DNA from: Gammaproteobacteria bacterium
GTDB lineage: Bacteria > Pseudomonadota > Gammaproteobacteria > Arenicellales > UBA868
Reading direction: 5' to 3'
Length of the DNA stretch: 43,119 bases
NCBI GenBank assembly: GCA_011523045.1
Contig: WTHR01000130.1
Coordinates: forward strand, 1 to 43,119
Shown here: piece after piece, positions 1-43,119 of the stretch
Numbering within the stretch: position 1 is the first letter of the stretch
How the letters are laid out: every line of letters starts with the position of its first letter
Program-made: the position numbers and the translations under genes
The notes under the pieces: generated by a model
Told to the model about the DNA's origin: nothing
The model's database searches: none
Seen by the model: only the letters and a program-made list of their open reading frames with translations

Positions 1-525
1 CGGCAGTTCGCGCAAGGACATCGCGCTGAAAAAATACGGCGACTCATAGGCTTCTTCAAAGAGGCGCTGCTCCTCGGCGCCCGCCACCACCGGCGGCAGC
101 TGATGCATGTCACCGACCAGCACTAAGGTCTTGCCGCCAAAGGGGGCGCCTGCCCTGCCGGTATTCAGGCGAAGCGAATCGTCAATGGCGTCCAGAAGGT
201 CTGCCCTGACCATCGAGACTTCGTCGATCACGAGGACTTCCATTTTTTCGACGACGTCCTTGGCCGCCCCGGCGATGCGCTTGGCACGCGGCTGGGGTCC
301 GGGGGGCAGCTGAAAAAGCGAATGGATCGTCTGCCCTTGTACGTTAAGGGCTGCCACCCCGGTGGGCGCGACCACGACGAGGTTCTTGTCGAGCTCGTAG
401 CGCAGCACATCGATCAGGGTGGATTTGCCGGTGCCGGCAGAGCCTGTGACAAATACTACCGGCGGGGTCGCGACGCTTAAGAGATCCAGCACCTGCTGGA
501 ACTCATCCGTGATTTCGGTATCCAC
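1..525 (-). CDS. PIF1-like / AAA superfamily 1 DNA helicase, C-terminus beyond window
   Basis: 175 codons are visible and remain open to the left edge, so the C-terminal part is missing. In order I see Walker A GSAGTGKS (residues 28-35), motif Ia APTGVAALNVQGQTIHSLF (53-71), Walker B VLVIDEVSMV (97-106) and motif III GDMHQLPPV (138-146). This is the signature of PIF1/RecD-type superfamily 1 helicases. Such enzymes unwind DNA 5' to 3' using ATP; the role here is not shown. There is no ATG at the front. The GTG at 525, just downstream of the SDR stop codon (534-536), is the best start, so translation is probably coupled to the SDR gene. Confidence 0.85.
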   Translation of the reverse strand, partial: MDTEITDEFQQVLDLLSVATPPVVFVTGSAGTGKSTLIDVLRYELDKNLVVVAPTGVAALNVQGQTIHSLFQLPPGPQPRAKRIAGAAKDVVEKMEVLVIDEVSMVRADLLDAIDDSLRLNTGRAGAPFGGKTLVLVGDMHQLPPVVAGAEEQRLFEEAYESPYFFSAMSLRELP

Positions 526-533
526 GCGTCGGG

Positions 534-1292
534 TCAGGGCAACGCGGTGCAGCCGCCGTCCGCCACGAGTTCGGTGCCGGTGATAAAGGCGGCATCGTCC
601 GAGAGCAAAAAGAGGCAGGCCGCTGAGATGTCTTCAGGCTCGCCGACCCTGCCGAGCGGCACATGCGCGCTCAATGCGCTCAAGGACTCGGGGTTGGTTT
701 CCCAACGCGACTGCATCGGTGAGCGCACCGGCCCCGGCAGAATGCTGTTGGAGCGGATGCCGTCAGCGGCAAACTGAATCGCCAGCGATTTGGAAAGCCG
801 GATGACGCCGGCCTTGGCCGCGCCATAGGCATCCTGGGGTTTGCCATCACCACGCAATGCATCAATGGACGCGATGTGCACCATCGCCCCGCCGTTGCCG
901 GCCTGCATGTGCGGCACCACGTGGCGCGCACTCAGGGCAAAGGATTTGAGATTGACCGCAAACACCTGGTCCCAAAGATCCATATCCATCTCGGTCACAG
1001 AAGCATCGCGCCCGAACCACAGCACGCCGGTAGTGTTCACCAGATAATCGATGCCGCCCTGGGAAGAGGCGGTTTGCTCGACCACCGAACGGACAAAATT
1101 TTCGTTGCTGAGATCTCCCTGATAGTAGCTCGCTTGGCCGGGGCCGTCGGCAAGCCCTTTGGGCTCATCTTTGATATCGGCGAGCGCAACATTGAGTCCG
1201 GCGCTCAGCAACCCGCGGGCCGTGGCGAGCCCAATGCCACCGCCGGCGCCGCAGACAAGGGCCGATTTTCCTTTAAAGCGCATTGGGTTCAA
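534..1292 (-). CDS. SDR family NAD(P)-dependent oxidoreductase
   Basis: 252 aa, the normal length for a classical short-chain dehydrogenase. The Rossmann glycine motif GAGGGIG is at residues 15-21 and the NNAG-like motif reads NTTG (86-89). The catalytic tetrad is N114, S142, Y156, K160. The C-terminal GTELVADGG segment is typical of the family. The substrate cannot be deduced. Its start codon overlaps the rmuC stop in an ATGA arrangement (1289-1292), and the helicase gene follows after a few bases, so all three appear to be one minus-strand transcript. The NTTG variant of NNAG is mildly unusual but is seen in the family. Confidence 0.9.
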   Translation of the reverse strand: MNPMRFKGKSALVCGAGGGIGLATARGLLSAGLNVALADIKDEPKGLADGPGQASYYQGDLSNENFVRSVVEQTASSQGGIDYLVNTTGVLWFGRDASVTEMDMDLWDQVFAVNLKSFALSARHVVPHMQAGNGGAMVHIASIDALRGDGKPQDAYGAAKAGVIRLSKSLAIQFAADGIRSNSILPGPVRSPMQSRWETNPESLSALSAHVPLGRVGEPEDISAACLFLLSDDAAFITGTELVADGGCTALP

Positions 1293-2575
1293 TCTTCGTA
1301 TTCATCTTCGGGGAGAAAGTCGAGCAGTTCATCGCTCTCGCCCGAGGGCAGCTGCTCGACCTTACGCAGTTGGCGGGCCATGGCCCGGGTGCGGGTCTGC
1401 GTCTGGTCGATGGTGTTGCTGGCGGTCGCAAGCTGCTTTTTGACCTTGTCGAGAACTTCACCAAACTTGCCAAACTCCGTTTTGACTGCCGCCAGCACCT
1501 GCCAGACCTCGCTCGCCTGCTGCTCAATCGCCAGCGATCTAAACCCAAGGCGCAGACTGTTAAGGAGCGCCGCAATGGTGGTCGGGCCACTTACCACAAC
1601 CCGGTAATCCTGCTGCAACTGGCTGACCATGCCCGGCTGGCGCAACACCTCGGCGTAGAGCCCCTCCGTCGGCAGGTAGAGCACCGCAAAGTCTGTGGTG
1701 TGCGGTGGGTTGAGGTACTTATCGGCGATGGTTTTAGCGGACTGCTTTACCGAACGCATGAGTTCACGGGTCGACTGGGCGACGGCTTCAGTATCGGCGC
1801 TTTGGGCCGCCTCAGTCAGGCGGATGTAATCCTCCTGGGGAAATTTTGAGTCGATCGGCAGCCAGACACAGTCGTTGGGATCATCGCTTCTGCCGGGCAG
1901 GCGGATGGCAAACTCGACCCGTTCGCTGGAGTTTTCGCGGGTGGCCACGTTGCGATCGAACTGTTCGGGCGTCAGCACCTGTTCAAGGATGGCTTCGAGT
2001 TGATACTCCGCCCAGGTGCCGCGGGCCTTGACGTTGGTCAACACATTTTTAAGGTCACCCACGCCGGTGGCGAGGCTTTGCATCTGGCCGAGACCCTTAT
2101 GCACCGCGTCGAGTTGTTCGCGCACCTGCTGAAAGGATTCCCCAAGGCGTTTTTCGAGCGTGCCCTGCAGTTTTTCGTCGACCGTGCGGCGCATCTCCTC
2201 GAGCTTTTTCTCGTTGGCCTCACGCATCTCGCCGAGTTGCTCGCTGATGGTGGCGCGCAGCCCTTCAAGGCGCTGCTGGTTGGTCTCGACCAGGGCCTGT
2301 ACCTGTGTGGTGACACTCTCGAGCTGCTGTTTCTGAACATTGCCTAACTGGCCAACGGTGGTGGAGAGCGTCTGGGCAGTTTTGTCGAGGCTGCCCGAAA
2401 CTTCCTCGCGAAGTTCATGACTGCGCTTGGCGGCTTCCTCGCGCCCATCGCGCAGCTCAGCGCGCACCGCCTGTTCGGCGTTGTTTGATGACGCGCGTAC
2501 CATCAGGCGCACGATAAGCGCCAGATTGGCAACGGCGAGCACAATCACCAGTACGAGCAGCAGATCGGTGTTCAT
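1289..2575 (-). CDS. rmuC: DNA recombination protein RmuC
   Basis: 428 aa. An N-terminal membrane segment (about residues 4-26, LLLVLVIVLAVANLALIV) is followed by a long charged coiled coil (about 35-190) rich in E, Q, R and K. The conserved RmuC nuclease-fold domain (about 195-400) contains VKARGTWAEYQLEAILEQVL and LPIDSKFPQEDY. RmuC proteins limit inversions between short inverted repeats, and the domain is related to restriction endonuclease folds. The acidic C-terminus (DELLDFLPEDEYED) is also typical. First gene of the rmuC-SDR-helicase operon. Confidence 0.93.
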   Translation of the reverse strand: MNTDLLLVLVIVLAVANLALIVRLMVRASSNNAEQAVRAELRDGREEAAKRSHELREEVSGSLDKTAQTLSTTVGQLGNVQKQQLESVTTQVQALVETNQQRLEGLRATISEQLGEMREANEKKLEEMRRTVDEKLQGTLEKRLGESFQQVREQLDAVHKGLGQMQSLATGVGDLKNVLTNVKARGTWAEYQLEAILEQVLTPEQFDRNVATRENSSERVEFAIRLPGRSDDPNDCVWLPIDSKFPQEDYIRLTEAAQSADTEAVAQSTRELMRSVKQSAKTIADKYLNPPHTTDFAVLYLPTEGLYAEVLRQPGMVSQLQQDYRVVVSGPTTIAALLNSLRLGFRSLAIEQQASEVWQVLAAVKTEFGKFGEVLDKVKKQLATASNTIDQTQTRTRAMARQLRKVEQLPSGESDELLDFLPEDEYED

Positions 2576-2737
2576 GTGTGGGGCTTCTCCAATACCCTCA
2601 TGGCCCCTGCATTATCCACGCACGGGCGCAGGCCGGCCAACTATGTCATAGCGGTGATTCTGGCTTTGGGGGAGGTTCACATGGTGAGCCTGGCTGTCCC
2701 GCATACTTCGCCTGCACCGCCATCGATCAACCCATCC

Positions 2738-2965
2738 ATGAAGACAAGACCTATCAAGGAAATCATGCGCATTGCCGACGAGGGCTGTGCCAACGGCATG
2801 CCCCCGGACCACCCGAAGCTGGGACTGAATCCCGCAGAACAGGCGCTCTTTCAAAGAGAGGCGAGGCTGCTGTGGCGGCTTACCAAACCGCTCGAATCAG
2901 TCCATGGGCCAAGACGTCGGCGCCGAGGCCGAGGGTGGCGGTCACCGCTGGCAAGAGGGCTCTAG
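2738..2965 (+). CDS. possible small hypothetical protein
   Basis: 75 aa from ATG 2738. The first half (MKTRPIKEIMRIADEGCANG, then a segment with NPAEQALFQREARLLWRL) looks like a natural helical protein. The last third is a run of Arg/Gly/Ser that looks like out-of-frame GC-rich DNA. No convincing ribosome binding site precedes it and I recognise no family. It may be a decayed gene or a chance frame. Confidence 0.25.
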   Translation: MKTRPIKEIMRIADEGCANGMPPDHPKLGLNPAEQALFQREARLLWRLTKPLESVHGPRRRRRGRGWRSPLARGL

Positions 2966-3004
2966 GAGATAGTCGCCCGCTTGGGGCGGCGCAGGCAAAA
3001 AAAT

Positions 3005-3084
3005 GCCCCGCGCTGGATCTTATTGGGGGGAGGAGATACCAGCGCAGGGCGGAGTCTGGATACCAAAGGAGAAAAGCTATCCAG
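3005..3084 (+). ncRNA. candidate structured RNA: two tandem stem-loops with GGA loops
   Basis: Hairpin 1 pairs 3005-3016 with 3039-3050 (11 of 12 pairs) around a 22-base loop that contains GGGGAGGAG. Hairpin 2 pairs CTGGATA (3056-3062) with TATCCAG (3078-3084) around a 15-base loop containing AAAGGAGAAA. Both loops expose GGA, which is the recognition triplet of CsrA/RsmA proteins in the CsrB/RsmZ family of small RNAs. Strand and function are inferred; I see no clear promoter and only weak termination signals downstream. Confidence 0.35.
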
Positions 3085-3235
3085 GCGTTCGCAGAATAGC
3101 ATTGGGGGCCCTGCGGGCGATATTCACTTTTATTTGTACTGTTAATAAGGACGGCTTTATGGCTCTTGGCCCTTTCGCACCGTTTTCTTATATTTTTCGG
3201 CGAAAAAGGATTTTCTGGGCCAGTTTGCTCTTCGC

Positions 3236-3556
3236 TTAGAGGCCCAATGACATCCTGATGCAGTCGCTGCCATCCACCAGCATATGAATCAAAAGACCGG
3301 CGGCCGCTATGCGCAGCGGCTTCACGGCGAGTGCTGCGGCATAAAGAGCAATTGCCGGATAACTGTGCAGCGGATGAAAACCGATGCCGCAGCGCTCAGG
3401 ATCAAAAATGGGATCTGCCAGCAGATGATCAAGATCGACCACCATCGTCGCCAGCATGATCAGCCAGGCAACGCGCCAGCGTGATCGAAAACACAGCCAA
3501 GCCACAAGGCCCGGCAACAGGACATGCGCCGCCAGGTGCAGAGTAGTAGCCATCAT
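3236..3556 (-). CDS. DUF6122-type small integral membrane protein
   Basis: 106 aa with about four hydrophobic segments. The motif VDLDHLLADPIFDPERCGIG followed by FHPLHSYPA matches a family of small membrane proteins annotated as DUF6122. The conserved D and H residues in VDLDHLLAD and HPLH suggest a metal site within the membrane domain. No function is established that I know of. It is divergent from the PhyH gene (3646), with about 90 bases between them carrying both promoters. Confidence 0.7.
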   Translation of the reverse strand: MMATTLHLAAHVLLPGLVAWLCFRSRWRVAWLIMLATMVVDLDHLLADPIFDPERCGIGFHPLHSYPAIALYAAALAVKPLRIAAAGLLIHMLVDGSDCIRMSLGL

Positions 3557-3645
3557 CGTTAAAGCCGGGGTAGAGTTATTGACTGATATCAGGGTGCGGC
3601 GAATTCAACAATGATAACGTCAGTTGCAAAGCCACTTTAACTCTC

Positions 3646-4440
3646 ATGAGCATTCAGACCTTTTCCCCATCCGATCCCGTGGCGGCACAGGCCAAAGCGC
3701 TTTGCGAAGACGGCGTTATCCTCGTAACTGATCTTGCGCCTGCCGGACTGGTGACCGAAGTCGCAGATGAACTGCAGCCGCACTTTGATTCGATCGGCCG
3801 GCAGTTTGAAGACGACTTCAACGGTTATGCCACGCACCGCCTTGCCAGCACGCTGGCTTACTCGATGCGCGCGGCGGACCTCATCGCCAACCCGCACGTC
3901 CTCTCTGTACTGGACGCCGTGCTGCTGCCCCACTGCACCAACTACCGTATCGGCAGCAGTACCGGCATTGAAATCCTCCCCGGGGAGGATGCCCAGATAC
4001 TGCACCAGGATGATGTCATCTATCCAATGCGCATTGACGGCGTTGAATGGCAGGTGGGCGTCATGTGGTCACTGACGGACTTCACCACTGAGAATGGTGC
4101 CACCCATGTGGTACCGGGCAGTCACCGAGCCGATTACACGGACGGTGAGCATGGCGCCTCCGTGCAGGCGGCAATGTCAAAGGGCAGCGCCCTTTTTTAT
4201 CTGGGCTCGACCTGGCATGGCGGCGGTGCCAATCATTCCACAAAGCCGCGGGTCGGCATCATCACGACCTATGCGCTCGGCTGGTTGCGCCAGGAGGTCA
4301 ACCATTACCTGACCGTACCCCGCGAGCGCGCCGAACAATTTTCCCGCACGGTACAAAACCTCATGGGCTACCGGGGTCATGGGCCGTACCTTGGCCGCTT
4401 TGCAGAAGACCCTGACGGCTTCTGGCTCGATAAACACTGA
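3646..4440 (+). CDS. phytanoyl-CoA dioxygenase (PhyH) family protein
   Basis: 264 aa. The Fe(II)/2-oxoglutarate facial triad is visible: H120-x-D122 in the sequence ILHQDD and H191 in STWHGGG. R202 in TKPRVGI probably binds 2-oxoglutarate. The segment [12 protein letters not shown] (150-161) is a strong PhyH signature. These cytoplasmic enzymes hydroxylate diverse substrates, so the substrate is unknown. The gene lies 15 bases upstream of a PaaK-like ligase that in turn overlaps an enoyl-CoA hydratase. This suggests a small catabolic operon acting on an acid activated to a CoA ester. Confidence 0.9.
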
Positions 4441-4455
4441 CGCCTGCTAAACCAG

Positions 4456-5766
4456 ATGCCCTGCACGCCCGGTGCTGAGTTTGCCCTGCCGCAAGACCTG
4501 GCGGCCCAAAGAGAAGCGAGATGGCAGATTCAGCGCGAGCGTCTTGCTGCGTCTGCTTTTTATCAGCGCCACCATCGCGACGCACCACTGCGACTGCCGG
4601 CTACGCTCGAAGGCATCGCCGAGTTGCCGTTTACAGACAAAGAAGACCTGCGCAAAGACCAGGCGACATATCCCCCCTTTGGCAGTTACCTGGCGGCTTC
4701 GCCCGACAGCGTGACGCGACTGCATCGCACCTCGGGCACCACCGGACAGGCGATGAACCTCGCGCTCTCAGCGCATGATGCCAAACTGCAGGCCGAGATC
4801 GCGGGCCGGGCCCAGTCGGCGGCGGGACTCGGACCTGACGATACCGTAGTCCACTGCCTCAACTACCAACTGTGGATGGGCGGAGTCACAGATCACCTTG
4901 GCCTTGAAGAAACAGGGGCGATGGTGGTGCCCTTTGGCACAGGCGGGACCGAACTTTTGATCCGCACGATCCGGGAACTCGGCATCAACGCCATCTCGTG
5001 TACCCCCTCTTACCCGGCGCGTCTGGCTGACGTGCTGCGGGAACACTTTCCCGATATTGAGCCCAGATCTCTGGGGCTTCGCAAAGCCTTTATGGGCGGC
5101 GAGCCGGGTCTGGATGATCCTGCGTTTCGTGCGCGCCTTTATGAGACCTGGGGCATGCGGGCCATGAACTCCAACTACGGGGTCAGTGATTTTCTGTGTA
5201 ACTTTGCCGGCCAATGCACTGAACAGAACGATCTGCACTTTATGGCGACCGACGTCGCACTGACGGAACTTGTGGTGCCCGGCGAGGAGACGGTGGTGCC
5301 ATGGGAAGCGGGCAGCGAAGGCGAACTGGTGCTGACCCATCTTGATCGGGAGTGCCAGCCGCTGGTGCGCTTTCGCACAGGAGACCTCATCCAACTGACC
5401 GCGACCGACCGCTGCCCCTGCGGACGGGGAGCGCCGCGTTTTCGGGTCATTGGTCGTACTGACGAGATGATCGTGGTCCGTGGGGTGAATGCCTTTCCCT
5501 CGGTGGTGGCCGCCGCCGTCAATGCCTGCCCCGAGCTCAATGGCGAATACCGCATTCGCCTTTCTCATCCCCCACCCTACGACCGACTGCCGCTTGAGGT
5601 GGAACTCTTGCAGGACCAAGCGCCCAACGACGATCTGTGTGAGACGATTCGTCAGCGTCTTGCTGACACGCTTCGCCTGGGAGTGGCACTCACGCTGCTG
5701 CCTTACGGTACTCTTGAGCGTACCGAGGGCAAAACCCGCCGGCTGATCAAGGACTACCGCCAATGA
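4456..5766 (+). CDS. PaaK-like phenylacetate-CoA ligase family protein
   Basis: 436 aa, the length of the PaaK subfamily of adenylate-forming ligases, which is shorter than typical acyl-CoA synthetases. Seen: the phosphate-binding SGTTG at 93-97, the YGVSDF adenine-binding region, the hinge motif RFRTGDLI, a CPCGRG segment and the C-terminal GRTDEMIVVRGVNAFPS. The family converts aromatic or other carboxylic acids plus ATP and CoA into acyl-CoA. The substrate is not identifiable. Its stop codon overlaps the next gene's ATG (ATGA at 5763-5766). Confidence 0.87.
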   Translation: MPCTPGAEFALPQDLAAQREARWQIQRERLAASAFYQRHHRDAPLRLPATLEGIAELPFTDKEDLRKDQATYPPFGSYLAASPDSVTRLHRTSGTTGQAMNLALSAHDAKLQAEIAGRAQSAAGLGPDDTVVHCLNYQLWMGGVTDHLGLEETGAMVVPFGTGGTELLIRTIRELGINAISCTPSYPARLADVLREHFPDIEPRSLGLRKAFMGGEPGLDDPAFRARLYETWGMRAMNSNYGVSDFLCNFAGQCTEQNDLHFMATDVALTELVVPGEETVVPWEAGSEGELVLTHLDRECQPLVRFRTGDLIQLTATDRCPCGRGAPRFRVIGRTDEMIVVRGVNAFPSVVAAAVNACPELNGEYRIRLSHPPPYDRLPLEVELLQDQAPNDDLCETIRQRLADTLRLGVALTLLPYGTLERTEGKTRRLIKDYRQ

Positions 5767-6518
5767 CCGATACCGTGCTCTATGAGGTGAGCGATGCCGT
5801 CGCCACCGTTACGCTGAACCGCCCCGACCGCCTTAACGCCATCAACCCCGAACTGCTTTCGGATCTGCTTGTCGCGCTCCGTCAGGCCAACGCCGACCCT
5901 GCGGTCCACGTTATCGTGCTGACGGGAGCCGGGCGTGCATTTTGTGCGGGCGATGACCTCAAGGAATTTGAAAGCCAGGTCGGTACTCCAACCCAAACCC
6001 GGGCGTACATTGAAAAAATCCAGGACGTGACCCGGGCGCTTTGCCTTAACCGCAAGATGGTCGTGGGGGGCATTCATGGGTGGGCTGTTGGCGGCGGGCT
6101 GGAGTGGGTGATCAACTGCGATTTTGTCGTGATGGCCGACAACGCCCGGTTTTTCTTTCCTGAAGTCTCTCTAGGGATCTTTGTCACCGGCGGTGTGACC
6201 CGTCTTCTGCCTCAGCAGATCGGCACCGCAAAAGCCCGGCGCATGATTTTGCTGGGAGAACGATACAGCGCCAAAGACGTGCCGATGCTGGGCTTCGACT
6301 GGCAGGTCGTCTCGGCCGATGACATGACGGCGCAGGCACACGCGCTTGCCGCCAACATTGCCGCCTTGCCGCAAGGACCGGTGCGCGACCTCAAGCAGGC
6401 GCTTCGCGAATCGGCCGGCACCGACCTTGAGGGCGCAATGGCAATTGAAACCGAAGCCACCCTGCGGGGTTTTCTGGATCCTGAATCAGCCGAACGGGCG
6501 CGTGATCGCCTCGGCTGA
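5763..6518 (+). CDS. enoyl-CoA hydratase/isomerase (crotonase) family protein
   Basis: 251 aa, full length for a crotonase. The oxyanion-hole segments FCAGDDL (near residue 60) and GWAVGGGLEW (near 105-114) are present. The segment FFPEVSLGIFVTGG carries the usual glutamate. It would hydrate or isomerise a CoA thioester in the cytoplasm. The four-base overlap with the PaaK-like ligase indicates translational coupling and a common pathway. It ends tail-to-tail with msrQ with only two bases between. Confidence 0.9.
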   Translation: MTDTVLYEVSDAVATVTLNRPDRLNAINPELLSDLLVALRQANADPAVHVIVLTGAGRAFCAGDDLKEFESQVGTPTQTRAYIEKIQDVTRALCLNRKMVVGGIHGWAVGGGLEWVINCDFVVMADNARFFFPEVSLGIFVTGGVTRLLPQQIGTAKARRMILLGERYSAKDVPMLGFDWQVVSADDMTAQAHALAANIAALPQGPVRDLKQALRESAGTDLEGAMAIETEATLRGFLDPESAERARDRLG

Positions 6519-6520
6519 CG

Positions 6521-7090
6521 TCAGCTCTGAGCGCGCCTCGCACGGCGCAACCGCAATGTGAGCAGCACCAGTGCGATCGCGGCGTAACTGACGGGCCATG
6601 CCCACTCGCTGCGGATCATGAGAAGGTAATGCACGCCGGCAAACGCCAGCGCGAAATACACTCCTGCATGCAGGCGCTTCCAGTTGCGCCCCAGCCACCG
6701 CATCGCCTGACGGGTTGAGGTGGCAGCAAGCAGTAGCAGCACCAGCCAGGCGGCAAACCCCAGCAGCACATAAGGACGCTCGGCGATCTCTTCGGCAAGG
6801 CGGGCAAAATCCCAGCCAAGATAAAAAGACAAAAAGAACGTGAAGTGAGCGGTTGCATAAGTGAAGACCCAAAGCCCCACAGCGCGGCGGTATCTCAGCA
6901 ATTGCGGCCACCCCGCCCAACGTGCCCCGATCGGCAACAGCAGCACCAGTACCAGTAAATTGAAGGTCCAGATTCCGCTTTCGAGAATCAGGGCTTTCTG
7001 CGGATCAACGCCTAGCGCGTGACGCTGCCAGGCGAGACCCAGAACACAAAGCGGCGCAGCCAGCGCCAGATGCACCAGTGTACGAATCAA
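6521..7090 (-). CDS. msrQ: MsrQ, heme b membrane subunit of periplasmic methionine sulfoxide reductase
   Basis: 189 aa with about six hydrophobic segments and the ferric-reductase-like layout of MsrQ (YedZ). Histidines in the membrane segments (for example TYATAHFTFFLSFYLGWD, and GVHYLLMIRSEWAWP near the C-terminus) can ligate heme. MsrQ takes electrons from the quinone pool and passes them to MsrP. The start codon overlaps the msrP stop (7087-7090), as expected for the msrPQ operon. Confidence 0.92.
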   Translation of the reverse strand: MIRTLVHLALAAPLCVLGLAWQRHALGVDPQKALILESGIWTFNLLVLVLLLPIGARWAGWPQLLRYRRAVGLWVFTYATAHFTFFLSFYLGWDFARLAEEIAERPYVLLGFAAWLVLLLLAATSTRQAMRWLGRNWKRLHAGVYFALAFAGVHYLLMIRSEWAWPVSYAAIALVLLTLRLRRARRAQS

Positions 7091-8043
7091 CGGTACTGCT
7101 GGCGGTCACCGGGATAAAGGTGTGCCACCTCTTCGGCATAACCGTTGTAGAGGCGTGAGGGAATCCGCTCGATGTCGCCCTCGTTCCAGATCCGTCTTTC
7201 GGTTGCCTGACTCCAGCGTGGGTGTGAGATATCAGGATAGACGTTGCTGTACCAGCCATATTCGCGCGGATTCTCAATATGCCAGGTGGCGTCTGGGCGG
7301 GTTTCTGTAAACGTCACACGCACGACGAACTTGGGCGACTTGAATCCGTACTTCCAAGGCACCGTGATCCGAAATGGCATGCCGTTTTGCGGCAGAACCT
7401 GATCACCGTACACCCCGAACGTGGCAAAGGTCAGCGGATGCATAGCTTCTTCGATGGTCAGGGCCTCTACATAAGGCCAGTCTAATGTGCTGAAGGCCGA
7501 AGCCTGGCCCGGCATCTGCTCAGGCCGCAGGACACTGGTGAAGGAAACATAACGTGCTGACCCAAGCGGCTCGACGACCTTGAGGATATCGCCCAAGGGG
7601 CGGCCGTTGTAAGGAATCACCATCGACCAAGCTTCGACGCAGCGGAAATCATAGATCCGTTCTTCCAGATGACTGAACGGCATCCCCATCAAATCATCCA
7701 GATCGAAGGTGCCGGGCTTTGCGCACAGTCCGTCAAATGTCACCTGCCAGGGTTTGAGCTCGAACGCCCCCGACTTCTGGTAAGGATCAGTCTTGTCCCA
7801 GCCGAACTCATAAGCATTGTTGTAATGCGTCGCCGCGTACTTGGTGGTGAGCCGCTCACCTGACTCTTGTGAGACGAACACACCGTTGTCCGCGCTGGCG
7901 ACCTGCTGCGGCTGCGTCTCTTTCGCAACAGACACGCCGTCGCCATAACGCAGCCCCGAAAAAGCGCCGATTGCCCCCAATCCCAGCGCGCCTGCGATAA
8001 AACGCCGGCGCCGGAAGGTGCTTTCATCTGTCACACGAGTCAT
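7087..8043 (-). CDS. msrP: MsrP, Tat-exported molybdopterin methionine sulfoxide reductase
   Basis: 318 aa from ATG 8043, chosen because AGGGAAAG lies directly upstream; the frame stays open to about 8118. The twin-arginine signal RRRRFIAGALGLGAIGAFSG is near residues 12-31, so the enzyme is exported folded to the periplasm. The molybdopterin domain includes DFRCVEAWSMVIPYNG, whose cysteine should ligate Mo. It repairs oxidised methionines in envelope proteins with electrons from MsrQ, encoded just downstream. Confidence 0.93.
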   Translation of the reverse strand: MTRVTDESTFRRRRFIAGALGLGAIGAFSGLRYGDGVSVAKETQPQQVASADNGVFVSQESGERLTTKYAATHYNNAYEFGWDKTDPYQKSGAFELKPWQVTFDGLCAKPGTFDLDDLMGMPFSHLEERIYDFRCVEAWSMVIPYNGRPLGDILKVVEPLGSARYVSFTSVLRPEQMPGQASAFSTLDWPYVEALTIEEAMHPLTFATFGVYGDQVLPQNGMPFRITVPWKYGFKSPKFVVRVTFTETRPDATWHIENPREYGWYSNVYPDISHPRWSQATERRIWNEGDIERIPSRLYNGYAEEVAHLYPGDRQQYR

Positions 8044-8360
8044 TGGTCTTTCCCTGTTTTTGCGCTTCATTATCGCCAAAGCGGTCGAATCGGGCGTGAA
8101 TCTGTCAAAAACGGGCAAAAATCTATAAAAATATTATTTGATTTATGGTTTTTACTCGGTTACTGTCTCGGTCTCAGGGCCCGTGGCCCGCTAACCGAAT
8201 GGCACAGGCGGTTGCCTGTCGACCTGCACAACGCCCGCAAAGACGTCACCCAGTTCTTCCGACTCCCGTTTTATTCCATTCATTCCCTGCCTTTGCCCGC
8301 TACGAAATCAGTAGTGGCGGTGCCAAAAGTAACTCCCGATGAAATGACAAGAGACTTTTT
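8044..8360 (+). promoter_or_regulatory. long leader/promoter region of the RRM gene with a compound hairpin
   Basis: This 317-base divergent region carries the msrP promoter and a long leader for the RRM gene. An AT-rich block (about 8119-8150) is a plausible promoter. Downstream an outer stem TCGGTTA/TAACCGA (8156-8162 with 8192-8198) encloses an inner stem GGGCC/GGCCC (8177-8181 with 8185-8189). A long structured 5' leader before a small RNA-binding protein would allow temperature-dependent or autogenous control; that is inference. Confidence 0.45.
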
Positions 8361-8642
8361 ATGAATATTTATGTTGGCAATCTTTCCTACGGCATTACCG
8401 AGGAAGACCTCCGTGCACTTTTCGCCGAATTCGGTGATGTCAGCAGCGCCAAACTGATTATCGATCGCGAGACCAACCGGTCGAAGGGATTCGGTTTTGT
8501 TGAGATGTCGAGCAATGATGCCGCAAACAAAGCGATCGACGAACTCAATGGCCGCGAAGTGAGCGGTCGGGCGCTTCGGGTCAACGAAGCACGGCCCCGG
8601 GAAGAAAGGCCTCGTCACGGGGGTGGCGGCGGTCGATACTGA
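8361..8642 (+). CDS. single-RRM RNA-binding protein (glycine-rich tail)
   Basis: 93 aa. One RNA recognition motif fills residues 1-80, with RNP2 IYVGNL (3-8) and RNP1 KGFGFVEM (42-49). A short basic, glycine-rich tail follows (RPRHGGGGGRY). Bacterial RRM proteins of this Rbp type bind single-stranded RNA and are often cold-responsive in cyanobacteria and proteobacteria. It is monocistronic, with a structured leader and a strong terminator. Confidence 0.93.
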   Translation: MNIYVGNLSYGITEEDLRALFAEFGDVSSAKLIIDRETNRSKGFGFVEMSSNDAANKAIDELNGREVSGRALRVNEARPREERPRHGGGGGRY

Positions 8643-8679
8643 TCGTCCGTATTTGGAGGCACCATAGTGCTTCCGTAAT

Positions 8680-8706
8680 GCCGGCGCCGGGATCTGCCGC
8701 GCCGGC
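8680..8706 (+). terminator. intrinsic terminator-like hairpin after the RRM gene
   Basis: A perfect 8-bp stem, GCCGGCGC (8680-8687) with GCGCCGGC (8699-8706) and an 11-base loop, lies 38 bases after the RRM stop codon. It is followed by AATTCTTCT, a modest T-rich tail. Confidence 0.6.
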
Positions 8707-8762
8707 AATTCTTCTAGAGTGTGGCGAGATCAGAGATCTCCCCCAAGTGGAAGTCGCCTGTT

Positions 8763-9257
8763 TCAGTCGACCTGAATGCTGACGCTGTCCGCGATGACCT
8801 GTCCGTTATGGGTCAGGTCGCGGTGATCGTTGCTGCTGAGAGAGACCATTACGGTATGGCTTCCGGCACTAAGCTTTCCGAGGTGGTACCAGTCACCATA
8901 AAGCCTGTTGATTTTTACGCCATCGACGTACAGATGCCCATGCCCCTCTCCTGCGACGTGATCCTGACTCGCGTTTTCGGGAGCAAAACGAAAATGCTCA
9001 ACAACCACTTTTGCATTCCAGCCTGACATTGGATCCTTTAGGACAGTCAGGGTAACTGTCGGGATCTGATCGCTCTTCGAAACTTCGAGGGGTTCATGAC
9101 TGTGTCCGCTGTGATCATGGCCTGAATGGTCTTTGGGACTGCCGGTGACCTCACCCATCGGCGATTCGGAAACCACTAATCCTCGACCGGGGAAACCGAG
9201 AAGAGTCCAGATCACGAAAGCCGCCATCGCGAGCATTAAGGCATGATCGCCTCTCAT
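8763..9257 (-). CDS. membrane-anchored or secreted protein with a His-rich linker; function unknown
   Basis: 164 aa. A hydrophobic N-terminal segment (about residues 7-23) suggests a membrane anchor or signal peptide. A His/Asp/Ser-rich linker DHSGHDHSGHSH (about 43-54) could bind transition metal. A beta-rich domain follows, with GEGHGHLYVDGVKINRLYGD and LSAGSHTVMVSLSSNDH. I have seen this domain type in uncharacterised exported proteins but do not recognise a function. It is the last gene of the ABC operon, 66 bases after the second permease. Its His tract closely resembles the loop in CbtA at 19148-19894, so a role in periplasmic metal handling for the pathway is possible. Confidence 0.7.
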   Translation of the reverse strand: MRGDHALMLAMAAFVIWTLLGFPGRGLVVSESPMGEVTGSPKDHSGHDHSGHSHEPLEVSKSDQIPTVTLTVLKDPMSGWNAKVVVEHFRFAPENASQDHVAGEGHGHLYVDGVKINRLYGDWYHLGKLSAGSHTVMVSLSSNDHRDLTHNGQVIADSVSIQVD

Positions 9258-9323
9258 CCCTTGTTTCTCGACTTCAGTTCAATGCACACCACCTGGCTTT
9301 GCTTCTTTAGGTTTAGGCTCGGG

Positions 9324-10130
9324 TCATACATCTTTTTGCCAGCTGTACTTTTTAACCAGAACCCCAACGATCGTGTCTAAAGTGAACCCGATGATGCCGA
9401 TAACGACCACCATCGCGGTAAGGTGGTCATAGGCCAGTGTTTCGCGTGCGTCCTTGATCGCATATCCCAAGCCAGAGCTCACCCCAAGCAACTCTGCGGG
9501 CACAAGCACCACCCAGGCGATTCCCAACGCGAGACGAATGCCGGTGAAAATATCAAAAGCAATCGCTGGAAATATGACCTGCGCGAGCATTTTGTGAAAG
9601 TTGGCGCCGAGGTTTTTAGACACCTTGAACCAGGCAGGATCCACTTTTTTGAGTCCCGCTGCCGTCGCATAGATCACCGGCCATATGGCGGCTACAGCGA
9701 TGAGGAAGATGATCGCCTGATCCCATTTAGGAAATACGAACACGACGATGGGCATCCACGATAGAGGGCTCACCATCCGCAACAACTGGAACGGCTCGTT
9801 GGTCACCTGCTCGGTGATCTTGCTGAGACCAATTGCTATTCCGATTGGCACCCCAATGAGAATAGCAAGGAAAAGTCCGATCAGAAGCCGATAACCGCTC
9901 GCAATAACGTGCTCAGCTATGTAGCCAGTTTCTATCAAACCTGGCACCGCTTTGAGTGTCGGAACAAGTCCGAACTTCACAAAGCTGCTCGTGGCTGGAT
10001 TGGCTTCCAGGAACCAACCGCCTATTGCCCACAGGCCGATGAGAATCGCAAAACCCACCGCCGGATACGCAATACGATCGATCAGCCAGGTCTTAACGAA
10101 GCTTTGAGATTCTTGGGCGTTTTCGATCAT
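9324..10130 (-). CDS. ABC transporter permease, NrtB/SsuC/TauC type (second of two)
   Basis: 268 aa with about six membrane helices and the binding-protein-dependent permease fold. The EAA-loop region reads VDPAWFKVSKNLGANFHKML. The family imports anions such as nitrate, bicarbonate, cyanate and sulfonates. It is similar over its length to the permease encoded just upstream (18-base gap), so the membrane channel may be a heterodimer. The operon context (ATPase, two permeases, divergent CynR-like regulator, cyanase and thiocyanate hydrolase nearby) points to cyanate or thiocyanate as substrate; this is inferred. Confidence 0.9.
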   Translation of the reverse strand: MIENAQESQSFVKTWLIDRIAYPAVGFAILIGLWAIGGWFLEANPATSSFVKFGLVPTLKAVPGLIETGYIAEHVIASGYRLLIGLFLAILIGVPIGIAIGLSKITEQVTNEPFQLLRMVSPLSWMPIVVFVFPKWDQAIIFLIAVAAIWPVIYATAAGLKKVDPAWFKVSKNLGANFHKMLAQVIFPAIAFDIFTGIRLALGIAWVVLVPAELLGVSSGLGYAIKDARETLAYDHLTAMVVVIGIIGFTLDTIVGVLVKKYSWQKDV

Positions 10131-10148
10131 TGGTTCTTCTGAATGAAA

Positions 10149-10967
10149 TCAGTTACGGTGCCAGCTGAAGCGTTTAATCAGGGCCTGGCAGATGCCGTCC
10201 ATCAAAAAGCCGATGATGCCGATAGCAAGAATCGTGACCGCAAGGTCGGCATACATCAAGTTCTCTCGTGAGTCTTGAATGGTGTAACCCAGACCTGATG
10301 TGATGCCGAGAAATTCTGCAGGGACGATAACAATCCACGCGACACCCAGCGCGAGACGGATACCCGTCATCACATCGAAGGCGATCGCCGGGAGGATAAT
10401 TTCCTTGAGGATATCCCACCAACTTGCCCCAAGGTTTCGAGCCACCTTAAACCAGGCCCGATCCAACTTGGCGAGGCCTGCTGCGGTAGCGAAGGCCACC
10501 GGCCAGACCGCAGCCATCGAGATCAGGAAGATAATTGCCTGATCCCAAGTTGGCATCGCAATCACCGCGATCGGCTCCCAAGACAACGGGCTCACCATGC
10601 GCAGGAACTGAAACGGGGTATTGCTGAGTTTGCGAAATACGTTGCTTCTCCCCATCAGAATACCCACGGGGATACCCGTAACGATCGCGAGCAGCAAACC
10701 TATGCCCAGGCGATACCCACTCGCCTGGCTGGCGTCGAGCAAGGTGCCTGACTGAACCATGTAAGGCACTGCATCAATGGTGGGGAACGGACCGAAATCC
10801 GCGAAGCTCATGGTGGCCGGGTTGCTCTCCAACAACCACCCGCCAAACCACCACAGGGCAAACAAGATTCCAAGACCGATCGCGCTGAAGAGCACTCGGC
10901 GCAGGACCATGACGATCAAATCGACCGCCACTGAGGATCTCTGAGGAGTACCGATTTCAGCAGCCAT
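10149..10967 (-). CDS. ABC transporter permease, NrtB/SsuC/TauC type (first of two)
   Basis: 272 aa with about six membrane helices. The EAA loop reads LDRAWFKVARNLGASWWDIL, and LGVAWIVIVPAEFLGITSGL is typical of NrtB/SsuC proteins. Many residues match the following permease (for example the shared segment RMVSPLSW and the ESNPAT/EANPAT pair), so the two arose by duplication. Most members of this transporter family have one permease gene and a homodimeric channel, so two adjacent, diverged permeases are notable. Confidence 0.9.
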   Translation of the reverse strand: MAAEIGTPQRSSVAVDLIVMVLRRVLFSAIGLGILFALWWFGGWLLESNPATMSFADFGPFPTIDAVPYMVQSGTLLDASQASGYRLGIGLLLAIVTGIPVGILMGRSNVFRKLSNTPFQFLRMVSPLSWEPIAVIAMPTWDQAIIFLISMAAVWPVAFATAAGLAKLDRAWFKVARNLGASWWDILKEIILPAIAFDVMTGIRLALGVAWIVIVPAEFLGITSGLGYTIQDSRENLMYADLAVTILAIGIIGFLMDGICQALIKRFSWHRN

Positions 10968-11005
10968 CGTAAGTAACGCTACAAATCAAGAAAATACGGG
11001 CGCGA

Positions 11006-11773
11006 TTAGTGGGTCGCGGCGGAGGCCTGTCGGAAGGTCTCCATAAGATGTCCGCGAATCTTCTGAACCTCTGGATCCTGCGCAGTTCTTTCTTCCGGCA
11101 AATCGACCATGATCTCTTCTTTAATCTTGCCGGGAGATCCCGCCATAATTACCGCTCGATCGGCCATCAGTACCGCCTCGTCAATACTGTGAGTCACAAT
11201 CACAAGGTTGATACCCATGCTTTTGGCAATCGACCGCACGTCTTTTTGCAAAGAGGCCCGGGTAAATGCGTCAAGCGCGGAGAAGGGCTCGTCGAGAAGT
11301 AACATCTCGGGCTCCATAACGAGAGATCTCGCCAGCGCCACTCGCTGCTGCTGCCCGCCGGACAGATCCTGCACGTTGGACTCCGCATATTCTTCCAGAT
11401 CCACCAGCTTGATTGTCTTTTCGACACGTTCGCGGATCTTGTCTTCGGCAAAATTGGCAAACTTGAGTCCAATGCCCACGTTCTGACTGACCTGCATCCA
11501 CGGGAAAAGGTGGGGCGCCTGAAACATCATGACCCACTTGGGTGAAGGCTCTTTTACTTCAACGTTATTGAGTCGGATACTGCCGGCTGTGGGAGCGAGC
11601 AATCCGGCCATGATATGGAGCAGCGTAGACTTCCCGCAACCGGAACGGCCAATGATTGCCAACACTTCTCCCGGTTTGGACTCAAGATTGACCTTGTCAA
11701 AGGTCACCGGTCCTCGAGATGAATAGCTATGGGTTAGATCCTGTACGGAGATCTGCACACCGCTTCTGTCCAT
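11006..11773 (-). CDS. ABC transporter ATPase, NrtD/SsuB/TauB type
   Basis: 255 aa with all nucleotide-binding motifs: Walker A GRSGCGKST (42-50), Q-loop Q85, signature LSGGQ (137-141), Walker B LLLDEP (158-163) and switch H195. The length and the MFQAPHLFPWMQV segment fit the nitrate/cyanate/taurine importer subfamily. First gene of the import operon, divergent from the LysR regulator at 12172. No binding-protein gene is in this operon; the likely partner is the NrtA-like protein at 20208-21617. Confidence 0.93.
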   Translation of the reverse strand: MDRSGVQISVQDLTHSYSSRGPVTFDKVNLESKPGEVLAIIGRSGCGKSTLLHIMAGLLAPTAGSIRLNNVEVKEPSPKWVMMFQAPHLFPWMQVSQNVGIGLKFANFAEDKIRERVEKTIKLVDLEEYAESNVQDLSGGQQQRVALARSLVMEPEMLLLDEPFSALDAFTRASLQKDVRSIAKSMGINLVIVTHSIDEAVLMADRAVIMAGSPGKIKEEIMVDLPEERTAQDPEVQKIRGHLMETFRQASAATH

Positions 11774-11811
11774 CCTTCCTCCTCTCTCTGATGCTTCTTA
11801 TGCTTCTGCTT

Positions 11812-11835
11812 CTGTTTGTTCTGCTGTTTGTTCTG
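11812..11835. repeat. tandem direct repeat, two 12-base units
   Basis: CTGTTTGTTCTG occurs twice back to back, preceded by three TGCTTCT-like units (11792-11812). In the ABC-operon mRNA this reads as an A/C-rich, poorly structured leader (CAGAACAAACAG repeats) just before the ribosome binding site GGAGGAAGG. It could keep the start region open for ribosomes. Confidence 0.7.
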
Positions 11836-12087
11836 CGCTTTGCTTTAAAACAGTAAAACAACGGCCGCGCTTCAGTGCTGACCAAATAGTGGCAGAACTT
11901 CAACTGAATGGGCTTATTTGCTTTATATTTTGACTAATGTTTACTTTATAGAAAAATTAGATCCAATAAGTATTAACTATTAAGCGTTTTTTCTTCTCAA
12001 AAACTAGTATAAGAAGTAACTTGTTTGGATAGTGCATTCAATAAGAAAAGCCACACATTAAACTATCTTCTGTTTATGGTTGAGACG

Positions 12088-12124
12088 ATCTCGTTATCCG
12101 ATGAATAGGAATTTCCTATTGGTT
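12088..12124 (+). promoter_or_regulatory. candidate LysR (CynR-like) operator upstream of lysR
   Basis: The element ATCTCGTTATCC-N5-ATAGGAA-N6-ATTGGTT matches the element at 23754-23790 upstream of scnB at 25 of 37 positions without gaps. The first 12 bases are identical. It lies 48 bases before the lysR start and overlaps a perfect 17-base inverted repeat (12104-12120). It is the strongest candidate for the binding site of the regulator encoded at 12172. Confidence 0.6.
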
Positions 12125-12171
12125 TTGGGGTTCGGGAATCGCGAGGAATCTGACCGAAGACGCATAAGCCG

Positions 12172-13110
12172 ATGAACCGCAATACTATTTTTCCAAGGTC
12201 CCTTAAGTACCTCCTCGCGGTCGCAGAGTATTCGAGCTTTACCCGGGCCGCAGAGTCTCTGTTTGTCTCTCAGCCGGCTCTATCCCAACAGATTAAACAA
12301 CTGGAGGAGCAGGTCGGGGTACAACTGCTGGAGCGCTCCGGCCGTAACGTGCACCTCACTGATGCGGGTGATCTCTACGTCCGGCATGTCGAGCGGGCAC
12401 TTGCAGAGATCAATGCTGCCTCAGCCGCACTCGATGATCTCAGCGACCTTTCGCGAGGTCACGTGTCCCTTGCTATGACACCCATCACTGACTACCTCAC
12501 AGCGAGTCTGATCCAGGAGTTTGTCAGTCAACATCCGAATATCTCGATCGACATCAAAGAGATGACCCAACACGAGGTCGAGGAAGCTGTGCTTCAAGAT
12601 CAAGTTAGCGTGGGCGTCATGTTCAGTAACGAAACGTTGCTCACCACGGGGCGTGATGAGCTTGAGGCCATGACGCTGAATGCTGACGCGCTGGTCCTCG
12701 CGTCGAGCAAAAATGCCGCTCCAGAAAAAACTGATCTCGATCAGAACTCGTCGACGGAGTTGATGAAACAACCTCTGGCGCTGCTGAACAACCGCTTTGA
12801 GATGCGACGGCAGATCGACGCCTACTTCACCACTCACAATCTAGACCCGAGAGTCACTCTGGAAGCCAACTCCCTGGGATTCCTGATCGAGATGGTCAAG
12901 TACGGGGGGCTTCGCACCATACTCCCCGAATCCATCGTCGCATCAATGGAGGATCTGATTTCTATCCCCGTAGAACCTGCTCTACCCGCCCACACTGCTA
13001 CGATGATTATCCGCAAGGCAGCGTACCGCAGCCGAGCCACTGATGCGTTTTTGCGCCTCGCCCTGCTCTGGGATTTGCCGAGTGTATTGGGGCACCGGCG
13101 CGGATCCTAG
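12172..13110 (+). CDS. LysR-family transcriptional regulator, CynR-like
   Basis: 312 aa. The N-terminal winged helix-turn-helix (about residues 9-66) contains FTRAAESLFVSQPALSQQIK and LEEQVGVQLLERSGRNVHLT. An effector-binding periplasmic-protein-like domain (about 90-300) follows, as in CynR, CysB and Cbl. It is divergent from the ABC importer and close to cynS, the classic position for a CynR-type activator that senses cyanate. The effector here could be cyanate or thiocyanate. The 37-bp element shared with the scnB promoter suggests that it also controls thiocyanate hydrolase. Confidence 0.88.
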   Translation: MNRNTIFPRSLKYLLAVAEYSSFTRAAESLFVSQPALSQQIKQLEEQVGVQLLERSGRNVHLTDAGDLYVRHVERALAEINAASAALDDLSDLSRGHVSLAMTPITDYLTASLIQEFVSQHPNISIDIKEMTQHEVEEAVLQDQVSVGVMFSNETLLTTGRDELEAMTLNADALVLASSKNAAPEKTDLDQNSSTELMKQPLALLNNRFEMRRQIDAYFTTHNLDPRVTLEANSLGFLIEMVKYGGLRTILPESIVASMEDLISIPVEPALPAHTATMIIRKAAYRSRATDAFLRLALLWDLPSVLGHRRGS

Positions 13111-13143
13111 ATCCACTTTGGTTATCCAAGTGTCTCTTGATGC

Positions 13144-14391
13144 TTAGCCGGTATCTCTGTCGAAAAACGAAGGGGCGTAGAGCTGGTGGGAGATCAGCGT
13201 ACAAATGGTCACCGCAATAATTGAAACAAGCGCCGCTTCGTAAGAGCGCGTGAACTCAAAGATGATGAGCACCGTGGAGATCGGGGCTCCAAACACTGCA
13301 GCAGCTACAGCAGCCATGCCGGCAATACTGAGACCCGCACCACTCGCAATCCCCAAGGTCGTGGCCACTTTACCCAACAAGCACCCCACGCCTGCGCCCA
13401 CAAACAACGAGGGGAGATAGATACCGCCGTGCAGACCCGCACCCACACAAGCCACGGTCAGCACAAGTTTTGCGGCTATCAGGATCAGCACCGCCGCCGC
13501 CGGCAGGCTGTCGCTCAAAAAGTCCTGAACCACATCAATCCCCAGGCCAAGTGCGCCGGGGACCCAAAGCCCTACGCATGCGCATAAGAGAGCAGCAAGG
13601 ATTAACGGCCATGCAGGCAGGTTGGGCAACTGATCCACTTTATCTGTCAGTTTTCCGAGCAAGGCCATAAACAGCACCGCGGTTATCGCAAACACGGGCG
13701 CACTCACGATGAGCAATGGAATGAATTCCATCGTGAGGCTATGGACCAATCCATCGAAATAGGGTCTGCCGCCAACCTGAAATTGATCCGAGAGCATCGC
13801 GGCCGTAATGGCACAGATCGATATCGGTGCAATGGCTGGTACGGAAAAGCGGCGCAGAACCACTTCATGACTGAAGACGATGGCGGCGAGGGGAACTCCG
13901 AAACCCGCAGCGATGGCACCCGCCACGCCGCAACCAATCCACGTCTCTCCGGGGATTCGAGTTTTGATGGCTTTTGCAACGGCAGCCCCTACCGTTCCGC
14001 CGAAGTGCACCAGCGGACCGTACTGTCCAACGGAAGCCCCTCCACCGACTGCTATCAACGCGGCCAAGGTAGAACCGAGGCCGCCTTTGATATCTAACGG
14101 CTTTTCTGATTGCACAGCCGCGATGGTCTCGCGGGGTGAGTGAAAACGCTTGATCCCAAGCGCCCGCCTCAAGATCAGGATGAGTCCCGCGGATCCGAGC
14201 AGAAAAAATGCCGGCACCAGGCGCGGCAACTCCCCATCGATAAACGTCTCCGCAGTTTTGGAAAACGTATTGATGGAAGCGGCGGCCCAGAGAAACGAAC
14301 CCGCCGCAAAAGCCATCACCGAACCGATCGTTACACCGACGACCACGTAAAGGATCGAATCGACAAAGATGTTGCTCGGCTTTACCGCCAT
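13144..14391 (-). CDS. CLC-family anion channel/transporter with Tyr in place of the gating Glu
   Basis: 415 aa with about ten to twelve membrane segments. CLC landmarks are GGLHGG-like GAGLHGGIYLP and FGAPISTVLIIFEFT. The canonical GxxGREGP motif, which carries the external gating glutamate, here reads GASVGQYGP, putting Tyr at position 124. A glutamate in VFSHEVVLRRF may match the internal proton glutamate. CLC proteins pass Cl-, NO3- and SCN-. It lies 21 bases after cynS on the same strand, so a role in thiocyanate or cyanate movement, or in charge balance, is plausible. Classed as CLC with high confidence; its ion and mechanism are inferred. Confidence 0.88.
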   Translation of the reverse strand: MAVKPSNIFVDSILYVVVGVTIGSVMAFAAGSFLWAAASINTFSKTAETFIDGELPRLVPAFFLLGSAGLILILRRALGIKRFHSPRETIAAVQSEKPLDIKGGLGSTLAALIAVGGGASVGQYGPLVHFGGTVGAAVAKAIKTRIPGETWIGCGVAGAIAAGFGVPLAAIVFSHEVVLRRFSVPAIAPISICAITAAMLSDQFQVGGRPYFDGLVHSLTMEFIPLLIVSAPVFAITAVLFMALLGKLTDKVDQLPNLPAWPLILAALLCACVGLWVPGALGLGIDVVQDFLSDSLPAAAVLILIAAKLVLTVACVGAGLHGGIYLPSLFVGAGVGCLLGKVATTLGIASGAGLSIAGMAAVAAAVFGAPISTVLIIFEFTRSYEAALVSIIAVTICTLISHQLYAPSFFDRDTG

Positions 14392-14412
14392 AGTCCTCTA
14401 GCGTACCCTAAG

Positions 14413-14853
14413 TTACCAGGCGCTGTATTGCAGGTACTTGCCGCTCAAACTCAAGTGGACACGATCTCCTTTTTCGCTTTTCTCACGGGAAACGGTCATA
14501 TTGAAATCGACGGCTGACATGATCCCATCACCGAACTCCTCGTGGATAAGTTCCTTGATCGTTTCCCCATAGACTCCGACCATCTCGTATAGCCGGTAAA
14601 TTGCGGGGTCGGTCGGCACCGTTTGCTCCCACTGCTTATTGGGGTACTGCTGCAGTGCTGTTGATACAGTGCCCGGCAAACCCAGGCAGGAGGCAACCGC
14701 GTCCGCATCCGATTTTTCAAGATGGTTCATGCCAAGACAGGCTGACACCACGAACTCCGTCGACATCGATGTCGTTTCGGCAATTTCCCGCCAGGACAGA
14801 CCCTTCTCGAGTTTTGCCGTTCTAATGTGATCCTTCATCTCTTCTTTCTTCAT
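14413..14853 (-). CDS. cynS: cyanase (cyanate hydratase)
   Basis: 146 aa against 156 in E. coli CynS. The N-terminal helical domain (LSWREIAETTSMSTEFVVSA) and the C-terminal catalytic domain are both complete. The three catalytic residues align at R87, E90 and S113 (in YRLYEM and DGIMSAVDF), equal to R96, E99 and S122 in E. coli. The enzyme decamer converts cyanate plus bicarbonate to ammonia and CO2. An AGGAC ribosome binding site precedes the ATG. It is probably co-transcribed with the CLC gene. It detoxifies cyanate and supplies nitrogen. Confidence 0.97.
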   Translation of the reverse strand: MKKEEMKDHIRTAKLEKGLSWREIAETTSMSTEFVVSACLGMNHLEKSDADAVASCLGLPGTVSTALQQYPNKQWEQTVPTDPAIYRLYEMVGVYGETIKELIHEEFGDGIMSAVDFNMTVSREKSEKGDRVHLSLSGKYLQYSAW

Positions 14854-14961
14854 TTTTTAGTCCTTTGAGCACTGTCGATAAGTCCGGGTGACTTACGACG
14901 ATTTTTTTGGATAGACAACTACCCGGAAAATAAAATTAATTTCTGGCCAGAACCCGCGAAC
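14854..14961 (-). promoter_or_regulatory. cynS upstream region with an inverted repeat
   Basis: This 108-base gap between the MurB-like gene and cynS contains TAAGT-N7-ACTTA (14879-14883 with 14891-14895), a perfect inverted repeat 26 bases before the cynS start, and an AT-rich stretch (14925-14943) suitable for a promoter. The repeat could be a regulator site or a small hairpin in the leader. Confidence 0.4.
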
Positions 14962-15870
14962 TCAGCGCAGATCGCCAACGATATTCAGGTTGCACTCCAG
15001 ATCTTCGGCAAATTCCTGTCGACATCGGTTCGCAATGAGTTGTGCGAACTCGGCGAGTCTTGACCCATCGGAAGACTCGTTCGAAAAAATGATGTTAGGA
15101 AAAGATCGGTCGAGACAAAGACCTGTCCCCGGCAAGCGGATCTCTCCCAAGCGGCTTAATATCTGCGCCGCTTGCTCCTTCGGGCTTTTTCGCCCTGCCT
15201 CATCAGCATTTTCGTTTTTTTGGGAAAAGACGTGGCCGGTGCAGAGCGGCGCCGCAGGAAACATTTCTTCATGCTGGTGCTTCACATCAGCCCATGCCGC
15301 GTTGAGTTTTTCGGGAACTTGCTGAGGCAGATCGAGCACAGCTTGAACGATTACCGCGTTTCTAAGCGCAGCGGCGCGTCGGTCGGGACGCTCAAAGACA
15401 TCTCGCTTGAGGGTCTGGATGCGTCCATCCCGCAACACGACTGTCGCGCGCAGAATTCGTTCACAAAGACGCCTCCCAGAAAAACTTGCATTGGATGCAA
15501 TCGCGCCGCCGATGGTTCCGGGGACTGCTCCCAGAAATGTAAGATCTAGGCCAAGCTTCATGGCTTTTCTTACCACATCGCCTGTCAAGGCGCCGGCGCC
15601 GACACGAACGGTGCGCTCCGACAGCGCCTCAAAGCCCCCAAACCGGGCCCCAAGATAAACCAGCACGCCATCGAAGCGATCGCGGCTGAAGCACGTATTT
15701 GATCCACTTCCAAGAACCTCGACCGGAGTCCTCTCAGGCAGGTCACGAAGATAATCCCCCAGGTCTGCCATATGTGCTGGCTGAAAGAATACCTTCGCTG
15801 ATCCGCCGGAATGAAACCAGGTCAGATCAGTGAGATTCTTGTTTTCAATGAGCGTGCGTTGCATAGACAT
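14962..15870 (-). CDS. MurB-like FAD-binding protein lacking the MurB catalytic residues
   Basis: 302 aa, alignable over its full length with UDP-N-acetylenolpyruvoylglucosamine reductase. The FAD-binding half is well kept: LGSGSNTCF (about 53-61) and [18 protein letters not shown] (about 112-129). The C-terminal part keeps [11 protein letters not shown]. The catalytic positions differ: the usual GS-x-F proton-donor serine is GHVF (212-215), the C-terminal LExE glutamate is LECN (N294), and the YRxSxF arginine motif is absent near 165-175. It may bind FAD and have a different job. Its place just upstream of cynS is unexplained; a true murB should exist elsewhere. Confidence 0.8.
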
Positions 15871-16039
15871 CTCAACTGAGAACGACTTTTATCGAGGCGT
15901 TGCGGATCGGGGATCCGATTTTCTTACCCCATCGATAATCAAATCGTATTGGGAGTTCAGGTCTTGGCAATCTCTCGCGATACTCTCCGTGATACTCTAT
16001 TTTCTGCTTATCACATTGAACCCCGAGGGAGCCATCATC

Positions 16040-16510
16040 ATGAAACCGACGGATCTCAAGCCGCCATTTGATCTTGCGATAGCGACCCAAAAAGTAAGGA
16101 TGGCAGAGAACGCCTGGAATACGCGAGATCCTGAGAAAGTCAGCCTGGCCTACACAGAAAACAGTGTCTGGCGGAATCGGTCCGAGCATTTTCAGGGTCG
16201 AGCAGCCATCGTTGAATTTCTCACCCGCAAGTGGCAACGGGAACTGGATTACCGGTTAATCAAGGAACTTTGGGCTTTTTCCGATAACCGGATCGGGGTC
16301 CGTTTTCAGTATGAGTGGCATGATGAAAATGGACAGTGGAATCGATCGTACGGAAATGAACTCTGGGAATTCTCTGACGAGGGCCTGATGCGAAGACGCG
16401 AGGCCAGTATCAATGACATCAGCATCAGCGAGAATGATCGGCGGTTTCTGTGGACAGCTCCCGGACATCGCCCTGACGATCATCCGGGGCTGATACCGTC
16501 TCCTGAATAG
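16040..16510 (+). CDS. DUF1348 / NTF2-like (SnoaL-fold) protein
   Basis: 156 aa from ATG 16040, chosen because GAGGGA lies nine bases upstream; the frame is open from 15830 but the extra N-terminus is not typical. The protein is the small cone-shaped NTF2-like fold. Signatures include [37 protein letters not shown] and a Trp-rich [15 protein letters not shown]1348 members are common in proteobacteria and have no firm function. It is the only plus-strand gene between the sulfur genes and the MurB-like gene. It may be a lodger in the island or a small enzyme or ligand-binding protein of the pathway. Confidence 0.8.
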
Positions 16511-16542
16511 GGGTCTGCCCGAGCGACCTCACTCAACGTGCG

Positions 16543-16956
16543 TCAGTTTTTTGATGCGCCTTCCGGATTCATTCCCTTGACGAGTCTGGCGAGCAAATAG
16601 ATAGCATCCTGAACATCAGGATCCTTGGCCATTCTCAGCAGTCCACCGTATCCGCCCGTCTTTGGATTCTTCGCGTTTACAGCGTCCATCATCGAACCCG
16701 AACGAAGCGCGTCCGCAAGACACTCGAGACTGTCCTGCGCCGCCGGTTGATTCAAAGCCTGGAGCAGGGACATCAGGCCCTGATTACGCGTTAAGCGATC
16801 CATCAGGATCATGCCTTCGCCCATCGCGCTGGCAAGACGAGTGACAATGTCATCGGTCATCGCGTCTTGTGCGGCAGAGATCGCCGCGGCGAGTTCGATC
16901 AGTTTTGCAAGGTCCTGGGGTTGACCCTCAGAGACCGGTGTTTCTGGACTAGTCAT
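16543..16956 (-). CDS. DUF1641 domain protein
   Basis: 137 aa. The C-terminal half carries the DUF1641 signature: GLMSLLQALNQPAAQDSLE, then a GGYGGLLRMAKDPDVQDAIY segment and LLARLVKGM. DUF1641 proteins are often encoded next to sulfide:quinone-reductase-type flavoproteins and formate dehydrogenase genes; they have no defined activity. Here it follows the flavoprotein gene by 45 bases and ends the dsrE-tusA-sqr-DUF1641 unit. A helper or membrane-docking role for the flavoprotein is a guess from context. Confidence 0.85.
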   Translation of the reverse strand: MTSPETPVSEGQPQDLAKLIELAAAISAAQDAMTDDIVTRLASAMGEGMILMDRLTRNQGLMSLLQALNQPAAQDSLECLADALRSGSMMDAVNAKNPKTGGYGGLLRMAKDPDVQDAIYLLARLVKGMNPEGASKN

Positions 16957-17001
16957 GTTGATTTTCAGATTTAGAGTGCGTTCAGAACGTCCCGGCCGCG
17001 A

Positions 17002-18135
17002 TCAGAGCAGGCCGCGCGCAGATGACCAATACCACTGGTTATAGGACATTTTCAGCATGTGCATGGACTTGGTCGGAGCCTTGATCTCTGGAGGATCAAT
17101 GTAATTGAAGCAGGCATTCGTTGCACGATCCTGATCCGCCTCAATAAAGCAATAAACCTTGCCATCATATTCGCGGGTTGCGGACCCTGTCCGAAAGATC
17201 GACGCGATATTCTCGCCGACCACTTCGCTCTGAAAGTGGGCCGTAGAACCCGTCTTGCTGATCGGCAAATTGCTGGTATCACCCACTACGTAGACGTTGT
17301 CGTGTCCTTCCATCTGCAACGAATAGCGGTCGGTCGGAATCCACCCGCCCTCTCCAAGATTGTTCTCCTCGATCACTTTCATGCCCCGATGCGGAGGAAC
17401 GGCAACGAGAAGATCAAACTCTTTTTCTGTGCCCTCTTCACTGTGCACAATTCGATTCTCAACGTCCACCTCCTTCATGTTAAAGAAGGTTTCATAGTCG
17501 ACTTCCATTCTTTCAAATTCGGGAACCGCCCAGGTGGCAATGTTCTCAATATTATGGATACGGGCGATCGGATAGGTGTATTTCAACTCCACCTTGTCTC
17601 TGATTCCTCGCTTTTCAAAAAATTCGTGCAGCATGAATGTGATCTCGATCGGGGCAATCGGACACTTATGCGGAACCCCCACCACAACCGCCACCTTACC
17701 GCCTTCAAAATCGCGCAGGCGTTTGAACATTCGGGTTGCGCCTTCGCGCGTATAAGGCGTTTCTGACGCCTCGGCAAGGCCCGGCACCTCATCGTAGACC
17801 GCCTCACACCCCGTGGCGATCACCAACATGTCGTAGTCATGGACCACGCCGCCTTTCGTCCTGACTTTATTCTGGGCCAGTTCAAATTCCTCAACCGGAT
17901 CTACAAAAAACCGGATGCCCGGTTCCAGCAAACTGGCCTGATCGCGAACGATGTCGTTCATTGCCATCTTGCCGAATGCGACATAAAGCAGCCCGGGTTG
18001 ATACCAGTGCTGATCGGTCGCCGAAAGCATGGTGATTTCGACCTTTCCGTCTCTTACCTCTCGAGCAAGCCGCCTCGCCACGTTATTGGCCACGATCGTG
18101 CCGCCCATGCCCCCACCAACAAATAAGATCTTCAT
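17002..18135 (-). CDS. sulfide:quinone oxidoreductase-type flavoprotein
   Basis: 377 aa. N-terminal FAD Rossmann motif LFVGGGMGGTIVANNVA (4-20), second motif LVIATGCEA with C110, PHKCPIAPIEITFMLHEFF with C158 at the position of a redox-active SQR cysteine, and C-terminal VGDTSNLPISKTGSTAHFQS (284-303). A further cysteine pair candidate is C329 or C342. SQR oxidises sulfide to polysulfur and reduces quinone at the membrane. The tusA and dsrE genes directly upstream fit a sulfur-handling role. The precise SQR type is not settled, and activity on another sulfur donor is possible. Confidence 0.88.
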   Translation of the reverse strand: MKILFVGGGMGGTIVANNVARRLAREVRDGKVEITMLSATDQHWYQPGLLYVAFGKMAMNDIVRDQASLLEPGIRFFVDPVEEFELAQNKVRTKGGVVHDYDMLVIATGCEAVYDEVPGLAEASETPYTREGATRMFKRLRDFEGGKVAVVVGVPHKCPIAPIEITFMLHEFFEKRGIRDKVELKYTYPIARIHNIENIATWAVPEFERMEVDYETFFNMKEVDVENRIVHSEEGTEKEFDLLVAVPPHRGMKVIEENNLGEGGWIPTDRYSLQMEGHDNVYVVGDTSNLPISKTGSTAHFQSEVVGENIASIFRTGSATREYDGKVYCFIEADQDRATNACFNYIDPPEIKAPTKSMHMLKMSYNQWYWSSARGLL

Positions 18136-18188
18136 TAACCTGACTCCACAATCAAAACGCTAAAAAGCGCTCAGGCGCCTCTTGCGCC

Positions 18189-18419
18189 TTACTTGAGTTT
18201 TTTGACAACGATATGCCACACGTCATCAATCTTTTCATTGCTGACCAGTTCATGCCCTACCTTGGCGATCCATTGCGGTACGTCGTTGGCAGAACCGTCA
18301 TCAGTAGACAGCAGTTCCATCTCATCGCCAACCTCTGCCCGCTTCATAAAGGAGATCAACTCCATCAACGGGCCTGGGCAAAACGTGTTTCTTGCATCAA
18401 CAACTTTCATTTCGGACAT
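18189..18419 (-). CDS. tusA: TusA-family sulfur carrier protein
   Basis: 76 aa from ATG 18419, preceded by AGGAG seven bases upstream; two TTG codons just before it are not needed. The active-site motif is C14-P-G-P (NTFCPGPL). The domain is the usual TusA/SirA alpha-beta fold. TusA carries persulfide sulfur between enzymes. Paired with a DsrE2-like gene upstream and an SQR-type gene downstream, it most likely takes sulfur arising from thiocyanate or sulfide breakdown rather than serving tRNA thiolation. Confidence 0.92.
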   Translation of the reverse strand: MSEMKVVDARNTFCPGPLMELISFMKRAEVGDEMELLSTDDGSANDVPQWIAKVGHELVSNEKIDDVWHIVVKKLK

Positions 18420-18458
18420 CAACAATCTCCTGTTTTGTAGAGCGCGGTCTCAACAAGG

Positions 18459-18851
18459 TTAAAAGGACAGCAGCCTGCCATCCTCGGCGTCAGACAGAAA
18501 AGCGGTGAGTCCGGTTGCTGGGCCAAACTCAAGCGTCAGATCATCCGGGGTGATCTTCATCAGGTCCAAGGCCATGGAACAGGCCAGCAGCTTGGCGTCA
18601 CCCAGATCAGCGGCTTGCTCAAACAGCTTTCTGAAAGCAGGCACTCCTTCTGTCTCGATCAGACGACCAAACTCACCCTCTTCAGGCGCCGCGAGCTCGG
18701 CATTGTCCTTGGTGAAATACTGGAGTGCGTTCATGGAAAAGAAAACGGTGACGTCATCCCCGCTCGCTGCCGCAACCGATGCAACCATGGAAGCCATTTG
18801 AAGTTTCTCGAGCGTACCCGAAACACAGACTATCGAAAGCTTGTTGGACAT
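18459..18851 (-). CDS. DsrE2-like (COG2210-type) sulfurtransferase family protein
   Basis: 130 aa. The segment KLLACSMALDLMKI (about 88-100) places conserved C91 as in DsrE2/COG2210 proteins; another cysteine is C9. DsrE-family proteins bind persulfide sulfur and exchange it with TusA. The gene is followed by tusA after 39 bases. The rhd-tusA-dsrE2 theme is common in sulfur oxidisers, but no rhodanese gene is seen here. Confidence 0.87.
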   Translation of the reverse strand: MSNKLSIVCVSGTLEKLQMASMVASVAAASGDDVTVFFSMNALQYFTKDNAELAAPEEGEFGRLIETEGVPAFRKLFEQAADLGDAKLLACSMALDLMKITPDDLTLEFGPATGLTAFLSDAEDGRLLSF

Positions 18852-19147
18852 TACGTTACCTAATTATTTAAAACAGAGCATACGTTGGGCCAGTGAAATT
18901 CACGTACTTCCCGCTGTCTTAAGCCCACCACGGACGGAGTGCTTGCAGAACACAGTCTACGAGACCCGAGGCGATTCGGGCGTGCGATTGCGAGACGAAA
19001 AACCGATAAGCGGTATAGGAAAAATCAATCGCAATTCGGGGCTGCACACGTTTCCCTAATACCGAATGGGTCGTCTCCCGGACTTTGTTACCACAAGAGA
19101 AGCACGAGCTAAGGGGTCTAAGGCCGCGCAGAAATGGATTTTGGTCT
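18852..19147 (-). promoter_or_regulatory. promoter region of the dsrE-tusA-sqr unit
   Basis: This 296-base gap separates cbtA from dsrE. It has no gene. At 19015-19031 the sequence ATAGGAAAAATCAATCG matches 15 of 17 bases of the scnB-promoter element (23771-23787), in the same orientation relative to the downstream gene. The rest shows no clear signals. Confidence 0.45.
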
Positions 19148-19894
19148 CTAGGCGTCTTTCGGTAAAAACCGATGCAATCCTAAGCCAGTGCAGCCACCGA
19201 TGACCAGCCACATGATGAGCGAGCTGATCCCCGTAGCGACAAGAAACGCACCAGACAGCTCAGACAGCTGCGTCGCCACTTCAGCGGTATGGCCCGCATA
19301 CAGATCATCGGCTTGAGGCGCTCCGACAATATGCGGCACCACAAGTAACACAGCTGCGCCTACCCAGCGCCAGTTTGTCTTTAGTGTGTGAGCGAGGAAA
19401 AGCCCTATCCCCGTGCACAAGACTGTTGAGGTCCACCAAAACTGGCGAGATTCAAGCGCTGCCCCGGCGACTCCGGGCAACTGGGGAAGGATCCCGAGAG
19501 AGGGTGCTGCAAAAAACGCGATAAATCCGCCCAGCCCCCAAACAAGGCCTGAGGCGAAACTCATCCTGGCCTTGCCAAACTTTATTGAGGCCGCGGCCCC
19601 AAAAGCCACCAAAAGCAGAGCATAGCCTATTGCAGTGAGCACATTGGACAGCATCGTAAAGAGTATCCTCTCAAGTCCGTCCTCAGGACCCCACTCTTCA
19701 TGATCATGATCGTGATCGTGGCTGTGTCCCGAATGATCTGATTCCTCAGACCCTGCTACTTCGACTTTCTGGCTCTCAAGCTGCTCTGCTGCCGTGATGA
19801 TCGGTATGACCTGCCAGCGCTGAACCAGGCTGAGGGCAAGGCCCCCAGCCAGACCAGCGAGCAGCGCAATAACAACAATTCGGCGAAACAACAT
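19148..19894 (-). CDS. cbtA: CbtA, cobalt transporter subunit
   Basis: 248 aa with about five to six membrane helices. After the first helix comes a His/Asp-rich loop DHSGHSHDHDHDHEE (about residues 53-67), a likely metal-collecting site. LWGLGGFIAFFAAPSLGI-like and NWRWVGAAVLLVVPHIVGAP segments match CbtA proteins. CbtAB is usually predicted for cobalt uptake in B12 pathways; here the evident client is the cobalt enzyme thiocyanate hydrolase encoded upstream in the same direction. It follows cbtB closely (gap 47 bases). Confidence 0.93.
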   Translation of the reverse strand: MLFRRIVVIALLAGLAGGLALSLVQRWQVIPIITAAEQLESQKVEVAGSEESDHSGHSHDHDHDHEEWGPEDGLERILFTMLSNVLTAIGYALLLVAFGAAASIKFGKARMSFASGLVWGLGGFIAFFAAPSLGILPQLPGVAGAALESRQFWWTSTVLCTGIGLFLAHTLKTNWRWVGAAVLLVVPHIVGAPQADDLYAGHTAEVATQLSELSGAFLVATGISSLIMWLVIGGCTGLGLHRFLPKDA

Positions 19895-19941
19895 TAACGG
19901 GATCGCCGCCTACTTTTGATTTAGCCTTAGTACTAGCAGCT

Positions 19942-20127
19942 TTAGTGGCAAGGAAAGCCCTGAGAATGGCGCATATCATGTGCCGCGTTGTGTACGGCGG
20001 AAGACTGCGCGAAAGCCGCGGCGAACAGAATCGTTGCACCCAGCGCGAACGCCGCGATCAGCTGCAGCCCCTTGCTGGCCAGAATAGGTGTGGACTGGAT
20101 TTGTTCTTGAATTGCTTGGTTTGACAT
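19942..20127 (-). CDS. cbtB: CbtB, cobalt transporter accessory subunit
   Basis: 61 aa. One membrane helix (about 20-41) is followed by the hallmark C-terminal metal motif HNAAHDMRHSQGFPCH (46-61), where His and Cys side chains should bind cobalt. CbtB always pairs with CbtA. It lies 80 bases after the solute-binding-protein gene, across a strong hairpin. Confidence 0.95.
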   Translation of the reverse strand: MSNQAIQEQIQSTPILASKGLQLIAAFALGATILFAAAFAQSSAVHNAAHDMRHSQGFPCH

Positions 20128-20167
20128 AACTTTTCTCTCCTAAGTTGCAAATTTATCTGTGAGTGTC

Positions 20168-20187
20168 CCCGGGTCGAACGACCCGGG
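20168..20187 (-). terminator. perfect GC-rich hairpin between the binding-protein gene and cbtB
   Basis: CCCGGGTCG and CGACCCGGG (20168-20176, 20179-20187) form a 9-bp stem with a two-base centre, or a slightly shorter stem with a tetraloop. No T-tract follows on the minus strand (it reads GACACTCAC). It is therefore more likely a mRNA-stabilising or partial termination element that lowers cbtBA relative to the upstream genes. Confidence 0.5.
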
Positions 20188-20207
20188 TATCTCATTTTCT
20201 AAGGGAT

Positions 20208-21617
20208 TTAGATCTCCAGAATCTCTTCGCGCTCGAAAGGATTGCCTCCCTGGGGCACGCTTGGATCATTTTTCCATGACGGATTGGCCATGAGTGCGTT
20301 CTTGACATACTCATACTGTACGAGATCATTGATCACGAACTCCGGATCCAGGGTATCCAGGAAGGTCCTGTCGCCGGTCACCAATGTCTCATTCTTCAGT
20401 TCATTGACCACCAGTCGGGTGGCCGACGGATAAGGCCATGCTTGGAAGTCGATGCGATTCTGACCCCACTCGGTATGACGGATCGCAGCAGGATTGTTGT
20501 AATACGCCGGATCGTAGAACATCATGGCACGCTCAACCACTTTGCTCGGGAAGGGGTAGTACTTCTTACCTTCACGCGACAGCAGCTGGGCAACCTCTTT
20601 TCGGTTGGATCCGGTGTAAAGCTGTGCCTTGACTACGGCATTGTGTACACCCTGTGCCCACGCGGCCCGTTCCGGATCCATTGCGTCGTCTTCATGCATC
20701 ACCACAACACAGCAGGGATGCCCCTTCCACACGTCACCGGTAAATCGGAGCACTTTGCCGCCGGCTTTGATCTCACCGAGCGCATTGAAAGGCTCAGCAA
20801 CACAGTAGCCATCGATCTTCTTAGCGGCCAGTGCAGGCGGCATATCAGGCGGCGCGAGCACTTGGAAGTTACATTCATTAGGCGCCAGAGCCGCGTCCTG
20901 CGCTCGGATCACCGGGGTGATTCCTGCCTCCTTCATGATCTTCTGGGAGACAATGTTATGGATTGAATACCAATACGGAACCGCAAACTGCTTTCCGCCG
21001 AAGTCTGCGGGCGTTTTGATCTCCGGGTTCACCACGATTGCCGAACCATTGCTGTGGTCCCAGGCCGTGATCTTCACGGGGAATTTATTGTTGTACCGCA
21101 TCCAGACTGGAATCGGGATGAGCATGTGCGTCAGATTGAACTTGTGGGCGGCGAATGCCTCCACCAGTGGTGACCAACCCCGAATCAGTGTCGGGCGTTT
21201 GGATTCAATTCCCTCTTCCTTGAAGAAGCCAAGCTCATGCGCGACCAACAGGGCTGCCGCATCAGTAATTGGGATGTAGCAGATGTTGACAACGGGATCG
21301 AATGCTTTTTTACCGAAAGCCGGCATGCTGCCCAGCCCAAGGCCGGCACCGGCCAGGGCTGCGCCCGTCTGCAGCACCGACCGTCGGCTTATCCCTGTCC
21401 CGAGAAACCCACCAAACAGAGGGTCCGAATTAATCTTGAGAAACGGATCGTCAATCTGATCTCCGAAACTTTTGGCGTTCAGCGGCAGGCCGTTCTCATC
21501 GACTGGGCCCCCGTCTATGAACTGAGCTTCTTCCTCATCGAGAATATCATCTGCGATTGCCTGCGACTTTGTTTTCGCGGCCAGCAGTTTTTCTTCCTGC
21601 GTTAACTGTTTTTTCAT
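20208..21617 (-). CDS. NrtA/CmpA-type ABC solute-binding protein with Tat signal
   Basis: 469 aa from ATG 21617, chosen because GGAGGAGG is just upstream (the frame is open to 21638). The Tat motif SRRSVLQTGAALAGAGLGLG begins at residue 77, after an unusually long polar N-terminal stretch. The mature part starts with the NrtA-like region VNICYIPITDAAALLVAHEL and has the two-lobe binding fold. Related proteins capture nitrate, bicarbonate or cyanate in the periplasm. It lies between thiocyanate hydrolase and cobalt-transport genes, so thiocyanate or cyanate is the likely ligand. It probably feeds the permeases at 9324-10967. Confidence 0.9.
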   Translation of the reverse strand: MKKQLTQEEKLLAAKTKSQAIADDILDEEEAQFIDGGPVDENGLPLNAKSFGDQIDDPFLKINSDPLFGGFLGTGISRRSVLQTGAALAGAGLGLGSMPAFGKKAFDPVVNICYIPITDAAALLVAHELGFFKEEGIESKRPTLIRGWSPLVEAFAAHKFNLTHMLIPIPVWMRYNNKFPVKITAWDHSNGSAIVVNPEIKTPADFGGKQFAVPYWYSIHNIVSQKIMKEAGITPVIRAQDAALAPNECNFQVLAPPDMPPALAAKKIDGYCVAEPFNALGEIKAGGKVLRFTGDVWKGHPCCVVVMHEDDAMDPERAAWAQGVHNAVVKAQLYTGSNRKEVAQLLSREGKKYYPFPSKVVERAMMFYDPAYYNNPAAIRHTEWGQNRIDFQAWPYPSATRLVVNELKNETLVTGDRTFLDTLDPEFVINDLVQYEYVKNALMANPSWKNDPSVPQGGNPFEREEILEI

Positions 21618-21766
21618 GTCTTCGCTTTCCTCCTCCATTTTGTCTGCAGAGCTTTAACCCTTTAAATGTCTGTACAAATCTCCTTAACTCCTTACAAATG
21701 TTTACTGATACTTGTTGCTGGCAATCTTGCCTGCTGGCCCCCAGGGCTCAAAGAACTGTGCTCTCA

Positions 21767-22102
21767 CTACGCCGCGTTGAGCCTCTCGGTAACGGTCTTC
21801 AGGTGTTTCTCAAGGTCTTCTTCAGTAATGATGCCCCGAAGGATCATTGAGTGCGCGAGAGCCAACACCTGCCGCTCTGGATGGGGGATGTGCTTATAAA
21901 GCTCATCCACCAACTCGTCCTCTTCATCCCGTCGTTCGAGAGATGGCAAAACGCACGATCCCTCGTTAAGCACCTCACAGGTGCTTTCCAGAAAAACGCG
22001 CCAGGGCGGATCCGGGTTTTCGACCCCGTACTGCTCACAGAGGTCGCTCCAGACCCTGCCTTCTTTGCCGATCTTTTCCAGTAAAGGGATGGACTTGGTC
22101 AC
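21767..22102 (-). CDS. thiocyanate hydrolase maturation protein, P15K/nitrile-hydratase-activator-like
   Basis: 111 aa. The C-terminal part HPERQVLALAHSMILRGI plus TEEDLEKHL matches the helical N-terminal region of nitrile hydratase beta subunits and their activators. Two cysteines (C23 and C43) are present. In Thiobacillus thioparus the gene after scnC encodes P15K, which delivers cobalt to the gamma subunit. Position (nine bases after scnC), length and homology agree. It should act in the cytoplasm as a cobalt chaperone or subunit-exchange partner. Confidence 0.85.
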   Translation of the reverse strand: MTKSIPLLEKIGKEGRVWSDLCEQYGVENPDPPWRVFLESTCEVLNEGSCVLPSLERRDEEDELVDELYKHIPHPERQVLALAHSMILRGIITEEDLEKHLKTVTERLNAA

Positions 22103-22111
22103 AAGGGGTTC

Positions 22112-22819
22112 CTAATGGCCGTAAGGATGGATTGCGGGGATCACCGGTCTCTTGTCATCCGCCTTACGATCCGCGCGGGGCATCGCCACGCCAATCAGAC
22201 AGTCGCGGGTAACAATTTCGGCAAGCTGATCCTCGGTCCAGCCGTCGGTGCCTTCTGGCCGCACCGGCATAACCACGTAACGGGTCTTCTGATTCGAATC
22301 AGCCACGCGAATCTCAACGTCTTCAGGCAACTGCAGGCCGAATTCAGACAACACCTGCCGCGGCCAGCGCACCATCCGGCGTCGATAGTTGGGCGTACGG
22401 TACCACTCGGGAGATTGACCCAGAATCGGCCTCGGATAGCAGGAACACAGCGTGCAGACCACGACATGCTTCAACTTGGGCGTATCAACCAAAATCCGTG
22501 GGTTGCAGTAGTCACTGGGGGTGCCAAAGTTCGAGGGCATGCTGGTAATCCAGTTGATACCTACCTCCAAACTCGCTTTGACGGGGTCATCAATACACAA
22601 CTGCTTGTAATCTTCATCTAGCCAGGCTTTGGCGACGAGTCTTGCAGCAGGGGTAGGACCCAATGTGTGCATATATTCCGTCCACTCGTTGTGATCGGCT
22701 TGTGTAAACAGTCCTTTCTCAATGCATAACTCGCGGACTGCGACTTCCAGCGCCTCAAAGTCGCTGACCTCATCCACCATGGGCGCGGCTTTGTGATCAT
22801 GATCATGTGAATTTGACAT
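22112..22819 (-). CDS. scnC: thiocyanate hydrolase gamma subunit (cobalt-binding)
   Basis: 235 aa, matching the known gamma subunit (243 aa). The cobalt claw motif is C122-T-L-C125-S-C127 followed by YPR. In this motif class the second and third cysteines are oxidised to sulfinate and sulfenate, and the CTLC form indicates cobalt rather than iron. The rest aligns with nitrile hydratase alpha subunits. The enzyme hydrolyses SCN- to carbonyl sulfide and ammonia. The N-terminal HDHDH tract may bind metal. It follows scnA by 49 bases. Confidence 0.96.
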   Translation of the reverse strand: MSNSHDHDHKAAPMVDEVSDFEALEVAVRELCIEKGLFTQADHNEWTEYMHTLGPTPAARLVAKAWLDEDYKQLCIDDPVKASLEVGINWITSMPSNFGTPSDYCNPRILVDTPKLKHVVVCTLCSCYPRPILGQSPEWYRTPNYRRRMVRWPRQVLSEFGLQLPEDVEIRVADSNQKTRYVVMPVRPEGTDGWTEDQLAEIVTRDCLIGVAMPRADRKADDKRPVIPAIHPYGH

Positions 22820-22868
22820 GCCGTTTTCCTCTTTTCATGTCGTGAGTGTGAAATACCTTCGGATTGAC

Positions 22869-23222
22869 TCAGAGCGCCTCGAGCCAACGCTCGGAGAGTT
22901 CTGTTTCAAGCGTATCGGCCTCGAACTTCTTGGGATAATCTGGCCACAGGTCAGTCTGCTTGAAGAGCAGGCTGTAGAACCATTCTGGGCTGTCGGTGTT
23001 ATCCCACGCTTCGTCTTCTGCCGGCGGGCTTTCGTATACGAGTTTTACAACTGTCGCTTCCGCCTCACGAAGATACATCTGCGAGCGGGTATAGAAGATA
23101 TCGGGCAGATTGCGGATCCGAACCCGGTCCCCCACCTTAAATTTCGCGGGAGGTGCCTCACCTTTGAAGCACTGCGGATCCCCAACGTTCGTTGCTTTTT
23201 CTACATGGTGGCTGCTGCTCAT
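22869..23222 (-). CDS. scnA: thiocyanate hydrolase alpha subunit
   Basis: 117 aa. The SH3-like barrel starts with KFKVGDRVRIRNLPD, as in the C-terminal half of nitrile hydratase beta subunits. In thiocyanate hydrolase the nitrile-hydratase beta chain is split into two proteins, ScnB (N-terminal half) and ScnA (C-terminal half). That split is exactly what is seen here and distinguishes the enzyme from nitrile hydratase. The start overlaps the scnB stop by four bases (23219-23222). Confidence 0.94.
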   Translation of the reverse strand: MSSSHHVEKATNVGDPQCFKGEAPPAKFKVGDRVRIRNLPDIFYTRSQMYLREAEATVVKLVYESPPAEDEAWDNTDSPEWFYSLLFKQTDLWPDYPKKFEADTLETELSERWLEAL

Positions 23223-23686
23223 AAGTCATGACCCTTTGCATCGTAAAGAAGACCGTCCTGTTTGTGGGCGCGCTGTTTGACCTCTTCGATCTTGTCGATC
23301 AGTTCGGTCAGTTTGACGTGCTGCTTATCCACGAGGATCAGCGCGATCGTCATCAACCAGCGGCCGTAGTAAGGCAAGCCAAGATAGATTGTCTGTCCGA
23401 CGTCGACATTCTGGCGGCGGCGGCGCTCCTCAGCATTCCAAACCCCTCGCCAGGCAAGCACCTCGCAAGTCACAAAGGTGTTGTGTTCCCAGATCTCTTC
23501 CTCTTTCTCTTCCCAGGTAATCGGAACGTCTGCCTCACCTCCGACATCGTGGGACGCGCGGGTGTAAGCGCGGAAATGGGCGTTATCGATCAAATCGCCG
23601 GTGGGGGCGTGCTGCGGCTGATGTAGCGCCGGCTGCAACTGGCCGACGATATTGAGGTGCCGCATGATTTTTTCGCGGTTAGACAT
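23219..23686 (-). CDS. scnB: thiocyanate hydrolase beta subunit
   Basis: 155 aa (about 157 in Thiobacillus). It matches the N-terminal half of nitrile hydratase beta, with WEEKEEEIWEHNTFVTCEVL and LPYYGRWLMTIALILVDKQ. It forms part of the active-site wall around the cobalt site of ScnC. It is the first gene of the scnB-scnA-scnC-activator operon, the gene order known for this enzyme. A 235-base regulatory region precedes it. Confidence 0.93.
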   Translation of the reverse strand: MSNREKIMRHLNIVGQLQPALHQPQHAPTGDLIDNAHFRAYTRASHDVGGEADVPITWEEKEEEIWEHNTFVTCEVLAWRGVWNAEERRRRQNVDVGQTIYLGLPYYGRWLMTIALILVDKQHVKLTELIDKIEEVKQRAHKQDGLLYDAKGHDL

Positions 23687-23921
23687 TAGTTGTACGCCTC
23701 TTAATTAATGAGTCGAAACAACATACTCTTGGCGTAAAGAATTCTCCAAGACTATCTCGTTATCCATCAGATAAGAAAAATCAATTGGCTTATCCAGCAA
23801 GATAATTTGGCCCTTAAAGTATTGATTTGTGGAAGAAAAAGGCTGGTATGAGACAAAACCTTTTTGGAAGAGATGGATTAGCCCGGTATCGACTGACAGG
23901 GCCGAAATGGCAGAACTATTA
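23687..23921 (-). promoter_or_regulatory. scn operon promoter with LysR-type operator sites
   Basis: This AT-rich interval carries, at 23754-23790, the element shared with the lysR promoter. It contains TTATC-N5-GATAA (23760-23774), a classical LysR T-N11-A dyad. A second dyad TTATC-N6-GATAA lies at 23790-23805. Two tandem sites spaced by about three helical turns suit a LysR tetramer. The sites are about 70-115 bases before the scnB start codon. Confidence 0.65.
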
Positions 23922-24101
23922 CTATTGCCTGGTCATCTTCTTTTTTCTTCTACTGAGCTCCTTGATCAGCAGGGTCTGCGCGTAGGGTTTCATTGATTTC
24001 CACTTGCGGCACTCCTCTCGGGTCCGCCCACAGCCGAGGCACCAGCCTTTGGGGCCACGAAAATCGCAGATATTGATGCAGGGGCTTTTTTGGGATCCCA
24101 C
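23922..24101 (-). CDS. DUF1289 small Cys-rich protein
   Basis: 59 aa, read from a GTG start at 24101 because no ATG is available in frame (an in-frame stop lies a little upstream). The sequence is an excellent DUF1289 match: SPCINICDFRGPKGWCLGCG followed by RTREECRKWKSM. The four to five cysteines (C8, C12, C21, C24, C31) probably hold an iron-sulfur cluster or zinc. Function in the family is not established. It lies upstream of scnB on the same strand but is separated from it by the operator region. The start codon is uncertain. Confidence 0.82.
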   Translation of the reverse strand: MGSQKSPCINICDFRGPKGWCLGCGRTREECRKWKSMKPYAQTLLIKELSRRKKKMTRQ

Positions 24102-24149
24102 GAATTCGCCCGGTTGAAGGTTTTAATTTAGTGAGACAACCCTTAGCGC

Positions 24150-24593
24150 TCAATCGTGGATTCGGGCAAGAGTCTCGTCTATTCCGCTTTCAAGCTGACG
24201 GAGCCGATTGAACTCTTCGAAGAGGCGCTGCTCGAGATTCTTGGTATTCAGCGGCAAATCACGCTGGCAAACACGATAGCCGTCTCCCTGTACCCGGTAA
24301 CCTTTCCAGCCCCGAATCTCTTGACCGTGGGACTCAAGAAACCGGCTGATGAAGGTCTGCTGCTCTGGGCACTCTTCCTCAGCGTGAAAACAGATTGGGA
24401 AGCTCTTCTTTTTGATCTGTGGTGCTTCTATGTAAGTTTCGAAATGGACTCCGCCCTGGTTATCGTTAAACCAGTTGCGTTTGTAAAGCTGGAGATAAAC
24501 CCCCCGGTTATAGATTTCCCAACTTTCGTCGAACCAAGCCGAAGCTCGGAGGTTCTTCTCGAAGTTCTTGAAAATGTGTTTGAGATCTTTCAT
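24150..24593 (-). CDS. conserved-looking hypothetical protein
   Basis: 147 aa. I do not recognise the family. The protein is soluble, rich in aromatic and charged residues, with GGVHFETYIEAPQIKKKSFP and two cysteine-containing stretches (FPICFHAEEECPEQQ, YRVCQRDLPL). The pattern suggests a small alpha/beta domain that binds a ligand or nucleic acid. It precedes the DUF1289 gene by about 50 bases on the same strand, so the two may be co-transcribed at the right edge of the thiocyanate island. No RNA or transport motifs are visible. Confidence 0.65.
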   Translation of the reverse strand: MKDLKHIFKNFEKNLRASAWFDESWEIYNRGVYLQLYKRNWFNDNQGGVHFETYIEAPQIKKKSFPICFHAEEECPEQQTFISRFLESHGQEIRGWKGYRVQGDGYRVCQRDLPLNTKNLEQRLFEEFNRLRQLESGIDETLARIHD

Positions 24594-24797
24594 CTAAAGC
24601 TCGTCTGTAAAAAATAAACACCGTAAAAAAATAATCGCGGCGAAATCATACCAACATGTACCGGCGTGGAGTCTGATCAAATTTTCACAACTTGAGGCGT
24701 AGCCTCGTTGGCAATCAACCCTCGACGGCCAGCAGAGCGCGTTCATCAAATGGAATTCAGGCATCACCCAGCGCAACGCCAAATTAACAAAGCGGCT

Positions 24798-25988
24798 TTA
24801 GTGGGGCTTGTCCGCGAGCTCCTGCAGGGCGAGCGCTGCATACATTGCCACCCCCGCAGGAAACGCTGCCTCATTCAGGCGCATCCTTGATGAGTGGCAG
24901 GGCTGGAGCTCCCCATCAGTCGGTGCTGCACCCAGGAAAACAAACGCCCCCGGAAAGCACTCGAGCAGATAGGAGAAATCCTCAGCCCCCATCCAGGGTG
25001 TGGCCATCTCCATATACTGATCCTCGCCGAGCACGGCTTTAGTCGCCCGGGCTACGGCCTGCGCACCGCTCTGGTGGTTCACCGTCGGCGGGTAACCTTT
25101 CTCGATATCGAAACTGACTTCAAGTCCATGCGCCGCGGGAATCTCACGAACCAGTTTCTCTACGGCCTCTGCGAGACGAGCGCGCGCCTCGACGGACAAC
25201 GACCGCAGCGTGATCTCCATCTCGGCGAATTCGGGAATCACGTTGCTGGTGGTGCCCGACTGAATGCGACCAACGGTGGCCACGACCGGATCGAAGACAT
25301 CAAAGCGCCGGGTGACCATGGTCTGAATTGCCTGCACTACTTCACAGGCGACCGGCGTTGGATCAAGCGCGCTGTGGGGCATCGAGCCATGACCTCCTTT
25401 GCCGATGAGACGGGCAAACACGGTGTCAACCGCTGCCAGGATCGGCCCCGTACGACAGGCGATCTTTCCGGCCGGCAGTTCCGGTTCAACATGCAGGGCA
25501 AAAATCGCCTGCGGCGCCCCGTCTGCGTCGAGCAGGCCTTCATCCAGCATGGGCTTGGCCCCGCCCGGACCCTCTTCGCCCGGCTGAAACATAAAGCGCA
25601 CACTGCCGTTGATCCGCTCGCGATGCTGGTGCAGCAGATGCGCGGCGCTTGCCAGCATGGCGGTATGGGCATCATGTCCGCAGGCATGCATGCAGCCCTC
25701 GTCAGCTGATGCAAACGGCAGGCCGGTTTCTTCTGGCATCGGCAAGGCATCCATATCTCCGCGCAGCAGAACTGCCGGACCGGGCTTCGCACCATGCAGT
25801 GTTGCCACGATACCGCTGGTATCTTTCGACAGCCGGATATCGAGATCCAGACCCTGCAGGGAATCCAGGACGGCTTTCTGTGTCCTCGGCAGGTGCAGGC
25901 CGAGTTCCGGATGCTGGTGAATCTCACGCCGAAGGGCCACGGTACGGTCCTGCAGCGACTGCGCCTGCGCTAACAATTCTGTCGTCAT
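24798..25988 (-). CDS. M20 family metallo-amidohydrolase (hippurate hydrolase/HipO-like)
   Basis: 396 aa, the usual length. Metal-binding residues are present: GDMDALPMPEETGLPFAS, MHACGHDAHTAM (C103, H105) and QPGEEGPGGA (E138, E139). A dimerisation lid domain lies between about 185 and 300 (KGGHGSMPHSALDP). The family hydrolyses N-acyl amino acids and related amides in the cytoplasm. The exact substrate is unknown. It appears monocistronic; the gap of about 200 bases to the hypothetical gene on its left shows no feature. Confidence 0.9.
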   Translation of the reverse strand: MTTELLAQAQSLQDRTVALRREIHQHPELGLHLPRTQKAVLDSLQGLDLDIRLSKDTSGIVATLHGAKPGPAVLLRGDMDALPMPEETGLPFASADEGCMHACGHDAHTAMLASAAHLLHQHRERINGSVRFMFQPGEEGPGGAKPMLDEGLLDADGAPQAIFALHVEPELPAGKIACRTGPILAAVDTVFARLIGKGGHGSMPHSALDPTPVACEVVQAIQTMVTRRFDVFDPVVATVGRIQSGTTSNVIPEFAEMEITLRSLSVEARARLAEAVEKLVREIPAAHGLEVSFDIEKGYPPTVNHQSGAQAVARATKAVLGEDQYMEMATPWMGAEDFSYLLECFPGAFVFLGAAPTDGELQPCHSSRMRLNEAAFPAGVAMYAALALQELADKPH

Positions 25989-26134
25989 ACTTCCTTTGGC
26001 CCCTTTAAGCCTCGCTATCCCCGGATGACATCAATGGATGCATTTTGCATCAAGGCGAGAACCAAAGGGCAGAAAAATCCACCTGATTCAGACAAAACGC
26101 AAGGGCTTTGGCCAAAACGAGCGATAGAAGCTGC

Positions 26135-26314
26135 TCAATCGAAAAACTCCGGCCACAGACCGTCATCCGGGTGCATGTCGACATATTCGATATCAAACTC
26201 AGCGATGCCCTGCTGGTGCAGTTTCTCAACCGGCACACCGATCTCAATCAATTCCGTAATCATGGCAAATACCTTCTGCCCTTCCTCGGTCGCCTGATGT
26301 TGTATCAATTCCAT
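26135..26314 (-). CDS. 59-aa hypothetical acidic protein
   Basis: A short frame from ATG 26314 to a stop at 26135. A good ribosome binding site (GAGGGAG) lies about nine bases upstream of the start. The protein is acidic with two helices (QHQATEEGQKVFAMITELIE and VPVEKLHQQGIAEFDIEY) and an aromatic tail ending in LWPEFFD. The reading frame has natural codon use and no rare features. I do not recognise the family. It sits alone between the M20 gene and the alpha/beta hydrolase. Confidence 0.6.
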   Translation of the reverse strand: MELIQHQATEEGQKVFAMITELIEIGVPVEKLHQQGIAEFDIEYVDMHPDDGLWPEFFD

Positions 26315-26413
26315 TTTTTGATCTCCCTCGCGTGTTTACCGTGTCTGGTGAGCGACATCATGCGAAAACCGGGCGCACATCTCAGTGACAGCCATCACAC
26401 GAATAGGAGCAAA

Positions 26414-26439
26414 AGCCCCCCGATCGGAGCATCGGGGCT
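26414..26439 (-). terminator. intrinsic terminator of the alpha/beta hydrolase gene
   Basis: CCCCGAT (26418-26424) pairs with ATCGGGG (26431-26437), extended by flanking AGCC/CT around a small bulge. On the minus strand the hairpin is followed by TTTTGC. It lies just past the hydrolase stop codon. Confidence 0.65.
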
Positions 26440-26445
26440 GGCAGC

Positions 26446-27270
26446 CTAAAGCAGGGAATCCAGAAACTTTGCGATCTGTTTCGCGAACCTTTTGTCACTC
26501 CAGTAGGCGAAATGAGAGGCAGGGGTCCATCCGGTTACGGGACCGCCAACATGAATACGCTCATCACTGTCGACTACGTCAGCATAGGCGCCGTTGATCG
26601 GCCTCAAGGGCCAGGCGAGCACATCATCAGGATCAAAAAAGTTCAACCAGCGTGCGTTTGGCTTGAGACGCGCCGGCAGGCGCGGTGGAGGAAACCGGAT
26701 CGGCACCACTTCCGTACAAGCAAACGTAAAAAGGGGGATGTTGCAGCCGAAAGTGATGAAGCCGCTCAGCCAATTCATCCGCTCAAACGAAGACAGGCGC
26801 TTGTCCGGGTGCTGCTGGCGGTCCCAGATGTAGTTCGAGAGGATGTGTCCGCCGAAAGAATGGGCCAGTGCCACCAACGGCACCGGGCGGTCCTGCAGCG
26901 GGCCGTGATACAAAGTTCCGAGCGCGTCCTTGACCCGTTCATGAATACGCCGGTAGGTGAGTGTTTCCTCGCCGCCTCGGCTTCGACCTGATGGCAACTG
27001 CCGATAACTCGCCGCATCACCGAGCGCATTAAGCAACAAGGTACGCAGGCCGTGTGCATTAAGGTCCGCCTCTGCGTAGGCGGCCTGCAGATAGGCGTCC
27101 TGGGCGGGCCTCAGGATGTCATCCCAGTAAACAGACTGCCATGCCACTGCCTCGGGGTCACGACCAGACTTCTGCAACTGCCTTGAGACACCTGTGATCA
27201 GATCATTCGCAAAGTCCGGCTCCTGACGGCCGATGCCGTGAATCACCAGGCAAGCGAGTTCTTTTTTCAT
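26446..27270 (-). CDS. alpha/beta-hydrolase fold protein (lipase-like), function unknown
   Basis: 274 aa. The N-terminal strand and oxyanion region reads LVIHGIGRQEPDF. The nucleophile elbow is ALAHSFGGHIL with S138. A late histidine in TPASHFAYW (near 250) and the aspartate in FFDPDDVLAWPL may complete the triad. There is no signal peptide, so it is probably cytoplasmic. The family is known mainly as uncharacterised lipase-like or chlorophyllase/hydrolase proteins. It is divergent from the malonyl-CoA-synthetase-like gene. Confidence 0.8.
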   Translation of the reverse strand: MKKELACLVIHGIGRQEPDFANDLITGVSRQLQKSGRDPEAVAWQSVYWDDILRPAQDAYLQAAYAEADLNAHGLRTLLLNALGDAASYRQLPSGRSRGGEETLTYRRIHERVKDALGTLYHGPLQDRPVPLVALAHSFGGHILSNYIWDRQQHPDKRLSSFERMNWLSGFITFGCNIPLFTFACTEVVPIRFPPPRLPARLKPNARWLNFFDPDDVLAWPLRPINGAYADVVDSDERIHVGGPVTGWTPASHFAYWSDKRFAKQIAKFLDSLL

Positions 27271-27358
27271 CTTTAACTGTGTGTATGTGATCGTTTATGT
27301 GTTCTGACTAAGGCATCGGCAACAACGATAAGATCCCAAGCGTCAAACTTTTGGCGTT

Positions 27359-28936
27359 TTGAAGCGGTATCAGGTCGATCCCGCTAAAATTAGCGCTTTG
27401 AATAATCTCGCCCAGTCGGACTTGAATCACAACCTCTATTCGCTGCTGCGCAGCCGTTTTCCCGATGACCCCAAAGCGCCCTGGCTGGTGACACCAGCAG
27501 GAGAGACCTGCTGCTACGGTGACATCGACGATACCACGGCCCGTTACGCCGGAGCACTGCAGGCGCTCGGCCTAAGTCCCGGAGACCGCCTGCTTGCCCA
27601 GATCGACAAGTCTCCCGAAGCGCTGTTGCTGTATCTCGCCACACTGCGCCTGGGTGCGATCTTTGTGCCCCTCAACACCGCTTACACCGCTTCGGAGCTC
27701 GCCTATTTTCTGCAAGACGCGACGCCCAGACTTTTTATCGCAAGGCCTGACTGCGCAAAGGGTCTTAAGGAAAGTGCTGACGCGATTGGCGCGTTGCTGC
27801 TGACCCTTGGACACGACGGCGAAGGAACACTGATGGACGCGGTGAAGGCCGCCGAACCGCAAAGCGGGATTGCCGAGCGCGGCCCGGACGACATCGCGTC
27901 GATCATCTATACCTCTGGCACGACCGGGCGCTCCAAGGGCGCCATGCTGAGCCATGACAATCTCGCCAGCAATGCCCTCACGCTTGTTGATCTTTGGGGC
28001 TTCGTCGAAAACGACGTGCTGCTCCACGCCCTGCCGATCTACCACGTGCATGGCCTGTTCGTGGCGGTCCATTGCGCAATGCTGCGCGGTATTCCGATGC
28101 ACTTCCTGCCGCGCTTCGATGCACAGGAGATCATCCGACACCTGCCATCGGTCACAGTCATGATGGGGGTCCCTACCTTTTATACAAGGCTGATGGATAA
28201 CGCGGACTTCACCCGGGAACTCTGTGCGTCTATCCGGCTTTTCATCAGCGGCTCGGCGCCGTTGCTGGCGCAGACGTTTGAAGCGTTCTTTTCGCATACC
28301 GGTCACCGGATCCTGGAACGGTACGGCATGTCTGAGGCGAACATGGTCGCCTCGAACCCTCTGGACGGTGAAAGGATCGCCGGCACCGTAGGTTATGCGC
28401 TCCCCGGCGTCACACTCAGGGTCTGCGATGCCGAACACACTCCGGTGGCGGCCGGACAGACCGGGGTGCTGCAGATGCGCGGCCCGAATGTCTTCAAGGG
28501 CTACTGGCAGATGCCTGAAAAAACGGCCAGCGAATTCACCGAGGACGGGTTCTTTGTCTCGGGAGATATGGCAACGATGGATGACGACGGGCGGGTGCGC
28601 ATCGTGGGGCGCGAAAAGGATCTTGTCATCAGCGGCGGGCTGAACGTATACCCCAAGGAAATCGAAGACGCCATTGATGTCATTGAGGGTGTCAACGAAT
28701 CGGCAGTCATCGGCGTGCCCCACGCAGATCTCGGCGAAGGACTGGTCGCCGTGATCTGTCCGCTACCCGGGGCGGTCATTGACTCTGACAGCGTGATCAC
28801 TCAGCTAAAAACCCAACTCGCGGGATTCAAGGTCCCCCGGCAGATCATTACCGTAGAGACGCTGCCGCGAAACGCGATGGGGAAGGTGCAGAAGAACGTG
28901 CTGCGCGAACGCTATACGCAGACTTTTTCGTCTTAA
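27359..28936 (+). CDS. malonyl-CoA synthetase-like acyl-CoA ligase (MatB family)
   Basis: About 505-525 aa. The AMP-binding motif YTSGTTGRSKG is at 184-194, followed by MLSHDNLASNAL. The MatB-type region LHALPIYHVHGLFVA and the C-terminal GRNAMGKVQKN-like RNAMGKVQKN with the catalytic lysine are present. MatB converts malonate, ATP and CoA to malonyl-CoA. The start is doubtful: no ATG occurs; TTG codons at 27359, 27398 and 27422 are possible, and the one at 27422 gives the usual NHNLYSLL beginning. Substrate assignment rests on similarity to MatB. Confidence 0.82.
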   Translation: MKRYQVDPAKISALNNLAQSDLNHNLYSLLRSRFPDDPKAPWLVTPAGETCCYGDIDDTTARYAGALQALGLSPGDRLLAQIDKSPEALLLYLATLRLGAIFVPLNTAYTASELAYFLQDATPRLFIARPDCAKGLKESADAIGALLLTLGHDGEGTLMDAVKAAEPQSGIAERGPDDIASIIYTSGTTGRSKGAMLSHDNLASNALTLVDLWGFVENDVLLHALPIYHVHGLFVAVHCAMLRGIPMHFLPRFDAQEIIRHLPSVTVMMGVPTFYTRLMDNADFTRELCASIRLFISGSAPLLAQTFEAFFSHTGHRILERYGMSEANMVASNPLDGERIAGTVGYALPGVTLRVCDAEHTPVAAGQTGVLQMRGPNVFKGYWQMPEKTASEFTEDGFFVSGDMATMDDDGRVRIVGREKDLVISGGLNVYPKEIEDAIDVIEGVNESAVIGVPHADLGEGLVAVICPLPGAVIDSDSVITQLKTQLAGFKVPRQIITVETLPRNAMGKVQKNVLRERYTQTFSS

Positions 28937-28945
28937 CGCACTCGG

Positions 28946-29299
28946 CTAAAGCTCGCTGTACTTTTTTGCGTTGCCCCGGGCTTTATCGACCGGGTACTTG
29001 CGGCGGTTTTTTTCGAGCTTGGCCCACGCGGCCGCTTCGATATTCACGCCGAGGCGTGAAGCGAGACGCAGCGTATAAATGAGCACGTCCGCGATTTCTT
29101 CTGAGACCTCATCGAGCTGCTCTGGCGCGAGATCGGCACTCTGACGCTCCGTCAGCCACTGAAAGTGCTCAGCGAGTTCAGCGGCTTCCACCATCAGCGC
29201 CATTGACAGGTTCTTGGGAGCATGAAACTGCTCCCAGTCCCGTTCCCTGGCGAACTCGTCAACCGCATCGGTCAGCGCCTGGGTGAAATGATCAGTCAT
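28946..29299 (-). CDS. MazG-like nucleotide pyrophosphohydrolase
   Basis: 117 aa. The all-alpha NTP-PPase signature is visible: MVEAAELAEHFQWL then EEIADVLIYTLRLASRLGV, giving the ExxE...ExxD metal-binding pattern. The C-terminus KNRRKYPVDKARGNAKKY is typical of the dCTPase-like/YpjD-type group. It likely hydrolyses non-canonical or dNTP nucleotides to monophosphates. It is tail-to-tail with the acyl-CoA ligase, ten bases apart, and follows the ThDP enzyme on the same strand by 24 bases. Confidence 0.92.
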   Translation of the reverse strand: MTDHFTQALTDAVDEFARERDWEQFHAPKNLSMALMVEAAELAEHFQWLTERQSADLAPEQLDEVSEEIADVLIYTLRLASRLGVNIEAAAWAKLEKNRRKYPVDKARGNAKKYSEL

Positions 29300-29323
29300 G
29301 GCGGCGCACGCTATCGGGCATGC

Positions 29324-31003
29324 CTAAGCATTGGCTCGAGCGCGAATCTCGCTCAGCGTCGTCGTGTGCGCAATCGCCTGGGCATCTGTCACGACCTCGA
29401 TCAGCGTGCTGGAAGAAGCATCCAATGCCCGTCGCAGAGCCGGACCGAAGTCTGCTGTGCGCATTACCCGCTCTGCCGCAAAGCCATAGGCCTTGGCCAG
29501 CGTCAGAAAGTCCGGGTTCACCAGATCGGTGTTCTCGGTCCGGCCCGGGAAATGCATCTCCTGATGCATACGGATGGTGCCCAGCATCGCGTTATTGACG
29601 ACGATCACAACGATCGACAAACCCTCCTGCGCGATTGTCGCCAGCTCCTGGCTCGTCATCTGGATATCGCCGTCCCCCGTCATGGCGATCACCTGGCGGT
29701 TCGGATGTTCCAGGGCTGCCGCTATCGCGGCCGGAATCCCGTAACCCATCGAACCGCTGGTGGAGGCGAGTTGCCGGCCGCCCTCTCGGAATCGAAAGAA
29801 ACGGTGCAGCCAGCCCGTGTTGTTGCCCGCCCCATTGCAGATGATGGCATTGTCATCAACCATGTCACTGAGCTCACTCACCACGGATGCGAGGCTCACG
29901 TCACCCGGTGCCTTCCCCGGGGTGCTCCACTCAAGATAGCTTTCATGAAGCTGGATCGTCTCTTGCGCCCAGGGCAATTCGGCCGGCGGCGCGATCTCTC
30001 GGAGCGCGAGTGCAAACGCCGGCGCCTGTGCCGTGATCGCAAGCGTGGGGTAGTAGACACGCCCAAGTTCTTCCGCGCCCGGATAAATGTGCACCAGCTG
30101 TTGATCCGGCATCGGGACCTTGAGTCGGCTGTAACCCTGGGTGGTGATTTCCCCGAGGCGTATCCCCAACGCAATCACCAAATCCGACTGCATCAATGCC
30201 TCTGCCAAACGCGGATTGATGCCGATTCCCACGTCACCAATGTAGTGGGGATCGCTATGATTAAAAACATCCTGGTAGCGCCAGGAGGCTGCTACCGGCA
30301 GGTGCCAGCACGCCGCGAATTCGTGCAGCGCAGCACGGGCCGATGCATCCCAGTTGCGGCCCCCGGCGAGCAGCATTGGGCGCCTGGCCTGAGAAAGGAG
30401 TTCTGTAAATCGCGCCATATCCGACGCATCAGGCGACAGTTTGAGTTCCTGACGGGCGGGAAGGTCCTCAACCTCCGCACACTCCTGCAACATATCCTCG
30501 GGCAACACCACAGCGACCGGTCCCGGCCGCCCGTTGCACGCAGTGTGAAAAGCGCGGCTCATCACTTCGGGCAGGCGCGATGCTTCGTGGACCTGCTCGA
30601 CATGCTTGGTGATCGGGCCGTAAAAGTGGCTGTAGTCGATTTCCTGAAAGGCCTCACGACAAAGCGTGTCGCGGCTGACCTGACCAATCAGCAGCACCAC
30701 CGGTGTGGAATCCTGGGCCGCCACGTGGATCCCCGAAGCCGCATTGGTGGCACCGGGGCCCCTCGTTACAAAACACACGCCGGGCTGTCCGGTCAATTTC
30801 GCGCTGGCCTCAGCCATCATGGCGGCACCGCCTTCCTGCCGGCAGACCACGGTGCGGATACCGGGCGCATCCTGCAACGCATCAAGCGCTGCCAGATAGC
30901 TCTCACCAGGGACACAAAAGACATGCTTTACCTTCTGTGCAACCAACGCATCCACCAGGATACGGCCGCCGCTGCGGCCGTCAGACGGGTTGGGTGAAGG
31001 CAT
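29324..31003 (-). CDS. thiamine-diphosphate-dependent enzyme, acetolactate synthase large-subunit-like
   Basis: 559 aa with the three-domain layout of the acetohydroxyacid synthase group. The catalytic glutamate is in VVCRQEGGAAMMAEASAKL near residue 57. The C-terminal ThDP motif begins GDGDIQMTSQEL and ends VVNNAMLGTIRMHQ. No small subunit gene is nearby, so it may be catabolic acetolactate synthase, a decarboxylase or glyoxylate-carboligase-like. Substrate cannot be assigned. It ends next to mazG and its start is three bases after the phaR stop. Confidence 0.87.
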   Translation of the reverse strand: MPSPNPSDGRSGGRILVDALVAQKVKHVFCVPGESYLAALDALQDAPGIRTVVCRQEGGAAMMAEASAKLTGQPGVCFVTRGPGATNAASGIHVAAQDSTPVVLLIGQVSRDTLCREAFQEIDYSHFYGPITKHVEQVHEASRLPEVMSRAFHTACNGRPGPVAVVLPEDMLQECAEVEDLPARQELKLSPDASDMARFTELLSQARRPMLLAGGRNWDASARAALHEFAACWHLPVAASWRYQDVFNHSDPHYIGDVGIGINPRLAEALMQSDLVIALGIRLGEITTQGYSRLKVPMPDQQLVHIYPGAEELGRVYYPTLAITAQAPAFALALREIAPPAELPWAQETIQLHESYLEWSTPGKAPGDVSLASVVSELSDMVDDNAIICNGAGNNTGWLHRFFRFREGGRQLASTSGSMGYGIPAAIAAALEHPNRQVIAMTGDGDIQMTSQELATIAQEGLSIVVIVVNNAMLGTIRMHQEMHFPGRTENTDLVNPDFLTLAKAYGFAAERVMRTADFGPALRRALDASSSTLIEVVTDAQAIAHTTTLSEIRARANA

Positions 31004-31005
31004 GT

Positions 31006-31509
31006 TCAGTCGTCGGCAGACTTCTTGGCAGGTTTGTCAGTGCGGCGCTTGGAGTCGCCCGCCTCTTCCTTGACGAGACCGGCCGACCGCAGGAAGTTCT
31101 GCTGGACATCCTGCCACGCTTCAAGATTGCGTTTGGCCATCTCGGACATCATGCCTACCGAGGTCTGGCCGAGAAATTCAGTCAGCCGATCCTGGTATAC
31201 CTGCTGCTGATCAACGAAGAGCTCCAGACTGCGGTTTAAGTAATCGGTGAACATCTTCTGCGTACTGCCGCCGTAAAAACGGATCAGGTGCGTCAGGATT
31301 TCTGTCGTGAAAAGCGGCTGGCCGCCGCTCTCCTGTTCGTTGATGATCTGCAGTAGCACCGTGCGAGTCAGGTCATCGCCGCTGGCGACGTCAACGACCT
31401 CGAACTCTTCGCCCTCTATGATGAGCTGGCGAAGATCCGAAATCGTGATGTAGCGGCTGACTTCGGTATCGTAAAGCCGCCGGTTGGGGTACTTCTTGAT
31501 GGTACGCAT
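31006..31509 (-). CDS. phaR: PhaR, polyhydroxyalkanoate synthesis repressor
   Basis: 167 aa. The N-terminal DNA-binding domain IKKYPNRRLYDTEVSRYITI (4-23) is diagnostic. The accumulation-associated domain follows, with FYGGSTQKMFTDYLNRSLEL. The C-terminus is basic. PhaR represses phasin genes and itself, and is released when it binds PHA granules. An operator-like TTGTGCGGTGCAATAA lies directly upstream (31529-31548), matching two sites before the phasin gene. Confidence 0.95.
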   Translation of the reverse strand: MRTIKKYPNRRLYDTEVSRYITISDLRQLIIEGEEFEVVDVASGDDLTRTVLLQIINEQESGGQPLFTTEILTHLIRFYGGSTQKMFTDYLNRSLELFVDQQQVYQDRLTEFLGQTSVGMMSEMAKRNLEAWQDVQQNFLRSAGLVKEEAGDSKRRTDKPAKKSADD

Positions 31510-31528
31510 GGTGACGTCCGGCCCCTGC

Positions 31529-31548
31529 TATTGTGCGGTGCAATAATA
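31529..31548 (-). promoter_or_regulatory. candidate PhaR operator at the phaR promoter
   Basis: The sequence TATTGTGCGGTGCAATAATA has inverted ATTG/CAAT ends around TGCGGTG. It shares the TGCRGTGCA core with the two sites upstream of the phasin gene. It is 20 bases before the phaR ATG, a position suited to autorepression. Confidence 0.55.
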
Positions 31549-31588
31549 CCACCCCCGGACAGAAAGCCGCGCGCGACAGCCATCCGGA

Positions 31589-32311
31589 TCAGTACATATG
31601 CTGGCCGCCGTTGATCGACAGCGTGGACCCCGTAATAAAGGTCGCGTCGTCCGCTACCAGGAACTGCACCGCCCGGGCGATATCGCTTGCGTAACCCAGC
31701 CTGCCGACCGGGATGGTGGCGATGATCTTTTCAAGCACCTTTTCTGGCACCGCGCGCACCATATCCGTATCCACATAACCCGGCGCAATGGCGTTGACCG
31801 TAACCCCTTTGGCCGCGCCTTCCAGAGCCAGTGCCTTGGTAAAGCCATGGATGCCGGACTTGGCAGCCGCATAGTTCACCTGACCGTACTGGCCTGCCTG
31901 GCCGTTGACGGACCCGATATTGACGATGCGGCCGAAACCCCGCTCGCGCATGCCGTCTATGACGTTACGGCACATGTTGTAGCAGGAAGAAAGGTTGGTC
32001 TGCAAAACCGCGTTCCACTGCTCAAAGTCCATCCGGTGCAAAGTGCCGTCTCGGGTGATGCCCGCGTTGTTGACCAGGATGCCGACCGGACCGAGATCGG
32101 TCTCGATTCGGGAGACACTGTCGGCGCACTGATCGAAATCGGCCACATCAAAACGGTACACGCTGATTCCGGTCTGTGTCTTGAAGGCTTCGGCGGCTTC
32201 ATCATTGCCGGCGTAGGTCGCCGCGACCTTGTGGCCATCTTCACTCAGGGCCACAGATATGGCGGCACCGATGCCGCGGGTTCCACCGGTCACGATTGCT
32301 GTGTGTGACAT
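31589..32311 (-). CDS. phaB: acetoacetyl-CoA reductase
   Basis: 240 aa SDR. The cofactor motif is TGGTRGIG (8-15). The NNAG motif is at 81-84. The catalytic residues are N106, S134, Y147 and K151 (NIGSVNGQAGQYGQVNYAAAK). The sequence is typical of PhaB, which reduces acetoacetyl-CoA to (R)-3-hydroxybutyryl-CoA with NADPH. Its place between phaA and phaR settles the assignment over FabG. A 112-base gap separates it from phaA, so it may have its own promoter. Confidence 0.95.
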   Translation of the reverse strand: MSHTAIVTGGTRGIGAAISVALSEDGHKVAATYAGNDEAAEAFKTQTGISVYRFDVADFDQCADSVSRIETDLGPVGILVNNAGITRDGTLHRMDFEQWNAVLQTNLSSCYNMCRNVIDGMRERGFGRIVNIGSVNGQAGQYGQVNYAAAKSGIHGFTKALALEGAAKGVTVNAIAPGYVDTDMVRAVPEKVLEKIIATIPVGRLGYASDIARAVQFLVADDATFITGSTLSINGGQHMY

Positions 32312-32423
32312 CTTTTGAGTCCTCGTTCTTTAAACTTGAAACTTTAAATTGCTTGAGTTTCGTCAAAAATGGTTAACGGATTGCTGGAGTCGCGCTCTGC
32401 CCCTATCTGAATGCCAAGCGGCG

Positions 32424-33608
32424 TCAGTTTCGCTCGACACACATTGCGATACCCATGCCGCCGCCGATACACAGGGTGGCAAGACCCCGATGCACCTCAC
32501 GACGCTGCATCTCATAAAGGAGTGTTGTCAGCACCCGAGCGCCTGACGCACCAATGGGATGGCCGAGCGCAATCGCGCCGCCGTTCACATTGACCAAGTC
32601 AGGGTTCCACGCCATCTCCTGGTTGACCGCACAGGCTTGCGCGGCAAAGGCTTCGTTGGCTTCCACAAGTTCAAGGTCGTCTATCGTCCAGCCCGCTTTT
32701 CTGAGCGCGGCAGTGCTGGCCGGGATCGGGCCCGTTCCCATGATGCTGGGGTCAACCCCGGCTGTGGCCCAGGAAACGATTCGGGCAAGCGGCGTGATCC
32801 CGCGCTCGGCGGCTGCAGCCGCGCTCATCAAAACGGTCGCTGCCGCCCCGTCATTGAGCCCCGACGCATTGCCGGCGGTCACACTGCCTTCTTTATCAAA
32901 GGCGGGTCGCAAACCAGAGAGGCTCTCCACCGTGGTGCCGTGACGCGGATGCTCATCGGTATCTACGATCGTATCGCCCTTGCGGCCCTTGATCGTGACC
33001 GGAACAATCTCATCACTAAAACGGCTGGCCTGTTGAGCCGCCTCGGCTTTTTGCTGAGACGAGGCCGCAAAGGCATCCTGCATCTCGCGGGAAATGCCAA
33101 ATTGAGAGGCAACGTTCTCGGCAGTATTGCCCATGTGGTATCCGTTAAATACATCCAGCAGGCCGTCAACCAGCATGGTGTCGATCATCTCCAGTCCACC
33201 GAGCTTCTGGCCGTCGCGAAGATGGGCGCAGTGCGGTGCCTGACTCATGCTCTCCTGCCCGCCGGCCACCACGATGTCGGCGTCTTCGTTGCGGATAGAC
33301 TGATAGCCTGCCGCTACGGCGCGAAGGCCTGAACCGCACAACTGGTTCAGCACGAGCGCCGTACTTTCCACAGGCACCCCGGCCCCGATCGCTGCCTGGC
33401 GCGCCGGGTTTTGCCCCGTGCCTGCAGTCAGGATCTGACCCATAACGACTTCATTAACTTCGTTGGCCGAAACGCCGGCACGCTCGAGTGCGGCGACGAT
33501 CGCCGCCTTGCCAAGTTCACTCGCTGGCAATGTGGAGAGTCCACCGTTGAAGGCGCCGACGGGAGTTCTGGCGGCACTTGCAATCACTACATCCTTTTCA
33601 GATGTCAT
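32424..33608 (-). CDS. phaA: acetyl-CoA C-acetyltransferase (beta-ketothiolase)
   Basis: 394 aa, full length. The acylated nucleophile is C91 in [12 protein letters not shown]. The C-terminal catalytic segments are [19 protein letters not shown] and [12 protein letters not shown]. It condenses two acetyl-CoA to acetoacetyl-CoA, the first step of PHB synthesis. The gene is followed by phaB on the same strand. Confidence 0.96.
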
Positions 33609-33789
33609 GGGAGGTCTACCTCGTCTTGTCGATTTCTAAAGGCCGGGCGCGAAGACCCGGAAAAGGCACTCGGATCGCGTTGGAGAATACCGGCTTGATC
33701 ATTGTGTCACAGCGGCGGGTCTTGGCGATCCTGTTGGCTTGCCTTTATCTCTTCTATCTCTTCTCGCTCTTCTTGCGATTCAATCAAAA

Positions 33790-33821
33790 CAGGGAAGACC
33801 CGCGGTGGCCGGTCTTCCCTG
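33790..33821 (-). terminator. intrinsic terminator of the phasin gene
   Basis: An 11-bp perfect stem pairs CAGGGAAGACC (33790-33800) with GGTCTTCCCTG (33811-33821) around a ten-base loop. On the minus strand it is followed by TTTTGATTG. It lies about 50 bases beyond the phasin stop codon. Confidence 0.9.
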
Positions 33822-33868
33822 TCCAGAACGTCATCTTAATGTGACAGCGCCTGAAGACGCGTCATTCA

Positions 33869-34252
33869 CTAAGCGGCTTTGCCGCGCGTCTTGGTGTCTT
33901 TTTCCATCACCGTGCCGAGATCGGCAGCTGACTGGGTGAAAAGCGCCTGCGCCTCGTCAACGTAAGCCCGGCTGAGCTCCATGATCTCACCGGAGTCTTT
34001 GGCCATCTTCTGCACCAGGCCCCGAACCACTTCGGGCTGCTTTTCAAAGTAGGACCGGGCGGACTGCGCGTCTTTGACTTCGAGCGCTTCGCGCGCGTTG
34101 TTCAAAAGGGCATCGGCGTAAACCTTGGCAGAACCCATCTGCAGTTCAATCATCTTCTCGATATTCTTGACCATCAGTTGGCCGGCGCTGTTGGCCGCGT
34201 TGACAGCGGTTTTTGCGGCAGTCTCATAGGTTTCGGTCATGTTGGCATTCAT
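33869..34252 (-). CDS. phasin family protein (PHA granule-associated)
   Basis: 127 aa, all helical and amphipathic, with SAGQLMVKNIEKMIELQMGS and SYFEKQPEVVRGLVQKMAKD typical of phasin_2-type proteins. Phasins coat PHA granules and control their size. It is transcribed away from phaE-phaC with a shared 260-base promoter region that holds two candidate PhaR sites. Confidence 0.92.
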   Translation of the reverse strand: MNANMTETYETAAKTAVNAANSAGQLMVKNIEKMIELQMGSAKVYADALLNNAREALEVKDAQSARSYFEKQPEVVRGLVQKMAKDSGEIMELSRAYVDEAQALFTQSAADLGTVMEKDTKTRGKAA

Positions 34253-34288
34253 GGTTTTGTCCTCGTTTGAAACAGGGCTGTAATAATT

Positions 34289-34332
34289 TTGTTGCAGTGC
34301 ACAATAACAGAACTATTGATGCAGTGCAACAA
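34289..34332 (-). promoter_or_regulatory. two candidate PhaR operators in the phasin/phaE divergent promoter
   Basis: TTGTTGCAGTGCACAA (34289-34304) and TTGATGCAGTGCAACAA (34316-34332) share the core TGCAGTGCA. Centres are about 27 bases apart, roughly two and a half to three helical turns. The site at the phaR promoter has the same core. They lie 37-80 bases before the phasin ATG. The rest of the 34253-34512 interval is AT-rich and holds no gene. Confidence 0.6.
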
Positions 34333-34512
34333 TTTTTGGGAAAAGTGATTTTTATCAGATAAAACAGTAGTTTAAATATCTCCTAATTTCCTTTTTGTGA
34401 GATTTCTATTCTTTATAGAGGCCAGTATTTGGCGATTGCAAAGCAGCAATGGTTATTGATCTTGGGAGTGGAGCAACCGGGATATTGGGGTCTTCTGAAC
34501 TAGAATCAGGCA

Positions 34513-35274
34513 ATGAATAAAGAGGTTTCTGCCGACTGGGCCAGCGCCCTCCTCGGACTGCACCAGCTGTTAAGGGAGCAGCTCGATAAGGCCAGCCCCG
34601 GCGTGGCTCCCATGAACATGCCCCATGCCACCGACTGGCTGCAGAGCCTGGCCGGGATGAACCCAGCCAACAGTCTTGCGGGTTCGCCAGGATTTCACCT
34701 GCCGCCCGCCCCTTCTGACGAGGGTGCGACATGGGAATCGGCGGCAAGGCGCTATCGCGAGGCGGCGTTGGCCCTGCAGGGCGCATGGCTACAGATCAGT
34801 TCCGATGCCCTGGCTGATCTGCGTGAAGCGCTCGATGAAGATCACGCACCGCAGGACCTGCGGGGCATCTATGATCTTTGGGTCAATTGCGCAGAAGCAG
34901 TCTTTGCCCGACAAAGCCTCACCGAGGACTACGCAAATCTCGTGAGCGAACTCATTAATTCGCAGGTAGCGCTTCAGCTCACCGCGGGTATCGGCTCGGC
35001 CCCTGCGCCCGATGACCCGGCCCAACTCAAAGAAGCCCTCGCTGCCGCGGCTGCCAGGGAGGCAAGGCTGAGAGCGGATCTTGAGGCGCTCCGTCAGGCC
35101 GACAGCACTGCACCCTCCCCGGCAAAAAAACGGGCCAGTAAAAAACCCGGGGCCAGCGCCAACGCGAAAGCCGTAAAGAAAAAAGCAGGGTCGACCGGAC
35201 CTTCCCAGAAAACCAAAAAAACGCAGCGGAAAAAACCAAGACAAAAGAAAGGTCCGACAAGTGAAAGCGCCTGA
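34513..35274 (+). CDS. phaE: PhaE, class III PHA synthase subunit, with a basic C-terminal tail
   Basis: 253 aa, shorter than the 350-aa PhaE of Allochromatium. The N-terminal and central parts match PhaE (ESAARRYREAALALQGAW, RGIYDLWVNCAEAVFARQ). The last about 52 residues (202-253) form a Lys/Ala/Ser-rich tail with 15 Lys and 3 Arg, resembling the KKPA-type tails of histone-H1-like proteins and PhaM/PhaF. PhaE activates PhaC. The stop overlaps the phaC GTG start. Confidence 0.88.
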   Translation: MNKEVSADWASALLGLHQLLREQLDKASPGVAPMNMPHATDWLQSLAGMNPANSLAGSPGFHLPPAPSDEGATWESAARRYREAALALQGAWLQISSDALADLREALDEDHAPQDLRGIYDLWVNCAEAVFARQSLTEDYANLVSELINSQVALQLTAGIGSAPAPDDPAQLKEALAAAAAREARLRADLEALRQADSTAPSPAKKRASKKPGASANAKAVKKKAGSTGPSQKTKKTQRKKPRQKKGPTSESA

Positions 35275-36313
35275 GTCATTCGGTCTGGAGCTTGCCGAGC
35301 TCACCCGGCAGCTGACCCAAAGCGCGAGCCAACTGGCCGGGATGGGTTTGCCAAAAATCGGTGCCACGCCCCATGAAACCGTGCTGGCGGGTGAGGGCTT
35401 TCGGTTGCTGCGATACGGTGAGGGTGAAGAACGGACCGATCAATGCGCGGTGCTTATTGTGTATGCGTTGGTAAACCGCCCCTGGGTGCTGGATCTGGAA
35501 CCTGGCCGCTCCATGATCGAAGGCCTGCTCGCGTCACAGATGGATGTTTTTCTGGTGGAATGGGAGGACCCTTCCGAGCAGGACCAGCATCGGGGGTTTT
35601 CTGATTACGCATGCACGATGCTGGATGAATGCGTAGAGGCTGTCGGTTCGCTTCGCAACGAGAACGCGGTGAACCTGCTGGGCGTGTGTCAGGGCGGCAC
35701 ATTCAGTCTTTGCTACACGGCACTTCACAGCAAAAAAGTGCGCAATCTCATCACCATGGTGACGCCGGTGGATTTTCATACCGACGACAACACCCTGTCC
35801 CAGTGGGTCCGCAAGGTCGATCTGGATGCTCTGGTGGGCTGCTATGGCAATGTGCCGGGCACGCTCCTCAATGGGCTGTTCGTCTCCCTGCAGCCGTTTC
35901 GCCTTGGATCAAAAAAATATATCGATCTTGTTGATCTCGCCGACAACCCCCAAGGCCTTCGCACCTTTGCCCGGATGGAAAGATGGATAGCAGACAGCCC
36001 TGACCAGGCAGGACGGGCTTTTCGCGAATTTGTCGGAGACCTCTTCCAGCGCAATGCCCTGGTTCGCGGTGAATTGGTGCTTGATGGCCGGATCGTTGAT
36101 CTCGGTGCCATCCGCTGCCCGGTGTTCAACGTGTATGCCCAAAACGATCACCTGGTGCCGGCATCAGCCTCGCGACCCCTTGCAGATCATGTGGCAAGTT
36201 CCGATTACAGCGAACTCGAATTTGAGGGGGGCCACATTGGGATTTATGTCAGCCGCAGCGCGCAGCAGAAAGTGCCGCCAGCTATTGCCGGCTGGCTGCA
36301 AGCGAGGTCCTGA
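35261..36313 (+). CDS. phaC: PhaC, class III poly(3-hydroxyalkanoate) synthase
   Basis: 350 aa, the size of class III PhaC. The lipase-box nucleophile is C143 in GVCQGG. D296 (YAQNDHLVP) and H325 (GGHIGIY) complete the triad. It polymerises 3-hydroxyacyl-CoA into PHA, using PhaE as partner. The start is a GTG at 35261 inside the end of phaE (14-base overlap), with AAAGG upstream; translation is therefore coupled to phaE. Confidence 0.96.
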   Translation: MKAPESFGLELAELTRQLTQSASQLAGMGLPKIGATPHETVLAGEGFRLLRYGEGEERTDQCAVLIVYALVNRPWVLDLEPGRSMIEGLLASQMDVFLVEWEDPSEQDQHRGFSDYACTMLDECVEAVGSLRNENAVNLLGVCQGGTFSLCYTALHSKKVRNLITMVTPVDFHTDDNTLSQWVRKVDLDALVGCYGNVPGTLLNGLFVSLQPFRLGSKKYIDLVDLADNPQGLRTFARMERWIADSPDQAGRAFREFVGDLFQRNALVRGELVLDGRIVDLGAIRCPVFNVYAQNDHLVPASASRPLADHVASSDYSELEFEGGHIGIYVSRSAQQKVPPAIAGWLQARS

Positions 36314-36324
36314 TCCGCGGTGAT

Positions 36325-36942
36325 CTAAGGCTTGCGGGACACTTTGAGTCGCAGCGCCCTGATGTTCATGTCCGCAAGGACACGGTTGGCACTTTCCATC
36401 GTTGCCATGGATGGAAAGGGCCCTACCCGCACACGGAAAAAGTCGCCCTGACCCTGCACCGAGATGTGCTGAATGCTGGGCTCGAAACCGGTAATCGCAA
36501 GCCGTGCCTTCATGCGCTCCGCCTCGCGGCGGTTGTCGTAAGAAGCGGCCTGCAACATATAGAAACTTCCCTGCGGCGTGGCATCTTCCGGCGTCTGAGC
36601 AGACTCCGCCGCCGCCGTGGCTGCGCCAGCCGGATCGGGCAGATCAGTCTCCGGGATGACATGCTCAATCTCGGGGAGCACTGTGTAGAAGTCGAAACTC
36701 GCCCGGGCAGGCGTTTCCACACCCGCACTGACGGCCTCGGGGGCTGATTCCGGGTCTGGGGCATCCGATGATCGCAGCAGTTGGCTGATGCCTGCGCCCA
36801 TGCGATCCGGATCCCCGCTCATTGCGCCCTGATACAACACAACAGCAACCACCCCGACTGCAATCCCCAGCACCATCAGTACGACATCGTAGGTAAGGCG
36901 AGAGCCTCCATCCGCTTTTCGGGTCCGGCTGTTTCGAGCCAT
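36325..36942 (-). CDS. SPOR-domain membrane protein
   Basis: 205 aa. A basic N-terminus (RNSRTRKADGG) precedes a membrane helix (about 19-42). A Pro/Ala/Glu-rich periplasmic linker follows. The C-terminal SPOR domain contains FYMLQAASYDNRREAERMKA and FFRVRVGPFPSM. SPOR domains bind denuded peptidoglycan at the division site. Its position directly after argS (3-base gap) is usual in gammaproteobacteria. Confidence 0.93.
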   Translation of the reverse strand: MARNSRTRKADGGSRLTYDVVLMVLGIAVGVVAVVLYQGAMSGDPDRMGAGISQLLRSSDAPDPESAPEAVSAGVETPARASFDFYTVLPEIEHVIPETDLPDPAGAATAAAESAQTPEDATPQGSFYMLQAASYDNRREAERMKARLAITGFEPSIQHISVQGQGDFFRVRVGPFPSMATMESANRVLADMNIRALRLKVSRKP

Positions 36943-36945
36943 TGC

Positions 36946-38682
36946 CTACATGCGCTCTGGTGCGGTAACACCCAGTAGATCAAGCGCGTTGGCAATGACC
37001 TGGCGTGTGGCGTCGATCAGAGACAGCCGGGCCAGGCGAAGATCCGCCTCAGCAGCAATAAATGGGTGGGCGTTGTAGTAGGTATGAAAGTCGTTTGCCA
37101 GATCGCGCAGATAGTACGCCACCTGGTGGGGCTCATAGGCTCGCGCTGCCGATTCCACTACCTCCGGATAACGCGACAACTTCTGCAACAGATCAGCCTC
37201 ACGCGGTTCGGTGAGCAGACCATGATCTGCCGAAGCAAGATCTGCGTCGATGCCTTTTTCTGCCAGTTGTCGAAACACGCTGCAGATGCGCGCATGCGCA
37301 TACTGTACGTAATACACAGGGTTGTCACTGGACTGCGACTTGGCAAGATCCAGGTCAAAGTCCATGTGCTGATCCGGCTTTCTCAGCGCATAGAAAAAAC
37401 GCGCGGCGTCCCGGCCGACTTCCTCGCGCAACTCGCGCAGGGTGACAAACTCCCCGCTGCGTGTGGACATCGACACTTTGGCACCACCCCGGTACAGCAC
37501 GGCGAATTGGACCAGCAGTACGCTGAGATCATCCGGATTCAGCCCCAGCGCCGACATCGATGCTTTGACACGCTTGATGTAGCCGTGGTGGTCGGCACCC
37601 CAGATATTGATGACGTGCGAGAACCCGCGCTGGATCTTGTCTCGGTGGTAGGCGATGTCGGTCGCAAAATAGGTGTGGTTGCCGTTGGCGCGAAGCACTA
37701 CGCGGTCTTTTTCATCTCCAAACTCGGTACTGCGAAACCACCAGGCGCCTTCGCGTTCATAAAGAAACTCGGTCTCCTTGAGCGACTCAATGGCGCGGCT
37801 GACGGCTTCGCTGTCGATCAGGCTCTGCTCCGAGAACCAGGTCTGGTAGGACACACCAAACCGCTCAAGGTCTGAACGGATGTCCTCGACCAGCGTGTCG
37901 CGGGCGAGGCCATGGATACGCCCGAAACCCTCATCGCCGAGGATCGTTTTGGCCCGTGAGATCAGCGCATCCAGCAGGGGATCATCTTCTTCGGGCACGT
38001 CCGCGAAAAGCGGCTGCGCCTCGGTGCGATACCGATCGTCATCCTCTCGATGCAGGGTCGCAGCAATATCAAAGATATAGTCACCCTGATAGGCAGCCCG
38101 CGGGAAAAGAACCGTTTCGCCGCATAGTTCCAGATATCGCAGCCAGACACTGAGTGCGAGGATATCCATCTGCCGCCCGGCGTCATTGATGTAGTACTCG
38201 CTGATCGCGTCATAACCTGCGGCCCGCAGCACCCGGGCAAGCGCATCACCATAAGCAGCGCCGCGGCCGTGCCCGACATGCAGCGGCCCTGTCGGATTAG
38301 CCGAGACAAACTCGACCATGACCTTTTCGCCGGCGCCGACGACACTGGTGCCGTAAGCGGCGCCGCGTGAGCGGATCTCTCCCGGTAACGACTGATAACA
38401 CCCCGGCGACAAAAAGAGATTAATGAATCCCGGTCCGGCCACCTCTGCACGCGACAAAAGATCGGAAGCCGGCAACGCGTTGCAGAGCTGCTCGGCGAGA
38501 TCGCGCGGCTTCAGGCCCGCGCGTTTTGCAAGCACCATTGCCAGGTTGCTTGCGAAGTCACCATGTTCCGGGCCACGGGATCGTTCAACCTGGATATCCA
38601 CCTCAAGCCCATCTGGCAATACGCCTTCCTCAACCAGTGATGTCAACGCATCACGAAGCAACTGACAGACCTCATTACGCAT
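36946..38682 (-). CDS. argS: arginyl-tRNA synthetase
   Basis: 578 aa from ATG 38682 (MRNEVCQLLRDAL); the longer frame up to 38874 adds 64 residues that do not fit the family. Class I signature HVGH is in SANPTGPLHVGHGRGAAYGD. The KMSKS-equivalent reads KVSMSTRSGEFVTL. The C-terminal DALR anticodon-binding domain is present (VVESAARAYEPHQVAYYLRD). It charges tRNA-Arg in the cytoplasm. Confidence 0.95.
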   Translation of the reverse strand: MRNEVCQLLRDALTSLVEEGVLPDGLEVDIQVERSRGPEHGDFASNLAMVLAKRAGLKPRDLAEQLCNALPASDLLSRAEVAGPGFINLFLSPGCYQSLPGEIRSRGAAYGTSVVGAGEKVMVEFVSANPTGPLHVGHGRGAAYGDALARVLRAAGYDAISEYYINDAGRQMDILALSVWLRYLELCGETVLFPRAAYQGDYIFDIAATLHREDDDRYRTEAQPLFADVPEEDDPLLDALISRAKTILGDEGFGRIHGLARDTLVEDIRSDLERFGVSYQTWFSEQSLIDSEAVSRAIESLKETEFLYEREGAWWFRSTEFGDEKDRVVLRANGNHTYFATDIAYHRDKIQRGFSHVINIWGADHHGYIKRVKASMSALGLNPDDLSVLLVQFAVLYRGGAKVSMSTRSGEFVTLRELREEVGRDAARFFYALRKPDQHMDFDLDLAKSQSSDNPVYYVQYAHARICSVFRQLAEKGIDADLASADHGLLTEPREADLLQKLSRYPEVVESAARAYEPHQVAYYLRDLANDFHTYYNAHPFIAAEADLRLARLSLIDATRQVIANALDLLGVTAPERM

Positions 38683-38836
38683 ATGTAAAACCCAGCCGCC
38701 GAAATAGAGTCCAAGGCGCGGCGATACCCGCGGATAAACCCAGGATGTGATGAAGCGTGATTTTAACCAAAGCCTCACATCCGCCAAAGCCGGCTGTAGT
38801 ACCCTTTGGGCTTGATTGCCATGACCGCTCTTCCTG

Positions 38837-39796
38837 ATGGACCATCTGCAACGTAGCCGACTTAACCTGCTCACCAGTCACATGCTCGATCGCGGCGCGT
38901 TACTGCGGCTGGATCCGGCGATGATCGCTGAGCAGGCCGCTGATCAGCGCGCGCGCTTCATCGGTATTCATGGCATGCGTATCGCGGTCGACTCGAGGGA
39001 TCCTGCGCGCCCGGCATGGCTGACCGCGGATGAAGCCAAAAACCGATTCGGCGATTGTGAGCCTCGGGTTTACCTGGGACAAGAAGACCAAACTCCCTAC
39101 TTTGCCCTGCTCCTTGACCACCACCTGCCTGAACCGGGCGAGGGGTTTTCCGGTTTGCGTTCACTGGCCGGGAAGGTCAGCAACTCGGAGGCCACGTTAC
39201 TGAGCTACGCCCAGGCGATGGCTGCCTGGCATCACCGCTACCGTTTCTGCGGACGCTGCGGCGGCGCCACACACCTTGATCAAGGCGGACATATTCGTCG
39301 GTGCTCTGAGGTCCAATGCGGAGCAACCCACTATCCGCGTACTGATCCCGCGATCATTGTGCTGGTGCAACGCGAAGACCACGCCCTTTTTGGGCGCAAA
39401 CCCGAGTGGCCGCCGAATCGGTATTCGACTATTGCCGGTTTTGTTGAGCCAGGCGAAAGCGCGGAACAGGCCGTGGTGCGCGAAGTCGAGGAAGAAACCG
39501 GGATCGATGTGACTGCCGTGCGTTATCACTCGTCACAACCCTGGCCTTTTCCGGGCTCGCTGATGCTGGGCTACCACGCGCAGGCTGGCAGCGAACGCAT
39601 CAGTCTGAATGACCAGGAACTTGAAGATGCGATATGGCTCAGCCGTGAGACACTTGCCTCGCGAATCGAGCAGGGTCTGTTTGTTCCTCCACCTTCGATT
39701 TCTATTTCTTACCGACTCATTGAAGACTGGTTCGATGACGAGGCGCCTTTTACCCTACACACGGTGTGCCAAAAGAACGTAATTGAATTTTTTTAA
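38837..39796 (+). CDS. nudC: NAD(+)/NADH pyrophosphatase NudC
   Basis: 319 aa. A zinc ribbon (CGRCGG ... CSEVQCG) separates the N-terminal domain from the Nudix domain. The Nudix box is GFVEPGESAEQAVVREVEEE plus TGI. The NADH-specific SQPWPFPGSLM follows it. NudC cleaves NAD(H) and removes NAD caps from RNA. It is divergent from argS. Confidence 0.95.
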   Translation: MDHLQRSRLNLLTSHMLDRGALLRLDPAMIAEQAADQRARFIGIHGMRIAVDSRDPARPAWLTADEAKNRFGDCEPRVYLGQEDQTPYFALLLDHHLPEPGEGFSGLRSLAGKVSNSEATLLSYAQAMAAWHHRYRFCGRCGGATHLDQGGHIRRCSEVQCGATHYPRTDPAIIVLVQREDHALFGRKPEWPPNRYSTIAGFVEPGESAEQAVVREVEEETGIDVTAVRYHSSQPWPFPGSLMLGYHAQAGSERISLNDQELEDAIWLSRETLASRIEQGLFVPPPSISISYRLIEDWFDDEAPFTLHTVCQKNVIEFF

Positions 39797-39797
39797 A

Positions 39798-39819
39798 GTG
39801 TTGCGCCCAGTCGCAACAC
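39798..39819 (+). promoter_or_regulatory. hairpin and promoter region of the cold shock gene
   Basis: A perfect stem GTGTTGCG/CGCAACAC (39798-39805 with 39812-39819, six-base loop) follows nudC. A -35-like TTGCGC (39801-39806) and -10-like TACAAT (39823-39828), spaced by 16 bases, overlap it. The hairpin may terminate nudC or hide the csp promoter; no T-tract follows on the plus strand. Confidence 0.45.
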
Positions 39820-39898
39820 GGCTACAATGCGCGTGGGGGACGAGGACTATTGAACCGAAGACCCCGGATTGTTTGTAGTCACCTTAGTGGAGGAGTTC

Positions 39899-40111
39899 AT
39901 GTCGGAACGACATACCGGAACCGTTAAATGGTTCAACGAAAGAAAAGGCTTTGGTTTTATTGAGCAGGAAGGTGGGGACGATGTATTTGTCCATTACCGT
40001 GAAATCCGAGGAGAAGGGTTCAAGACTCTGAATGAAGGACAGCGTGTTGAATTCACTCTTACGACCCGTGACAAGGGTCCCGCCGCGGAAGACGTTTCAC
40101 CCCTCGAGTAA
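39899..40111 (+). CDS. CspA-family cold shock protein
   Basis: 70 aa from ATG 39899, with GGAGGAG a few bases upstream. The nucleic-acid-binding motifs are [14 protein letters not shown] (RNP1) and DVFVHY (RNP2). It is an RNA chaperone of the OB fold. The transcript would carry a leader of about 60-70 bases, short for the cold-induced type. Confidence 0.96.
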
Positions 40112-40190
40112 TCTCGCGTCGACGGGCCGCCCAAGGCAGCCCGAGACCATCACTTCTCGTTTTGCCCGTGAGTCCTAACCACTCACCGGT

Positions 40191-40754
40191 ATGATGCTGA
40201 AGTTCGTCTGCATCAGCTTTCTGGCTCTGGGTGCGGGTTTGGGCCTGCTCGCGTCCGCCGGACTGGCTGGGGTGTTGTTGTCGCTACCGGGGTTGCCGGT
40301 CGTGTCCTTCTCTGCGGTGATCCTGGCCCTGACCTTTGCGTCTTTGGCCGCCATGACGGGCATCATCGGACTCGCGAGATCACAACCCGTCACCCCTGAG
40401 TCGTCACAAGATCAGACGCACGCGCCGGACTGGAGAATTGTTGTCCTGCACCTAGCAGGGCTGTCGACCTACGCCGGGTTCCCTCTGGGGCATCTGCTCG
40501 GACCCTGGATCCTCTGGCTTTTCTGGCGACGGCACGGCCATGCGCTGGATGTCAACGGTCGAGCCGCGCTGAACTTTGCCCTGACCATCAGCATCTTCTA
40601 TGTCAGCGCGCTCATCCTGGTTTTCTTCTTTGTCGGATTTTTACTGCTCGGCATCCTCATGGCGTTTCACATCATCGTGCTGATCCGAAACGGCTGGCGG
40701 ACTTCTGTCAATCTCCCCGCGCATTATCCCCTGACCATCAACTTTCTCAGTTAA
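40191..40754 (+). CDS. DUF4870-type membrane protein
   Basis: 187 aa. Two N-terminal membrane helices are followed by a polar loop ([18 protein letters not shown]) and the DUF4870/Tic20-like domain: [32 protein letters not shown] and two more helices. The two N-terminal helices are an addition to the plain domain. Function unknown. It converges on hemL with an 8-base overlap at the stop codons. Confidence 0.78.
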
Positions 40755-42030
40755 GCTCGGCAAAGACCTCAGCGGCCGCCGTCAGCGTTTCGCTGATTTC
40801 CGCTTCGGAATGGGTCACCGAGACAAAGCCTGCCTCAAACGCCGAGGGCGCAAGGTAGACACCCCGCTTGAGCATGCCATGGAAAAACGTTGAGAAACGC
40901 TCACTGTCGCAGGCCATCACTTGCGCAAAAGAACTGACGCGATCGTTCTCAGTGAAGAAGAGTCCAAACATTCCGCCGACAGATTCTGTCGCCAAGGGAA
41001 CGCCCGCGTTGGCAGCAGCCTGGGCCATACCGGTGACAAGTGAGCGGGTGGTTTCGGTCAGGGCATCAAAGAATCCCGGTGCCCCGACTTTTTTCAGTGT
41101 TGCGATCCCCGCACTCATGGCGAGGGGATTTCCCGATAGGGTGCCCGCCTGATAGACCGGCCCGAGCGGCGCGAGATGCGCCATGATCTCGGCGCGGCCG
41201 CCGAAAGCGCCCACCGGCAATCCACCGCCCAGGACCTTGCCCAGGGTCGTGAGATCCGGCCGGATACCATAGAGTTCCTGCGCCCCGCCCGGTCCCACGC
41301 GAAACCCCGTCATGACCTCGTCAAAAATCAGCACCGCACCGCTTTGATCACAGACCTCGCGCAAGGTTTCCAGAAAACCCGGCGCAGGAGCGATACAGTT
41401 CATGTTCCCGGTAACGGGCTCCACGATCACGGCGGCGATATCGTCGCCTGATTCGGCAAACACCTGCCGCACCTCTTCGCTGTTATTGTACTCAAGCGTC
41501 AGGGTGTGCCGGGCCGCATCCTTAGGTACCCCGGGAGAGGTCGGAATGCCAAGTGTGAGAGCCCCGGAACCCGCCTTCACCAGAAGGCTATCGGCATGCC
41601 CGTGGTAGCAGCCCTCGAACTTGATCAAGGTGTCGCGGCCGGTATAACCCCGGGCAAGGCGGATGGCGCTCATGGTCGCCTCGGTGCCTGAATTCACCAT
41701 ACGCACCTGGTCCATCGACGGCACCGCCTGACACACAAGGTGGGCGAGCTCGGTTTCGAGTTCTGTGGGCGCGCCGTAACTAAGGCCCTCAGCAGCAGCC
41801 GACTGCACTGCCTCGACGACGTCGGGGTCTGCATGACCCAGGATCATCGGGCCCCACGAGCCCACATAGTCAATGTAGCGCTGACCATTTGCGCCGAACA
41901 GAAACGGCCCCTTCGCGTGATCAATGAATACCGGGGTGCCGCCTACGGACTTGAATGCCCGCACGGGGGAATTCACTCCGCCCGGGATAACTGCGCACGC
42001 ATTTTCAAAAAGATGGTCGTCGTTACTCAT
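40747..42030 (-). CDS. hemL: glutamate-1-semialdehyde 2,1-aminomutase
   Basis: 427 aa from ATG 42030, chosen because AGGGAG lies 11 bases upstream (the frame is open to 42060). PLP-binding lysine is K265 in [38 protein letters not shown] and [17 protein letters not shown] are standard. It makes 5-aminolevulinate in the C5 heme pathway, the route of gammaproteobacteria. Confidence 0.97.
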
Positions 42031-42144
42031 GCAAAAAACTCCCTGTCTGAAATGAGACAAAAATACCGGCGGCGGCAGGACGCCCTGCTCGCGATCCTTA
42101 GGCTAGAATCGCGGGCCTGTCTCTGCTTCTTCCTAAAACTTGTG

Positions 42145-42315
42145 ATGGCTAATCGAACTTTCATGTGCATTATCTGTGGTTTTGTCTACGACGAAGCCGA
42201 AGGGCTTCCCGAAGAAGGTATCGCACCCGGAACCCGCTGGGAAGACATCCCCGACGATTGGCAGTGCCCGGACTGCGATGCCACAAAAGTCGACTTTGAG
42301 ATGATTGAAATCTGA
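42145..42315 (+). CDS. rubredoxin
   Basis: 56 aa from ATG 42145. Two CxxC knuckles (CIICG with C8/C11; CPDCD with C41/C44) bind one iron. [19 protein letters not shown] and [13 protein letters not shown] are the rubredoxin signature. It carries electrons, for instance to alkane hydroxylases or oxidative stress enzymes. It is divergent from hemL, the usual gammaproteobacterial arrangement. Confidence 0.97.
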
Positions 42316-42334
42316 CTCATCCGGCCCTCCCGGC

Positions 42335-43119
42335 TCAGGCCGGCATTCGGGGCGACGGGTCGAGTTCCGCCGCTTCCAGGGCGAACACCACTGCTTCGCC
42401 ATTTTCTGACATCAGCCATGAAAAGGGGGTTCGCGGCCAAGCTGCCTCAAGCGATTCGCGCGCACTGCCCGCCTCAACCACCAAAAGTCCATCTTCCGTC
42501 AGGTGCTTGCGTGCCTGATCCATCAACCGGTTGATGAAGTCCAGACCGCTCGCTCCTCCGGCGAACGCCAGCGCCGGCTCGTGTCGGTATTCGCCGGGCA
42601 GGCCATCCATGATCTCGTCACTGACGTAGGGCGGGTTGCAGACGATCAGATCATACCGAGCCTCACCGAGTCCCTCGAAAAGGTCTCCGCGCTTGAGCCG
42701 GACGCGGTCCTGGACAGCATAGCGTGCCACATTTATTTCGGCGACTTCCAACGCGCTGTCGCTGATGTCGCTGGCGTCAACCGTGGCCTCGGGAAAAGCG
42801 AGCGCGAGAGCAACGGCGATGCAGCCGCTGCCGGTACATAGATCCAGGACGGCTGCCGCAGGACGATCCGCCCGCCAGGGAAAGAAACGGTCCGCAATCC
42901 ATTCGCCGATGTGGGAACGCGGCACAATGGCCCGATGATCAATAAAAAAATCATGGCCGGCAAACCAGGCGCGGTTCACCAGATAGGCCAGCGGCTCACC
43001 GCTTTCAATCCGCCGCTTGAGCAATGCCGCAACAGCCGCCTGCTGGGCGGGAGTCAGCGACTGATCCCAGGGAATGTCGTCGCCGCTCGGATCCAGGTCA
43101 CAGGCTTCGAGCACCAGCC
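42335..43119 (-). CDS. prmB: PrmB-type 50S ribosomal protein L3 glutamine methyltransferase, N-terminus beyond window
   Basis: At least 261 aa; the frame is open through the right edge, so the start is outside. Before the SAM domain the segment IVPRSHIGEWI is closer to PrmB than to PrmC. SAM motif I is VLDLCTGSGCIAVALA. The catalytic NPPY is in LIVCNPPYVSDEIMDGLP. It methylates a glutamine of ribosomal protein L3 or, if PrmC, of release factors. Confidence 0.88.
   Translation of the reverse strand, partial: LVLEACDLDPSGDDIPWDQSLTPAQQAAVAALLKRRIESGEPLAYLVNRAWFAGHDFFIDHRAIVPRSHIGEWIADRFFPWRADRPAAAVLDLCTGSGCIAVALALAFPEATVDASDISDSALEVAEINVARYAVQDRVRLKRGDLFEGLGEARYDLIVCNPPYVSDEIMDGLPGEYRHEPALAFAGGASGLDFINRLMDQARKHLTEDGLLVVEAGSARESLEAAWPRTPFSWLMSENGEAVVFALEAAELDPSPRMPA

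Follow-up and report, generated by a model that had tools for sequence, protein, structure and literature searches.

Published gene clusters for thiocyanate breakdown (scn) include, in the available part of their description, a NitT/TauT ABC importer, a DsrE-like protein, a sulfide:quinone reductase (SQR) and cobalt uptake, and one of them also a cyanase (PMC5328954). The products of thiocyanate hydrolase are given in the accessible passages as carbonyl sulfide (COS) and ammonia and not cyanate (PMC6504805, PMC5328954); cyanate is therefore no intermediate of this route. As for the CLC family, excerpts of one study report that H+ transport is lost but Cl- still flows once the gate can no longer be protonated, that all CLC channels carry Val at the position of E203 of E. 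coli ClcA (ClC-ec1), and that coupled CLCs without a dissociable residue at this position also exist (PMC3519907). The E148A mutant is described as a strictly passive Cl- transporter in the portion of the text at hand (PMC12873427). Likewise from partial texts, CLC selectivity follows the order Cl>Br>NO3>I and is contrasted with that of SCN-preferring channels (PMC9726985), and there is a precedent for CLCs serving as electrical shunts which balance charge for amino-acid decarboxylases (PMC6909576).

We analysed a 43,119-nucleotide stretch of gammaproteobacterial DNA (contig WTHR01000130.1; hereafter the window) in which a CLC gene lies in an scn island (Table 1). Apart from the genes listed in the table, the island encodes DsrE and DUF1641 proteins. 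ABC importer genes were present in every scn island piece that we fetched, with the exception of a 5-kb fragment (L119). A promoter/terminator scan gave nothing usable, with five promoter-like sites as against 3.6 on average in shuffled sequence. A polyhydroxyalkanoate-like ORF set, read from translations only, lies upstream of the scn genes (31006-36313).

Table 1. Features of the scn island and of its CLC gene (positions within the window)
Feature	Position	Strand	Basis or remark
CLC protein, 415 aa, CBS-less, Tyr at gating-glutamate position	13144..14391	minus	ORF (ATG start at 14391), Pfam, alignments
GQYGP motif codons, residues 122-126 including Tyr124	14014..14028	minus	
His175-Glu176-Val177 codons (= EcClcA I201, E202, E203)	13861..13869	minus	
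cynS-CLC gap, 21 bp	14392..14412	minus	promoter-like sites: none reported inside
cynS, cyanase	14413..14853	minus	TIGR00673 138.7 bits, cut-off 113.3
MurB-like FAD protein, fast evolving	14962..15870	minus	PF01565; below every MurB cut-off; dN/dS 0.26
LysR-type regulator, convergent with CLC	12172..13110	plus	
ABC importer permease 1	9324..10130	minus	ORF; homologues in other scn islands; named from translation
ABC importer permease 2	10149..10967	minus	ORF; homologues in other scn islands; named from translation
ABC importer ATPase	11006..11773	minus	PF00005
ABC substrate-binding protein, NMT1/SsuA type	20208..21638	minus	PF13379; TIGR01728 below cut-off
Thiocyanate hydrolase gamma subunit	22112..22819	minus	TIGR03887 365 bits, cut-off 291, E 7.3e-110
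Thiocyanate hydrolase small subunit	22869..23222	minus	TIGR03888 below cut-off; adjoins gamma
Thiocyanate hydrolase small subunit	23219..23686	minus	TIGR03888 below cut-off; position by gamma
Sulfide:quinone reductase-like protein	17002..18135	minus	PF07992; NF049943 below cut-off
CbtA, probable cobalt transporter	19148..19894	minus	PF09490

The product of the CLC gene is a member of the CLC superfamily, its match to Voltage_CLC (PF00654; E 1.6e-60, 205.6 bits) exceeding the curated cut-off of 24.8, and no CBS domain was found in its 415 residues by a Pfam scan. The genome it comes from, an assembly of 250 contigs (2.72 Mb; 90.5% complete), yielded no other CLC. Scores for the NCBIfam equivalogs were all below the cut-offs, namely 98 bits against 350 for ClcA and, as the best ones, 122 against 425 and 120 against 482 for ClcB and ClcB-like proteins. 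Close kinship to CLC-F was not indicated, the phmmer match to the solved structures 6d0j/6d0k (~1e-8) being weaker than that to ClcA structures (~1e-17).

Tyr124 (in the context ASVGQYGP) falls on the gate glutamate E148 of ClcA, as shown by phmmer alignments with solved structures and independently by a MAFFT alignment of 105 rows. GQYGP was also present in all four other intact island copies (89, 78, 60 and 41-42% identical) and at 15 of 16 loci of an independent scan, where the exception (L003) was a broken gene; the motif can therefore not be attributed to chance or sequencing error. A plasmid search returned distant CLCs only, in seven records. The internal proton glutamate E203 of ClcA is replaced as well, by Val177, so that both protonatable glutamates that mark a coupled H+/anion exchanger are absent. 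The equivalents of F190 (Phe164) and E202 (Glu176) are kept, the latter being Glu in all alignment rows, while F357 and A358 are changed to Tyr325 and Leu326. Since both side-chain ligands of the central Cl- site are also altered (S107 to His84, Y445 to Phe410), a preference for Cl- cannot be assumed. Valine at the E203 position says little by itself, because 40 of the 42 Glu-gate alignment rows carry it too. An AlphaFold2 model, built from 11 rows, had a mean pLDDT of 56, a quality too low for conclusions about the structure. The original prediction, which had seen a tyrosine in place of the gating glutamate, a distance of 21 bases to cynS and a thiocyanate island around them, was thus confirmed in these points; the orientation of the gene on the minus strand had not been stated there. 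Its expectation that loss of the gate glutamate indicates uncoupled anion flow gained support from the loss of the internal glutamate: together, Tyr124 and Val177 point to an uncoupled pathway, as judged from the available parts of the literature (PMC3519907, PMC12873427). The bulky Tyr could alternatively block the pore.

Among 102 aligned CLCs, chosen for their similarity to the window protein, a choice that biases residue frequencies, the gate residue was Tyr in 59, Glu in 42 and His in one. To define a clade, we left the gate columns out of the tree building. In the resulting tree all Tyr rows, including the island CLC, and the His row formed a single clade (60 rows, SH-aLRT 98), which was recovered in a careful tree of 55 rows, with 47 of the 102 excluded (35 rows in the clade; bootstrap 100/SH-aLRT 98). 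After addition of 19 members of the order and exclusion of EcClcA and EcClcB, the clade (SH-aLRT 98) contained 77 of 119 rows, of which 74 had Tyr, two Phe, one His and none Glu, and all 42 rows outside it had Glu at the gate. A cut ORF (L040), the second CLC ORFs of L019 and L020, duplicates (L001, L002 and L077) and broken genes (L003/L081/L109 and L165) were dropped before counting.

In this sample the aromatic-gate clade was met only in Gammaproteobacteria, mostly as long proteins encoded away from scn and cynS. When the flanks of L004-L017 (up to 10 kb per side, less at contig ends) were tested for other proteins of the window island, no match was obtained. The island CLCs constitute one branch of the clade (support 91; 90/80 in the careful tree; 95 in the 119-row tree), with CLCs of Halieaceae as the sister branch. 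The Tyr clade is far wider than the scn branch, and from this it follows that the change from Glu to Tyr came first and recruitment to scn later; GQYGP as an adaptation to scn is ruled out, as the change sits at the base of the clade. Recruitment of the CBS-less branch to scn apparently took place a single time, in one family. Nor is CBS loss exclusive to scn, since L162 (GHYGP, 447 aa) ends before any CBS domain and its genome (G437) had no TIGR03887 match over the cut-off. Phe-gate CLCs are likewise short (475-477 aa); they represent a second CLC type in the genus of the window, with the motif GRFGP (L163:968-2392, L164:246-1676), of which another copy (L165) is split into two ORFs. The clade member with a His gate reads GQHGP (L030:1360-3087). 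Besides the gate, the clade is marked by His175, Arg180 and Asp411 (81, 95 and 93% of the 59 Tyr rows), which few or none of the 42 Glu rows have and which possibly form a linked network. Although the fold is known, we found no description of an aromatic-gate CLC clade in the open-licence literature searched, which is not proof of none; the clade, with one branch tied to scn in one family, is apparently undescribed there.

Within the order (109 genomes), TIGR03887 was over the cut-off in nine genomes, seven of them from the family of the window. An intact short CLC occupied the same place in five of these seven (the window, UBA2996 (G457), G454, G469 and G442). As for the other two, the CLC of SAT1475 (G460) is broken, and the contig of G459 ends before the CLC place. 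No CLC was detected on the island pieces fetched from the remaining scn-positive members of the order (G414 and G431). In a sample of the class, the gamma subunit was over the cut-off in 10 of 369 genomes, the window's own included, and no CLC was seen in seven islands from this sample (L113-L119, the last being only 5 kb); in G110 and G326 the best CLC match was located on a contig other than that of scn. Altogether, none of the nine islands fetched outside the family (L111-L119, some ended by contig edges) showed a CLC, and the CLC is not a core component of scn islands generally. Among the 20 genomes of the genus, the short CLC, with the broken copy counted, was present in five of six scn-positive and in none of 14 scn-negative ones (Fisher p 0.0004), a value which overstates the link because the block is passed on as a unit and because a good many of the genomes are not complete.

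The gene cynS was found in 12 of the 109 genomes of the order. Seven genomes (G371, G374, G381, G382, G383, G414 and G431) had cynS with distant CLCs only and no short CLC, whereas G442 (92% complete) had scn and the short CLC without a cynS match. The latter rules out cynS as the partner of the CLC, which follows scn instead. In G442, a methyltransferase-like ORF (L108:10014-10781, named from translation only) replaces cynS and the MurB-like gene directly before the CLC. Of the link to thiocyanate and cyanate genes that had originally been predicted, the syntenic tie to scn thus stands, while the part concerning cynS does not. Similarly, the proposed phylogeny against gene context did resolve an scn-linked, CBS-less branch in one family, but within a Tyr clade extending far beyond scn. 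The Tyr gate itself is no mark of pseudohalide use, and what the original prediction had named as its refutation was largely observed: GQYGP CLCs are common in Gammaproteobacteria with no scn or cynS genes nearby.

Comparison with UBA2996 gave a dN/dS of 0.105 for the island CLC, indicating purifying selection. Only the MurB-like gene (0.262) evolved faster among the 15 other island genes, and the hydrolase subunits had values of 0.006-0.011. Across four species, 82 of 95 columns were invariant in the pore motifs of the CLC, compared with 135 of 311 elsewhere. In SAT1475, the CLC gene (L109:13300-14231, identical with L003) contains an in-frame stop and a 273-bp deletion that removes the gate region and, relative to the window, two 1-bp insertions and a 16-bp gap. 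A single assembly slip is unlikely to lie behind several distinct lesions. The remaining piece had a dN/dS of 0.46. Thirteen other island genes of SAT1475 were 94-100% identical to those of the window, the exceptions being the MurB-like gene (76%, split) and an outlying hypothetical gene (8763-9257; 80%); CbtA was not found in this island. A CLC pseudogene beside 13 near-identical genes indicates that the CLC is dispensable. The MurB-like gene itself, the fastest of the island and far below the MurB cut-offs, had a partial match in G454 and was not found in the G442 island by BLAST.

To accommodate these observations, we tentatively favour a model, somewhat short of probable in our judgement, in which the CBS-less Tyr-gate CLC recruited to the scn island would act as an uncoupled charge shunt, mainly for Cl-, beside the ABC importer. 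The proton-carrying gate glutamate would have been replaced by Tyr, rarely by Phe or His, in the ancestral clade, and a CBS-less branch would have joined the scn island of one family, probably once. ATP-driven import of SCN- through the ABC importer would make the cell interior more negative, and thiocyanate hydrolysis would make the cytoplasm more alkaline. The island CLC would conduct anions, mainly Cl-, without proton coupling, and the exit of Cl- through it would restore the balance. By analogy with ClC-ec1 mutants in the literature, the absence of coupling is most likely; we infer the rest of the scheme, i.e. that Cl- is the main ion, that the ABC importer takes up SCN- and that the CLC acts as a shunt. 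The SAT1475 pseudogene, along with the lack of a CLC in the other islands fetched, means that such a shunt would not be generally needed.

These two facts are also what would be expected of a dispensable passenger, i.e. a CLC whose arrival in the island was accidental and whose retention or loss would matter little to the use of thiocyanate. Its rank as second fastest among the island genes tested agrees with this, and one recruitment could explain the whole linkage. We nevertheless consider a passenger rather unlikely, given that the gene has stayed intact in five genomes of two genera, with GQYGP unchanged at identities down to 41-42%, that its pore motifs are more conserved than the rest, and that its dN/dS is far from neutral. 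The dedicated pseudohalide channel of the original prediction, taken as an uptake route, is highly improbable in spite of its position just behind cynS within the scn island. At bacterial membrane potentials of -120 to -180 mV, inside negative, a passive pore would hold a monovalent anion at about 1/100-1/1000 of its outside concentration and therefore could not support concentrative uptake. The island already encodes an ABC importer, which would be the natural candidate for uptake of SCN-, rather than the CLC; furthermore, the Tyr gate is older than the link to the island, G442 has the CLC without cynS, and in SAT1475 the CLC is broken in an otherwise largely intact island.

The same potential would drive anions out, so that the pore might serve as a relief valve, letting SCN- (or OCN-) leave when ABC import or cyanate formation overloads the cell. 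Apart from its site in the scn island, this would be compatible with the altered central-site ligands, through which selectivity may have shifted, and Nguitragool and Miller reportedly observed in 2006 that polyatomic anions, SCN- among them, uncouple ClC-ec1. Such a function is quite unlikely in our opinion, as a substrate imported at the cost of ATP would be wasted and as SAT1475 has lost the gene and the other fetched islands showed none. Moreover, the CLC family prefers Cl- according to the accessible text of PMC9726985; the original statement that CLC pores pass SCN- well was overstated in this respect, and a preference for SCN- would require the changed central site to matter. There is a slim chance that this is so, namely that the clade consists of natural uncoupled Tyr-gate channels and that the central site of the scn branch (His84, Phe410, Tyr325-Leu326) has been re-tuned to prefer SCN-/OCN-. 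Alternatively, the protein might still exchange anions for protons, Tyr124 and/or His175 standing in for the two glutamates as proton carriers. This is very doubtful, and the high pKa of a Tyr side chain speaks against it. His occupies the position of EcClcA I201 in 48 of 59 Tyr rows and in 3 of 42 Glu rows, and E202 is kept throughout; on the other hand, His also occurs together with GREGP (L135, L142 and L144) and 10 Halieaceae rows have Ser, which breaks a strict Tyr124-His175 pair and leaves the pairing loose and mostly inherited. The coupled CLCs without a dissociable E203 (PMC3519907, in the part available) would be in line with retained coupling.

Whether there are true CLC channels in bacteria, and what follows when the gate glutamate is removed by evolution, has mostly been approached through engineered mutants. 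A Tyr-gate clade that is natural and widespread and has Glu-gate sisters provides pairs at hand for tests of uncoupling, gating and selectivity, and the scn branch supplies a testable physiological setting, the charge balance of anion import. If the scn branch did prefer SCN-/OCN-, it would be the first pathway-dedicated pseudohalide CLC.

Compared with known systems, the island CLC resembles the H+/Cl- exchanger ClcA in family membership and in the residues kept, and departs from it at the gate, the internal glutamate and the central site, as detailed above. With E. coli ClcB it has in common His at the S107 position and Val at E203, whereas ClcB retains a gate glutamate in the motif GREGA. 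Vertebrate CLC-K channels have also lost the gate glutamate naturally (bCLC-k has Val there; PMC9726985, partial text) and share Val at E203 (PMC3519907, partial text), but the protein described here is bacterial and has Tyr in place of the gate Val. As for the island, the scn clusters of Thiobacillus thioparus and Thioalkalivibrio thiocyanodenitrificans likewise contain scnABC, the NitT/TauT ABC importer, the DsrE-like protein, SQR and cobalt uptake, and that of T. thioparus also has the cyanase; a CLC, present in the window island, is unnamed in the available part of their published description (PMC5328954). The closest relatives of the protein, the Halieaceae CLCs (L004-L013), share GQYGP with it and are longer (564-589 aa); the only one of them to be scanned, L010, matched CBS, and they have LVSEA where the CBS-less island CLCs have F(S/A)HEV.

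Follow-up and report, generated by a model that had tools for sequence, protein, structure and literature searches.

The window, that is, the whole 43,119-nucleotide stretch of DNA analysed, contains an island of a sulfur bacterium in which a thiocyanate hydrolase (scnABC) is combined with a cyanase and, directly beside the latter, a MurB-like FAD protein. A CbtA gene also lies within the window.

9324..11773, minus strand: ABC importer of the nitrate/taurine type, two permeases and one ATPase (profile matches)
12172..13110, plus strand: LysR-type regulator (profile match)
13144..14391, minus strand: ClC-type anion channel/antiporter (profile matches)
14413..14853, minus strand: cyanase, cynS (NCBIfam equivalog TIGR00673, 138.7 bits, above cut-off)
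14962..15870, minus strand (read 15870 to 14962): MurB-like FAD protein, 302 aa (open reading frame and profile matches)
14989..14991, minus strand: Asn294, replacing the catalytic Glu (alignment)
15232..15234, minus strand: His213, replacing the proton-donor Ser (alignment)
15379..15384, minus strand: Asp163-Arg164, where canonical MurB has Tyr-Arg (alignment)
15484..15525, minus strand: FAD segment 2, [14 protein letters not shown], residues 116-129 (position in the reading frame and alignment)
15697..15711, minus strand: FAD segment 1, GSGSN, residues 54-58 (position in the reading frame and alignment)
15830..16510, plus strand: DUF1348 (SnoaL-like) protein (profile match)
16543..16956, minus strand: DUF1641 protein (profile match)
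17002..18135, minus strand: SQR-type pyridine-nucleotide-disulfide oxidoreductase (profile matches)
18459..18851, minus strand: DsrE-like protein (profile matches)
20208..21638, minus strand: NMT1-like ABC substrate-binding protein (profile matches)
22112..23686, minus strand: thiocyanate hydrolase (best matches 2dd4 chains C, B and A)
22112-22819, minus strand: thiocyanate hydrolase gamma (2dd4 chain C)
22869-23222, minus strand: thiocyanate hydrolase alpha (2dd4 chain A)
23219-23686, minus strand: thiocyanate hydrolase beta (2dd4 chain B)

The MurB-like gene and cynS share a strand, the former 108 bp upstream of the latter, and cynS lies 21 bp upstream of the ClC gene. The preliminary description had placed an open reading frame at 14962-15870 beside a cyanase without giving its strand; the frame is indeed open at exactly these coordinates, on the minus strand, and the neighbor at 14413-14853, also on the minus strand, is a cyanase by TIGR00673. 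Met3 is the likely start of the protein, because the alignment of its relatives begins there. On the opposite strand, the first 41 bases of the DUF1348 reading frame overlap the MurB-like gene; the listed start of that frame is probably too early, as its domain begins only at residue 78.

FAD_binding_4 is the sole Pfam domain found in the MurB-like protein (61.9 bits, cut-off 26.4), MurB_C giving no match at E<=0.01, and the NCBIfam MurB equivalogs stay below their cut-offs, with NF010480 as the best (131.3 bits versus 259, residues 4–226) and TIGR00179 reaching 50 bits (cut-off 144.5). The nearest PDB chain by sequence (phmmer) is the MurB of Brucella ovis (9dtk, 8.4e-23, residues 9-217). An AlphaFold2 model was obtained from an 8-row alignment (mean pLDDT 74.4, pTM 0.67), used instead of a shallower 5-row alignment, which gave a mean pLDDT of 42.4; three distant MurB contigs from scans of viral contigs had been added for depth. 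Structural comparison (VIA-align) again gave 9dtk as the best match (Z 22.7, 270 residues, 5.2 Å), and among the matches listed 13 MurB entries rank above every other entry, followed by DprE1, D-lactate dehydrogenase, and other oxidoreductases. A MurB fold is thus predicted across the full length, including the region that lacks a MurB_C profile match, in agreement with the earlier view of a whole-length protein, and the FAD_binding_4 and fold matches together correspond to what we take to be the VAO/PCMH-type FAD superfamily. Pocket details cannot be read from the model, given its large overall rmsd and the several loops, including 205–208 and 219–226, with pLDDT <50.

As a separate observation, two IMG/VR viral contigs carry short MurB-like genes whose products have Cys in the donor motif (SAGC) and end in an atypical C-terminus (L120 1495-2271 and L122 1321-2076), each directly after a gene resembling a polysaccharide pyruvyl transferase, and on another contig classed as viral a MurB-like gene follows a helicase-like gene (L119 1438-2223).

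The catalytic positions were compared in an alignment of 54 canonical MurB rows with four variants, namely the window protein and its counterparts in three other genomes of the genus (G011, G016, and G017), the G016 row consisting only of the portion after a frameshift. The canonical rows comprise 52 of 54 selected loci plus two canonical MurBs of the same genus, with L045 and L066 left out because their reading frames did not pass a motif filter; they were picked as best matches, not at random, include some near-copies, and do not cover type IIb MurBs with a Cys donor (e.g., L024-L026). At the columns of H213, N294, D163, R164, and Q217, all 54 canonical rows have Ser, Glu, Tyr, Arg, and Asn, respectively, whereas the variants (in the order window/G011/G016/G017) read H/H/H/Y at column 213, N/N/N/K at 294, D/D/D/E at 163, R/R/R/D at 164, and Q/R/K/L at 217. 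Thus, the Ser, Glu, and Tyr present in 54/54 canonical rows are absent from all four variants, and the donor position of the MurB-like protein holds neither Ser nor Cys. These data bear out the preliminary description in that the serine motif is GHVF and the C-terminal glutamate is replaced by N294. Its third point, loss of the arginine motif YRxSxF, stands only in part: the motif is altered, with Asp163 in place of Tyr, but Arg164 aligns with the canonical Arg and is kept, and the proposal that all three catalytic positions are changed in the window protein is accordingly rejected.

Losses at other canonical positions include an invariant Arg, replaced by His200, the Asn four residues past the Ser, replaced by Gln217, and, in the HxNFxxN stretch, the second Asn, replaced by Ser263. 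Among the 67 columns conserved in at least 90% of the canonical rows, 22 lack the canonical residue in every variant row that is not gapped at the column, 17 retain it in all four variants, and 28 are mixed. The FAD region fares differently in that G56, F112, P117, G118, G121, G122, A123, N127, and A128 are kept in all variants, and both FAD segments could be located in the window protein, as had been described earlier. Residues invariant among the variants and specific to them include His200, Ser126, and Cys283. In Pseudomonas MurB, Ser-239, Glu-335, and Arg-166 are reported to bind the nicotinamide moiety of NADP+, and Asn-243 its adenosine moiety; NADP+ and the sugar substrate UNAGEP occupy one common site, and type IIa enzymes use Ser as the proton donor, type IIb enzymes Cys (PMC3689657). 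Since the equivalents of residues forming this NADP+/substrate site are lost, the Pseudomonas residues being equated with the alignment columns by motif, both MurB half-reactions should be crippled in the MurB-like protein, and MurB chemistry by it is very unlikely.

The same genome contains a canonical murB. A MurB_C search of the assembly (completeness 90.5%) gave one match, on contig C112, where murC precedes the gene and an ftsQ-like gene, ftsA, ftsZ, and lpxC follow in dcw order, these neighbors being named from their sequences; with the window protein as the query, two places only were found in the genome, the MurB-like gene and this murB. Because a canonical murB is present elsewhere, the MurB-like protein is not the cell-wall enzyme, just as the preliminary description had supposed, and the MurB-like gene as the genome's own and sole murB is rejected. 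That it works as an additional MurB whose catalytic residues have moved elsewhere in the sequence would be in keeping with the whole MurB fold predicted by the model, but is highly improbable in view of a donor position with neither Ser nor Cys, the loss of the Glu and several other canonical positions, and the murB in the dcw cluster.

As for its origin, the best canonical match of all four variants is one and the same MurB (L069, in another family of the phylum, f234; 32.6–34.2% identity), whose gene sits in a dcw cluster, and the window protein is 32.9% identical to its nearest f234 relative versus 23.8% to the murB of its own genome. In the tree, the variants form a very long branch outside both groups, and the MurBs of their own class group together (100/98). 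A tree in which the variants are forced to join their own family is worse by 21.7 log units (p=0.057), and one in which they join f234 by 4.6 (p=0.28). A simple recent duplication of the own murB is not favored by the f234 best matches and the 100/98 grouping, although p=0.057 for the forced placement falls short of a clean rejection. The comparisons of sequence rather point to a probable horizontal transfer from a MurB of alphaproteobacterial type, a label that we presume from the Brucella match. The GC3 of the MurB-like gene, 0.55, is slightly under that of its neighbors and uninformative on base composition.

Within the genus, cynS occurs in 5/20 genomes (the window's own, G000, and G009, G011, G016, and G017), and the MurB-like gene occurs in the same five, intact in three, frameshifted in G016, and reduced in G009 to a remnant of the last third with an in-frame stop. 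It thus accompanies cynS in 5/5 genomes and is present in 0/15 without cynS (Fisher 6e-5, which is not a count of independent events, the genomes being related by common inheritance). In G016, the frame is broken by one additional base and the contig contains ambiguous bases, so that an assembly error may be the cause. The ClC gene of the same contig is likewise broken into two frames (L028 11935-12730). Beyond the window, high-scoring variants were found only in G011, G016, and G017 among 100 relatives. The best other matches newly met in wider searches reached 96.8 bits in 33 family genomes, 92.1 in 109 of the order, 122.6 in 369 of the class, and 199.8 in 398 of the phylum, compared with 403–581 bits for the variants, and those outside matches whose residues were inspected are canonical. 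A six-peptide scan of 84,980 species gave four loci, of which one is close (80% identity), in the Acidiferrobacteraceae MAG SAT1475, which we take to be the assembly of G016.

Matches to scnC were obtained in 10/369 class genomes, the window's own included, and 12 other scn loci were compared with the window (nine from the class, plus those of G025, G037, and G066). The core scn cluster recurs across these loci, and cynS is present in five of them (L110, L113, L115, L116, and L134); none of the 12 gave a MurB-like match by tblastn (1e-8 or 1e-6), although three (L113, L117, and L133) end at contig ends and are a poor test of absence. The occurrence of the variant beside cynS or scn genes in other genomes, a point raised in the preliminary description, hence holds inside the genus, wherever cynS is present, and does not extend to the 12 other scn loci compared. 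In the sister-genus genome G025 (L131, contig C33), the slot between DUF1641 and ClC holds a Methyltransf_11 reading frame (14013-14783) and neither cynS nor a MurB-like gene, and the slot beside ClC seems variable. A thirteenth scn locus, in a sixth member of the genus (L135, G019:C71), has an scn cluster of 95-100% identity; its contig stops inside the SQR gene, so that it was not scored for the MurB-like gene, and no cynS was found in the G019 assembly. Besides the main scn cluster, two of the other loci (L116 15194-15959 and L117 7266-7971) carry, a few kb away, a second, more divergent scnA/scnB-like pair with 47-62% identity to that of the window.

Selection on the MurB-like gene was estimated after trimming the first eight aligned codons, comparisons of this gene with G016 being limited to the last 230 codons. 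Between the window and G011, dN/dS is 0.269 (bootstrap 0.20–0.37), versus 0.008–0.108 for 12 other genes, including 0.048 for cynS; between the window and G016, it is 0.266, versus 0–0.13 for the others except DUF1348 (0.288). Ratios to G017 are mostly unusable because dS is saturated for most genes; in amino-acid identity to G017, the MurB-like gene is the minimum of the locus, at about 43-44%, its neighbors ranging from 61 to 90%. Its reading frame is open at 73% and at 43% identity, and in neutral simulations of the reading frame only 18, 8, 2, and 0 of 2000 runs remained free of stops at 200, 260, 400, and 600 substitutions, respectively. Identity to G017 rises to 71% at residues 76–106 and 76% at 107–135, against 25–45% elsewhere, and against G011 dN/dS is 0.13–0.14 in the FAD segments (48–75 and 107–135) and 0.59 in the N-terminal part, so that FAD segment 2 falls within the most constrained part of the gene. 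From the dN/dS values, the open frame, and the regional identities, it follows that the gene is kept as a protein and its FAD region is kept best. The constraint is real but loose, about the loosest of the genes compared, and amounts to weak purifying selection.

On balance, we lean towards regarding the gene as a MurB paralogue, probably acquired horizontally, that now serves as a dispensable accessory FAD protein tied to the cyanase. A MurB paralogue of alphaproteobacterial type would have arrived ahead of cynS, within the thiocyanate/cyanate island of a single genus. As cell-wall synthesis is served by the canonical murB of the genome, the paralogue would have been released from that duty, and weak purifying selection has held its reading frame open. 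The protein presumably still binds FAD and would be unable to use enolpyruvyl-UDP-GlcNAc; use of NADPH in the manner of MurB is not expected either, since NADPH relies on the same residues in MurB. Its role may be that of an accessory flavoprotein, either a minor oxidoreductase or a redox-responsive FAD protein, made together with the cyanase. Any such function would be non-essential, given the remnant in G009 and the frameshift in G016.

This reading is preferred over two others. That the gene is a decaying passenger, a laterally acquired murB without present function whose residual constraint stems from a function held until recently, has a minority but appreciable chance of being correct: its dN/dS is the highest in most comparisons, G009 retains only a truncated copy with a stop, the G016 copy is frameshifted, and none of the 12 other scn loci carries it. 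However, the frame is intact in three lineages, including G017 at saturated dS, the bootstrap interval of dN/dS lies far under 1, and the FAD segments are the most constrained part; moreover, an assembly fault may underlie the frameshift in G016, considering the ambiguous bases and the second break in ClC. Less probable still is a neofunctionalized flavoenzyme dedicated to a step of thiocyanate/cyanate use, with a pocket rebuilt around Asp163, Arg164, His213, and Asn294. The residues invariant among the variants (His200, Ser126, and Cys283), the strict co-occurrence with cynS within the genus, and the location ahead of cynS on the same strand would fit such an enzyme, but scn clusters with cynS elsewhere do without the gene and G009 has only a remnant; furthermore, G017 has Tyr, Lys, and Asp for His213, Asn294, and Arg164, so that the variants do not share the proposed new active site. 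Finally, the carrier genomes are fragmented draft assemblies, but the same gene in the same place in the separate assemblies of G011, G016, and G017, together with the profile and fold matches, leaves a negligible probability that there is no real gene or an assembly artefact.

The defined new function in the pseudohalide pathway advanced in the preliminary description is not supported, in view of the loose constraint, the G009 remnant, the G016 frameshift, and the failure to find the gene in the other scn and scn-plus-cynS clusters compared. A catalytic role in pseudohalide metabolism is possible, and the recruitment of the MurB fold into that metabolism, for an FAD reaction or redox sensing unlike that of MurB and tied to the cyanase, is a tentative proposal that we consider doubtful. 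If the protein acts with the cyanase, it would represent an unforeseen flavoprotein added to thiocyanate/cyanate use; if it is a passenger, it would be a warning against inferring function from the neighborhood in an island alone.

The locus is worth comparing with known systems. The scnABC genes of the window are alike to the thiocyanate hydrolase cluster of the 2dd4 kind, which in the 12 other loci goes without the MurB-like gene. Another protein of the MurB fold studied as an FAD carrier rather than as a cell-wall enzyme is LucY, a homologue of metagenomic origin that serves as a fluorescent FAD protein; its FAD-contacting active-site residues are, in contrast, reported to be highly conserved, with no catalytic loss described (PMC4408115). 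In the literature searched, most subscription journals being outside its coverage, no paper dealing with a MurB relative from a thiocyanate or cyanate cluster turned up. Brucella ovis MurB (9dtk) is the best match in both sequence and fold and shares the FAD segments, whereas in the MurB-like protein the Ser, Glu, Tyr, and a pocket Asn are replaced, its C-terminal part is left out of the sequence match, and its gene, unlike that of 9dtk, is located in a thiocyanate/cyanate island. Also among the fold matches listed is the S229A variant of E. coli MurB (1uxy), a MurB equally without the proton-donor Ser, the kinetics of which were reportedly the subject of Benson et al. 1997. However, 1uxy carries one engineered change, whereas the MurB-like protein also lacks the Glu and further conserved residues. 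Cell-wall synthesis is normally the one purpose of MurB. A lineage in which the FAD site is kept but the donor Ser, the Glu, and several other conserved residues are lost is nature's counterpart to the S229A mutant, and this combination of a kept FAD site with catalytic loss suggests that the MurB fold can leave peptidoglycan synthesis.

Follow-up and report, generated by a model that had tools for sequence, protein, structure and literature searches.

Three copies of a 41-bp element lie in the 43,119-nucleotide stretch of DNA that was analysed (the window), at a cynR-type regulator gene, at the thiocyanate hydrolase (scn) operon and at a group of sulfur genes, and one LysR-type protein, a relative of CynR, very probably binds all three. 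The element reads TCCAAGAC-N7-TTAT-N7-ATA(A/G)G-N5-CTAT, and the 41-bp block between cynR and scnB in outgroup gamma- and betaproteobacteria reads TCCAAGAC-N7-TTAT-N7-ATAGG-N5-CTAT. An earlier note on this DNA had proposed one LysR regulon coupling import, autoregulation and thiocyanate hydrolase; an independent matrix, the match to an E. coli operator and orthologous promoters support this proposal, and sequence comparison likewise supports its extension to a third operon, dsrE-tusA-sqr-DUF1641. With three sites for one regulator, thiocyanate import, thiocyanate breakdown and sulfur disposal are probably switched on together in this marine bacterium.

The element and the genes beside it

The following genes of the window are concerned:

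12172-13110, plus strand: cynR-type LysR regulator, 312 amino acids; NCBIfam CynR 309.7 bits against a cut-off of 277
9324-11773, minus strand: ABC importer of the nitrate/taurine type (ATPase and two permeases)
19148-23686, minus strand: scnB-scnA-scnC (thiocyanate hydrolase), scnX, substrate-binding protein, cbtB, cbtA
16543-18851, minus strand: dsrE, tusA, sulfide:quinone oxidoreductase-like gene (sqr), DUF1641
14413-14853, minus strand: cynS (cyanase), Pfam Cyanate_lyase

The genes scnB, scnA and scnC occupy 23686-22112 on the minus strand. ScnC matched TIGR03887 (365 bits), the beta-type domains NHase_beta_N and NHase_beta_C were found in ScnB and ScnA, respectively, and matches to NMT1_2, CbtA and CbtB also fell within the operon. 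With scnA, scnB and scnC accompanied by a transporter and sulfur genes, the region is a thiocyanate hydrolase cluster of the COS-pathway type. Directly after scnC, in nearly every relative, stands scnX (21767-22102, 111 amino acids), for which Pfam and NCBIfam gave no match.

The element, its parts and the promoter predicted beside it are located as follows:

12079-12119, plus strand: CynR-type operator between cynR (plus) and the ABC operon (minus), GTTGAGACGATCTCGTTATCCGATGAATAGGAATTTCCTAT; top matrix score
12105-12119, plus strand: inverted repeat 1 (IR1) at cynR, primary site, T-N11-A, ATAGGAATTTCCTAT; invariant in five species
12083-12097, plus strand: IR2 at cynR, degenerate second repeat, AGACGATCTCGTTAT; invariant in five species
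23745-23785, plus strand: CynR-type operator of the scn operon, predicted to act on the minus-strand genes, TCCAAGACTATCTCGTTATCCATCAGATAAGAAAAATCAAT; scored by the independent matrix
23771-23785, plus strand: IR1 at scn, imperfect T-N11-A, ATAAGAAAAATCAAT; invariant in six species
23749-23763, plus strand: IR2 at scn, adjoining the predicted -35 box, AGACTATCTCGTTAT; 14 of 15 positions invariant in six species
18989-19029, plus strand: third operator, upstream of dsrE-tusA-sqr-DUF1641, TGCGAGACGAAAAACCGATAAGCGGTATAGGAAAAATCAAT; missed in the earlier note
15913-15953, minus strand: weak fourth candidate, upstream of a DUF1348 gene (16040-16510, plus strand); score 5.4 in the window
23720-23749, minus strand: predicted scn promoter with -35 TTGGAG (23749-23744), 18-bp spacer and -10 TATGTT (23725-23720)

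Each copy holds two repeats, IR1 of the form ATA(A/G)-N7-C(T/A)AT and IR2 of the form AGAC-N8-(T/G)AT, whose centres are 22 bp apart. A 15-bp T-N11-A inverted repeat is present as ATAGGAATTTCCTAT at cynR and in imperfect form at scn and dsrE. The cynR IR1 corresponds to the ATAA-n7-TTAT repeat of E. coli (PMC5002191).

The letters on which the earlier proposal was built were verified: the 12-mer ATCTCGTTATCC stands in identical copies at 12088-12099 and 23754-23765, the scn and lysR/ABC copies share 25 of 37 positions without a gap, and the 17-base perfect inverted repeat AATAGGAATTTCCTATT is present at 12104-12120. The extent of 37 bp had to be redrawn, since the conserved element starts 9 bases before and ends 5 bases before the reported limits, which leaves ATTGG(C/T)T, then counted as part of it, mostly in the flank. 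The sequence TTATC-N5-GATAA, taken for the LysR site of the scn copy, does occur at 23760-23774 but was rejected as such: it runs from the right arm of IR2 across the N7 linker into the left arm of IR1, bridging two half-sites, and none of the 7 inner bases is invariant. The second dyad (23790-23805) also exists, but was dismissed as a functional element for want of conservation among relatives.

In the intergenic region between cynR and the ABC genes, further blocks bearing ATAAG (about 12005-12018 and 12040-12048) were conserved in five species; they may represent additional half-sites or else the promoter of the ABC genes.

Conservation and independent detection of the element

Taken alone, the match between the two copies is only modestly above chance. 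When the two intergenic regions (cynR/ABC and scn) were dinucleotide-shuffled 400 times, 25 of 37 identities were reached in 10 shuffles and a common 12-mer arose in 11; moreover, the window contains 171 direct and 167 inverted 12-mer pairs. These figures are what would speak for a chance similarity of two AT-rich promoters. With the related genomes added, however, the match is far beyond chance.

In the scn operator 33 of 41 positions were invariant across six species, compared with 6/60 and 5/60 positions in its flanks. The corresponding values were 31/41 in five species for the cynR operator (flanks 11/60 and 6/60) and 21/41 in six species for the dsrE operator (flanks 14/60 and 4/60), and the 7-bp linker was free to vary across species. 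The relatives of the window's genus used here were metagenome-assembled genomes.

A matrix was built from 17 cynR-scnB intergenic regions, all belonging to other families and none to the window's own. In the window it gave the three sites 14.8-16.3 bits, well below the outgroup sites (mostly 30-50 bits), and everything else at most 3.3 bits; with the base composition of the window, the three sites scored 17.5-19.1 and the next 5.4. Six genomes in which cynR lies apart from scnB (L008, L022, L027, L031, L033 and L037) were held out, and copies of 27-48 bits were found at both promoters in all six. Conservation that ends at the element edges, together with an independent matrix that scores both sites, yields the third and succeeds on held-out genomes, refutes chance similarity, the probability of which we regard as negligible.

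The motif search over the genome that the earlier note had suggested pointed the same way: the consensus of the three sites has exact matches nowhere else in the 2.72 Mb. Since the sites themselves supplied the pattern, this is a measure of rarity and not of discovery. Allowing two mismatches gave 23 matches in the genome, close to the 16 of a reversed-pattern control, and the single one-mismatch match elsewhere (C213) was discarded as lying inside an open frame. Likewise, the one further exact copy of ATCTCGTTATCC in the genome was rejected as an operator, being located inside an enoyl-CoA-hydratase-like reading frame. A sequence-only covariance model (R1) reported the cynR site alone in the organism's own genome and was too weak for whole genomes. 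In distant intergenic regions an initial motif search of a simple kind came back empty, since only the exact letters of the window counted as a match.

In gamma- and betaproteobacteria cynR usually diverges from scnB with the element between them; of 25 further genomes with this divergent layout, 23 had 18 or more of the 22 fixed letters. Among the Thiodiazotropha-like symbionts (L009-L020), additional strong operators were seen several kb downstream of cynR. For the weak candidate at 15913-15953, counterparts scored up to 14.3 in relatives, and it is possibly a fourth regulon member. This operator-like block, between murB and the DUF1348 gene, is conserved in L005, L006 and L007, in contrast to its drifting flanks. 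The matrix scan revealed no strong operator of its own for cynS in the window, where none of the three strong sites adjoins it; in several relatives cynS carries one.

That the element is real and read by another protein, for example a different LysR-type regulator, with cynR adjacent only by accident, must be weighed too. T-N11-A sites are used by many LysR-type proteins, and CynR binding in the window is itself predicted from sequence. Nevertheless, in 848 kb of control loci around canonical CynR genes the element was found at 41 of 42 cynR promoters and only sporadically elsewhere (one site above 14.7 bits, next to cynS in L056, and five weaker sites above 10 bits). In addition, the regulator co-occurs with scn: cynR was present in 6 of the 33 genomes of the window's family, all of which belong to the 7 that carry scn (p = 6e-6). 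Finally, the cynR-cynT region of E. coli K-12, bound by CynR itself as reported in PMC5002191, scored 21.7 bits with the matrix, and altogether this makes a different reader very unlikely. An origin of the three copies as recent duplicates, through a mobile or recombinational repeat and without selection as operators, would fit the fact that the 5' and 3' halves are common to different pairs among the three. Against this, it is mainly the contact positions that match, whereas the 7-bp linker and the flanks differ; the copies have stayed in position across species, and outgroups carry theirs at the same genes. Recent duplication, extremely unlikely in our estimate, is refuted by the orthologous copies conserved in sister species.

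Predicted mode of control and inducer

Recognition of the element by a CynR-family regulator is, as a whole model, highly probable on the comparative evidence. The following account of how the regulator binds, what induces it, where transcripts start, in which direction it acts and whether it governs the ABC importer is inferred. The regulator encoded at 12172-13110 would recognise an operator of two 15-bp inverted repeats, a strong distal IR1 and a weak proximal IR2 reaching the -35 box, and a tetramer (two dimers side by side) would occupy both. Upon binding of an inducer, be it cyanate, thiocyanate or some related ion, the tetramer would shift on IR2 and let RNA polymerase start scnBAC and the dsrE-tusA-sqr operon, and probably also the ABC importer, while its binding at the promoter of cynR probably keeps that gene's own expression in check.

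Relative to the predicted scn promoter, the IR1 centre would lie near -65 and that of IR2 near -43, with IR2 reaching the predicted -35 box. An arrangement with the second repeat reaching -35 is typical of LysR-type activation. At equal distance, relatives also show a -35/-10-like pattern; no convincing -35/-10 pair was found at the third site (18989-19029). In many outgroup cynR-scnB regions the element ends within the cynR start codon, whose AT supplies its final two letters. This overlap (CTATG), with the distance fixed, was seen in L021, L023, L024, L026, L029, L030, L032, L036 and others, and suggests direct self-repression. The least secure link of the predicted regulon is the ABC importer, control of which is uncertain because some 305 bp separate the element at 12079-12119 from the ATPase start and because in a related genus (G029) no recognisable element was found between cynR and the ABC genes.

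The DNA-binding domain of the window's regulator is identical to that of E. coli CynR at 40 of 58 positions. As for the inducer, the protein might be mainly a cyanate sensor that adds scn to cyanate detoxification and not a thiocyanate sensor, which is a variant of the CynR-operator model that differs in the inducer only. It belongs to the CynR family, cynS lies in the same cluster and in relatives often has its own operator, and E. coli CynR is reported to respond to cyanate (PMC5002191). On the other hand, the scn-linked regulators form a separate group, divided from canonical CynRs by one branch with 100/100 support, and canonical CynR loci had cynS nearby in 38 of 42 cases and scn in none of the 42. 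The threonine at E. coli position 200, found in 42/42 canonical CynRs, is replaced by leucine in 34 of 40 scn-linked regulators and by methionine in the window. We place the probability of cyanate sensing somewhat below even. The corresponding residue 211 of the window's protein is a candidate for inducer specificity, and a change of inducer is to be read as a lead, not a result.

Relation to known systems and break-up of the operon

The closest known counterpart is the cynR-cynTSX operator of E. coli, where CynR protects a 60-bp cynR-cynT region from DNase I and where repeats of the ATAA-n7-TTAT kind at -66 and -44 and an IR3 at -34 are described (work of Lamblin and Fuchs, as reported in PMC5002191). 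The two systems share the regulator family, the divergent layout, the 15-bp repeats of this kind, their 22-bp spacing and the second repeat at the -35 region (PMC5002191). Inspection by eye revealed no ATAA-n7-TTAT-like repeat at the position of IR3 (-34), where a conserved CCAAGAC overlaps the -35 box. Unlike in E. coli, the targets in the window are thiocyanate hydrolase, importer and sulfur genes, the operator is repeated at three transcription units, the left arm of IR2 is AGAC and the regulator falls into a scn-linked group of its own.

The COS-pathway clusters of Thiobacillus thioparus and Thioalkalivibrio thiocyanodenitrificans resemble the window in holding scnABC, a NitT/TauT-type transporter, DsrE, SQR and cyanase in one region, and the portion of their description that was available names neither an scn regulator nor an operator (PMC5328954); compared with those clusters as described there, the window's genus has the long operon divided into three units. 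A thiocyanate dehydrogenase operon of Thioalkalivibrio also degrades thiocyanate and has its own candidate regulator, but that one consists of a histidine kinase and a sigma-54 activator and serves a different enzyme (PMC5744179). In the open-access literature searched, no regulator of thiocyanate hydrolase was found.

In most relatives the genes form one long run, scn-ABC-(cbt)-dsrE-tusA-sqr-DUF1641, with one element. G029, a different genus of the same family, has the ATPase and permease genes next to cynR, with dsrE-tusA-sqr still following scn, and in the window's genus there are three units with an element at each. The order of this break-up is deduced from outgroups, without a dated tree. 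We tentatively propose, at a confidence a little short of one half, that a CynR subgroup ('ScnR') was re-tuned from cyanate to thiocyanate as a dedicated master switch of the COS pathway in gamma- and betaproteobacteria, each of the three pieces into which an ancestral single operon broke in this marine genus having kept or gained an operator.

Altogether, the data name a candidate regulator of thiocyanate hydrolase, its operator and a predicted local regulon. The predicted pairing of regulator and operator holds across gamma- and betaproteobacterial thiocyanate degraders, and the window offers a clear case in which operator copies accompany the break-up of an operon.
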